From the NCBI GenBank assembly GCA_950295325.1, contig OX485806.1:33790001-33854000 (forward strand): a DNA stretch of 64,000 nt, written 5' to 3'. The notes beneath the pieces were generated by a model. That model searched no databases. It saw only the letters and a list, made by a program, of their open reading frames with translations, and was not told the origin of the DNA. Made by a program: the position numbers and the translations under genes. This document shows positions 1 through 64,000 of the stretch, piece after piece. Position 1 is the stretch's first letter, and every line of letters begins with the position of its first letter. The stretch comes from Polytrichum commune (taxonomy: Eukaryota > Streptophyta > Polytrichopsida > Polytrichales > Polytrichaceae).

Positions 1-1110
1 TCTTATATTGGCAACGTTATAACCCTCCAACATGTGATTGATCTACCATATTTACTTCTAGCTTCCTAACTTAGACTATAGAGGGTGGGTCCCTAGCCGG
101 TAGTGATATCCAGGGTTGACCAACTTACTCTGCTTAACTCTAACACTAATGCGGTAGATACTTCTTGTTGTTAGGGAAAATGAATGTAAGATATATATAA
201 GTTTCATTTCTCCAAGTCTTCTTGGAACTAATTGCTTTAACAAGACTCACTATAATCACAAACAAGTTAGCAATCCTTTCAAACCCAAATACTAATATTC
301 CAAGGACCAACACTATTACATTAAATTAGCAAGGTCGTACACCGCAAAACTTCACCACTCCCTTGTATTGCTCACCTCTTCTTACAAATTCTAAGTAGGT
401 ACTAGGATTTATGGCCTAAGAAGCCCTTAGTTCACTATCTTAACCATCACCTCTTATGCAGTCATCCTAATGGTTACAAGCACGGCTCTTATATTTATCT
501 TACACAAATCTTCTCCTTCAACAATAGTGTGGTAACCTCCTCAAAAACAACCTAATTCTACCTTTGGGTAATTACTTAGTAGAGCACAACTCGTTGCCAT
601 GGGAGCCCATACTCAAGTTTTGACAACATCATTTACAAAGCATTCAAGGAAAATAAGAATTATTTTGAGCTATCTTCAAGGTTACTCAAATGTTGATATT
701 TGTAGATTTGGCATCGAGCACACAAATTTAAATTTCTTGGAGATATTTCAAGGTCACTTTGAAAGCTCTTGAAAACGATACGTATTTGAGAGAAATAAAC
801 TGAAGTATTGTGCCAATTTAAAGTTACCAAAATGTTGATATTAGTCACTTCATTCAATTTCTTGGAGATTTGTCAAGGTCACTTCAAAAGCCTTGGGATT
901 TGATTCCAAGGCCATTTGTAACTGTGATGACTAATTTCAAATTTTGGAGGGTTTTCAAAGTTACTTAAAAAGTGTTACTGAAAATGATATTTTAATATTC
1001 CAAATTTGCAAGTGTGGGTGGGATTCAGATCTGCATCTTTTTCCTCCCGAAACTTATTATGACTATGCTATCCGTATATTCTTAAGGGAGATGATGAAAA
1101 TTTCACAATT
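1..1110. other. Gene-poor AT-rich flank
   Basis: I see no convincing gene here; the open frames are short and carry no recognisable motif. A degenerate direct repeat of roughly 140 bp is visible at about 675-960, where the phrases AATGTTGATATT, TTTCTTGGAGAT and CAAGGTCACTT recur. Confidence 0.5.
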
Positions 1111-1116
1111 TCATAT

Positions 1117-1215
1117 AATAATAAAGAGCAAAGCGGGAGTGGATTTTGATCTTCCCCCTCTGGGGGAACACCGTGGGGAACATCAAATTCACTCCCGCCT
1201 TGTTCTTTAATATTG
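1117..1215. repeat. Short imperfect hairpin (MITE-like)
   Basis: The left side reads AGCGGGAGTGGATTTTGAT followed by a C-run. The right side is close to its reverse complement (ATCAAATTCACTCCCGCC), with matching AT-rich outer parts (TAATAAAGAGCAA and TTGTTCTTTAATATT). The unit of about 95 bp would fold into one stem. It could be a tiny foldback MITE; I saw no second copy in the window. Confidence 0.5.
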
Positions 1216-1664
1216 AGGCCCTCTAGGGAACAAAATGGGATCATTGATCTACCATGTACACCTATCATGATTATGAAACATTTGTGCAATGTAATATGTA
1301 ATATTAAAATATTACTACTATGCAACACTAAAACACTAAAACATTGAAAATTACAATGGGCACAGTCCCATGCGCTGTCCCCAAGGCAACGGCTTTTGCG
1401 TCATCTTACACGGTCATAATTAGCTTGTGCATTCAAGACTAGTGACGAAAACTATGTTAGGGGTGAAATTAAGGGGAATCAAGTGGGATTCCTCCATTGG
1501 CATTACTAAGGTTGGTGTTCGTCAAAATTTTGTTGCTAGAAGATTGTTTGTAAACAATACTTACATCTAATGGTTGTGTGTTGAATTTTGTTTCTAGAAA
1601 CTCTAATATTTTATTAGATAAGTTATGGTTTTCTAGGTGTTTAATGGTTGGACATATTATAGTG

Positions 1665-1790
1665 TTTACCCCTTGGTCCAAGATGACCTTAAACTACCAT
1701 ATGATAGTAAAAAGGTACCCAAACCGAACGGAGTGGTTGGTGGTTCAATTCCTGGCCGTGAAATCGTCTCTCTACTTGATGAAAAACTAG
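1665..1790 (+). repeat. SINE-like element, 5' part (family S2)
   Basis: This stretch matches the 5' half of the longer copy at 40,683-40,905, which is on the opposite strand. Shared phrases include CCAAGATGACC, TAAACTACCA, GGTACCCAAA and a B-box-like GGTTCAATTCC. The 3' half, with the TGCACCAAGGGG phrase, is missing, so the copy is truncated or diverged after about 1,790. Confidence 0.5.
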
Positions 1791-2059
1791 CCAGGTGGTC
1801 AAGCGCCTCATGTGTTTCAAAAAAGAAAGAAAGATAGTGTATACCCTTAAGGCAAGTGTAAAGGACTCCAGAGGGAACGCTAACCCTCATAGTCCTTACA
1901 ATATGAGACAAAAGCGTAAAGATCTTCACAAAAGCTAAATTTGTCTATGAATTGAACGTTTAAGGGGGGAAGGGTGGAAGCCTATCATTCTTTGTGTTTT
2001 GGATGCAAAAAATAAATTATTTGGAAGCTCCCGGTGAGCACTAGGAAAAAAATTGTCCA

Positions 2060-4735
2060 TTACAAGCATTTTTGCAATTTGTCCATTGAGAATATCCCTT
2101 GGTTACTAACCATGCCTTATACCTAATAACTTCACCCAATGCGTCCTCATTGGTGCGGAACACCCATTTGCATCCTACACTTTTGCGATCCTTTAGAAGT
2201 TTGGTCAATTCCCACGTACCGTTTGCCATGAGTGAGTCGTACTCCTCTTGCATTGCGGCCTCCCACTTGCTCGCATATTTGAATCTCAACGCTTCGCATA
2301 AATTCAAAGAATCATCCAACAATGTCACATTAGCCCGTTCTTCGCCATGTTGGGGTAGAATGTGATTCTCCCACCACTCTCCGGGCGGGCATCGCTTCCT
2401 CTTAGGATATTTTCCATCCTTGCTAAATCTCTCAACGCGGTTGCGATTCTCCGTGGGAATTTTGATTGCCTCCTCATTTGTAATCAAGTGATCTTCCATT
2501 TGCTCCTCGCGCTCCTCACCATCATCATAAGAAGATGATTTGGAAGGTTCATCCACAACAACCGCAACCGCCGTAGAACCTTCATTTCTCCATTTAGACG
2601 AATCTCCAAAGCATTTCCAACGCTCATGTCATCTTTTATGAATATCACGTCTCTATTTTTTATGATATTTATAGTTTGTAAACACATTAGCATGTAGGCC
2701 GTAATTCCCTCATAATAATTCAAAAACAAAAATTTTGTGCGCTTTGCATCAAGCTTACCCCTTCGTTCATCCTGCATCATTGCATGTGTGCAATGCAAGG
2801 CCTCCTTCCGCTCCACGTTTCATGTGTAAACCGCATTAACCACCGCTTCTGTCCAAAACGATTTCTTGAAATTATGAACATGAAACATGCTCATTGCCAT
2901 CTCCACGATGGTACAATATACATGTTCCACTGCTCCGTTTTCTTGAGGTATATATGGGATAGATGTTTGCTTTTCGATACCATGATCCTTCAAAAATTGG
3001 TTAAATGCATTAGAAACGAACTCCCCGCCATTGTCCGACCGAAATATTTTAATTTTATGCTCCGATTGTATACATATGAGTGTTTTGAACTTCTTGAACT
3101 TCTCAAACAATTTCTTTTGGATTTCAACACATACAATCATACTTTCCTTGAAAGAACATCAATAAAAATTATAAAATACCTTGCACTGCCCATGGATGTA
3201 GTCCTCATGGGGCCATACATGTCGGAATGCACGATTTCCAAAGGCTTGATCACTTGCTTCCCTCCCTCATTTGGAAATGCGGCCCTATCTTATTTACTTC
3301 CAATGCACGATTCACAAAATAACGAGCATGTGGGACAATTTTTTTTGCCAAGGTTCATACCACTTACCATGTTTTGGAGGGTATAAACACCCTTCACGTT
3401 CAAATGACCAAGGTGGCGGTGCCAAAGTTCTAGCACGCCATCTCTCATTGGAGATTGCACTAAGATGGCCGCTTCCATTCCATGTACATTTATAAAATTG
3501 ATTTTGTACAAGTTGTGTTTGCGTGGCGCAAATGCAATGGCTTCACCATTGCAATATTTGACAATGCATTCGTTTAGGTTGAATGAGACCTTTAAACCAT
3601 TCAACACAACACCAATAGCAAATTGGCATGTAATTTGGATTTGGATACGTCAAGCATATCTTTAATATGAATTTGGTTGATTTTATCTTCCAAGATTGCT
3701 TCCACGACAATGTATTTTATTCCAATAGCTTGGACAACGATATTATCATCAAAATGCTTATTGCGTGGAGTGATAACTTTATACTTATGAAAGGCGGCCT
3801 TATGTGAAGTCATATACTTAGAAGCATCCGAATTTATGATCCACTTGTATATATTATTGGAATGTGCTTTATTACGCATTACAAATACGTAGTCATCATC
3901 GTTATTCGCATTTTTTTGCTTGTTCTCGTTCTTTGTTCTTTGCTTTGTATAATAAACACGCAATGTAACCCAATTTCCTACAATAATAACACAATTTTGC
4001 GCCTTGGCGCGGAAATGAATTGTCCCCTTTGCTTTGTCGCAATACCATGGCGACATCCTTACCTTAGAACTTCTTGTCATTGCGTTTCGACATCTTGTGC
4101 ATCAAACGTGTAGTCATGTAGTTCATCGTAAGTTCCTTCATTAACATCGTCTCCATGGTGGAGATCAAGTATTTAAATGATGTTGATAAATTCTCGAGCA
4201 GGGTCATGAGAATGTTTTTGTCTCTCACGGGTTCCTTCAAACAAACGAGTTGATCTGCAAGCGCCTTGACCTTGTTGACATGGTCCAACAAGTCGTCGCC
4301 TTCTTATATCTCATATGTAAAAAACTTGTGGCGAATGAAAATGATGTTAGACAAATTTTTCGTCTCGTGAATGTTGCAAAGGGTCTTACACGTCTGCACA
4401 AGTCCTTTAGAACTTTTGATGTGCGCAAGTTAGTTGTTTGCCAAGTTGAGGCCGATGATGGACATGGTTTTTTTTACGCGTCTTTGATACTTTTTTAATA
4501 CTTTAGGATCCGCATTGGAAGGTGGAGGTTCTTCAGATCCGTCCATAATATCCCAAAGATCTATGGATGCCAACAATATTTCGATTTTGAACTTCCAAAG
4601 GTTGAACTTCCCTCCATTGAACTTGTCAATAAATCTAGTGACCTCGCTTTCAAATGATGCTATTGTATGCTCGGATATACGCTCAAAACATTCAAACAAT
4701 ATATTTCTTACCCTAAATGCCTTACAATCTTAAAT
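2060..4735 (-). mobile_element. Degenerate Ty1/copia retrotransposon, 3'-truncated
   Basis: On the minus strand the order is gag, protease region, integrase, start of reverse transcriptase, which is the copia order. Gag (4,699-4,064, two frames) shows FNGGKFNLWKFKIEILLAS and a UBN2-like region. The GAG-pre-integrase motif LWHRHLGHLNVKGV lies in 3,607-3,290. The integrase core includes SDNGGEFVSNAFNQFL and PQENGAVEH (3,140-2,820). The start of the reverse transcriptase region, KWEAAMQEEYDSLMANGTWEL, is at about 2,270-2,210. The reading frame shifts several times and the sequence stops early in the reverse transcriptase, so the RT catalytic core and RNase H are absent. I found no LTRs or primer-binding site. 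It is a dead fragment. Confidence 0.93.
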
Positions 4736-5400
4736 ATCTCAAATTAGATCTTTTATACCTCGTAAAAGTTCTTAAGGCATTAAAATCACTCAAATAATAT
4801 TTTCTTTATCTCAAATGCCTTACATTCTCATTTCATTCAAATAAGATTTTTTATATATCAAGAGAGTTCGTAGGACATTCAAATCACTCAAATAGGATTT
4901 TTTACTTACTTCAAATGCTTTACATTTTCAAATCATTCAAATTAATTTTTTTGCACCTCAAGAGAGTTCAAAAAACACTCAAATCATTCAAAAAAATATC
5001 TCTTTCACAACAAATGTCTTGTATTTTAAAATCATTCAAATAAAATTTTCTACACCTATCACTATATTCGTTAATTTGAGACTTTCTCTTGTCTCAAATT
5101 AATATATGGACCACAACAACATGGTCTAATGTTTGGGTCGTCCTACCTAAACCATCTTGATATGACTTCTTAATTGGGTTCTTGATATGAACACCCACTT
5201 CAAAGTATTTGCATCTTACAACATTCTCCAATATCTGTGTGATTTTATCCATGTTCTTATATTTGTAATTGTCTCAAAATGCCGAAAAAGTCCCAAATTA
5301 ACGAATATAGTGATAGGTCCTCAAGAGAGTTCTAAGGACACTCAAATCATTTAAATGAGATTTCTTCAAATCAAATGCGTCTTACATTCTTAAAGAATTT
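4690..5400. repeat. Degenerate tandem repeats of about 100 bp
   Basis: Units recur with the phrases CTCAAATCACTCAAAT, TTTACACCTCAAGAGAGTTC and AAATGCCTTACATTCT. The array is interrupted by a 253-bp MITE at 5,060-5,312. The array begins close to the 5' end of the copia fragment, but I cannot show that the two are connected. Confidence 0.6.
5060..5312 (+). mobile_element. 253-bp MITE with CACTA...TAGTG ends, copy 1
   Basis: The terminal inverted repeats read CACTATATTCGTTAATTTG and its near reverse complement, with about 26 bp in each arm. A second copy in opposite orientation at 23,535-23,788 differs at only a handful of positions over the whole length. CACTA ends suggest the CACTA (EnSpm) superfamily, but no clean 3-bp target duplication is visible, so the superfamily is tentative. 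No coding capacity. Confidence 0.75.
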
Positions 5401-5860
5401 TCTTAAAACTCAAGCCTATCAAATCATGTGCTATTAGAGTCTAAACATCTGCAAAGCTCTCAAAGAGACTCTTGAACTCTCAAAGTATTCAAGACAAATG
5501 CTTTAAAGTCTAAACATCTTTAAATCTCTCACATAAGTTTCTCAACACTCAAGTCTCTTAGTTACGTGCTAGTGGAGTTTAAATACCTTCAAAGTTCTCA
5601 AAGAAACTCTTGAATATTCAAAACATTCAAGTTAAATGCTTTAAAGTCTAAACACCTCCAAACCTTTCAAATAAATCTCTCAACACTCAAGTCTTTCAAG
5701 TAATATACTATTGGAGTCTTAACACCTTCAAAGCTTTCAAAGAAACACTTAAACACTCAAAACACTCAAGTCAAATGTTTAAAGTCTATACACCTCCAAA
5801 CCTCTCAAGACTCAAGAAACTCAAATCACATGCTCTTGCATTAAGTATACATTCAAGCAA
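5400..5860. repeat. Degenerate tandem repeats of about 130 bp
   Basis: Roughly three to four units share the phrases AAATGCTTTAAAGTCTAAAC, CTCTCAACACTCAAGTCT and TTCAAAGAAACTCTTGA. The sequence is A/C-rich on the plus strand and lacks a long open frame. Confidence 0.65.
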
Positions 5861-5949
5861 AAGCAAAAATAAGGAAATACTTACAACAACAAAATGTGCC
5901 CTCAGACACCTCCAACGCCCATTTATGTCCAAAAATGTTTTTGGATTTT

Positions 5950-6183
5950 CTACAATGCCTCCATCAATTCATTTCTCAAACCTATATGAATTCTAGGAAT
6001 ATAGTCTGGAGCATGCTCGATACTTGGAATGTGCTTGCATTCCTTTTTCAAATGAATGTTGAATCTAACGACAATGTTAAAAATCATCTCCAAATTCTCA
6101 TGCCAGGCTTGCGGCTGTTGATTTTGAAAGTAAAGTAAGGCATTCATTAGGTTGATTGCATTTTGTGTGAACTTCCCACTCAT
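5950..6183 (-). CDS. Unidentified coding-like fragment
   Basis: A 77-codon open frame starts at an ATG and includes FQNQQPQAWHENLEMIFN and HAPDYIPRIHIGLRN. Its composition looks more protein-like than neighbouring frames, but I recognise no family and see no splice partners. It may be a transposon remnant or a chance frame. Confidence 0.15.
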   Translation of the reverse strand: MSGKFTQNAINLMNALLYFQNQQPQAWHENLEMIFNIVVRFNIHLKKECKHIPSIEHAPDYIPRIHIGLRNELMEAL

Positions 6184-6189
6184 ATTATG

Positions 6190-7180
6190 ATAAACGAAGA
6201 TGATATTATTTATGCCAAAATACCACGGTCACAAGATGCTAGTGGATGTATCTCCAAATACTTTTCCAACCTCATTGCTCACAAGTTACCGCTCATTGCT
6301 CACTACTCACATGTTAGCACTCCCTGGGCCTTAACCACACTAAGAGCTATTGGATGAACATGGACCTCCTCCCTATATAGTTTTGAACAAGCAACCGATA
6401 TGTATGTGTATGTGTGTGTATAAGGGAGAGAGTGTCATATTTAAGTATTCAATGAAAGCCTACTAAAACATTACCCGAATCTTTAGATCATTCTTAGAGA
6501 TAGACCTAGCTTTCATAAAAACAAAAAATACCCCACACAATATTCACATATTTATAGTCTCAATAATATGTACCTAACCAATAATCACATAAGACACACC
6601 ATCATTTCATAATTTCCACCCAAACAACTATTAATCACTTTTATCATCCAACACATAGCATGGTGCATACATAAAATAAGTCTACAAAAATTCAAAGCCC
6701 ACTTTAGCAAGAAGGAAAACAAAATTGCAAGCACACTAGCAAACGAAGGCACCTAAAAACCACAAATAACCCCTACACTATACATGCACATGGCATACAC
6801 CATTCCATATAGATTAGCAAACCCATCATCAACAACTACCAAAGTGGCATTATTAAAAGCTTACAATACTACATAAAGAAAGATGACAACATATCAACAA
6901 TAAAAAAATACAATGAAAGAAAAACGACAACAACAGTTTCAATGTTGCCACCAACATGAATTATGGTGTCACTTCATTTTTGGGTTGATCGATTTTAGTA
7001 CCATTTTTAAGGCACACCATGGCATGTAGAGAGGAATGGACCCCCCCCCCCCCCCTTCCCTTCTTCATAACATTCAAAGGCCTTAATGGAGATCGACCTG
7101 TCTAAAATGTGACCCGGTCACAAACAAACTTCCAAAGTGCTGAAATGTAATTAGTTAAAGTTTATGTCTTGTGTTCATAA
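6190..7180. other. Gene-free AT-rich stretch
   Basis: I see no gene. The stretch contains a short TATGTGTATGTGTG run (near 6,400) and a long C homopolymer at about 7,040-7,056, which may mark an assembly-sensitive spot. Confidence 0.5.
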
Positions 7181-7193
7181 ATTTTCATGATTT

Positions 7194-7957
7194 TTGAATG
7201 AACCTTTTGGCACTAATAACACCTTGAAGTTAGCTGAAATCCCAGAGGTTTCGCATCAAGGCCTCAGTACCTTATGTGCAGTGAAAGCAGGAGTGGCCTC
7301 AAAGGTAGCTATCGAGGTCGATTCAAGTTCAATTTTGGCAAGTGCCTTTCAACATGTTTGTCGTCCAACTAAATGAAGGACCTTACAGTCCAGTGTAAAG
7401 CAAAACTAGGACAGTCTCCGGCTTTTCAACCATACCAATTGACACAGGCCCTCAAGCTCGAATGTAAAGTGCACTCAGACTTTCCATGTGGCAATTGTGC
7501 GACGCAACAAAGTATTCTCAATGAGTTTGATTCAAATTGGTGGGTTCATACTAACTTCGCTCATAGGAGCAACATGGTACCTATTTAGAAGTACGTTCGT
7601 TGGTCCTATAGTATGCGTCTCATTTCATAGTCTCCCTTGGCTCTTTCCCGGTCTCAGGGTTTCACCTCTCCTGTGGTTGTGCTAATTTCTCTGTGCAATT
7701 CAAAACTTGTCCTTCAACGTGTACCAAAAAGAAAGATGATTTGCAGAGGCTGGGACACACACATCTAGTTTTCCATGAGGTACCAACGTACAGGCCCTGG
7801 GAAATATGGAAGAGCTGCCAGTGTTCAGTACACGGACCTGGTAGAATACCAGAAACCTGAGAATGTGCTAAGACCAAGAATCTCCAATTGGTTCTTCACC
7901 AATCTTGAGTTGGAAAACTTTGGGGCATGGATGCGTCCACGACAACTCTGTCTTTAA
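7194..7957 (+). pseudogene. Unidentified gene remnant or partial gene
   Basis: Several plus-strand frames in succession look protein-like, notably KYGRAASVQYTDLVEYQKP and NVLRPRISNWFFTNLEL near 7,800-7,910. They are interrupted by stops and frame changes, and I could not join them into one spliced model. I do not recognise the family. It could be a decayed gene, a partial exon cluster or a chance run; the 7,790-7,957 part is the most convincing. Confidence 0.25.
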
Positions 7958-8177
7958 TCTGCACTGCGGAACTAGCTCATAACTTAATTTGCTCTTTTGT
8001 TGTCAGACTCGTGGAAATCAGTGCTGCAGGAAATAAGCTAGCTGTATGGAACCCCAGAACAAACAGCGCCACTTTCAACTTCTGAGTGGGGTTTTCTGTG
8101 CACTCAGTTGTCATGGAATAGTGGGCTGCAACCTCTAGTGACTTACATTGCGATTGACATATTAGAAATTGGAACAT

Positions 8178-8200
8178 ATCTATATATATATATATATATG
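8178..8200. repeat. (TA)n microsatellite
   Basis: A run of about eleven TA dinucleotides. Confidence 0.85.
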
Positions 8201-8519
8201 AACCTGCGAGGAGGTTTTGTCAGTGGTGACTCTTCTAAGTGATCCTTCGAGAGACTCAGAGCTCGGTAAACATTGATGTGAGGATATCACATATGCAGGT
8301 AATGCCAAGCATTAGCAGTTGAAGTGAAGTGTTGATTTTCTACACCAAATCGCAACTAGACTGTGGCTAGAATTGTTGTCCGTACCAACTGCCCTCACAA
8401 CAAGCATTGTGACTAGAATGTTTTTGTGGCAGATACATGACTAGCTATGGTTGCTACTAACTGAATTTCTTGTTGGTAATCATGGGTGGCATGCAGCCAT
8501 AGTATTTCCCTGTAAGATA

Positions 8520-8930
8520 GACGTGCCTATATCTGACATAGCAATAACCTGGACACCTATGTTTGAGTCATATGTGGTAATTAGTTGTGGATCTGAGAAC
8601 TGACATTAGAAAAATAATTAAAACTAAAAAAATAATCTTTAGAAAAAGTGCGTTCAATGAAGATTGAACTACCTGCTCAAAATATGCAAACTATTCTAGC
8701 CTCAATAGTCAACATGATCGGAGAGACCTATTTGACCATTTAATGAGGACCGAATCTTCACTTTGATTTGTCATCAAGATTTTCATACGAGCTCCGAAAA
8801 TTACGAGGCAAATGGTTACAGGCACGAGTTGGATTTGCCGATCATCTCGCACTCATTGTGTGTTTCATATCCTATGAGAAGTGGGTGCAGAGAGAATTTA
8901 CATAGGCAAACAACACATGTCCACCTTATT
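8520..8930 (+). repeat. Dispersed repeat G, copy 1 (about 370 bp)
   Basis: Shared phrases with four other copies in the window: CTGGACACCTAT, TGTGGATCTGAGAA, CTAGCCTCAATAGTCAACATG, GATTTGCCGATCATC and CATATCCTATGAGAAGTGG. Other copies: 35,710-36,055; 57,545-57,900; 62,190-62,545 (plus) and 62,555-62,920 (minus). No coding capacity. The class is not clear to me. Confidence 0.65.
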
Positions 8931-8989
8931 TGTTCCCCTTTCATCGTCATGTTCAGTATGATCAAAATTAGTGCATTATCATAATGAAG

Positions 8990-11090
8990 TGCTTCCTGCT
9001 TCAGCTTTTGATAAATAATTCTTCTAAAATTTTGTTACATGGCCCAGACTTGTATCAAGACCCACTCAAACCCTATCATGTGGAAAATATATCTGTGGAT
9101 CAACAAAGATGAACCAGGATGCACCTATGGAAATCCCTTGATGTGGGGTATATTTATCCCACAAACCCTTTGAGAATTTTTTTGAGGAGATGACTGAACC
9201 ACTTTGAAGGATTGAAGACGGAAGCAGTGTTCAAGATTGAAGTCTTCAATGCCCTTCAAATGCGATTTGGCCCTTCAAAATACACCTCTCACAAAACATC
9301 CTTTCATGATATAATCCCAAATTGAAAATGAAGACGTCACTTGAAGTCCTCAATATAATCTGCCCGCCACAAGAACCAACAAGCATAGGGCATTGTCACT
9401 ACAAGAAGTGGAGTTAGATGTTTGACTCTTAATTCTTCACATTTACTGGAAACATGTACCATATAATTCATGCACAAGTTTAATACAAGTTTTGTATTTC
9501 ATTTCTATATTCTTGGATTGACATCTTAGATTGGCACCAACCCTTTAGTTGAAGGGCTGAAATTTGAGAGCTCTTCAAAATGAAACTCATATGAGGGCAT
9601 CAATCTTGAAGACTGGACAGAAGCCAATGTGATGGTGTCAACAATTGTGGTCAAAGCTTTGTCGAGTCACATGGCATTGGCCACATTGATGGAGCAGATA
9701 CAAAAAAAATCACATAGTGCAGGGAGTAATGTGAAACTCTCTGTAGCTGCATCTCAGGATTAAATCATGTCCCGAGTTGCTCATTTATGTCCTAGGTCAC
9801 TGATGGAGTCAGTTTTGGAACTACCACTCGTCACTAAATTTTTGTTAACCAGAATTTCAATTGTCCCTGGAGGCTTGCGAGGATTTCCATATCTTGGTTT
9901 ATCTGGATCAAGGTGGGTTTGCGTAGGGAGACTGGGAATGAGTGTGTCTGAGGAGCGGCTCCCCCGCAGCCCAGCCTCGACACATCTCGGGAACCACATC
10001 ACATTGCAGGTCCGGGGCAAGACACACACAAGTCGCATACCCAAGAGTAACCACGCACCCAGAGTAGCAGAGGAGTCGATAAAACTCGCCAGAAACATAG
10101 CAAAGACACCGCGAGGAAGCAACTACAAACAATGGCCAACTCTAAGCAAGCTCAGATTTGAAGCGAAGACGCATCACAAGGACCCAGATGCAGACTGCGG
10201 ATCGCAAGAAAGAGAAGTCCGATCCGGGAAACACCATCCCACATTATTCAAAAACCGAGGCAAGATTGCCACAATAGTTTTAATAACACTGACCCTACTA
10301 ACCTTAAACTTCCATGCAAACCAGCTGCCGAGCCCTGAAGAAGATTTACCAAGATGACGAACTCGAACACGCCAGGGAGATTCACAAGCCCCCGCACAAC
10401 ACATCTGCATCGAAGCGAACAGGAGAAGAAGACTCGACAGCCGGAGCTTCACCACCCAGCGCAGGTATGCCGCACTCCGCCGGACGCCCTGCACCCTCTA
10501 TCCACTCCTACAACCCCCCACTACTCTACAAAGACTCCACAAAGTATCCTCATACGCCCGTTCACTCCAAGCAGATCCATACGATATTTGTGCACCTGCA
10601 TATCCCACACACTGCTCGCCACAAAGACAACTCACAGAAAACTCAAAGGCTCAACCATCAAGATCTGCCCCAGCGACACACATCCGAGCCAACCTACCAG
10701 CAACCCCTTACTTAGGTATGTCCTCCTCCCCCTACCACAAAAATCCCACAAAGTACCCAACGCCTGCTTCCTCCAGATATATCCATATCAGAATTGTGCA
10801 CCTGCACAATCCACACAAAGTCCTCCACAAAGACAGCTCATATGCAACCCACAAGCTCCTCTGCCAAAATTCACCTCGGAAACACTCTTCATAAACCCAA
10901 CATTCGTCCTCACTGATCAGCCGCCCAAAAAACCTACCTCCAAAAGACAGTCTAAAAAGACCCACCTCCTACGAAACAATCATCCCAAAAACACCCAACC
11001 AACCTTTCCTCTTCATACCAGCTACACAAACAACCCCAAAACGAGACACCCTTACTCGCAGTAATAGCTCTTTACACCTCTCTCTTGCAC
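8990..11090. other. No recognised gene; strand-biased composition
   Basis: About 9,000-9,760 is AT-rich without signals. From about 9,950 to 11,090 the plus strand becomes rich in C and A and poor in T. This produces long open frames (for example 9,767-10,357 and 10,354-11,064) whose proteins are proline, threonine and histidine rich and look like composition artefacts. Such a tract could be an untranslated leader or LTR of a decayed element, but I see no paired LTR. Confidence 0.4.
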
Positions 11091-11099
11091 AAAGCTCAC

Positions 11100-12810
11100 A
11101 CCATTGCCAACAAGTAATGGGACCTATGGCTGCCCAACACACCAAGAGCACTCCACAGACCATACAATACCGCGATCCAAGAGTGGAGGACGCATCGGAA
11201 AGCCAAAGTTCAAAAAGGAGGAAGGCGGAAGACTTCACCGCGATATCCATCCTCGTTGCACTTGCGGAGAAGGTACCACATCCATCACCCAACAAGGAGA
11301 AAGGGGTCATGCTTGGAATTGATATGATAGGACAAATGTAGATGGGATTCTCAATGCACAAAGCCTAGTTGTTCAACAAGGCAAACATATCTTGAGGGAG
11401 AGGAGAACCAATGAAGAATTCCACATCATAGGCGCCTCCGAAAGTAAAATCGAGGAATTTCGCACACTGCAAAGGGCATTTCCAATAATTAAGCAAACAA
11501 CTGTACCCCAACGAGAGACTAGACACCATGCCTGGCCAACATCTACATTTCACCCAAATCCCAAGAAACCAGACTTACCGAAGATTTTCATGTGACTATT
11601 GAATTTGAAGAAGGATTCCAGTCAATTACCTGGAACGAAGTCGAGTCCACATGAATGGAGAGATTAGGCAATATGGCATCTCATTGGGTACATCATACTG
11701 CGATCTCATAGACATTGGGATCAACGCTGTAAGATGGAATTGGACGGGCTTCGTCAAACTCCATCTCCAAAATCTACAATGCGATGACATCGGATTACTC
11801 AAAGGTGAAAGAGCATTTGTCATGCCGTTGTTGGGAGGGAAATTGATCACATGCAGAGTAGGATAAATAAATAGATTAGCTTTTTAAAAAATGATAACAA
11901 AAGCATGCAACATGAGGTTACATCTCAAAGGGGATGTAGGCAAGTAGAAATCCTCTCCCTTATCAAATTGGACTTAGAAAAAAACTTCGTATTCACAACT
12001 CTCACCACGGAGGAGCCCAAGAAAGAACTTCTAACTAATGCACTTACACTACACCGTGAAAAACTCAAATTAAGCATTCTGAGGGACAAGGATAGCGAAA
12101 ACTTGTTGGAGCATCAAATTAGCATGACACTTGTTGCCAATAACTTACCCCAACGCGAATTGTAAACCGGGATCACCAAGATTTTGGGACAGTAATGTCA
12201 CTGGTGTGAGTTTTAGAAATGCCTCCGATGACCGACAATCCGGGTGGTACCACATCCAGTGCCTTAATGTGGTAGTGCACACGGAGTGGCTCCACAAGTC
12301 AACCTACATCGTTGGACACCATGTCAACTTCATACTCAATAAGGGGAGCATGGACAGCACCACAACAAACCAAACTGCCCTTTACTTAGCCCAAGCTCCC
12401 CGCGCGGAAGGCCATAGCACAACAACTCCAACCATTGCACAATGTGGCCACACCCATGATGGCAGAGAAGCTATTCAACAAATCTATGAAGGAGTTGGTG
12501 GAGACGATGGACAAGAAGCTAGCTACACTAGCTACCCCCATCAACCTCAACACTGATAAAAGGTTGGAGGCCTCAACGGAGATCCTAATGACCCATGCCA
12601 CAGACATACAAAACATCATGTGTACCATGGCCTCAGTTGTATGTCCCAGTTGCCCATGGGAGTTCCACATCATTATGTTTAACGAAGGTGGCCCAACATG
12701 GATTCTCATCACTCTCATCGCTGGACTCCTCTCATTTCACAACGTTGCGAACCTTCTACCCAAATTGTATCCAACGACAAGCCTAAACCCCAGTTCGGAG
12801 ACCCCATAAG
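11100..12810 (+). pseudogene. Degenerate unidentified ORF, retroelement ORF1/gag-like
   Basis: A chain of plus-strand frames looks like one decayed coding sequence. It includes TIEFEEGFQSITWNEVES (about 11,600), DIGINAVRWNWTGFVKLHLQ (about 11,700), GLLKGERAFVMPLLGGKLIT, then NVTGVSFRNASDDRQSGWYH and VHTEWLHKSTYIVGHHV (12,190-12,330), and finally a charged, coiled-coil-like stretch (MAEKLFNKSMKELVETMDKK, 12,460). Stops and at least two frame changes break it. The layout (basic globular part plus helical tail) recalls nucleic-acid-binding ORF1 or gag-like proteins, but I cannot name the family. Confidence 0.35.
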
Positions 12811-14690
12811 CCACGTCTCCCATGCCAAAGTTTACTGCACATTCAACGAATCACCATTCTAACAAGCCTTTGATCTTGTTGTCACTCATACATGTTACGA
12901 GAATCACGTGCGACACAATACTCAACTCCGCTCACTGACGAACATGAAGGCACTAATGCACAGCACAGCACAGAAAACACACATGTTAAAGCAAAAACCA
13001 CCAGCATATTCTTTGTATACCGAGGCAGAAGATCGTGTACTGCACTCTTAAATCCTATGTGTGTTCTACATCAACTATGAAGCAATTGACCAAGATGCAC
13101 TCATTCGAGGCATCAATTACCACCAACTACTGCCTAGTACCCACTTAGATTGGGTTACGGAATATTCCTCAATCTAATGAAGAAACGCCGAAAGATGTCA
13201 ACATGCATGAAAACACTAGGATGTCGAGGGATTATGCCCAAAAATCTGCCCGGACACTGGTTGGTGTGTGCAAAGCGTCAGGTGGATGAGATGTTAGCAT
13301 TATAGCCCTTGACATTCGAAGTGAATTTTTGGCATACTACAGAAATTTGAGTTCAGGAAGTTTACTGATTTGATGCAAGGCAGACTAGTTGAGAGGGCAG
13401 TGACTTCGAAATTCAGAGCGGGTAATCTTTGTACGAGCCTTGAGTGTTCCGGGTCTGCAACATGGATAGTGTAGCAGAATTTGGGAGTTGATGAAAACCT
13501 TCAACATGTGCAATGCAGACTAGTCGAATCTTCACTATGAGAAGATGGTATCCGAATGTGCCAGTCGGAATGTGCAGAATCTATTCTAGGTTTGAGGTGC
13601 TAGCAATTCGACTTGATTCAATTCCAAAAGTCTGGCAATCTGGTTAAAGTGAAGTGATCATCGAAATGAAGTGTCTGAGGTGAAGCTTGAAGAGGAAAGT
13701 GGATGAAGAGGCGAGTGGGAGAAGAGACTCATCCACCTACTCGAGTTAATTATCAGTTAGAACCAATCAATTCATCCAAATGCAAAAGGGTTATCATAAA
13801 TCATCACAAGTTCTCATCCATGAAAGCGGGATATCATTAATAATACCCAGATGACGTCCATGAGTTGATCGGCTATGACTAATTCTCAACAAGAAGAGGA
13901 TGGATGTTGAGCTACGGTTCAGCAGTGGGTTTATCAATCATAATTGATCACCCATCCAAGTACAGCAGGGTTATCATAAATTGTCACAAAATTTAATCCA
14001 TTGTCCATGCATCTATCGGTTGTGACTGCGAGGGAAAAGTAGATGATGAACCAGGGAAGTGTTGATACAGTGTTTGGAAAATATGGATGGTATCATGCCT
14101 CCATAGGTGGAAGATTGTGACAAGTTCTAAGAACCCTTTTGCTCTTGGATGAGCGATCGGTTACGAACACAAGAAACCTCAAAAGAATCCCACCAAGTGG
14201 CACCTTCGGGACTTTACAATAAAGAATGTCGAATTCTTTCATGTGTGCATGTATATGATGATGCCAACATCTAAACTAGATGACTTTTTGTCAATTGAGG
14301 CAACTTCTCATCCAATCCAAAGACATTCATTGAACCTCACATAAATTCTTCATTCTTTCAAATATAACAAACCTTATTCCATTTAATAAAATTTAGATAC
14401 TACCTATATGTTATACCTATCTTGGTTTAGATATAATATTACATGGATCATTTCATCCAAGTTATAGTAATTCCAAAAATTTGTATTTTTTTTTTCTCTT
14501 GAATCAAAAGTATCCCATATATTTTTCTCACATGGTGTAATAAAAGTTCAACATTGACCTCCCCTTGTTGCAAGCACACTCACTCACAATGAGTACTTTG
14601 TCACACATCATAAACTAACTTCGGAGCCACCCGTTCTAGTTAGCCTCCTTACTACACCCAATCAATAGGCTCGAGTTATTTCCCACAACA
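12810..14690. other. Gene-free stretch with repeat remnants
   Basis: I see no gene. About 13,750-14,010 holds two diverged copies of a segment with GGGTTATCATAAATYRTCACAA. About 13,100-13,255 (minus) carries a truncated, older copy of the hAT-like MITE family F: AGATTTTTGGGCATAATC and CATCCTAGTGTTT are recognisable. Confidence 0.45.
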
Positions 14691-16336
14691 TCATGGGAGA
14701 AATCCATTTGATGTCAATGTATGGAGTACGTCAATGAGACCGTGGCCCAAAACAAATGGTTGTACTAAGGTTTGGTGGCATCAAAACGCTTCATAAATCT
14801 ATGGAATTTGTGCTTCAACCCACCAATGTCCCATCCTATTCTCACCCGATAGTTTGCAAGCGTTTTGTTATATGTTGTTAGAGCTCCTTCATTTATATAT
14901 GTTGCTCTTCACATAATCAAGTCTTCGCATGATGAACATATTTTATTCATTGTATCTGGGATCTCCAAACAAATACTCAAAGTACCCGTCATTATGAGTG
15001 AAGTGTGCACCCCAACGCCTATAGAAATTGGAGTGACAGAGGATTGTAACATCATGGAAAGAACCCGGAAAGCCTAAGTCCAAGTGAATGAAGAGACCTT
15101 CGTATGATGTTGCAACTATATTATTTTATACAATACATCTTCTTCTAGCCATTGAACCACTTCACGTGATTGGGGTCATTCTATGACTTCGAATCTTGAT
15201 GAGTTTACAATTAATGATTTCAATACAACTTGGAATATGAGGTTCAAAGCAAATAAACGTCGACTTTCCGCATCATCAAGCCAAAATATCTCATGAGCAA
15301 GTGCGTCGGATGATACACAAAGCAATGAAAATCATATAATCACACAAAGTAGAATATGCAACATTCCATTGTAAAGAATCGTAGCCAATTGCATTATTGT
15401 GCTTCAAATACAAATAGAGTTAAGCCAACGTTGTACATGTGTCTATTTCATGGCCTTCCACTCATAACTCTCTTAACACCCGTGTTGTGGGCATTGTCGC
15501 ACATCACAAGACACACAACATACAATCAAATTCATCAAATTCATGAACCTCAAAACTACTCAAAATCTTAAACAATGCAATTGCCTCGTGCATGCAGCTA
15601 AGTACATCCATGATTCTCATGTAGTGGTTGAAGGTTTGTTGGGCACCTTCCTCCAACTCGTTTAAATTGAACAAATTACACGGGTAGATCACTTAGTGCA
15701 TTTTAAAAACGACGTGCAGCATAATATAGAGAGGATTAAAATCATTTGAAATAAAAATTATAAAGGAATTCCAAATAATGAAGGGGCCATTAAATGTAGA
15801 CAATCCCATTATAAGTAAGTTAGATGGACATAAAACGTGGGCCATTGTTTTTTTGTAAAATTAATATAGGAGCTGAAGATAAGGATCCTAGAAGGTATGT
15901 TTAGTATGGTATGTAAATGGGTTTAGGACTCACAGGGATGGATGATAATTGGGATTTCCGTCTGTCCAAAAATGGCTTAAAAGGAATATAGAGTACAAAA
16001 AATTGCAGTGACTTGGACAATATGAGTAATGGAAGGGTGCAAACAATTGGGCCATTTTTGAAATTTAAGTAATTATATGGAGGCTTTAATTCAACCCTTG
16101 AAGGTAAATAGCCCCAAAACAAAAAACCCCCAGCCGCACGTGGTGCACAAAAATGCATTAGAGTGATCTACCCGTGACAAATTATGCCTATTGCAAGCAA
16201 TCTTCGTCATAGTAAAGACTATCAAGATGTCCTCTCCTAACTCTTGCAATATTTCATTAACCGTGTCCATTCCAGAACTATCATTAGAGTCCACAAGTGG
16301 CACAAAATCTACATTGAAATATGATATAAATAGCAT
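14690..16336 (-). pseudogene. Decayed Harbinger/HARBI1-like DDE transposase
   Basis: The minus strand carries fragments typical of DDE superfamily 4 (HARBI1/PIF-like) nucleases: LDLGFPGSFHDVTIL (about 15,098-15,050), EYLFGDPRY (about 14,965) and IGGLKHKFHRFMKRFD (about 14,830-14,785). The amino-terminal part (16,336-16,177 and 15,670-15,504) is open but is split by a 498-bp MITE with an 8-bp target duplication. Without the insertion and one duplication copy the two open frames would be in register. Several stops follow, so the gene was already dead or died later. Whether it descends from a transposase or from a domesticated nuclease gene cannot be told here. Confidence 0.65.
15679..16176. mobile_element. 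498-bp hAT-like MITE with perfect 8-bp TSD
   Basis: The ends read CACGGGTAGATCACT and AGTGATCTACCCGTG. The inverted similarity continues for about 28 bp (TGCATTTT). Immediately outside both ends lies the same 8-mer, ACAAATTA (15,671-15,678 and 16,177-16,184). An 8-bp duplication is the hAT signature. The interior shows no transposase, so the element is non-autonomous. It sits inside the decayed Harbinger-like gene. Confidence 0.85.
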
Positions 16337-16339
16337 GGG

Positions 16340-17560
16340 TTGTGATAATGTGGATTGCCTAAGTGCCTAAACCCTAAACCTCCATGTGTTCATAGCCTTA
16401 TAGCCTCCAAGAATGCACTCAAAACCTTCAAAAATGTATTGGTCCATTAATTATCTATTGATGTATAAGAACAAGCCACCATGAACATTGATGTTTAGCC
16501 TCCTAGAATGTTAGTTGCTTGTGGTAACAACTAGTAGTGCGGACTCTAGGCAGTTGATAGTGTGCTTGTAGGGAAGTTTTGTAGGCCTTGATGTTAGTTG
16601 TGGAGCCAAAACACATATCATTTAAGTTTTCAGTGACTAGGGTAAAGCTAGGAGAGTGGGTCAAAACCCTTGCCTCCCCACCCTTTAAGTGTAAGGATAA
16701 TTTTGATAGATTAACAATATTTGATTCTATGATAGGAGTTGTTCAATTCTAAGATGAGACCTTTTAAAATCTATCATAGAACACTCTAGCATAATAAATT
16801 ATAGTTCATAACTAATTCAAAAATTATAAAATTCAATTCAAAAAATTTATGACAAGCTTTTGGTTAGGTTCCTCTACATGAATTTTTTAATGCGAAATGC
16901 CAATGTACATAAATAGAAAAAATGCTCAAGATGTAGTCCTCTATAACATGGTAGCTTAGGACCACTTCACACACGAGCCAAGAGCTATGACCATGAAATT
17001 GTGAGAACCCAAAAGAAAGTGTCCAAAGGCCGTCCCAAGACACCTCCAAAATCAGGTAGTGTGGTCACGAATCCTCAAGTGTAGTGTGAAGCCATATGTG
17101 ACTGGACCCTCAACCAAATGCTAGTTAAATGAATTTCTATTTATGTGGATCCTCACACATGATAAAATAGATTAAATCAATGGTTTATGAGCATTTAGAA
17201 TGCCATGCTCTCCCGGTGTTGTGTTAGGCCTACCTCCAAGAGATGGTTTTTGAAAATAGTCCAAGTGACCATGAAACATGATCCATTCGATGCCGTGTAG
17301 GAATGCATGTAGACTTGACATCCATCTTGCATTCACGTACTCCGTTGGTCCCTCAAGCGTAGAGTGAAGCGAACTTGGACCGGCTCCGCCTTTTCCACCA
17401 ATGAGAGTGCTTGAAGTGTGATGGTCACGGGCTCTCAGTCTCGTGTGTGAAGTGGCCCTTTACCTTGGCGGCAATGGAGATGCCCTAATAAATCCATTCC
17501 CTTTAAAGCCTCAATTCCCTGCGTTATCCTGAGCGCCAAAAAACACACACTTCAAAAAGA
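16340..17560. other. Intergenic region upstream of the HMGB gene
   Basis: No gene seen. It is AT-rich with scattered short frames. It presumably contains the HMGB promoter at its right end, but I cannot place a TATA box with confidence. Confidence 0.4.
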
Positions 17561-17608
17561 AAAGACAAAGAGAGAGCGCTAGACTCCATCTCTCTCGCAT
17601 GTCCCGCT

Positions 17609-17617
17609 AAACCCTAA
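17609..17617 (+). promoter_or_regulatory. Telo-box in a CT-rich leader of the HMGB gene
   Basis: AAACCCTAA is the plant telo-box, frequent near transcription starts of growth and chromatin genes. It lies about 150 bp before the chosen ATG, within a C/T-rich stretch (17,580-17,720) that resembles a pyrimidine-rich plant leader. Function is inferred from the motif only. Confidence 0.5.
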
Positions 17618-17763
17618 CCCCTGCCCAAACCCTCCCAACTCTCTCTGTGTCTCTCACTTGCATGCATCATCGCCATCTCTCTCCCTCTCCGCACCTCCCA
17701 CATCGCTGCCATTGCTCACATTCCATTGATAGAGACGTAGCCGCCATTGTGAGCTCCACGGCG

Positions 17764-19969
17764 ATGGCCACTATGAGTTCCCGCGTGCTGTATTCATGCG
17801 GCGCTGCTCTCAAGAAGTTTGTGAAGGTTCAGGGTTTTGGAACCACAACCAGAGCGCAGCTCCCCTCTGGATTCAAGTGTAGCCGCTTGACCATGTCCAC
17901 GAGGTAATTCCTGAAATTCTAGAGAGAAGCACATTCGAGTTATTCTGCAATTCAATGGGACGAAACCATTCCGTGGGGAGTTGGTCCCCCTTTAATTTTC
18001 GGTTGGTTGTTTAGCACACAATATCAATAATTTTTTGCCCACTGTGATGGGGGCATCTTCGGAGGTAGTGTTTGAATTTGAATGAAGAGCAGTTGGGAGG
18101 TTCATCGAGGGCCAAACTCATTTTAGTATCTCTTGACATGCCAAAACGAGGTGGACCTTTAATGAACCGATATAGAATGTTCTTTGTTCAAACCTGCACA
18201 CTACTTTCTCCCACCATGCACCGAAAACTTACCGAACATGGAAGGTGTTGTATTCAAATCAACCAACTCCCGACCAAAAGTCCTGTTGAGGACGATGATA
18301 ACTCTATTGTATCGCATTGCATTGTTTGTGAAGAGTGAGTGATTGGGGGGTGATGGTGGATGGTGACACATGGGCAAGGGCATGGAGCAGTGACAAGCTT
18401 ACTCATGGCTTCGCGTGCAGGCGGTCGAGAATTGAGTACATGACTTTTGCGACGAAGGCGAAAGCATGTGAGTTGATTTCACTCTGGCTTGAGTTTCTTC
18501 TGTGGTTAATCAATTGAGCTGTGTGGAGTAGTGTGGGTCTTGGCAAGTCGTCCCTTATCAGCGGAATGTCTTTTCTTGCGTAAATGCCATACTGAACTAC
18601 CGTGTTGGTATTGTTGTTGGAAGCAGCAAGTGTGAATGGAGATTCGGCGAGTGCAAGTTTGGCTGACACTACTGAGAGGTATGTTCCACTTTTTGCAACT
18701 ATCACTACTCCACATTATGTGTACTTTGGAAGAATGTGAAGAAATCATGATCGTACTTGTTTCACAATTCGGCAGGGGGAGTGCTAAGAAGACCAAGAAG
18801 CCAGAGGCTCCTAAGAAGAAGACCAAGGATGCTGACATGCCCAAGCGACCACCCTCTGCATACTTCATCTTCATGTACGATTGTCAAATTCAACCTCCTG
18901 TGCTCCATCATAGATTTATTGCTTTGGAGTACCTTCTTTGGATTACCTTCTCAATCAGTGGTGTAGTCAAAAGAGGTAGGGGTTTATGGTTTATGATTTC
19001 AAGTTTATGGATCTTATACACACTTTAATGTCGTGGAGGTTGTTGTATTCAGGGAGACTTTCCGAAAGCAGTTCAAGGAGGAGAACCCAGATGTTAAAGG
19101 CGTCACCGCGGTAATTATTCCATATTCCCCTGTTGCTTTCATGAATGTGACTAGCTGTGCAGTTTTTTTGTCTATGTCTTTGTAACCTATGAAGTTTGAA
19201 GATAGTTTTCCCACCCTTAGGTGTTGAAGTTGGATGTTATGCATGTATGTTCTGTGTCTGATTTGTACCTTGGTATGATCTTTGAGCTGAAGGTCTAGAT
19301 TTATCTGTGGACTTGGAATGTGTAGTTTATAATTGGCATTGGTTTGGAATGATGCATTTCTTCTGGCTTGTGCAGAGTGCCAAGGCTGGTGGTGAGAGGT
19401 GGCTGCAATTGACTGAAGAGGTTAGTGAGTTTACCAGACATAATCTACAAATTGGAGTGATGATAAGTTTGTAGAAACCGTACTTTGTCAGTTTGCGGCT
19501 GTTAATATTTGTGTGTGGTTTTTGTCTGTTCTTGAATGTGCAGGAAAAAGCTCCTTACATTGCAGAGGTGATTGTCAGGAAAGCTCAGTATGAGAAGGCC
19601 ATGGCAGCCTACAAGGTTCGTACCTGGTCACACTGTTACCAAGTTATGTTATGTTAGTCGTAGGAATTCATTTTCCTTACCTCCCTGGCCATGGATGCAA
19701 CTATGTTCCCTTTACAGGGTCTATTTTGAGTAGGCATGCACTATGGATAAATCTAAAGAATGGATCAGACTTACTGGGAACATTTTTAATTTTCACAATC
19801 AGATCGTTTACCATTTCTTCAGCTTGACGCTTACAGTCCAAGAAAGAGCTGGCAGCAGTTTTAAGTACTCTTGGAAGGTTCTGTATGGAAGAAATTATAG
19901 TCCTGTCAATAATGAGTTGGTTGGTGTTTGCAGAGTAGCAAAGGTTTGGAGAATGGGCTGCAAGTATAG
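17764..19969 (+). CDS. HMGB-type high mobility group box protein
   Basis: Eight exons: 17,764-17,903; 18,421-18,467; 18,627-18,678; 18,776-18,874; 19,053-19,110; 19,376-19,420; 19,544-19,615; 19,934-19,969. All have GT-AG borders and matching phases, giving 182 residues. A lysine-rich segment (SAKKTKKPEAPKKKTKDADM) precedes one HMG box running from PKRPPSAYFIFM through FRKQFKEENPDVKGVTA and GGERWLQLTEEEKAPYI to AMAAYK. HMGB proteins bend DNA in nuclear chromatin. The region before the box (about 85 residues) is long for this family and starts with a basic, weakly hydrophobic stretch. The usual acidic tail is missing: the proposed last exon adds only SSKGLENGLQV. That exon is the least certain. 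An in-frame ATG at 17,647 would add 39 residues; I prefer 17,764. Confidence 0.88.
18061..18312 (+). mobile_element. Long-TIR MITE family M, copy A (HMGB intron 1)
   Basis: Shares with copies B-E the phrases GGAGGTAGTGTTTGAATTTG, GGCCAAACTCATTTTA, AACCGATATAGAATGTTC, TGTTCAAACCT and ATGCACCGAAAACTTACC. The left inverted repeat is shorter than in other copies, so the 5' end is truncated. It lies inside intron 1 of the HMGB gene. Confidence 0.75.
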
Positions 19970-21360
19970 TCAGCTGAGGCAGACAAAGTGGATGATATGG
20001 CAAACATTGAACGCTTTGTACCTACCAATATATCATTAGTCTTAGGTGTCTTTTAGTATGAGAAAGTGCTTCCATCCCCAAAAAACCTCGTGTTTGCAGA
20101 TCCTGCTTCACCGCGCACATGTTCTCAAAAGAGCAATTTTGCTGATGCTGCAGATGTGAAGATTTTTTTAATTTTAAGACAGCTCATGTATTTTGAGATT
20201 TTCCATCTAGTAGTCAATTCTAGTTCTACTTTGGGTGCCACATATAGAAATCTGACTGCATCTGTGTAGCTGTCCAGTTTGTGCTCTGAATCAAGTTCTA
20301 AGGTAGCTGTAAACAAGTTTCTGAATGTCTAGCTACTCTTATCTTTTGATGTGTCATCTTCCCACTGGCATTTTTGTGGAAAGAATTGACATTGCTCTGG
20401 CTCTGTGATTTTGAAAGTGGGAATCCAGTGCTTTCTTAAAATAGGTCACTAACATACCTTACATTGTATTCCTTTGTGACTTTGTATGCTGTGTGAATAG
20501 TTTTGACAGCATAGCCTACAACATCTTGGAAAAGGCAATCGATCTTCTCAGGGTATGGATTGATCATAGGCAGAGTGAGCATAAATGAGATGTATGGGTT
20601 CAGCGTACTTTCAGGCTGCCATGAATAATTTTGTGTTTTGAATCTTCATATTAATTGTGTAATTGTATGTCTAAATCACACAGCAGATGTGATTCTTGCA
20701 TAGATCCGTCCATCTCTTAGACCCTGGTTACTACTTAGGGTAGAAGAATGATGTTGATGATCCTAGGCTGGAACCTAAGTAGCCACCCTAGATGATACTG
20801 GTTGTCTATATGTAGTTGCTTTGTAGTTTTCCTAATAAATAGGCGCTTTTTTAAATGCCTGAATTCACCTTATACATTATAGGCAAAGCCAGAGGTGTTT
20901 TCCTGTCTACTTTCAGCTGTGCAATTCTATCAGTTTGAATAGTTCCACCTGAGTAGTAGACACTACGTGTGGGCAACTGGCCTAATCCTTGGGAAACTTT
21001 GACAAAGGAGAATGTGCAAGGAATTTTCTTTTGAAGTTACTCACAGGTTACTTTTCAGTAGTACTGGTAGTTGAAGCAAAGTGATGTGCCCACAAAGTAG
21101 ATAGTTTGATGTATGAATGAGCGCACCAGGAATTCAAGATACAGTGCAATTGTATGTTTGTGAAGCAATGCATCGTACTCGGTACTTTGATGAAGGAAAA
21201 TGTAAAATTGTGACTGGAAGCATTTGTAGGAACATGAAATCATCATTAGATGACTGGTTGAAGTGGAGGTTTCTCTCCGGATTCTCATTAAATCCACACA
21301 ATTTTCACGGTACCTATATTCCACAGCAATCAGATGTGGTCATTAAACACTTGATGACAG
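19970..21360. other. Gene-free stretch 3' of HMGB
   Basis: No gene seen. The first few hundred bases probably include the HMGB 3' untranslated region, though I cannot place a polyadenylation site. Confidence 0.4.
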
Positions 21361-21561
21361 CAGCGTCCAGGGAGATTTTTGGGCATAATCAGTTGATATC
21401 ATAGTGTTTCCAAGTCCAACTGGTTACATGTTGACATCTCTTGGTTTTTCTTCAAGGGATTCAATAAATTGGGATATATTCCATAAATTCCTCTAAATTC
21501 AGTTATTTCTCAAACTCAACTGGTTCATCTGTAACTAGCAGCTGGTTCTCCCCATTCATTG
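21361..21561 (+). mobile_element. hAT-like MITE family F, copy 1 (old)
   Basis: Carries the family phrases GAGATTTTTGGGCATAATC, CTAGTGTTT, GGTTACATGTTGACAT and CTCAACTGGTTCATCTGTAAC. Flanking 8-mers GATGACAG (left) and GATTGCAG (right, 21,562-21,569) agree at six of eight positions, as expected for an eroded target duplication. No coding capacity. Confidence 0.7.
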
Positions 21562-22515
21562 GATTGCAGTGCCTTTCCTACCCATTACTATAGAAGGCTA
21601 TGAGGTTCAACACTTTTAAGTAACTTCCATGATTGGATTCTGTTGGGTCTAAACCGATGCAACATGTGTTAATTTCTTCTAGACACCAATATTTTTTGTT
21701 GACCCAAACAGATTGCACATCGGATTTGATTGGTATAAATGTTTTTACAGGATTCACGATTCAACATTCAAGGAGGCAATGCTTGACCCCTACATGCTTA
21801 AGAAGCTAAAAAGTGGATGTGAGCAATTTTCAAAAAATAATTTTCTTGATGCATAATTGTTTTTTTTGTTTTGTTTTGTTTCTCTTGCAGTTGGAACTAG
21901 TAAAGTTCCATAACTCAAACAAATTGAGTGAAATGATATATTAACAATCTTTTTATGGATCTTGAAGTTAGTCGGAACCCTCAAATTTATCTTGGACTCA
22001 CAATTTTATTTATTCATTTATTTAAAAAAAGAAGAGTACCAACAAGGTTAGTGGCATTTTTATTTTTTTCTTTCCCCTCCTCCCCCCAAATATATGTAAT
22101 TTTTTCACTAAATTATGAAACTTGGTTATTTTCCAACTCAAAATAAAGCACAAATGAATTTGATTTAACTTGGACTTCTAGGTATTTGCATAATGGAAAT
22201 GCTTCCAAAACGATTTGATGAAGGTCATTCACAATAATCTTGATTTCAATCATATAGATGTAGTCCAAAATCTGACAACCTTTTCTTATAGGTATGTCAA
22301 CTCCAAATAAGGTTTTCCATCTCATATTTTATAATACATCTTTGATTGGATTGGACCTCTCCAAACATTTAGGGTTTAGAGTTTATGAGTTTCAATCTGC
22401 AAGATTGGAACAACTCTTATCAACAACAACCCACAAGTCACCTTTCCTCTCCTTCATTTCTCCTTTTCTCTCCTTTATTTTTATTTTACATTGATTCTTT
22501 GAAGTTTATGAAGAG

Positions 22516-25500
22516 CTAATCAAGTACATAGACCAAGTCCAAAGCATTCACAATGCAATCTTTGGGTGGGCATGTAAACACGTAAGGGACGGGTGAGCCA
22601 AGTGTGCCTTGGGCACGATATAAACCCAAAGCCAAAACACCTTCCGTTTGCAACAAGCCCATAAACAAATCAATGTAGGCCCGATTCGCGTATTGGTCGG
22701 GCACGGGCCTTTGGTGTAGAATTCGAGCATGCTTGTTCACACTCAAGGCACCCGCCTCCTCCGTGAAGCCACCATCCACAAGTTGCTCAACTATTGACAC
22801 GGTGTTGCGGTTGTAGAATGTAGACCGCCTAGTGTCCACAATAGGAATCACTTTAAAACACAAGCCTCCCATATCATTATACCGTTTATTTTTATTAGAG
22901 TGGATTATCATTTGGAGGGTCGGTTCTTTGTGTGGAACTTTTATGAGGTTTGTCTTTCTCGGAGGGATCGCGGAATGTGATTGTCGAGAATGTTTCATCG
23001 TGCTTCAGAGACACACAAGACCTCTTAAACGCATATGCTTCAGGGATCTAGGTTCTTGAAGGCACATGTGTTTACGACACCTAGTTTTTGATTGATGTTC
23101 AAATCTTGCAGAGCTTCTAACTGCAAAGGTTTAAATCATTGACCTAATCAATCCCACAATTGTCAAGTCCAAAACTTGAGCTGGAAGGATGTCACACACA
23201 ACACTAAGTTCTCTATTATCACGCATCCATGTTCACACTACAAACCTCCTTAATATCACGTGCACTTTGGTTGCCACATGCATGATATTAGAGAGGTTAG
23301 AGTGTACGTTAAACATGACCACAAATTGTAATATTTAAAAACTAAAAACACAACTCACTGGATGAAGGAGAAAAATTGTCAACAATCAACAATCAGGGGG
23401 GGAAGGGACTATGTGACTAGAGAGGGTCAAATTAGGTTTTTGATTTTGAGACCATTTCTAACTTAAACTAGATATGACTTGATTCATGTCATCTTAATGT
23501 TGTTGTGCTCATAACACAGTTGCTATTCCAAACAAACTAATATTCGTTAATTTGGGACTTTTTCGGCATTTTGAGACAGTTACAAATATAAGAACATGGA
23601 TAAATTCACACAGATATTGGAGAATGTTGTAAGATGCAAATACTTTGAAGCGGGTGTTCATATCAAGAACCCAATTAAGAACTCATATCAAGATGGTTTA
23701 GGTAGGACGACCCAAACATTAGACCATGTTGTTGTGGTCCATATATTAATTTGAGACAAGAGAAAGTCTCACATTAACGAATATAGTGATCTATTGAGTA
23801 ATATGTAAAGATCAAATAAGAGACTGTAATGCTCAAAGTGCCTGCGACATACACTTCTACCTTAAGAGTTGAACCCTTAGCTACACTAAATAGGTAGATT
23901 AGTGTTAGATGAAGATTAGTGTTAGATGCAATAATTACCTAAAACACTAATTTTCAACTGATATTACAATTAGTGTTTGAATAGGGTTTGAACAAATTAT
24001 ACCTTTTACGAGGTTCTCATATTCTTCTTCCTTCAATTCTTCATTCCAAGATTTACAAAATATCATCTAACACTAAATGCGCTCATGTAAATATTTAAAG
24101 TTACTACTTGGTACAAATAGTGTTAGAGTTGACATTTAGTGTTCTAACACTATAGAGACAATTTACATTTAGCGTTTTCGTCGACTATTAGTGTTTCCAA
24201 CACTAATCTACCTATTTAGTGTAGTGACATGAAAGACTTACAAGAGAAAGCCGAGGAGTGTCGAAGCCACGGCTCGCCCTTCCATGAACGGAGGCCCAAA
24301 GTGGACCAACCCATACCTATGATCGGGAAGGACCGGCAGTTAGTTACAGATGAACCGGTTGAGTTTGAGAAATAACTGGTTGAAGTTCAAGACTATAGGA
24401 GAATTACCGATCATTTTAGAGGAATTCATAGAATATACCCCAATTTGGTAAAGGAAAACCGAAGGATCTCATGAACATGTAACCGGTTGGACTTGCAAAC
24501 ACTAGGATCTCAACCGATTATGCCCAAAAATCTCCCCGGTCACTAACCCATACCGGTTCCTCTCGTAATCCGTCTTGTCCACTTGGTGCTTGGAAATCTC
24601 CAAGAGCGGCCGCAAGTAGTCGAAGGCGGCCGTGTGGCGCATCTCCACAAGCATGATGCCCGGCTTCTCGCCCACCAAGCGCTCCACGTTTGCGGCGATC
24701 AAAATGTTGTCGATGTCGCTTGGGTATGTGGATTTGATCTTCGTTTGGTATCTCGTGTCTTGGACTTGTTGGACCGTCAAGTCGAGGGGTGTGCTTTGGT
24801 TTGCAAGGATCACAACTTTGGCTGCACGTTTTGGTCCACGGGGAGGTCAGATAGATAGATAGAAACTCCGGTCCCTTTTTCAGCAAGGGGCCGGCGTGAA
24901 TAAAGTGTCCGTTCGTAATGTCAATGACCCGATGCCCACCGGACAAGGGGACATTGGGGCAATACCACTCTCCCCTTTCGAGGATGGGCACTATAGTGAC
25001 ACACTATACTAGTTCCTAGCTAGCCACTAGTGCCTTGAAGATGCCGGACATGGTATCCCCCCAAAGGGCTTTGAGGTACCCATACAACAAGGTCCAAGGA
25101 CCCCCCACCAGAGTTGGGTGGACTTAGGTGGTGAGCACCACGCCGGCATCGGGAATAGAACCCACAACCTCCTCATTGGGGGCCATGAGCCCTAACCACC
25201 AAGCCAAGGCCCGTGGTGCCTTTACGGGGAGGTCACTCCATTGTCAAGTTGAAAACCACGTGCGAACAAAAAAAAAAATCTACTTTTTCTAAGTTGCATC
25301 AACAAAATGGGTCAAACTTCTATCGAAAAAAATTTATGAGTACATATACATGGTATCTATTACATGGTAAAAATTGATAACCAAAATTGATAATTTGTTT
25401 TTTTCTAGAAAACATACCGTTTCTAACTAGAATGACGCAGAATTGAACTAAACAAATTACTAGAAAAAATGGAGATGACTAAGAATTTCAAGAAAATATA

Positions 25501-27395
25501 CAAAAGATGTTATCAATGGATATGTATATATAGGAAAAATATCATAATTTTTAAAATTATTTATGGCATATAATATAGGGGTAGCAAACTTTGTTCGCAC
25601 GTGGTTTTCAACTTGACAATGGAGTGACCTCCCCGTGTTTTGGTCCCATGAAGTTGATGGCAAGGGTTGTCTTATAATAGAATCTAATCCGACGTAACTT
25701 ACACTCCCACAAAATAATAAATAACATAAAAAATAAAAATATCGGTGCTTTTTACTTACACCGACATGACACACTCCCGTACAATAATAAATAATAAGTA
25801 AAATAAAAAGAACATCGGTGTTTTTTGTTTGCACCGGCGTGACTCTCTCACACACACATTAGTATGGTAGGATTTTAAGGAAGCAAGTATAAATGAAGAG
25901 CCACTTTGCCAACATGCTATTAAGGCTAGGACCTTTTAGTGAAGGCGTTCACTATTGGATGTTCAAGATAAGATTTAGGTGGAATTGGGTGCAAGTTTAG
26001 TATGGAATTAAACCTTGCATAATGTGTATGCGTTGATTTGCTCATAGAAGTGGTTGAGATAAAGCTGAAACATAATTTCATAGAAAAATGTCTAATAATT
26101 CCCAATACATAGGATACGTATCTACCAAAGAAGAAATAAATAGCATATTAACTAGTAACTTAAAAGGATGTGAAAAGGATATAGTTATGATGGTATATTT
26201 GTGTTGTATGTAACTTAAACTAAAGTGAAGTTGTATTTGTAGATGTGCCTAGTTTCACTCAACTATAACATGACATACTAGCAGTAGGGTGTTGCATCGT
26301 GGGGCTGGGAATTTTGTGAGAATGTAACCCTTTTTAAAAAAAAATTTGGGCCACTCTTACAAAATGAACTATTTTCAACTTGTGTATTGTTCGCTCTGCA
26401 AGAGTGAACTAGCATTTGGTGTCGGCAACATGATTTTGAAATACCTACTTTTTTCTTGGAATAAATCATAAAACTTGTATGCTTGTTGGGGCCCTATCAA
26501 GATGGTGGCATCAGTTGGCCGGGTTAGCATCAACACTGAACATGGACGGGCTAGGATTCTTTGCATGATTGTTGAGTTCATGTTGAGGTTACAATCTTGG
26601 CCCATGCCTATGCCTCCCCCTTTGGAAAGGGTGCGGAGGGGGTAGACTTAGGATGTTATGAAGTTGCTCAAATCACTTGATATGATTATTAGTGCAAATA
26701 GTATAAATAATCTTAGTCAAAATTTTGTAATTATACCTGCCATAAGAATACCACCTCGCATGAGATCAAGTTCATAAATAGGAGAGCCCTTTATGAACCA
26801 AACGTCCTCAAAGATGCCCACGAGACCCCATTGCTCCTCATTTGGTACACACGGGTGGAGAATGACGATTGGCAAAGAAGGAGCTAATGGATCACGCAAG
26901 CCTCGAATGAAGTAGAAGAGATGGCGAGGCCACTCGCCTTGTGAGCATATCAATATGTGTCGTTCCTTTAACTCTACGATCGACAATATCCTCTTCCTCA
27001 AATCCTCCCTAATCATGTCTGCATGCCAATCTAATATGGCAGGATGGGGTGGTCGGCGCTTCAACAAAGGTGGCCACATGAGAAGTGCTTCTGTTGCCTT
27101 TTGAAGCGATTGCTTCATTGGGTGACGCAAGTTGTCACTCCCACTTGGTAAATGTATACTGCGAGGAGAACCTGTAATGTTGTGTTACTTACACATTCCC
27201 AATCATTATAAATGCAATCTTATGTTTGACATTCAAACCAATGCCATCAAATACTAGACCTATCTCATTCTCAATAAACAAAACTGGACAAATGACAACA
27301 ATTTGTCCTCTCCACATAAGCCATTAAACTCACCATCATTTTATTCCTTAATACAAGTCCACTTATCAAGTCATCCTATATGGCCACAAGCAAAT

Positions 27396-27436
<41 letters not shown>

Positions 27437-30400
27437 TGAATTCAAATGGTGCAAGGTGGAGATGAACCTTGACCACTCAAGCTATTGGATTGGTAGTACC
27501 CACTTATACAAGTTTTATTGGTGGATCCCCCCCCCCATACAATTATTACAAGTTAATCTCTTCCCCCCATTTTTTTCTCTTTCAAAATATACAACCAAAT
27601 TTTGAGTAAATCCGAACTTATGCATGAATTTTGACATAACAAAATTGTATACGTGCATTTCTATGAATAGTGGCCCATTATGATAGAATGGTAGATTTTT
27701 GTCTTAGATGTACATTGCACCTACTGTTGTAGACACATTTTGGTTTCTTACACATTGTGTTAATTGTAAAAAATGTGTGAGTAACACAAATCTAGAGTGA
27801 CTGTTGAACCATGTTGTTTCTCAAAACATGTATACTTAAAGATACTCCAATATGCATGATTTGGACATAATTTTTTTTTGTCAGTGTATACTTAAATCTT
27901 GGTTATTTGTTTTTGACTGAATTTTTATGGGTAGCAATTGCACACCGATACTACCTGGGCTCACGTCAACATAAACCCCATAGTGTTTGTTCAACCACCC
28001 TGGAAACGCCTCCAAATCAACTGACCCGTGGCGACTCTTAAGCATGTTCGCCTCCTCATTTGCCACCAAGTTCCTGTTGATTGTCGATCGGAGTTGGGTC
28101 TCGAGGTTGAACCCCATCTTCGTGCTCGTTGTATCTTCACGTGTCTCATCGTCATCTTGTATTGTGGGATCAAGAACAATCGAATCCCGGTTCGTATTTA
28201 GGGTTGTCACGGTGCCGGTGCGCTTCCACCGGTTGATCACACTCTCCACCTCCGTGCTCACTTGGTAATGGGAGTATTGGGCTTTCAAAGCCTTGCCTCT
28301 TAAAAAGGACGAGCAAAGTTGTGAAGTAGCATTCTTGTTTCCATACTTGGATATGGCAAATGCAACATGGATGTCCCTTGAGATCACTAGCCCAATATCG
28401 TCGGGATGGATAATATGACCTTTTGGGTGAAGCAACACCTATAAAATAGCATGACAACATTTCCACATGCACCACATCAACCAAAAACCCTTCCTAATTG
28501 CTTAATATTCACCCATGTATATAATCGCTTACTCATCGTTTACATCCTTGACTTGATGCATTTATCCTTAAGTTTACATCATGTGTGTAGTTCATCCTAA
28601 TCTTCTTATTCATTCACTACCCCAATTAGTCAACCACGTCTAACTTCTAGAGGCTCTAGCCTTTTTCTTTGTTTCATCATAACAACATAACATGCATTTT
28701 TTTCACTTGCTATAAAATGAAGGATGCAGAGTATAAAATTAGAGTTTTGTGAAGTTGAGTTGTTGATATTAGAATCATAATTATGGCCATAGGGTTGGTG
28801 TTAAGGTATATAACTTGGTGAACTCCATATACGTGTTTCAAGTATGAATTTGACTTTATTTGTTACGAACACAAATCCACACAGCTTTGGGTTGAAATCT
28901 TTTATGTGTGATGGACACATATCGTATTAGGATGTGTCAAAGATATGAGAGTCAAACTATTCATGAATGATATGGAAAAATGGAATAAAAAAACAATACT
29001 ATATCAAAGCATTTATATGGCAAACATGAAGTTGAGAAACATATAAAAATCAAGTTGCATACAAACTCGATTCAATGTGATTTTATTTTTTTATGTATAT
29101 ATATATATATACATTCAATCAATTTTGGGAGAACATAACGTCCAAGCATTCTTCAATTGCATGAATGCCTTTCATACCCTATATATATTGCAAATAGATT
29201 TTTCAACACATTTGGGAGAAGGATGACTGCTTGTGAATTTTTTATTGTTCCCATTTCTACTTAGAAGTGGTTGTATATGCCATCTATCTCCTCACACAAA
29301 TTTGAACCAAATTAACTGCATTTCTGTTCCCATCCACCCTCACCCTAGGGGGTGGAGTCTTCATACAACGTACGAACTAATGTGAGTGTAAGAAGGGGTG
29401 CTATTTGAGGCATTAGTGTACACAATGTGTTAGTTTAATCAAATTCAGGTTTTTATCCATTGTTGTCATAGGGTAATAGTCCTTAATGACTACCTTGTTC
29501 ATTATTGTTAGCAAATGTTGCATTTGGGTTTTAGGTTTCATAAACTAGAGGCTCTTGGAGCGCTCATGAGCTCCCTTGAGTTTCGCTCTTTAATTTGTGG
29601 CTACGTTATTATGCTTTTGTCTTTGTTTGTTTGATGCAATCGTTGAGTTACATGCTACGGATGAAAAAAACTCTCAATGACTTTCTCATTGGGAAGTGAA
29701 AGTGGATTCTATAAGCAATAAAACCCCATTAAATTCATGATTATTATTTTGTACATGCAGTGAAGGTAATTTTCAAATGAATTTGAAACATCTCAATATA
29801 AATTGATGAGCCCATTTTCTAGCATGATGTTAGTATGTATATATCTTTTTTCTTTTTCTTCGTAAACTTCCTGTATACATGGAGTTTAAATTCATAGTGA
29901 CCCATGCATGTCATAAGATATCCAATGAAGAGTCCACCCCCCAAGACCCTCACAAAAAGAAATCTCATTTAAATCCCCCAAAAAACTATAACTCTAGAGC
30001 TTCTAAATATTAACCAATTCTTTATTTCATAACAAACAATGAGTCAAAATTATGAAATGCAACTAGTAAGAGTATTTTAAGTCAATAAAACTTGATTCAT
30101 GTTGACTTGCGTGTGTTGACGTCACTAACCTTGTTGACCATGCGGTTCTTCTTTTTGTGCAAAATCGAGACGTCCAAAGCAAACAACACTGTGTTGTAGT
30201 TTGCATAAATGAACCCTGCAACCTGATATTTGAAATCATATAAAGAAAATTTTGAAGATCTAATATGTGAATATATATATATATATTCGTGTTAATTAAT
30301 CTAACAAATATCAACAACAATTGGACTACCTAGTTGATGACGCTTGTATCAGAGTAATTATTCTCAAAATCTAGACTTTTTGGTTGTTTCAATTCTATGG

Positions 30401-30794
30401 GCAGACATGTTCACACACTCTCGGTATACCTAAATCTTCTAGAAGACATGTCTCGTTCATCTTCAGTGTATTGTACACTGGAATGTTAAGATACCAAACA
30501 TAGTTGAAAATTCACAAATATCTATCTTTTGATGTTAAATCATGATACTAAACGATAAGTAATGAAATTCAATTGAAACAACCACTGTAATTATTATCAT
30601 AATTAGTTCTTCATATTTTATTGTAGAATACTATCATACAATCATTCTATTGGAAGATCTTATGATAGAATTCAACATGTTGTAATCCTAAACTTAAACC
30701 TATTCCAGTTTTACTTAATTATTAGTTCACACGTAAATTTGAACATTGTGAAAATACTTCTTTAGGGGAAAGACCGATTAGGTTTAGTGGATGG

Positions 30795-30828
<34 letters not shown>

Positions 30829-33800
30829 GGTTTCACCTCTTCAAACAATTCATTGTGGAAGTATGTTGGAAATATCACGGGATAGACTTCATTGACGTAG
30901 CTTTGGTAATAGTCCGACAAAAAGTGATCGTCCGAGATATTCACGAGCTTAATATCCGAAGTGAACAAATTGCTTATGAATGGGTAAAGGCCTTTGATGA
31001 AGCAACTGCTCCAAGGAGGACCATTCATATCATTCAATGCCCCGCCGTCGTGCTTCAATCATTCATGTGCATGTAAGTTCGATGGTTTAATTGTGACAAA
31101 ATTAACCCCTAAATGGCTAATTAAATTATGGTAACTACACTTACGATTGGGAGAGAGAGAATTCTTGTATACGAGCGTACATTTCATCCATCCAACATTA
31201 AACCTAGATCTCTTATAGGTTTGTTGCCAGTTCATCTTTAATGATCTTGAGTAAACTAATCCTAGGTCTGTAAAACTAATTTCGGTGTCAAGTTAACCAA
31301 ACGAAGCAATCTTCCGAGTTGCATACTATTTTAGGGATTTTATGTTGGATGAATGATAAGTACTCTCTCTCTCTCTCTCTCTCTAAACTTTGTTTTTACC
31401 ATGCCTTAGATAAATTACACAAAAGGTAAAATATAACCCCAAAGGACTAATTACTTTAGGGTTAGGTAAGTTATACCTAACAAATATCCACCCTAGATCC
31501 GATACTATGCACCTATGGACAAGGGTAGTTACCTAATCAAATATAAAGTGAAAGGAAACAAGGGAACATCCTTTCAAAGGCTAAGCTGCATGAGCAATTT
31601 ACCCTTGGTAACTTCTGGGATTAGAGTAAAAGTGTGCAGAAGTGTGGAAGGCGAGGCTAAGTACCTCATTCTTCGATCACACAAAATGGTTAAAGAACAT
31701 GTAGAATACTCAAGGATAGTTTGAGTATGTACTGATACAAAATGTATGATTTTGCCTTGTATGATTGTGTGACATAGATAACAATTGGGTTCTATTGTTA
31801 TTCACCTCGTGTACGTTACTAAACCTCTACTTAGATTTGATTAGTGGAGTGGGCACAGGTGAGGGAGACCCTTCACAACCTTGATGGCATCACTAGGTTT
31901 TGTATTTTCATCTTATTACAAAAGTAATGTGTGGACAATGTTTAGGTATTATGTAATGATAAAGAATGCATAGCATGGGATGATATGAGAGGAAACCTTT
32001 GGAGTATATGTTAGACTTAGTCTTTATACCTTCTTTTGAAATTTGACTATGAAAGCCTTGGATATGAAATATCAACATCTAGTAAAACCTTCTAAAGACA
32101 TGTGAATGCTCAAAGGTTGTTTTCTTTAACTTATTAGACAATACTCCAAGATGAAATACTGTAGCTCTCTAGCAGCTTGGGCAAAAAATAATTAATTTTA
32201 AAGGTGCCTAAATTTATGGGAAATTAATTCATTGAGTGTCCAAAAAAAAAAGAATTACCATTCAAAGAGTGCCTAAAATCATAATAATGCAAGTGACATA
32301 GTCTCTCACAAAGACCACTCCGTATAACTCTCACACAAAGCAAAACCCTGACATACAAGTAAAAGACAAACTTCAGGGTAAGGAATGTTGGTTAAGGGAA
32401 CTGTTTAGGTTAATCATAGCCGCCATAGATGAAATTAGGAAAACCAATCATGATTTATAAGAATGACTTGGATGAATCTCTAACTTATCGAGAAGAAGTC
32501 TATGGACGATGAAAGCAGCTTCTGGCTTCTGGTGAGGCCACGTTGCCTGTGCTTTCTCGACCGTCGGGTTTGACCGATGTAACCCTCCTCCTCGGGGGGG
32601 GGGGGGGGGCACTGGCGAAAAACGTAGGAACTACGTGCGATAAAATATAGGGTCTTGTATAAAAATTTGGCGTAAAATTTGTAAAATTATTAGATGTAGT
32701 ATAGGGTGCTCTGGGATTGTGAAACATGATTATATGTAATATAGCATTTGACAAAACATGATTAAATTACCTAAGTGGTACATATAAAATAGCATGGAGA
32801 AAAAGCGATAGTTTCAAAAATTAAATACTTTGCCACCAAAATATAAAACCGGCCCCACTTTAGACCTTTCGGAAATTGCATAAATGAAAAAAAAAATGCC
32901 GGCTAATTGCCTAAATACATTAGGAAATGGGGGCTATCAACCGATAAATTTTGCACTCTCTAGGCCCACTCTTGGGTAAAAATTGAAAAATCCGAGCTAC
33001 CTCCAGAAAGCTCGGCAATTAGCCGTTTCCTCTACAGAACTCCCCGGACTTTGCTCCCGCCCTCTCTCGCCCCCGCCTCCGTCAACCCTAGTTGGCAGAC
33101 CTCAACTTGGTGCAAGAGTGGCACTCTGCTTCTCCGAGGCCCTGGAACAATTGGAGGATTCGGCTTCCAAACAATCGAAAACAATCAAGCAATCACCACC
33201 CGAAGCCTGGACATATAAGTAATATAGGGTACCATAAAATCAACCATCCAAGAATTTATAATTACCAATAGGGTGCAAATAATCACAACAATTTACCATT
33301 ATTTCAAAAATTAGCATCCCTTATAATCCTTTCTCATAGGTAAATAGCCCCCATTTTAATAGGTCATTATCGCAGGTGTATGCAAAATATACAAGGGAGT
33401 GCCCCCCCCGAGCCCTCCTCCCTTGATCTCCTCCGTCCACAGCTTCACCCTTAAGGCTCCAAGAGGCCCATTTAATAGAATTTCATTTCACAACACCTAC
33501 CAAGGGGGAACTTAGCAAAAGCTTGCCCCTATAGATTTGTTGCTAATTTATCTCACTTAAGACTCACTAAACTAATTTTGGTTTTAGTTTTTTAATATGC
33601 TCCGTTTTAGAATATTATATTTTGGGTTGCCTAACTTACTTTCACACTATAATTAATTATTAGGCAGAAAAGTGCCCAAGCTGCTAGAGAGCTACAGTAG
33701 TTGCAAGGATGTGATGATAGATATGCATTGATGTAGCCTTGAGGGATGGTCCCACCCACCCTCCCGAGTTTTGCAAAGGAACATGGATATGTAGAAGAAT

Positions 33801-36164
33801 GGTTTGGCCTCTAACTAAGAGGATGTATTCTGAAAGGTTTGTGCTTGAAAATAAGCCTAGATTTATTTGATTTAGTTATGGTTACTGGAAGTGCATATTT
33901 GTTGATTTCTTCATTGGTCCTCCCAATTGTGTTCACTATTGAGTGTAGAGTAGTTATTAATAACATGAGTTTTGTTGTGTAAATCTGATAGGTAGAAGTT
34001 GGAGAACATGAAAAAGAAACCAAATAAGACCCATGTTTCTTATTTCAAGTGAGTAGGTTACATCATAGGATTTTGTACCACCCATATTATGACATCTAGT
34101 AGAAATCTATCTCTTATAGGTTTATGGTTGATTTATCCAAATTGAATCTCACTACAAGACTATTGAGAGACTAATTTAAAGTCCTTGGTGCTAATTCAAG
34201 GGGTCAAATTTTCTCTTTAAAAAATAAAATGTGAACTAGGGTTGGACTATAAAGGGTTTTAACGTTAGCATCTTCAACTTACTTGAGTGGCACGAATCCT
34301 TGGTGAGTGTTATACCAACCGGGTACACCCCTATTGATACCTATGTTGAACCTAGATATGTGCTCAGTATTGATTGGTTTGATTTGGGCAAACAAAGAAA
34401 AGAAAACCAATGTTGGGCAATCCGAAGTGGAATTTGAGCTCGTTCGCCCTACCTTGCTCATGAGTCCCCTTGGTGCAGAGAATTTGGACAAAAGTTAGTG
34501 CATTGGGTGCAATGAATTCTAAGCCCATATACATGACCAAGAGTGAAACTATCACTCTTGATAGAATCTATGTGCAAATTAAGTCTACTTGATCATATTT
34601 GTTTGATATAATCAAAGTATATCTTGCTCTTGAGTAGGTGCACTTGCTTGTTGTGAGGTTTGTATTTTTCTAATGTTTCTAAGATATTGAAATTTCATAA
34701 CATTACTTAGTCTCTCACTTCTGTTCTCTTTCTAAAAGGGTAGTGGAAAGTGAGAGGTTGTCAATGTTCACACATTCATGGGTAATATTCTTAGCATGTT
34801 GGTTTCAAGGATTGGGGTGACCTGGAAAAGTAGGTTTCGGCTATCACATGGGCCCGAGTGCAAGTGGATTCCAAGCATGCACAATATTGTTTAGTGAATT
34901 TAAAATAAAATACATGTATATTTACTAGCAAGTCTAAGTTTGGGGTTGGCTATATTTTGGTTTAGGGTCATGTTGGGAACAATATCCAGGCTGAGTATTG
35001 TTCATTATGTCTAGAAAATTCCTGCTCTCATGGTGCAACGGTCTACAACTAAGTATTGTTATGGTTAAATAACTTTTTTTTTGGATACACATGAAAAACA
35101 TGTTAATCACAATTAAGAAGAGAAACCACTTCGCATGCCAAAAGCAATAATCCCATAATCTACCTTTGCATGCCAAAAGCTCCCAATTCTATTAGTGACC
35201 CCTATTTCAACACCTACCTTTCTCTCAAAGTGGGCAACTACATATTTCAACATGAATAGTTATTGTATTGTTTAAGAACTAAAAACGCAACTCATTGGTT
35301 GAGGGGGACAAAATGCCAATGATTAACATTGTCCACTTTGTCGGGAACTATGTAACTCGGAATAGTCAAATAAGATTCGTGACCTTCGACATTTCTATAG
35401 AATATAATTATGTTTTGATTCATGTGGTCCCAATGTCATTGTGCTCATAATATAATTGCTAAATTAATTAAAACATTTGATAATTTGTATGGGTCAGAGA
35501 AGGGACCGTAGTGCTCAAAGCATCTTTGCAATAGGTCTTTCTACCTTAGCCTAAGGCAAAGACTCCAACCCAACCAACCATAACTACCAAAATACCAACC
35601 AATGAACCCAAGGTTCTTCCCTTGTATCTCCACTTAATCATCATAAACTCCATGCTAAATAATAATAATAATAATAATAATAAATCCCCAACCTTGGTCA
35701 AAGATTAAAGGCCTTCAGGTATGAAGTAGATGTGCCTAAGTTGGTCACTTGTGGTTAGGTGTGGCTCCAAAGAACAGATACCAAAAAGACATGAAATTGG
35801 ACTACCAATAACCATTCCAGGCTCGATACTCAAAATCGAGTTGAGGGGACCTATATGACCATACTAGGTATACTCACGAGACTATTCACTACTTCGATAA
35901 TGAATAGGATATTTGTACAAGCTCCAAAAATGACAAGGAACGTGACCATGGCCTCAACTTAGATTTTCTAACCATCTCGTACCAATTGCATGCTTCATAT
36001 CCTAGGGGAAGTGGACTAGTCGAAGAAAAAGTAACCATTTAAGACCCTTCTACCTCCCTTTCTAACTACGTTCTCACAAGCAAGTATTGAAGGTCATCAA
36101 AACAATATTTCCTTTATTGAAAGAACGGCATTTGAGCACAAAAGAACATCAAAAACATTAAAAT

Positions 36165-36197
<33 letters not shown>

Positions 36198-39100
36198 CAA
36201 GTCTTTTTACCTTCGCGCAAGCAATTTGTAGTGGATTTTCAAGGGACATATGATCTCGATGCCCCCGGATTGGGTCTCATCCCACACCGCGCTCGTTTGG
36301 GTGGTTGGCTCCAACACTTCGACGATGATGCGCACGCGGTTCCCACACACCCGATGCACCGCGAGGGCTCTCACGACTTGCACCGCATCCTCCGCCTTTG
36401 GGTCCTATCATTTGTATCTACAAGAAAACACTCGTTTCAAAGAAGAAGAACTTCTTCAACTAGTGCTTATAGATGTTTTTTATAACCTCAACATGGTGCA
36501 ACCATGATCATAAGGTCCAACAATAAACTAAGGGGGTTGTTAAATAGACCACACACTAGTTGAAACGACCACAAACATGCGTCATGCGACAGTTCACACA
36601 GCCTGTCAAAAATTCGAACAAATATAATAGTTGTAAGCTAAAATGTAAAGAAAGAGGAAGCGAAGGTGATACCTGGCTCCTCTTCACGTGTATGGTGAGA
36701 GGTGGTCAAATTTTAATAGGTCATGTTATTGCACGACGCATCTCTGTGATTGCTTTAACAAACTACGTGATCAATTTAACAATCCCCTAAAATCAAAACT
36801 AAAATTGATTGGTTCGCACTTGTGTAGAGAGAGAAATAAAACCCTCTTTATCTTTGCATTGAAAAATGTGTTTATTTTTTTATTTTTTTTTATGTCATAT
36901 GCATGAGTGGTGTTGGGATTAGCACAAACATTGGTGTCTTTATTGGCAAGTAGGAAAATGGCCGATGCCTTAGACGCACAAATTCGTTCAAGGTCATCTT
37001 GGTACACGGGTGAGCCCTCGATGAACTCCACGAGCCCCTTGTACAAGGTCAGTAGTTTCTTCAGCTCAAATCTACAAAAATAAAAATAAAAATGTATAGG
37101 TCATTTGGTCAAGTTCCTCATAAAATTCTTGGTCAAAACTAGGTCTATATGTAGCATTCACTCGTGCAAACACTTGGAACTCGTGAATTGGAAATCTAGT
37201 GAACTTGAGCACAATTTGTTGGACTTTTGCCATTTATCTTGAATCGCAAGTGACCAACATTCATGTTGAGCCGATATTAGATACATATCTTTCAAGGATT
37301 AATACACGGAAAAGGAGGGGGGACTCCCAAGCTAAATTTTAAGAGGTCATGTGCAAGAATGGGGGTGTTTTCATTGGGGTTATAAGGTAATGAGCATATT
37401 CATGGGATATTACCAAAATAATATTATCAAATTGACAAACTGAAGTTTTGAGATCTTGGTTTTTTTTAATTATTTTAAAATTCTTATTTTGAGACCTTTT
37501 TTTTTATTGCATCACATTTTCTAGTGGAATGCAGGTTAACCCCCCTTGGTTTGATATCTTATCCTTGCAAACTCAACATTCAGCATATGAATTATTTGAC
37601 ATAAATTCAACCTTTTAGGTCTTGCAATTATAATATATAGGATCAAAAGAGTAAAATTGCATCCGTATGCTTGCCAAGAACGTAAGTATGTATGATTGTT
37701 GTGATCGTATATGATGGAATTGGTGTGAAATCAACATAAAATCAACTTTTGATATATGAATATAAAGGATTGTGATGTACACAAGTTTGATTGACATACG
37801 AGGGTTGAAACGGTGCCATAATGTTGACACGTAAGGGGTATGCAAAGCTATCTGCACATGTATATTCAAACATTCCAATGATACTCAAATTTATAACATA
37901 CTAACAACATGTATCACCGTGACAATATGAAGATAGTGTTGCCAATGCCTAGAGCCCCTTACAATACAAAACATATGAGAGCTGGGCAATTGTGTTGGGT
38001 CATTGGAAAGTCTGTAAATCTACCATAGTGGTAGATTTGCATGCTTCGTTCACTGACACAAGATGCTTAGGCCCATATGTTGGTAGTGTTACCACCACTG
38101 TTTTAGAAGCCTCCAACACATGATAATACTAACAAAACTCAACTTAAAATCACCTTCAAGTCCCATTATGGAATTGCACATATGACAACTATGTCATTGA
38201 CAATTATGACATTGTTGTTATTTATTTTAATAACATTATTTTGATGTGTCGATACATATACTATATGAAAGCAACAAACATCTAGTCTAAAGGCCTAGGA
38301 GGGTAAGTCCCTTATAGAGATATGAACCATGTGCAATAAAAGGGTATTTTCAAGGGGCTATAGAGTAATGTGCACATTTTATGAATATGACTATTATTCT
38401 TTACACACAATTGATATATAAGGAAAATTCTGGACCCTATATCAACATTAATGTTAGAAAACTTCCTCTTCTGAATTTCATTCCACCCTATTTTATTTAA
38501 TCTTATCTGTACATGTGTAATGTTTAATATCTTACAAAGAGTGACCTCCCTAGATCCAAAAGTCATCAAAAAGACCAGACTTGTATATCTTTTTTTTTAG
38601 CACAAATTGAAAATTCAATTGCAAGAGTGGAACCAAAAATTCAACCACCTCAGGAGAACCAACGCAAACCAAGGGGAACTCTGGACAAGTATACCTTCAC
38701 AATGTGTGGGACTATAAAACTCTGCAAGACATTGTTGAATAGCCTGATATGTGATACTTCCACTCAATATAATATATCTTGAGTCGATTATTTTCCTTGA
38801 TGAAAATGAGCCTCCGTAAGGTCTGCTTCATCTCAATCATAATTTCATCGTTTATAACCATGAACAACATCACAATGATCAAGTCAACATTATAAGGATC
38901 GAATCGACTTTCAAGTATAATTAGGTTTTTTGGGTTGGTTTGTTGGATAGTCGGATTAAATGATACTACAAGTTTTTTGTTTTTTGCATACTTGATTGTT
39001 TGTCTTCTTTTGATTTATAGGCGAAGAATTAGGTTATATGTATAGAAATTCAATATGAAGTATGGTTGACGTCATTGTTACAAACAAAAGCCCACGCACC

Positions 39101-42100
39101 GCAAGGTAGGCAATAAACCCCACCCTGCACCAAGGGGATTCTTGAGCAGGGTAGGGCTGAAGGCTTAAATTCATGTCGGATTGTCCGATGTTGGTTCTTC
39201 TTCTTCTTCTTACAAACAAGAATATCTATCATGGCAACTAAGTTTACAAGAAATCACATGTACAAACTCGGTCGCTTGCTTTTTGGGATGTCTCTTTGTC
39301 CACAAGAACAAACTATGCACGGATTTATTTTCCATACTTGACATTGTTACCATGGACGATATTTGGACATCTAGAAAGTCCGGTTTTAATTGGAATTTTG
39401 TTACAACTAATCTTTGGTCACTCGATCATGTCAAAGTCTAGTAACATGGTATTGTAGAGGGCTCTTTATTTGATCTCTATATGTGATGGAATGCAATTTC
39501 CGCGTGGGATACAAGTGGGTCTTAGTGAATCTGAGCATGACATGTGGCAAAAGAAAAACTATTGAGGGGAAAGTGTATTTTTGTGTTGGAATACAGAGCC
39601 CTCTACAATATATTGTCCAAGTTTACAGACATGAAAGTGATCAGTATAGGCTCTTCAACTAGGAATGAACATTTTGTCTGATCTATCCACCTACTAACCG
39701 CTAAATATAATTTCTTGTTTGGCGCCGTACTAGCCAAAAGAAATAGAGTGTGTAATACAACTGTCCTTCAATTCATCTAGAGTTTTGGTCAGGAGTCGAT
39801 TGTTTTGCGTACAAAAAATTGCATGTATGTTAAGTTACTGGTGCATGTTTGGAGTCGGTGTGGAGGTTTGAGCAAAGAACATTCTATATCGGTTCATTGG
39901 GAGCCAAACTCATTTTACCATGCGCTAAAATGAATTTGGCTCCCAATGAACCGATATAGAATGTTCTTTGTTCAAACCTCCACACCGACTCCAAACATGC
40001 ATATAAAACTTATCAAAGATGCAAAATTTTGCATGTAAAATAATGAACTCCCAACCAAAACTTCAATTGAATCAAAGGATAACTCTAATATCTGCAAGAA
40101 TGTGCATACAATTAGGATTCTAATAAACATGAACAAAAGATTTGTCCACTCACAAGAAGAGATACGGTTCACATGGAAAACTACACCAAATATTGTGTTT
40201 GGGATCATATTATATTATATGTCATTTTGGTAACTTCTCTAATCACACTTCTTACGAATAGGTATACACAAGTACTGGCATCCCAACTTACTTCAAGTTC
40301 ATCCAAATGCCAATTATGGAAACAAAGTTTGCTATGTCAACATGCTAACGTTTTTGTGATGAAGTATTATCATGGATGATTGAAATTCAAATGAAAATTC
40401 TCATCGTAAGTGACAATAATTGCAACATTGTAAATTCATGATGCCCAATTTTTCTCACAAGGAAAGCCAAATAATGTCAAGCTAACATTCGATGTTGGTG
40501 ACACTACACGCTCGGTTTACAATTAGCATTGAGCAAGACGAACATATGATTTGTGATGCTAAATACAATATTTAGTGTACTTTCCGGCAAACCTATGATA
40601 AGAGCTTGCAACTGGTATTACATATACACAATCTCCTTATGACCAAATTTCATGCAATAACAATAATAATAATAATATACAACGTCGGACAATCCGATGT
40701 GAATTTGAGCCTGTTGGCCCTACCATGCTCAAGGATCCCCCTTGGTGCAGGGTGGGGTTCACTACCTATCTTGTGGTGGGTGGGCTCTTCGTCTTTCCGT
40801 CAAGTAGAGAGAAGATTTCACAGCCAGCAATTGAACCGCCAACCCTTCTGTTTAGATTTGGGTACCTCTCCATTGTCATCTGGTAGTTTAGGGTCATCTT
40901 GGGCCTCCAAATTTCATGCATATGTTTAGATTTACTTAACACCCAGTCAAAATTAAAAATTTCACAAATTTAATTTACCTCCGAGAGGCAATATTGTTGA
41001 TGCGGCTCACTTGCACGGGAATGTAAATGAGTGCACCAATGATTATCACAATGCCCAAAATTTTCCCCCAATTCGTTTTTGGTGTAATGTCTCCATACCC
41101 TGTTGTGGTAACCTACCAAAACCTCATGGTGGGTGTTCGCATCCAACAATGAAAGTGTGGTTTCCAAGATATTGTACATAGAAAGTCGAAAGAAAGAAAG
41201 AAACTCCTTTGGTAACATTGGAGTTGTCAAGAGGGAAAACATGCATGAAACGCATAAGTATTTGCTTCCGAATCATAATGGAAGGAATTTTTGAAAAATT
41301 TGAAAAATTTGTAGCCATGTAGAAGTATTGCGAGAGAAATTGTTACATACAAGTGTACCTCTCATTCATCCAACAAAAACAACTTGAAATATTATGTATG
41401 TAGCTCATAAATTAATTTTCTTAGTTGAAATGACATGACAACAACTTTCAAAGACATTGAATAAGATAGTCTAATGAAGCACATTTTAGCTTAATTGATT
41501 TTGAACCTACAAGAGAGCATGTTCTTGATATGGATGGATGAAAAAGGTACATTCGTTGGCAAAAAATCCTTCTCACCCAAATATACTTAGTATAGGAATT
41601 GCAGTTCCTTACCATTGGTGTTTTTTTTGTATGTTTTGTTTTGTTTTTTTGTTTTTTTTTCTCCCACTGGATGGTTTTATGGTTTGCTAGAATAGTAAAC
41701 TTCCTATCCATATTTGTAGATTTCAAACCCGTCTAAGGAAAGAGAAATAGTGGTAAGGGACTACGAGTCCCATAGTGAATGAGTATGGAAAGTTTACCAA
41801 TATAAGGAAATGTTTTTCTACTTGTGAGAGACTTACAGTGACAACAATATAATAGATCGAGTCCAAAAAATTTATGCAACCACCGAGAGGACACTGTGCT
41901 TTGGCGTCACTTGAAGCACCTTCATATTCAACCCATTGCATGACACCCGCGCTTATAAAAACTGCAACCAACCATGAAGGAATTTAGGCTCAAAACATAA
42001 AACTAGTCAAGTGTTGGTTTAATCCACACCAACTTTAATGAGGAAGTTTAGCTTTGAAGCTTCTCTACGAACAACCGAATTCAACTTCATCAATCTCCAA

Positions 42101-45100
42101 ATGTTTGGTGCCATCAATCAATCAATCACTATAAGGATAGAGAAGTCCTAGGTAATCGTCCTACGTTATTGAAAACTTGTCCTACGTCATTGGAAAAATC
42201 AACAATTCTATCACACGGTGAGGAATGGTATTGTTTCTTTTGACCAACGTAAGCAGATTGTCTAGGACTCATATGCTGGTAGTAAGATGGATAGCAGAGC
42301 AATCTCGATTACAATGCTCGTAATCTTAGTATTAGGTACATTGGAAAACATAGATTTTACAAATCTTCACCAGCCCCTAATGTTGTGAGCGTCACTAGGA
42401 CAATCTTTTGTAGTAAAGTGCTTCCCACGAGCCCAAGATTTTCAAGCACCGACAAAATCCTGCAACTCATCACTCCCACATGAACAAGCACAACTTCCAA
42501 CTAGGCGTTTACGAGTTCAAATTTTTTAAGCACATTTTCAATGGCATTAACAACAATGTCCTAGGTTTAAACCCTAATCACAATCATATATAGATTTTTT
42601 AGGTTATAAGGTGGACGCATGGCATTACTAAGCATTATGGGAACATTCTCTTTCTATATTCAACAATGGACACATTTAATATCACCAATTGGGACATGTA
42701 GACTTGTAGGGAATGGCTGGGAGCCTCAAGATTCAAAGTTTGAATTTGGGGCGAGAGGATCTACACTAAATATCCTAGTTAGTGTTTGCGGTACTAATTC
42801 CCAAAACATGCACTATTTTGCCAATTCTCAAAATTAGCGAGGGCTGAAAGTTTTACAGAGTGATACTAAATTCATGAATACATGCTCACTCATCATACGT
42901 TTCAAGAAAAGTAGTGTGTGCTCTAAGGTGCTTGAAGAGCGATTAAAAAAATAAATCATATGCAAACACATGCTTGCCAATGAATAGTGTAAGGATGAGT
43001 AGTGAACAATGCTACTATGAATAGTATTTCACTAAATAGTGTCAACATGAACAATGCTTCCTAGATTTTTTGATGACACTAGTTTCATAGCGTAAAAGAA
43101 ATTCAGTATCACCTTCACTGATTTCCCACACGCACTATTAACCCTCCCCTACTAATCGGGATCATCAATGTAGCATGAATCCCATCATGTCCCCGGCTCC
43201 ACAACCCTTGCCTCACCCCCTTGCAAGGCTTGTTAAATAATGTTATGCATACATCATGGCTTCAAACCCCGCGGTGGGGGGGGGGGTTGGGGGTTAAAAG
43301 TTTCTAATTGGAAGCTCACATATATGAGCTTAATGCCAAGACCATTAGGAATATGAGAATTAAACTTGTTGTTTTTGGAGTAACAAGTAACAACTTGTAA
43401 GCTTACCGCACTATGCGAAGAAATTGGAGAAGGTGGAGTACATTTTCACCCGGTAACCCACTCCTACACAATAGCAAGGTCCCCGGTAAATCAATGCAAT
43501 CCACACTCATGTAGAATCACTTGGATCATTATATTTGGTAATCAAAGATTTTTTTCATGATTTTGAGATTATTTAAGGACGTGGTTTTCAAATAAAGAAC
43601 AAGAACAACACAAAAATATATTGAATATGACTTAATTTAGATGAAATAAAGCGATTTGCATGGGCGGCACTAACCAATTTGGCACACATACATGTCATCA
43701 CAATAAGAATTGAACCATATATTAAGCTATTTGCATTTATTTTGAGACTTTTCAAAGTCTTCATTCAACGAATATAATGATTGGATGAGTGTGACAATTA
43801 AATCAAAGTAGTCGAGTTTATAGTGCATGTGGTTTATGAGTTTGAACCTGAATACAAAAATGATGGGAATGGCGCTTAGCAAGTCAATCACACCCCAAGT
43901 TGAAAATATGTACAATAGCCGCACCGGCTCACTAACATTCAACAACAATAAACATTTGTTGGAACTTGAATAGGAACCAAACTTGCAACGCTACATTATA
44001 TACAAGAAAACATAGTTTAGATGAGTGCTCATGTTGGCACTATGGTGTGTGGCTTGAAGGGTTGTGAGATTTTCATATGATAAAAAATAAAATCAATGAA
44101 TCAATTTAATATTTCTTAAATTCGGTTCATCCATGATTAACATCACCAGTAGAAAACTATGTCAAAAAGAACTGCAACCGAAACGACTGAAATATTACAC
44201 GACAGTATATTGCACGCCCCGAAATTTTTAAGATTGCCGTCGCAAAACAAAAAAGGAAAATTAATAGTCGTTTAACGACTGCAAATCAAGTTGGTCAAAA
44301 AAACTACAACCAATTTCAGCTGTGGTTTTTTTGGACATAGTTTTCTACTAGTGCATTACCTAGCCTATGAAACATGTTTATTCTTTCTAAGTCCATGATA
44401 ATCTTCTTATCATGGACCAATTTTGCACATCTTCTTATCAGCAAAATTATCATGGACTTAGAAAGAAACTGAACCAATTTTGCGCATCTTGCACTTTTAT
44501 TTTAACATCCAAGTGCAACCAACTAAGATCACTCCCGGGGAAAGAACATAAGCTCTCCCCATTTAACGGTATCATGTTTGTAATCGACATGGAAAGTGTA
44601 CAAGATTTGCGATTGTCACATGTTTGCAATCGACATGGAAAATGTATAAGATTTGCAATTGTCACATGTTTGCAATCGACATGAAAAGTGTATAAGATTT
44701 GCGATTGTCACATGTTTGCAATCGACATGGAAAGTGTATAAGATTTGCGATTGTCAAATGTTTGCAATCGACATGGAAAGTGTACATGATTTGCGATTGT
44801 CACATGTTTGCAATCGACATGGAAAGTTTATAAGATTTGCGATTGTCACATGTTTGCAATCGACATGGAAAGTGTATAAGATTTGCGATTGTCACAAGTT
44901 TGCAATCGACATGGAAAGTGTACAAGATTTGCGATTGTCACATGTTTGCAATTGACATGGAAAGTGTATAAGATTTGCGATTGTCACCAGTATACTCGCA
45001 ATAAGTAGTCCGCCACGAAGACGCAACTTGCGATGTTTTGGGTTTGTGTCACCCATTGATACTCATCGTCTTGTCTATCTTTCAAATGGTACCTACACAA

Positions 45101-46163
45101 TATCCAAAGCTCAAATGCTCAACATCCTTGGAGCTTAAAAAAAAACATACCAAATTTGGATCTTCAATATGATTGAAATTTTTGAAAGTATGCGAGCATC
45201 ATTCGGGTCGCAAAGTGTTGCCATACTTCCTCTTAGCCTTACTAGAACTTAGCCAACTATGTTCCTCTTTTTTTAAGGAGGAGGTGACATGTCACGTGTG
45301 TTATTCACTCACGTGGAATACACATAGAGAATGCCGGATAACATCGCAAATGCAAATTCCATCTGTGTTTTTCAAACGAGAAGCGAACCATTAGAAAAGG
45401 AAAAGAATAGGTTGTTCATGCAATTGTGCATTCAATTGATTTGTGTGGCACTTTGGGAAACAACTATTCAATACCTCAAACATTTATCTATGGATATTGG
45501 AATGCGTCTAACTTGGTATTAAGTATGTGTAGACTTATGCATGAATTTTGGGAAGAATGGAAATGTGTATATGTGGTTTGATTGGCATGTTCTATGAGAG
45601 AAGTCAACCATGATTGATAATTGTGTTACTTGTTGCAATCATGGTGTTATTGGAGAAGAATACATATCTACAGTGGTAGTTCAACTACATTACTTCTCAG
45701 AGCATGTAAAATTAGGGTTTCTATCATATGCTTCTAGTTTTCTTTCCCAAAATATTTTGTTTTGTACATGTATTGGTGGCACATACAACATTGTCACATG
45801 CATTCGTTGGTTTCGGACAAATCATTTGTCCAAATACACTTAAACCTTAGTGTTCATGTAGGGAACTTGTGAAGTGTGTACCGAAGACCACATCAAGCCA
45901 ATCGATCCATGTCGGAGTGCCGCCCGAATTTGGACGCACAAGGGTAGCTCGCCAAAGAGAAATGAGTCATGATAGGTGTACAGTGCATGCTTATTGGCAT
46001 CAATATACTTCAATTGTTGCCGGCTATCATAGTCTATAATTTTTTGCACAACTTTGGTCATCCGCTTCCACATGTTATGGGCCCATTGCTGGTGTGGGTT
46101 GCATGCAACAAAAGGAACTTCTTCAATTCCAGGAGGTGGAAATTTGGGTGTGCTTGACGACAT
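22516..46163 (-). CDS. SLO/BK-type potassium channel with two RCK domains
   Basis: Nineteen exons, read leftwards: 46163-45882, 45362-45313, 45092-44988, 43931-43848, 43463-43407, 42094-42030, 41961-41837, 41112-40979, 38822-38695, 37223-37181, 37071-36930, 36404-36211, 31005-30837, 30222-30130, 28438-27955, 27171-26737, 24821-24554, 24316-24242, 22828-22516. Phases agree throughout, giving 1,081 residues. S1 is near residues 88-112 and S2 near 128-145. S4 (about 183-204) is FLRIVRLMKLNSVVRRE. The pore has the filter TVTTTGYGD (about 256-264), followed by S6. YGGSF opens the linker to RCK1 (about 316-560, RYIILSGSI). RCK2 (about 789-1081) begins RHILICSQG and ends near GLYRAQGTLG. The family forms tetrameric K+ channels gated by voltage and ligands. 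I see no S0 segment before S1 and no acidic calcium bowl. Exon 10 has weak splice signals, and the start at 46,163 is a choice. Confidence 0.85.
23310..23880 (+). repeat. Dispersed repeat H, copy 1, split by a MITE
   Basis: Shares with 35,255-35,560 the phrases AACTAAAAACACAACTCA, GACTATGTGACT, TTGTGCTCATAA and GTAATGCTCAAAG. It is interrupted by the MITE at 23,535-23,788, so the MITE is younger. Both copies lie in introns of the channel gene. Confidence 0.6.
23535..23788 (-). mobile_element. 253-bp MITE with CACTA...TAGTG ends, copy 2
   Basis: This is the reverse complement of 5,060-5,312, with about five to eight differences over some 250 bp. The left end here is slightly altered (AACTAATATTCG). 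It is nested in dispersed repeat H within the last intron of the channel gene. The near identity of two copies suggests fairly recent activity. Confidence 0.75.
23884..24221. mobile_element. 338-bp MITE with TA duplications
   Basis: Ends read CACTAAATAGGTAGATTAGTG and its exact reverse complement, flanked on both sides by TA. TA duplications point to the Tc1/mariner group, although the CACTA start also recalls CACTA elements. The interior is full of AGTGTTAG/CTAACACT subrepeats. It ends only 20 bp from channel exon 18, in the last intron. Confidence 0.7.
24317..24545 (-). mobile_element. hAT-like MITE family F, copy 2: forms intron 17 of the channel gene
   Basis: On the minus strand the element starts TAGTGACCGGGGAGATTTTT and ends CTTCCCGATCATAG. 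Its terminal repeats are about 11 bp (TGACCGGGGAG and reverse of CTTCCCGATCA). The flanking 8-mers, ACCCATAC on the plus strand (24,309-24,316 and 24,546-24,553), are identical. Read with the gene, the upstream duplication GTATGGGT gives the 5' splice site. The element's CATAG end gives the 3' splice site, with CTAAC about 24 bases before it and a pyrimidine stretch between. Intron 17 is therefore 24,553-24,317 (237 bp): one duplication plus the element. Removal leaves a single GTATGGGT within codon 953 onward. Confidence 0.85.
24990..25216 (-). repeat. tRNA-derived SINE-like element
   Basis: On the minus strand an A-box-like TGGCTTGGTGG (25,206-25,196) is followed after about 35 bases by a B-box-like GGTTCTATTCC (25,162-25,152), the layout of a tRNA-type pol III promoter. 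The left border is not clear. It sits in intron 16 of the channel gene, directly beside the inverted-repeat element at 25,224. Confidence 0.6.
25224..25636. mobile_element. 413-bp MITE with 48-bp perfect TIRs
   Basis: The left arm begins ACGGGGAGGTCACTCCATTG and continues through GTTGAAAACCACGTGCG; the right arm is its exact reverse complement. The interior is AT-rich and non-coding. Clear target duplications were not found. It lies in channel intron 16. Confidence 0.75.
27401..27433. repeat. (CT)n microsatellite
   Basis: Sixteen or so CT units in channel intron 15. Shorter CT runs occur at 31,364-31,384, 54,584-54,598 and 57,283-57,300. Confidence 0.9.
29348..29942 (+). mobile_element. TIR transposon family T, copy 1
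   Basis: Ends read GGGGGTGGAGTCTTCAT and ATGAAGAGTCCACCCCCC. The interior (for example AGGCTCTTGGAGCGCTCATGAG and TTCATAGTGACCCATGCATG) recurs in reverse orientation at 51,630-52,345. No transposase is visible. It lies in channel intron 14. Confidence 0.65.
30795..30828. repeat. (GTA)n microsatellite at an exon edge
   Basis: About eleven GTA units lie only 7 bp beyond the 5' splice site of channel exon 13 (exon end 30,837), so intron 13 opens with the repeat. If read through, it would encode a run of tyrosines. Confidence 0.85.
34398..34484 (-). repeat. SINE-like family S2, 3' fragment
   Basis: Matches the 3' half of the element at 40,683-40,905: CTGCACCAAGGGGACTC, AGGTAGGGCGAACGAGCTCA and CGGATTGCCCAACATTGG. 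A pyrimidine-rich tail (TTTTCTTTTCTTTG) follows. Confidence 0.6.
35255..35560 (+). repeat. Dispersed repeat H, copy 2
   Basis: Diverged copy of 23,310-23,880 without the MITE, so it approximates the empty site. Confidence 0.55.
35710..36055 (+). repeat. Dispersed repeat G, copy 2
   Basis: Recognised by GACCTATATGACCATACT, CTTCGATAATGAATAGG, TTTGTACAAGCTCCAAAAAT and GCATGCTTCATATCCTAGG. Lies in channel intron 12. Confidence 0.6.
39075..39217 (+). repeat. SINE-like family S2, 5'-truncated copy
   Basis: Contains CACCCTGCACCAAGGGGATT, GAGCAGGGTAGGGCTGAAGG and CGGATTGTCCGATGTTGG, then a (TTC)n tail, typical of a SINE 3' end. It lies in intron 8 of the channel gene, opposite to the gene. Confidence 0.65.
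39755..40095. mobile_element. Long-TIR MITE family M, copy B
   Basis: The core 39,850-40,000 is an almost perfect palindrome: GGAGTCGGTGTGGAGGTTTG, then GAACATTCTATATCGGTTCA, a short loop, and the same in reverse. Weaker inverted similarity extends outward on both sides (TTTTGGTCAGGAGT and ACTCCCAACCAAAA). It is the most symmetrical member in the window and lies in channel intron 8. Confidence 0.8.
40683..40905 (-). repeat. SINE-like family S2, longest copy
   Basis: On the minus strand it starts near CCAAGATGACCCTAAACTAC, has a B-box-like GGTTCAATTGC (40,837-40,827), and ends CATCGGATTGTCCGACGTTG followed by a TTATTATTATT tail. The other three copies in the window are head-only or tail-only. 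A clear A box was not found. It lies in channel intron 8. Confidence 0.7.
44144..44353. mobile_element. 210-bp CACTA MITE with 3-bp TSD
   Basis: Ends read CACCAGTAGAAAACTATGTC and GACATAGTTTTCTACTAGTG. The flanking trinucleotide CAT is present on both sides (44,141-44,143 and 44,354-44,356). CACTAGTAGAAAA ends with a 3-bp duplication are typical of plant CACTA elements. Lies in channel intron 3. Confidence 0.85.
44574..44988. repeat. 46-bp minisatellite, nine units, abutting a splice site
   Basis: The unit contains GACATGGAAAGTGTATAAG and ATTTGCGATTGTCACATG and repeats every 46 bp (GACATGG-type starts at 44,586, 44,632 and so on to 44,954). Units differ by only a few bases. On the minus strand each unit carries GTGACAATCGC, and the terminal unit's copy is the 5' splice site of channel exon 3. 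Contiguous units without spacers exclude a CRISPR-like array. Confidence 0.9.
45530..45855 (+). repeat. Dispersed repeat I, copy 1
   Basis: Shares with 63,060-63,400 the phrases GTGTTACTTGT, TACTTCTCA, TTTTGTTTTGTACATG/TTGTTTTACAATGTGCATG, GGACAA and TGTCCA. A fainter copy may lie at 27,610-27,900. It sits in channel intron 1. Class unknown. Confidence 0.45.
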
Positions 46164-46202
46164 CCTTAAGTATTTGCCAATCAGCCTTTGATCTGAGTCC
46201 AC

Positions 46203-48640
46203 AACAATCCATATTACATTTTTTTAATTGTACGTTCAATAGTTTGGTTTTAGTGTCAATCTAGACTTGCCTTCGAACCATCACAAGAGTGCACAATCTC
46301 TCTTTAATGTTGGCTTCCAACCACTCTCATCTCTTGTGTTTGTGTTATCTTATTTAGATTCCAATTTTGATTTGTACTGTAAAATGATCTACATCTTTGG
46401 CCACATCGAATTCAAACCTAGACAATGGGAAAAAGAAGGGAAAAAAAAAAGATGTTTCCAAAAACCATATCATTACATGTTGAGTTACTTAGGAATTAAG
46501 TATGTATAAAGAGTCTCTTTGCTTGCAAGGTCCTACCAATTTTCAATGATGGGTTCTACGACACTTTCTTAGAAAGCAATTGTGAATCAAATTTTAATGC
46601 CATGGGTTCTATCACCATGACAAGATTGACATAATGGTGTCAAGTAATTTCTAGAAGGGGTAAAATATATACAATTTGCAGTACATCAATACCTTGTTCA
46701 AACATCAGCGTGTTGATGACTTTAGTTTGAACACTCGACCAAGTTATAGTGGCACTTGTTCTTTCACTTCAATTTGACTCATTATGAATGATTTTGGGAA
46801 GAATCAATCATACATATTTTGACAAGAGTCTTTAAACTTGTGCAAATTGGATTTGCAAGCAACAAGGGCTCAAAATATTTTGGTTTGATTGTAGTCCCTT
46901 GTTCAACCTAAATTACTTTTTAAGGAGCATGGGAGGCCATAGGTTTATCAAGTGATTTGCTTGCAGCCTCACATTCTAAACCAAAGAGGGGCCTTCTAAC
47001 TTACATAATTAAGGAGGAATTTCTAAAGGATCAAGATATGGTAACACATTAGACTATGATTAGAATGTTGTTATGTTAAAAAAATCTAAACTAAAAAAAA
47101 TAAAACTTGGCGAGCTTTGTAGCAACATTCTCAACTTATTCTCAAAATTACAATGGTGTATCAAAACTCTTCATAAACCAAGGGTTGAACTACGTAGACA
47201 TGTGTATGTGATGACTTTGTCCACCATATACTCATTATTATTAGTACAACTTTTTTTGTACTATTCAAAATTGGGTATGGACAAAAACAATCTTGTATGG
47301 GCTGATCCCTTAAGGCCCTCATAGGTCTTCTATATACATATTAGGCAATCTCATAATTTACAATTGTCTTGCATGTTGAAACGAACTAAAGCAACCCTAT
47401 ATGAAATTCATTGGTCTTTATGATGAGTATTTGTAATCATGAGAAAATTTAGTGTCTAGAGCAACCTTCCCCTAAGAAATTGCCTTGTCATAATTTCCTC
47501 AGCCCTATCCGTCTCTTACCCAATGCTCAAGCACAAGCATCATTGCGAAGGAGGAGGATTCAGTGAATAAGTGACATTTGAGTATTGGGTCAAGTCCTCT
47601 TACCTTCCTTAGAAATTTTCCAATTGCAGTGGATTAGGAACTTCCATGATGATCAAAATACTATCGACCAATATGTTGATATCATTGACTTAAATTTTAA
47701 TTATTAAAAATTATCTTTATTTGTTAGTAGAATATTCAATTTCACATGCCTTGAGTTATCCCCAATAGATTGAATTGAAAAACAATTTTCATACACATGT
47801 GTGAAGAAACTCTTCTATAAGTGGCTTGTACATAGATTTTTTAACAACTTGTTCATTTGAAAATATGGACATCCACAAATTGATTGATACATGCACCATG
47901 CAACAAATTGAAATGACAATGTCCGCCATGTGCCCACTTAGGCTTAGAAGCCTGGTAAATAACATGGTGTATGTAGGCTCATTTCATGTCCAAATAGTGT
48001 ATGCACAATTTTTGGGTGGTTTGTAAATCTATCCTAGCAATGGGTAGGTGATGAAGGGTAAGCACACCCTTCATTTTTTGACTACGTACGAGTGACAAGA
48101 GAGAAGATAATCATTCACGAACTTTTATGATCAAAGCTTTTGAAGGTTACAAAACCATTCTTATAGCTACATTTGGAGAAAATGATTGCTAAAAAATGCT
48201 TATAAAATTCCGCAAGATCTGGATGGCTTGAAACCGATTGAGAGTCCCATTTTGGAACGTTTAGGCCATGAAGAGTTCCAGGAGACATGACCGAAGTTGA
48301 TCAAGAATCTGCCAACATGGAAAAATGATCAATCGACAAGCTCATTCAAAAGAAGATGGAGAAGAATGCTCGGCAAATTTGAAGGAACACAAAGTGGTAG
48401 TGGAGCCCTCTATTCAAATGGCGCATGGTTTGGTTTCCTGGTAAATAAGTTTGCCGAGAGATACATCAAGTTCATGCAAATCTCTCTGAAAAACACACAG
48501 TAGCCCAGAATCAGAATTGAGCCCCCAACGCTTTTAATTGTTCCTGCCATAAAGACTGATGGACATTGATCATGACTTTCAAAAATTTCACATGGGGGAG
48601 TTGGAGCTTTGCATCTTTATTATGGGTGTCATATTGTCGT
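46203..48640. other. Intergenic region between the divergent channel and COQ8 genes
   Basis: No gene recognised; frames are short. The channel gene reads left from 46,163 and COQ8 reads right from 50,065, so both promoters should lie between about 46.2 and 50.0 kb. I cannot place promoter elements reliably. An upstream untranslated exon of either gene is possible. Confidence 0.4.
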
Positions 48641-48646
48641 GCAACC

Positions 48647-48872
48647 CAGTGATCGGGGAGATTTTTGGGCATAATCAGTTGAGATCCTAGTGTTTGCAAG
48701 TTCAACCGGTTACATGTTGACATTCTTCGGCTTTCCTTTATTAAATTGGGGTATATTCTATAAATTCCTCTAAAATGATCGGTAATTTTCCTGCAGTCTT
48801 GAACTTCAACCAGTTATTTCTCAATCTCAACCAGTTCATCTGTAACTAACTGCTGGTTCTCCTCGATCATAG
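48647..48872 (+). mobile_element. hAT-like MITE family F, copy 3
   Basis: Starts CAGTGATCGGGGAGATTTTT and ends CTCGATCATAG. Flanking 8-mers GTGCAACC (48,639-48,646) and GTGCAACT (48,873-48,880) agree at seven of eight positions. It carries the same CTAAC plus pyrimidine plus CATAG end as copy 2. It is intergenic here. Confidence 0.8.
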
Positions 48873-48894
48873 GTGCAACTGCCATCATTTTTAA

Positions 48895-50100
48895 GCCCAT
48901 GCCATGTAGAATCAAACTCCGGTTGAATCCAAGGGTCAGATCTGGATGCTGAGATGTACAGAATGCAAGTCAATTTAATATGCCAATCCGATTGTAACCA
49001 ATTCAAGAGATAAGCAGCGCACCCATCAAGGTCGATTTCCCCGTCAAAAGAAGGTCAATCTACTCCCATCAAGGAGCAATGAAGACATGGCAAAAGTTGA
49101 TTTTGAAACAATACTGGGAAAATTTATCTCGGCCATTGTAGTGGAATGCAGACTGGGACTGGAGTAATGGTTTAGGTTACATGTAATTAGGGTTTGCTGA
49201 ACAACCAATGAATCAGTGCTTGCGAAATATTTCCGAACGACCCACAGGAGTCTGGAGTTGGGTTAGGCTTTTCGTTTTACAAAATACCGATCGATTTGAT
49301 ATGCCAACCAGTTGCGACCAATTCAACCATTTTGTGGATGTGGTTTTTCCTGGTCAGAAGAAGACCACTCTGAAACCTGCTATGAATCAATCGGCAATGA
49401 ACCATTCGCACGACATGGGAGAAATTAATTTGAAACAAGATGGAGAAGAGCTCGGCATTTACGAAGCAACACAGACTGGGAGTGGAGTAATAGTTTAGGT
49501 TATAGCCTGTAATTAGGTCTGCTGAAAGACCAATGACTCTAGTGTTTTCAAAATAATTGCCAAAGACACATGGGAGTCCAGAATCGGATCAGGGTTTTCG
49601 ATGTGCAAAATATGTATCGTTTGGATCTGCCAACTGGTTGCAACCAATTCAACCATTTTGGCGATGTGATTTTTTTCCTGGCAAAAATAAGACCGCTTTG
49701 AAACTTACTCCGTCAGGGGGGCGATCAATCAATGAAGCATACGCAAGATATTGGCAAAAGTGACTGTAAAACAAGATGGTAAAGCGAACTCAATGTTTAC
49801 GAAGCAACACAGACTGGGAGTGGAGCAATGATTTAGGTTGTGGGTAATGAATTAGGTTTGCTTAAAGACCAATGCATTGAGTGCTTTTGAAATATCTCTC
49901 AAAGACACCCAAGGAGTCCAGAATCAGATCAGGCTGTCTGATGTACAGAATACACATCAATTTGATATGCCCAGAGGTTGAAACCAGTTTGTCAGTGTGG
50001 TTTATTCGAGTCAAAAGAAGGCTACAGATCTGAAACCTACTCCGTCAAGGGGGCCAATCAAGCAATGAACAATCATATCCAAGACATTGCAAAAGTGGGG
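48895..50100 (+). repeat. Fourfold tandem duplication of the COQ8 start region
   Basis: Four diverged units of about 320-340 bp share GGAGTCCAGAATCAGATCAGG, TTTGATATGCC, ACCAATTCAACCATTTTG, AGACTGGGAGTGGAGTAAT and GACCAATG. Homologous ATG codons fall at 49,079, 49,397, 49,732 and 50,065; only the last continues into the COQ8 frame. Each unit thus resembles the 5' leader plus first codons of COQ8. Confidence 0.8.
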
Positions 50101-53100
50101 ACAGGAGTCGGGCTGGTGATCAAGGAGATTATCGACAGTGTCGGATTCAAGTATCCCGGCTCTTCCACAGGGAAAACACTAAAGAAATTGAGACTCCATG
50201 CCACGGACATGGTGATTGGCCTCACTCAAGGCCCCAAACACACAAAACTACAAGGTCAGCAAGGTCAAAGGAAGGAGGACCTCTCGTTGCATCCTGAGCA
50301 ACCAGAGCATCTTTTTATTCCCAAGAAGGCTAGAAAACCTAAACAAGAGTTCATCAAGTTTTCATATGATATAGGCCTAGACTCCCCGTCGCAGAGACTC
50401 GGCCTACCAAGCATAGGTTCTCTCGAAGGAGAGCAATTATCGAACACAAGAAGAGCTCCAAGCCCTCATCGTAAGTCGCAACCCGAAGATTTCAACGGCA
50501 GCAGGAAGGCTGCGACTGATGCAGCCATCCGAACAGGTATGTACATTCCGACGCAGATAGAATTGCTCTCAATAGAGTTATATATCTTTCGATTCAACCA
50601 GAGTTTTTGGTCGCGTGTTGCTTGTTTTGCATACAATATTTTCCATGTTCTGTAAGTTTTTGGTGCATGCTTGGAGTCGGCGTGGAGGTTTGAACAAAGA
50701 ACATTCCACAACGGTTCATTGGGGGGCCAAACTCATTTGAGGCAGCTCTTGGGATATCAAATTGAGCTTGGTCTTAAATGAACCGATACAGAAAGTTCTT
50801 CGTTCAAACCTCCACACCGACTCCAAGCATGCACCAAAGACTTACATTACATGGAAAGTATTGTATGCAAAACAACCAACTCGTGACCAAAACTCCGGTT
50901 GATTCAAAGGATACCTTTATTGTCCAATCACGCTCTGTCTAATTCAACACGACTGTTAGTCTGAGTCGGTTGCTTTGCATACATCAACACCTTCCATGTT
51001 TGGTAGGTTTTTGGTGCAGGCTTGGAGATAGTGCAGAGGTTTCAACGAAGAAACATCCTACATCAGTTCGTGTGAGGATCAAACTCATTTTCACACGTCA
51101 AGAGGTGCTTAAACGAGTTTGACCCTCAACGAACCGAAATAGGTCAGTCTTCATTTTTATTTAAACACTACCTCCGAGAACACGACGCAAGTGGCAAGAA
51201 AGTTTAGACATTGTATGCAAAGCAACCAATGGAAAGCCATAGGCAGCCAACTCCCAACAAAAAAAGTCCCATTGAGTTAAAGGATGCCTCTATTGTCCAA
51301 ATATTCTCAGCATGTTGTTACTGTATACTATTAATTTTTTCATGCATTACCGGGGGTTGTTCATGGCAGTGTGAAGTTCCTATTTGATCTCTAAAACTTT
51401 AGACTCATTCATACTATGCAATTTTCTTCCGGTTGTGCGATAGACTTCAGTGTGAGGACGGCCGAGTTTTCTGAGGCAAAGAGCGCTACTCCAAGAGCAA
51501 GTCCCATAAAGATCACCAAACGCAGAGAAATACGAGTTCCTTCAACTCCACTTGGACGTGTGTTGGGGTGGGCCGCCTCCTCTCTTTTGTGCAATGTGTT
51601 GAAGTTTTGTTTCCTTGTTTGTTCCCCGAGGGGGTGGATGCTTCATTGGAAACCTAAACGACGTGCGTGGGTCACTATGAAATTAAATCCCCTATATATG
51701 AGAAGTTTACAGAGAAAAACAAATGTATACGTACTAACGGTAGGCTAGGAAATGGATTCATGTATTTATGCTAAAATTTTCATTTAATGTGGTAAATGTC
51801 TCTGCTACATATGTGAAATATGAACCATGTTCGAAATAGGCTTTTATTGCATATAGAACCACTGTCAATTTCTAATTGAAAAGTCATTGAACATTTTTCC
51901 GCCCATACATATCATGCAACTCAAGGATTGCATCAAACAAACAAAGGCAAGAGCACAATAACGTAGCCTTAATCCAAAAAGCAAAAACTCAAGGGTGCCC
52001 ATGAGCACTCCAAGAGCCTCCAGTTTGTAAAAACCTAGAACCCGAATGCAAACCCTACCAAGATTGAACATCGTAACCATTAAGGACTATTACCATACGA
52101 CAACAATGGATGAAAACGTGAATTGGATGAAACTAACACATCTATTGTTAAATACTTTCTCTTAAACATCAAGGCCCTCTTTCGTACATCTAGCCTTACT
52201 TTAAAAGAATTAACAACCATTCTGTATGTACAAACTCGAGAAAAATAACACCTCTCCCTTATGTATCCTACGTACGCTAATGCCTCAAATAATACCCCTT
52301 CTTACACTCATGTTAGTTCGTACATGGTATGAAGAATCCACCCTCAGGTTTGTTCCTCCATCCCAGGACCTCATCATCGAGGCTCTATCCACTTGACACA
52401 TGTTATCAATACATTCCACAATGCACATGCCCTAACCTCACCAAAACGTGTACTAAAACCCTGGGGAAGAAAGGGAAATGGATGTACTGCCAACACTTTC
52501 ATCAAGTATGTGTTTGAATTCGTATGCAATGTGAGCTTTGCCAATGACAAGTTCATTCACGACCCAATGTACACCTAACACAACAAGGCCATGCAACTTG
52601 CTGAGTTTGCCAAAGTTATGAAACACTCGTAGGGATCGTTTTGTAAGGTTTGCACATCGACATGGACAATCATGACTGCTGCAAAATTCTTGCAAAATCA
52701 TCTGTAGGTGCACATATTGAAAATTGTATGCCGCATAATTACCCCCCTCCCCCAAACCAAACATCGCGGCAGCCTCACTCACAGAAATGCTGTATAACTA
52801 TGCACCTGCCGTGAGATGTATCACGAGTGCTCGTGATGTTGAAGAGATGAGGAATTTTGTGGTTAAAAGAATGCTGCGGGATCTTTGCTCCCCTTATTCA
52901 ACAACGCACAACTTGTGGTATTAGAACAGGGTGCAAATCACACCACATGTGTATATATGTTACAATCCTCTTGAAAGTGCGTCTAATTTGGCAGGTTTGC
53001 AGGGTTGGGAGCTGGGCTTGCATGGGGGACGATCCAAGAATCGGCGAAGAGGATGTGGCAAGGGCAGGTGCCGGGTCCGGCGATTCTTCCCCCACTTCTA

Positions 53101-56100
53101 ACCGATGCGAATGCGGAGCGTGTGGCTTTGGCATTGTGTCGAATGCGGGGAGCGGCTCTCAAAGTGGGCCAAATGATCAGCATTCAGGACGAGTCCCTGG
53201 TTCCAGCTCCTGTGAGTTCAAACATTTCGACGAACAACCAACAGTCTGCCTCACCCACAAAATATTCTTTCACTCCACGGGACTTGTAAAAGCAGCTCTA
53301 CTTTCTAATTTTGAAGCTGGTTGTTCCATCGGTTGTTTTGCATACGAAACTAACAATTTCTTTCTACTCGTGGTGCATGCTTGGAGGTAGACGTGTTTGA
53401 ATTTGAATGAAGGAAAACCGTTTTTTTCTTCAGTTTGTTGAGGGTGAAACTCGCTTTAACACCTCTTGGCATGCCGACATGAGTTTGACATGAGTTTGAT
53501 CCTTGACGAACCAATATAGAATGTTCTCTGTTCAAACCTCCACACTACCTCCAAGCATGCACCGAAAACTAAACACGGAAGGTGTTGATATATGCAAAAC
53601 AACCCACTCCCAACCACAAGTCATGTCAAGTTGAAGGAGAACTCTAATATCTGATGTTTGTAATTCGGTCAAAATATTAGTCCATTTTATTTTAGGGTTT
53701 GGGAGTTTATGTTTCTTTTGAGTTGTGACATGGTGATGTGATGTGATTTGTATCCCATGAAGCACACGAGATGGATTGTGATAGAGGAAAAGGGAATGGT
53801 AGATTGAGTGTGCCCATGTCCATTTCTGTAGAAATTCTCTTTGGAGCCGCGACAAGATTCGAACACCATTCTCACCTGGTTAATTTTGATGGCAGATCCT
53901 TCAGGCTCTCGAAAGAGTAAGGCAGGGTGCCGACATCATGCCAAAGGAGCAGTTACTGAAAGTCATAGAACAAGAACTAGGCCCAAATTGGCGAAGTCGA
54001 GTGCGGTCATTCGATGAGGAACCAATTGCCGCAGCCAGCATAGGTCAGGTGAGATGTCATCTCCGTCCCTTGAGTTGCAAAAATTGGGATTCAACTCTTC
54101 CTTGTCGTGCAACCTCTCCACTACATTGAATACAAATGCTAGAAAAGTTTATAAATCAAGCAACCCTTTTGAGAACCCGGTTATGACTAGTAGCCACAAC
54201 ACCCTGGGCAGGTTCAACCGGGAGGCCGAGCCCAGCCCAAGGTGTCAAGGTTACTGACCGTAACATGTATCTTCAAGAGGATACCCAACATAACCCATAA
54301 TATGGGGATGTTGAGCTAGTCGATGTTGAGAGCCCATCGGGTTTTGCTCTGCTAGTTCACTCTGAACTACAGTCCACCCTCTATAAATGTTACACCTATA
54401 GGTGTTAACCCTCTCTAAATGTTAACTTTCTTCTACTCCCCACATATTGCACACTATAAATGTTAAACGTGTTAACTGTTAACAAAATGGTACTCCCTTC
54501 TTTGTAAATTTGACTCTATAAATGTTAACGAATGAAATACAACCATAATATGGATGATAAAAACTACACATCCAGTTACATTCCTCTCTCTCTCTCTCAC
54601 CATGATTTGTAAACTTGATATTGAATAAAGTTTTGATTGGGTTTGCAATTTTATGAATGGTATTCTCTCACAAGGACTCTTCACAATTGCTTATATTTAT
54701 AAATGTTAAGATTTGTATATTGCTCAAAAGAGTAATTTTATATTTTTTAATTGTTAACACCTCTATAAATGTTAACTTTGATCCACTCCCGAGGGTTAAC
54801 ATTTATAGAGGGTAGACTATATAAACTTATGAACCACTAATCCTTTTGGGGAGCGCAATTATGGCAGTACACGGTGTCTTAGGTAGATTCCGACTGGGAT
54901 GTTGAGTGTGGCCAAGGTCCCCAACATAACTGGTATTATGAGGATGTCGAGTCATTGGTGTTGGGAGCCAATCGGATCTACGCCGGAACTTCACCCGGAA
55001 CTATATATTCACAACGAACTACACTAAATATGATATTCAGTGTCACCAATTCTAATTGTCTTGCTCAATACTAATCGTAAACCGCAGTTTTGTGTCACCA
55101 AGACTAAATGTTAACCCAACGTTATTTGTCATTCCTTGTAAAATCTGGGGTGGATTATAGATTTACAGTGTTGCAAGTACCTTGTACTGTCACTTACCAA
55201 GTGATTTTTCATCCAAATTTCAATCATCCACAATGATATTTCATAAAAAGTTGTTGACAAGAGAAGGTAGGGTTATGGCCAATGGAGGAACTCATCCATC
55301 ATCCATGACAATATTTGTTCACTTATTCATAAGAAGTGTCATCTGAAAAGTTACCATAGTGACATAAAACACCATATGACAACTGAACATTATATTTAGT
55401 GTACTATCGAACTACTATCGATGATTAAGTCAGTTGAATCGGTGCGGGTGGGAGACGTGCTTGAGGAGACTGCCTGCTCTTAAACCAACCAAAAGTTGCC
55501 CTAGCAGCAAGACTTGGCCATAAATTGGTCACGAAAAGCTTACCATCCAACTTCACAGGGTGTTGCAGAGTATGTTCAGATAGGTGTCTGATACCAGGGC
55601 CACACCAAAAACCTCAGCAGCTCCAGTAGACAGAAACACCAGCCCTACATATTCTCCGGGAATACAGGGCTGGGATTTCAGATGGCTGGAGCTACTGGAG
55701 TGGTTGGAAGAAGGCGGGTATCCTGCAACCAGCAGCTCCAGCCATCTGAAATCCCAGCCCTGTATTCCCAGAGAATACGTAGGGCTGGTGTTTCTGGCTG
55801 GGCCTACCGGTGTGGCCCTGGTATGAGAGTTTCTGCTCTTTGTGATTGTTGTATTTGGAAGATATTAAAGCTTATGATGAACGAATGTAAAGAAAGAGGT
55901 TTCTTACTTCACATCTGTTTCTTGCTTCTGTTGAGCGTGCACAGGTTCACCGTGCAGTCACGAAAGAGGGCAAAGAGGTGGCAATGAAGGTGCAGTATCC
56001 AGGAGTTGCCAATAGTATTAACAGTGACATCGACAACGTGAAGACGTTGTTGTACTATACAAATCTCATCCCCGAAGGTCTTTACCTTGAACAAGCGATG

Positions 56101-58678
56101 AAGGTCAGTTCGAGAGAGTTGCTCGTAACATTACTAAGCCTCATGCTCCCCTCATCCATTCTAATGAATGAGATGCCATGTTCCATGGGGACCTTTCTAT
56201 GGCACCGGGACTGTAGCCGTCAAGTTTTTGATAATCACAACATCTTTATTCCCGGCCCTTGGTCAAATCATTCCCCTACCTAGGGTACGTGGAAGGTGGA
56301 GTTTAATAACCCTTGACTTCGTAAGAGGTCATACTTGGGTTTATGAATGACTCGTGAAGGCAAATTCATCCAAAAGGAAGGTGTTACAAAGGTCTCACAA
56401 TAAGTATCATTGTGTTGGTTCCTCATGAGGATTTTTTTGTCGATGGCAATGATCGATTACCAATATGAAGAGATGGTTGTGCCCAAGAGGTTTTGATATC
56501 AAAAATGAACTAACATTTCCCTTTGTTGATACATTACTATATATAGGAACATTATTATTATTTTGATTGAAAATTGTCAATTTTTTATGGACTCTTTTCC
56601 TTACCTCAAAGTGTATATATGTTCTCAACATAATCTTCAAAATTTGGACTATAATTTTATTGCTATGTTTATCACAATTTCTTCAAGTTTAATGATTCTA
56701 AATCGATCATGAAAATCACTAATTATTGCTACCGTATAGATGTGATTTTAAAATTGTTAGCAACAACTTTTCCTTTAGGTACAATAAAACATTGAGGTCT
56801 AGATAGCTTAGTTTTAGATGATCTAATGAAACAACAACATGCTCTAGGAAGTTCAAGGTTAAGAATGTTAATTTCAAGCAATGGCTACATGATACGCAAA
56901 TGGTTTGTCCAAGATACATGCCTGATAGTTGAAATCACATTACAAAAATATCTCAAGCAAGATCATTTGTCGATGTGGTGACCCAATTGAGAAGTCAGGC
57001 CGAGAAAGAATGGTACATTGCACTAAGAACAGTTCATATGTGTAGGTCGCAAAGGATGAGATGGCTAGGGAGTGTGACTACAAGTTGGAGGCAGAGAACC
57101 AGAAGAAATACCGGGAGTTATTGAAACATGATAAGGCATTCTATGTGCCCATGGTGTATGATGAGTTTTCCAGCAGACGAATTCTTACTACAGAGCTTGT
57201 TAGAGGTTATTATCCCCCTTTCCATGTTTACATTGTTAACAGAAGTTTTCAAATATGATGAGGCATGGTTAATTCTTAAATGCTCTCTCTCTCTCTCTCT
57301 TGTTGATTGACCTCGCTGCTTTGATAATTGGTCCACAAATTTAAAATGCTTGTGTATAAGTGTATAAGATGATGCAGGGATTCCTATTGACAAAGTAGCT
57401 AAGCTAAATCAAGGAGTCCGGAATCATGTTGGGTCAGAGCTCCTAAACCTCACACTGAGGGAGCTTTTTGTCTTTCGCTTCATGCAGGTAAGATTAGCTT
57501 CTACTAGTGTCCCTTCCATTTTCCTTCAAGTAAACTTGCCTGAATCAATCACAACTATCTGGACACCTATATTTGAGTGGCATGCGGTTAGGCATGGATC
57601 TAAGAAGTAGCACCAGAAAGACATGTGTTTAAGAAGGATTGAATTACATGCTCAAAACATGCTAACCTTTCTACTCTCAATAGTCAACATGATTGGGGGA
57701 CCTATATGACCACTTAATGAGCACGAGAATCTTCACTTTGATAATGAACAGATATTCACATAAACTCCAAAAATTATGATGCACATGACTATGGGCACGA
57801 TTTGGATTTGCTAATCATCCTGCACTAATTGCATGTTTAATATCTTACGAGTAGTAGGTGGATAGAGAAAGTATCCATCTAAGGCACATCTACATTCCAA
57901 ATTCTTCAAAAAGAATAAAAAGAAAGAAAGCCAAAAAGGAAGAAAGGGAAGTCTTCATTTCTATTATCATTGGAGTTGGTGCCCTGACGCACTGAAATAA
58001 ATGTACCTGTACAACCCAATGTTCTAATGGCACTGCTGGACTCCACCTATTATTGCAGACGGATCCAAATTGGGGAAATTTCTTGTATGATGAAGACACA
58101 GGAAAACTCAATCTCATTGATTTTGGAGCTGCTCGCGACTATCCCAAGCACTTCATTGACAACTACCTAAGGATGGTGAGTGTAGCACAGAAATTTTAAG
58201 TGGTTCTAACAGCAATTTAAGTGAATCCCTTTCCTACTTCAATTGAAAACCTCACTCAAATGTATTCTGTGCGCAGATTCACGCATGCGCCACTGAAAAT
58301 CGTCCACAAATCATCCACGCTTCCATTCAATTGGGCTTCTTAACAGGGTTAGAGCCTAAGGTTATGCTGGAGGCACATACACAGGCAGCTATAGTGATTG
58401 GAGTTCCGTTTCAAAAGCCAGGACCTTTTGATTTTTGTACTAGCAATATGCCCAAACAAGTTATAGATTTGGGGCCAACCATGTTAAAACATCGTCTTAC
58501 ACCTCCACCCGAAGAGGGCTACAGTTTGCACAGGAAGCTGTCTGGTACATTTCTTGCTTGCAAGAAAATTGGTGCAGTAGTTAGGTGTAGAGAGATGTTC
58601 ATGCAAGTATACAACAACTACAAATTCTCAGACAATAATGGATTTGATCACAAAAGAACAGCTGGATACAGGGTATAA
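50065..58678 (+). CDS. COQ8: COQ8/ABC1-like atypical kinase (UbiB family)
   Basis: Nine exons: 50,065-50,536; 51,444-51,567; 52,995-53,211; 53,896-54,048; 55,945-56,103; 57,046-57,205; 57,378-57,487; 58,059-58,175; 58,277-58,678. Phases agree and give 637 residues. Key family marks: [15 protein letters not shown], the KxGQ motif (ALKVGQM, K255), the alanine-rich loop AAASIGQ (316-322), the conserved lysine in VAMKVQ (K337), QTDPNWGNF (D467, N472) and LIDFGAARD (D486). COQ8 proteins are mitochondrial and support coenzyme Q synthesis in the COQ complex, probably through ATPase activity. The C-terminal [17 protein letters not shown] is typical of plant COQ8. The 5' border of exon 2 could instead be 51,451 with a shifted exon 1 donor. 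An in-frame ATG at 49,978 would add 29 residues, but it lies further inside the repeated leader. Confidence 0.94.
50567..50930 (+). mobile_element. Long-TIR MITE family M, copy C (COQ8 intron 1)
   Basis: Inverted arms run from TTCGATTCAACCAGAG and TTTTGCATACAATATTTTCC through GCATGCTTGGAGTCGGCGTG to the centre and back (CACACCGACTCCAAGCATGC). Arms are about 150 bp with scattered mismatches. Confidence 0.85.
50937..51305 (+). mobile_element. Long-TIR MITE family M, copy D (COQ8 intron 1)
   Basis: It directly follows copy C, so almost all of COQ8 intron 1 consists of two family members in tandem. Phrases: GGTTGCTTTGCATACAT, CTTGGAGATAGTGCAGAGG, ATCAAACTCATTTTCACACG and GTTTGACCCTCAACGAACCG. 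More diverged than B or C. Confidence 0.75.
51630..52345 (-). mobile_element. TIR transposon family T, copy 2 (COQ8 intron 2)
   Basis: Ends GGGGGTGGATGCTTCAT and ATGAAGAATCCACCCTC match copy 1 at 29,348-29,942 in opposite orientation. The interior is longer by about 120 bp. Non-coding. Confidence 0.65.
53285..53660 (+). mobile_element. Long-TIR MITE family M, copy E (COQ8 intron 3)
   Basis: Phrases GGTGCATGCTTGGAGGTAGA, GGGTGAAACTCGCTTTAACA, ACGAACCAATATAGAATGTT and CTCCAAGCATGCACCGAAAA mark the element; the outer arms share TTGTTTTGCATACGA and ATATGCAAAACAACC. It most resembles copy A. Confidence 0.75.
54370..54829. mobile_element. 460-bp pogo-like (Emigrant/Lemi-type) MITE
   Basis: The left end CAGTCCACCCTCTATAAATG and right end CATTTATAGAGGGTAGACTA are inverted and flanked by TA on both sides. 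CAGT...CTCTATAAAT ends with TA duplication are the mark of plant pogo-like MITEs. Extra CTATAAATGTTAAC motifs lie inside. It is in COQ8 intron 4. Confidence 0.8.
55588..55830. mobile_element. GC-rich foldback element (COQ8 intron 4)
   Basis: Two arms of about 105 bp, with GATACCAGGGCCACACC, AGAAACACCAGCCCTAC, AATACAGGGCTGGGATTTCA and GATGGCTGGAGCT, are nearly reverse complements around a 20-25 bp loop. It is clearly richer in GC than its surroundings. Likely a MITE; no second copy in the window. Confidence 0.8.
57545..57900 (+). repeat. Dispersed repeat G, copy 3 (COQ8 intron 7)
   Basis: Recognised by CTGGACACCTATATTTGAGT, CTCAATAGTCAACATGATTG, GAGAATCTTCACTTTGATAA and GGATTTGCTAATCATCC. Confidence 0.65.
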
Positions 58679-58679
58679 A

Positions 58680-60950
58680 TTTGCTCTTAAAGACTTCACT
58701 ATTCAATCTCCAGGCACAGAAGGTTTCGGAGTGTCATGTAAAGAGAAAAAAAGTCTTCAACTAGAATTTTGTACAGCTACGAATTGAGCAGCTTACTGAC
58801 TTTTTGAAGTGTTTGGATCGACAAAACTAGAGGCTCTGTAATCACACAAAATGTTATTGTGTGTGAAGTGGTTCGGATACTTCACCCTACGAATATTGTT
58901 CAGGGAGTTGGAAACCTGAAATGACGACTTTGTCAGTCAGAAGGGCCCCTGTTAGAGGCATCAAATTCCAATACATTGTAAGGTTGAATTTAAGACCCTG
59001 CAAGTGCTTGCCCTGCAAAACAAACGCCACAAATCAAGGATGATTTCCCAAATGCCATCATTGGAGCACCATCCAATTTGCATCAAAATACTGGGTGTAC
59101 TTGAGAATATTGAGCAACTTCCAAGCTGCTTGTACTATGTGAATAAGAGCGAACAACTTACTTGAAAAGAGTAAGTGAAAGGTCCGTCCCGTTGTGTTTT
59201 GAAGACTTCTTGTGTGAGAACTAGGTGCTGAATTTTCGTGTCTTCTTTCTTCTCAATAATTGTATCCCACAAAGTAACCTGCCAAAGGATCAAACTTCAA
59301 GAAACATTACGACTATATGGCTTACAATGCATCTGCCACTCTGCTGGTGGTGCACATATAAGATAATCATGCAGCATTAGCATCTAGCTAGCTAAAATCT
59401 GCAAACCAAGGAACTTAAAGGAATACAAAACGGTGGATAATGAAAAACATCAGATGTCAGGAACTCATACCTGATTGAAACCCATTTCTGGACTTGTATA
59501 TTCAGCTACTACGAAGACAAAAACCTGGACAAGTAATGTCACTGTTAGGGTTTTGTCAAATTTTAGTCACGCAGATTATGCACTTCTTACACCCCAACAA
59601 AGGAGTTTTCTTAGTAGCACCAACCACATTGCAACTGCAAACAAGCGGCAAGATGAAAGACAATTCCCAAATGCAAAAATGGAAAAAGAAGATAACTTCC
59701 CTCCAAGTAAACCCTGAACCCTAAATTTCTCTGACCTTCAAACGAGTCATTCAATGTGTCTCTGCATTTTGGACTCTATTAGCTTTGACCAACACTAAAT
59801 CCAAATTCCAAGGGTGGAGAGTGAACCTGTTTGGTATTCCATGTAAATACAGACTCCAAGTCCGCTGTGATATTAAGTAACAGTTTAATCTGCAACAGAG
59901 AACATGTTGAGTGAGCACGCGAAAAGTGCTCCAGAGTATGCTAAGTCCAGCATACCTCGTCCTCAACAAGCGTAAAGTTGAGAAAAACCAACAACCCATC
60001 TTCCCTACCTAGTAATATCATCCCCCTCTACCTATCACTTTCCCCTTTTTTTCATCCTCTTTTTGGTCAACCCAATAAAAGGTAGACTACACCCCCTCAA
60101 CCACAATCAAGAGCAAGGACTCTTGATTGTTGGTGAATTTCTCACCTCGGTATCCACACGACAATGTTTTTCCCTTTGCTAAGTCCAACATTCTGTAAAA
60201 TCATCGGAATTATGCGATGATGTAAACTACTCAAGATCTTAAGATGTGTCACAACAGATGGTATGCGACAATGTACACTACTGAGATTGGCTACAAACAC
60301 AAGATTAGTGAGCCATCTTAACCATTCTTAAGACCAATTCTGAAATGTTGTGGAAGGTGACTTTACTATTTGCAGTTTGATTTTCTTCATATCTGCCAGC
60401 TGGCATAATGATGCAATGTTTGGCAAAGGGTCAGGATTACACCCTCTGAACAATGGCGTGTCATGAAGTCCTACATACCTTATACTTCTGCTCATGGAAA
60501 TCATCATCTTAACTTACAAGCGACCAAGGTAGTCAAATCTGGCAAAGCTAATACAAAATTGCATTTCACCCAAAACAGGAATTACAATAAGGGTCAGATC
60601 CTTACCCTATCTTCCCCATTGGTTAACCTTTGCAGAGGTCCAGTCTTCACCACCTGCAACATTCCCAAACAAGAACAAAACCCAGTAGACACGGATCAGG
60701 GCTTGTCTTTCTTCAGATTATCAATATTAGCAATTAAGACCCACTGCTTCAACAATCATATCCTTTACGTTGCGACGAACTGCATTTAGAGAAGAGAATG
60801 AAATGAAATAAGTATCAAGACTACTTCAACTTTGGAAAGATTGCATAACATTCTTGAGCCTTGTAAGGATGCTCCCTTTCTGTTCTGGCTTCGAGAATAA
60901 ATTTCTAAGAATCTTCAATGCCGAGCATAGTCAAGTGGCCAGCTCTCATT
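58680..60950. other. 3' flank of COQ8 without recognised gene
   Basis: The first part is probably COQ8 3' untranslated sequence. Several frames of 60-108 codons lack motifs. I see nothing else that I can support. Confidence 0.4.
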
Positions 60951-60952
60951 AG

Positions 60953-61655
60953 TCGGCACCTATTGTTGCCTACCTTCAGACATTAACCCTTTTCCCATCT
61001 ACCAAAATTTAGTTGAAGTAGTGCACCCAAATGGAACCATTCTTAGGTCATCCAGATGACCTAAGAATGCTTCCCTTTCCGCCGGAAGACTCCATAGGCT
61101 CCTCAAGAAATGCTACATGGGATACGAAGACTACTGAGGTGCAATTGCCTGCGACTCAGAGTTGACAAAAAGGAATGCACCTGCCACATGTTATCATGCA
61201 AACAAGCGATCCATTCAAGGTAGTGAGAGTTCGCGATCAACAAGCCTTCAATTGGACCTGAGGGGAAGGATAATGCAACATGTCTGTAATGGAGGCAGAG
61301 AATTGACACCTAATTGTTGCCTATCTTCAGACATGTCTTCTCCCATCTACCAAGACTCAATTGGAGGGTGTGTCACAAATGGATTCATTCTTAGGTTATC
61401 TAGATAACCTAAGAATGATTCCATATCCGCTGGAAGACTAAATAGGCTACTCAAGAATGTTATCTGGGAAATAAAGGCTAGCAAGGTGCAATTGCCTGCA
61501 GCTTGAAGTTAAGAAACAGGAATGCACCTGCCACAGGTTACCCATAAAACAAATGATGGATAGATGGGCACTGAAGGTCAACACACCTTCAATTGGACTT
61601 GAGGGGAAGGATGATGCAACATGTCTGTAATGGAGGCCATGGCGCATAGAATTGC
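60953..61655 (+). repeat. 351-bp tandem duplication with conserved palindromes
   Basis: Unit 1 (60,953-61,304) and unit 2 (61,305-61,655) share ATTGTTGCCTAYCTTCAGAC, GGTGCAATTGCCTGC, GGAATGCACCTGCCACA, CTTCAATTGGACYTGAGGGG and GCAACATGTCTGTAATGGAGG. Each contains a 32-bp palindrome (61,038-61,069 and 61,386-61,417). No convincing protein is encoded; a non-coding RNA or mobile fragment is possible. Confidence 0.75.
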
Positions 61656-62189
61656 CAACACGGTCACACCCAGTGTGAGGACCGTGTTCAGCCTTAGGCT
61701 CCACGAATACATGACTCTTGCCTCGCCTTGCCCTGCCTTGCCTTGAGACTTGTGCGCACACAAAAAGAAATTCAAGGTAATTTTGCAGAGAGACAAAGTG
61801 GGGTCACAGACATACAGACACAAAGCTTTGCAAAGATGATCCCAATTGTCTCTCTCTCTCTTTTTAGCTCCTAGGCTTACCCACACCGATATGTAGATCG
61901 ATCATCAAGTCTTCAATCCTCCGAAGTTGCATACATTAACTTATAACCAAAAGAGCTTGCCTAGCAGATGCAAAATCTCAGTTGACACCATAGATTGTAG
62001 ATTGGTGTCGCCATAGCTAGGGTCTGCTCTCCTGGGTCCTGCAAGTCTATGTCAACCTTCTACTTGGACCAAGTCAGCTCCCAAGTTCACTGTTTGACAC
62101 TCACTAAATGATTTCTAAACTTCGGAGACACCATTTCCCAATCAAACCCTCCACCTTTGAAGGAGGTCACAAACATGGCTTTGAAGGTA

Positions 62190-62545
62190 GACGTGCCGAA
62201 ATCCAAACATGAGGAGCAAGAATACATTTGAGTGGTATATGGTCAGGTGTGGATCTAAGAATGGACATCAGAAGGACATGTGTTTCAAAGAGATTGGATT
62301 GCGTGCTGAGAACATCCTAATCATTCTAGCCTCAATAATAATTGCGGAGACTTATATGACTATTTGATGAGCACAAGAATCCTCACCTTGAAGATACTCA
62401 TATGAACTCCGATATGTATGAGGCAAATGACTACACATATGATTTGGATTTGCTAATTATCTCACATTGATTGTGTGTGTTTCGTATCCTATGAGAAGTG
62501 GGTGCCTAGAGAAAAGTTGTCAAAATAACACACGTCTACCTTTCA
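62190..62545 (+). repeat. Dispersed repeat G, copy 4, left arm of a large hairpin
   Basis: Carries GGTGTGGATCTAAGAATGG, GGATTTGCTAATTATCTCAC and TATCCTATGAGAAGTGGG. Copy 5 follows at once in the opposite orientation. Confidence 0.7.
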
Positions 62546-62554
62546 GGTAAGCAG

Positions 62555-62920
62555 GTCTTCAACATAACTTTTCTCTATAACCAATTCTTGTAGGATATGA
62601 AACACGTGATAAGTGCGAGATGATTAGCAAATCCAAACTATGCCCACAATAGCCACTTTCTTCACAATTTTGGAAACTCGTGTGATCATCCTTATTCCTT
62701 GTCAAAGTGAAGATTCTTTGACTTATTAAATAATCATGATAACTCCCCCAATTATGTTGGCTATTGCATCTAGAATGGGTAATAAACTTTATGAGCACAT
62801 AGTCCAACTTCTGTTAAATACATGTCTTTTTGGTGTCCTTCTTAGAACCACACCCAACCATTCACCACCCAAATAGAGGTGTCCATTCAAGATGAGGCAT
62901 GGGATTAGGCACATCTATCT
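62555..62920 (-). repeat. Dispersed repeat G, copy 5, right arm of a large hairpin
   Basis: Reverse-oriented copy: AGGATATGAAACACGTGATA, GAGATGATTAGCAAATCCAA and GTGAAGATTCTTTGACTTAT are complements of the copy 4 phrases. Together they form an inverted repeat of about 350-bp arms with a loop of only about 10-20 bp. Confidence 0.7.
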
Positions 62921-63059
62921 TGTGCATAACATTGTTACAACTTGGGTATGCTAACCATTTCGCTTAAGTGGGTAGTGTAGGCAAACTAACATATCGTACA
63001 TATGTTAATTTGCCTATGTTGCCCATAGGGTTGAACTATGTTATAAGTGAATCTAGACT

Positions 63060-63400
63060 CTTGCATGAATCATGGACATAATAAATTTTTATATGTTCAC
63101 TTCTATTGGTGGACTTTGTGATAGAAATGATAGCAACTAATCCCCAAACGTGGATTGCATCGCTTGTTGTGGCATATGTTGTGTTACTTGTGGAAAAATA
63201 CACATCTAGAGGGAATATTTGACCATATTACTTCTCAAAATATGTTTTCATCACATTCTTCTAATTTATCTTTTCAAATGATTTGTTTTACAATGTGCAT
63301 GTGTCAATTATACAAAATATACTCTCAGATGCATTATTGATTTTGGACAATTTTTTTGTCCATGCTAACTTAAATCCTAGTTGTAGCAAAAATATGTGTA
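63060..63400 (+). repeat. Dispersed repeat I, copy 2
   Basis: Diverged copy of 45,530-45,855. No coding capacity recognised. The rest of the right flank (63,400-64,000) is AT-rich without a gene I can support. Confidence 0.45.
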
Positions 63401-64000
63401 ACCTAGATTCAACCTCGATGTGCATGGGATTGGTCCATTATTCTTGTTGTAAAGGCTTTTGGTTTCTCATCTAAGGATGGTCTCATAAGGAGCTCAACAA
63501 TGTTATGTGATGGGTAAAAGGTGTGGAAACTTTGTTATTTTGCATTGTCTTATTTTGATATGTACAATGTTGTGACTTGACAAGACTTTTAGTGTGTTGA
63601 CAAGATGACCTACACCAAGGCCCAAGGAAGATTATCACTCATTCAGGATGGGTTTCAACCTGGGGACCTTGTGGCACTAAACCTCAAAGGTTGCCATTGA
63701 ATCGTCGCCTTTGAAGTCATGATGGTGTAACCTACACACTTCTTTAAACCCTTAGGACATTATGTCATGCACAAAGGTTGGTGAAAAGAAATGCCATGAA
63801 TTTGCAATAGAAAGATATCTCTAACTTTTTAAGTGCAAACTTTGTATTGTTGTGAGCTCTAGATTATGTACAAAGGAATTTTTGTACTTAGTAGCATAAT
63901 CATTCTTAATGTAAACTTTTCAATAATTATGATTGTATTGTACACTTGAAAAAATCAAATACACAATCTAATGAAATAAACATTAGAATTTGTAATGATA

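Follow-up and report, generated by a model that had tools for sequence, protein, structure and literature searches.

A hAT-like MITE and its duplicated target as a predicted new intron of a Slo/BK-type channel gene in the moss Polytrichum commune

Transposon-born introns are a kind already known, from maize and rice. Maize introns made by Ds were reportedly described by Giroux et al. in 1994: a non-autonomous hAT element lies in an exon, is flanked by an 8-bp duplication and is spliced out as an intron. Ds1 in Adh1-Fm335, said to have been described by Dennis et al. in 1988, is reportedly of the same type, a mutant allele with transcript proof. For rice, Iwamoto et al. are said to have described a MITE-derived intron of a catalase gene in 1998. 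The locus analysed here lies in a 64,000-nucleotide stretch of the Polytrichum commune assembly GCA_950295325.1 (contig OX485806.1, positions 33,790,001 to 33,854,000; hereafter the window). It resembles the maize Ds introns in that a non-autonomous element of the hAT superfamily lies in an exon, with an 8-bp duplication and with removal as an intron, which is predicted here. The Ds cases are mutant alleles with transcript proof, whereas the present insertion belongs to a reference assembly and to another plant lineage, and its predicted splicing would be silent at the protein level. Like the rice catalase intron, it would be a single new plant-gene intron derived from a mobile element; both the element and the host are different. 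Papers on maize Ds and on rice catalase are named in the reference lists of PMC3443670 and PMC3260210, and the accessible text of PMC3443670 puts transposon insertion forward as a way in which introns are gained, exemplified by Oryza, Drosophila, Oikopleura, and Zea.

In the introners of Symbiodinium, the element supplies the 3' splice site and a 4-bp duplication the 5' splice site (Gozashti et al. 2022, PMC9860276, accessible part). The same part of that paper gives introner families as retained at at least four introns each, and reports no introners from land plants. The present MITE is likewise a non-autonomous DNA element with a duplication and terminal inverted repeats (TIRs), and the same arrangement of splice sites is predicted for it, but its duplication measures 8 bp, and its family has one predicted intron among the copies examined. 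Two marks of introners are present at the locus: the duplication (TSD) and TIR of a DNA transposon lie flush with the ends of the predicted intron, and an intron is missing at the homologous position in all five paralogous sites found in the genome. Titles and beginnings of abstracts, mostly from non-subscription literature, mention no moss intron that arose from a MITE.

Very probably, the MITE together with its duplicated target became a new intron of a Slo/BK-type gene, with splicing predicted at the edges listed in Table 1. A non-autonomous hAT-like DNA transposon would have inserted in sense orientation into one ancestral channel exon, duplicating its 8-bp target. The spliceosome would then use the GT of the upstream TSD and the AG at the end of the element, removing 237 nt. 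The ancestral mRNA would be left unchanged, because the second TSD copy restores the target bases. A built-in acceptor and branch point and a target preference for GT may have predisposed the family to such an event. We therefore describe the case as a putative single de novo transposon-born intron, from a family that was exceptionally well equipped for it.

Table 1. Coordinates of the predicted intron, its parts, the host gene and the MITE copies in the window
Feature	Position	Strand	Remark
Predicted spliceosomal intron	24317..24553	-	237 nt, GTATGG...CATAG; gene-upstream duplication plus entire element
TSD copy, gene-upstream, 8 bp, GTATGGGT	24546..24553	-	Predicted source of 5' splice site
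hAT-like MITE, 229 bp, TAGTGACCGGGG...CCCGATCATAG	24317..24545	-	
TSD copy, gene-downstream, GTATGGGT	24309..24316	-	Opening bases of next exon
Branch-point-like CTAAC	24339..24343	-	Second A 23 nt upstream of intron end; interval free of AG
Predicted 3' splice site AG	24317..24318	-	Last two bases of the MITE itself
Exon portion upstream of new intron	24554..24821	-	
Exon portion downstream of new intron	24242..24316	-	
Slo/BK-type channel gene, modelled part	22516..43949	-	15 ancestral exons; stop codon 22516-22518; upstream N-terminal exons outside model
MITE copy, 226 bp, ends CATAG, TSD GTGCAACC/GTGCAACT	48647..48872	+	
MITE copy, shortened, 201 bp, ends CATTG, flanks GATGACAG/GATTGCAG	21361..21561	+	

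The preliminary description had placed a 229-bp minus-strand element between identical 8-mers, with the element ending in CATAG and with CTAAC upstream of that end. Coordinates, both copies of GTATGGGT and both motifs were confirmed when the window was re-read. The TSD is perfect over its 8 bp, and the edges of the predicted intron coincide with the start of the TSD and the end of the element. Without splicing, the channel frame meets a stop codon within the element. The proposal that the join would be silent at the protein level also held: the joined frame reads NRYGLVHFGPP and is free of stops at the join.

The host gene was modelled with exon ends set by hand from conserved blocks and neighbouring GT/AG. 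The model comprises 952 codons, free of stops after removal of 15 introns, among them the new one. The preliminary description had numbered the new intron 17; this was not reproduced, as in the modelled part, counted from 43949 downwards with the N-terminal exons outside, it ranks 14th among 15 introns. Short pieces of the protein gave no identification: a 90-aa piece around the site, an approximate query with inexact first residues, matched no Pfam family, and phmmer found no match of a 97-aa piece among solved structures. The identity of the gene was settled by the joined 952-aa translation, which contains the K+ pore sequence TTTGYGD and matched the Pfam families Slo-like_RCK (9.5e-34, in two stretches), BK_channel_a (1.1e-14), and Ion_trans_2 (above cut-off), with Slowpoke_C slightly under its cut-off. 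The top match among solved structures was the BK channel alpha-1 subunit (1.8e-44), with a second weak stretch of 18.4 bits that crosses the joined intron site. As predicted from its K+ pore and Slo-type RCK domains, the host gene is a Slo/BK-type potassium channel. The accessible part of PMC11617655 lists BK channels in charophytes, liverworts, mosses, lycophytes, and a spruce, but none in flowering plants. A light-harvesting gene of the same genome matched solved structures of chlorophyll a-b binding proteins, with E-values as low as 1.5e-160, several of the top entries being from the moss Physcomitrium; both observations fit a moss.

A genome search with the joined 97-aa stretch listed seven matches, two of which are pieces of the window gene itself; the remaining five lie elsewhere. 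The two closest paralogues, L012 (62/97 identical) and L013 (58/97), read through the site without interruption, their identity there ranging from 60% to 64%. Three remoter paralogous sites (31-34% identity) were spanned by matches too short for any insert; one of these matches contains an internal stop codon. Since no interruption occurs at any of the genome's five paralogous sites, the predicted intron is a gain, at what the comparison indicates was formerly a single-exon site. The preliminary description had proposed a test for absence of the intron in orthologues of related species; an in-genome form of that test, on the paralogues, came out in its favour, and its central claim, a protein-silent intron made of a hAT-like MITE plus TSD, is supported. 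Each of the window gene's other 14 introns has a counterpart flanked by matching conserved blocks in the C2 paralogue; 12 introns were comparable in the C1 paralogue, whose first two blocks were not found in the fetched stretch. The intron between 27955 and 27171 was placed by blocks, its exact position being beyond comparison in a poorly conserved linker. As the positions of the other introns are shared, the new intron is the sole unshared position in the compared part. The ratio dN/dS against the C2 paralogue was uninformative due to saturated synonymous sites.

The family of the element was characterised from its copies in the window and in the genome. Two further full-length copies had been claimed for the window; the one at 48,647 was confirmed (TSD matching at 7/8), including its ready-made acceptor end, but the one at 21,361 is shortened and, because of its CATTG end, has no acceptor. 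The genome search with the element, over 408 Mb in 64 contigs (the seven viewed measure 42 to 78 Mb), scored 40 of 4,707 first-look candidates and, among the matches listed, gave, besides the copy itself, 39 relatives at 90-97% identity and one match of 47 bases; a megablast search of the element against plasmids gave no match. The two most frequent forms of the 3' end occurred 1,323 times genome-wide as exact 16-base matches, 632 with CATAG and 691 with CATTG. Copies that combine an exact 5' end with a GT-first TSD number 88 in total, of which 43 ended in CATTG, 27 in CATAG, and 18 otherwise. The TSD was exact over 8 bp in 55 of these and had one mismatch in 20, and the commonest copy length was 226 bp (43/88).

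The consensus alignment comprised 84 rows, after removal of copies with more than two TSD mismatches or a length outside 195-240; three of nine other loci from the genome search are missing from it, and at least two copies are present twice. The consensus starts with CAGTGATCGGGGAG and, in the AG-ended rows, closes with TGTAACTAACTGCCGGTTCTCCCCGATCATAG, which contains a branch-point-like sequence and an acceptor. TIR pairing is 12/14 for the family and 9/14 for the intron copy. Judged by its 8-bp TSD, short CAGTG-like TIRs and small size, the element is a hAT-like MITE; ends of the CAGTG type are a mark of hAT elements. The hAT dimerisation domain is abundant in the genome (150 scored matches out of 1,060 candidates).

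GT directly follows the 3' end in 148/632 AG-ended and 122/691 CATTG-ended copies (18-23%), compared to 5.7% expected from the frequency of the dinucleotide in the window, and AC closes the next eight bases (TSD positions 7-8) in 118/632 AG-ended copies (19%). We read this as a target preference near GTnnnnAC. The share of GT was higher after AG-ended than after CATTG-ended copies (Fisher p 0.0095), and GT after AG-ended copies also exceeded the mirrored AC-ending class (p 0.045). The excess of GT on AG-ended copies leans toward an introner reading.

It is quite unlikely, in our estimate, that the element simply broke the gene, leaving a young pseudogene in which the GT and AG at its edges are coincidental and unused. 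Such an outcome would fit with the 148 AG-ended copies followed by GT, which mean that GT...AG at copy edges is not rare in this MITE family. Every other modelled exon is open, however, and the edge sites score as typical of the gene. Position weights for splice sites were trained on the gene's 14 other introns, a small and not independent model whose training boundaries had been hand-placed at GT...AG. The GT of the TSD scored 7.2 as a donor (leave-one-out range of the other introns, 2.4 to 8.6) and the terminal AG of the element 4.2 as an acceptor (-3.8 to 11.3), and each was the highest-scoring site of its kind within the 237 nt.

The age of the insertion bears on the same alternative. The closest sister copy, L002, is 97% identical to the intron copy, which carries six private changes at most over its 229 bp, some of them possibly older variants. 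The description of the insertion as young is accordingly fair, but as a dating it is soft. Decay was simulated with the 6/229 private changes as the age, scoring a gene as intact if it had gained no stop and lost no splice dinucleotide, with indels ignored. A gene free to decay stayed intact in 2.0% of simulations at the 6/229 age. Halving the age raised this share to 15%, and the lower and upper 95% bounds of the age gave 25% and 0.03%, respectively. Neutral survival without damage at 2-25%, depending on age, leaves some room for a broken gene; on balance the simulations favour a working gene over a decaying one, although the argument is modest.

Coding potential on either side of the copies was assessed by a codon score trained on three channel genes, with the pass mark set at the 20th percentile of known exon sites (2.6). 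The joined channel site scored 7.8 forward, above the 80th percentile of known exon sites (7.5) and the 99th percentile of non-coding sites (7.1). It also scored high in reverse (5.7), so the score is not very strand-specific. Among the 88 GT-first copies, one passed forward and two in reverse, against 7.8 expected from non-coding sites. This suggests that exonic copies were mostly purged and that the channel copy was kept, which again speaks against a knock-out. Joined frames of 200 nt or more from those of the 88 copies with at most two TSD mismatches were inspected by eye and rejected as not coding-like.

Returning to the MITE-born intron, the preliminary description had called the family introner-like and had suggested that it could have seeded introns elsewhere, which our data do not support. 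A true introner family, with many introns made in the genome, is very unlikely. It would be consistent with both GT excesses given above and with a consensus that carries an acceptor and a branch-point-like sequence. If copies form introns, donor-like TSDs are expected, but GTRNG TSDs after CATAG numbered 15 genome-wide, the window copy counted, against 23 mirrored. Forward coding passes were no more frequent than reverse ones: there were 0/27 among the AG-ended GT-first copies, 0/14 among other donor-like copies and 6/60 in an additional set of AG-ended copies that GT follows, where reverse passes also stood at 6/60. The three sets, minus overlaps, amount to 99 distinct AG-ended GT copies, a sample confined to exact ends and covering somewhat under two thirds of the AG-ended GT copies that have them. 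The 60 are the first of 81 new places among the matches listed, which covered 100 of the 148, 19 having already been fetched. An upstream TSD with at most one mismatch was found in 26/27, 8/14, and 33/60 copies, respectively, and the joins are uncertain for the remaining copies of the 14- and 60-copy sets for this reason.

No convincing second exonic copy emerged from the 99 by this weak and partial coding test, which is blind to introns in untranslated or non-coding transcripts. The least unlikely candidates are L138 (C2:8612909-8613527) and L176 (C3:32925888-32926506), both AG-ended, followed by GT and with open joined frames on either side, as an introner family would have them. For four frames taken from the highest-scoring of the additional copies, these two included, no Pfam match reached the gathering score; this null result is weak, as the true channel piece alone is likewise without a match.

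A nascent introner is improbable too, if somewhat less so than a full introner family. On such a reading, a land-plant MITE whose own sequence already includes a branch point and AG would have a transposase favouring GT-first targets, so that about a quarter of AG-ended insertions would be GT...AG units, and the GT excess would reflect transcribed and spliced copies, in coding, untranslated or non-coding sequence, unseen by the coding test. It is exceedingly improbable that the site had an older intron which the element entered or replaced: mobile elements commonly insert in introns, but the boundaries here are exactly those of TSD and element end, with zero older intron sequence left, and none of the five paralogous sites has an intron.

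As a single gain, the predicted intron would be a clean natural case of intron birth, in which a single genome contains the element, its duplicated target, its sister copies and paralogues that lack the intron. It suggests that an ordinary plant MITE may be half-way to an intron maker, by virtue of its acceptor, branch point, and GT preference, without evident conversion to an introner family. The case bears on the reported absence of introners in land plants.

Several other repeats and genes were observed. A pair of 251-bp repeats (5058-5308 and 23540-23790) is 98% complementary; the second copy sits within the last intron of the channel gene, and the pair is possibly another recent small mobile element. 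The inverted pair at 39753-40090, with 165-nt arms 8 nt apart and 81% complementary, is related to stretches near 50605-50921, 53490-53575, and 18137-18231, which together form a foldback-like repeat family. A tandem array with a 46-bp period (44482-45079) lies upstream of where the channel gene model begins. Retrotransposon remains with RVT_2 and Pol_BBD, presumably Copia-type, are found on the minus strand at 2041-4101. Elsewhere in the genome, fourteen equal-scoring matches to chlorophyll a/b-binding genes occur in both orientations within about 95 kb (G000:C5:1751760-1846160).
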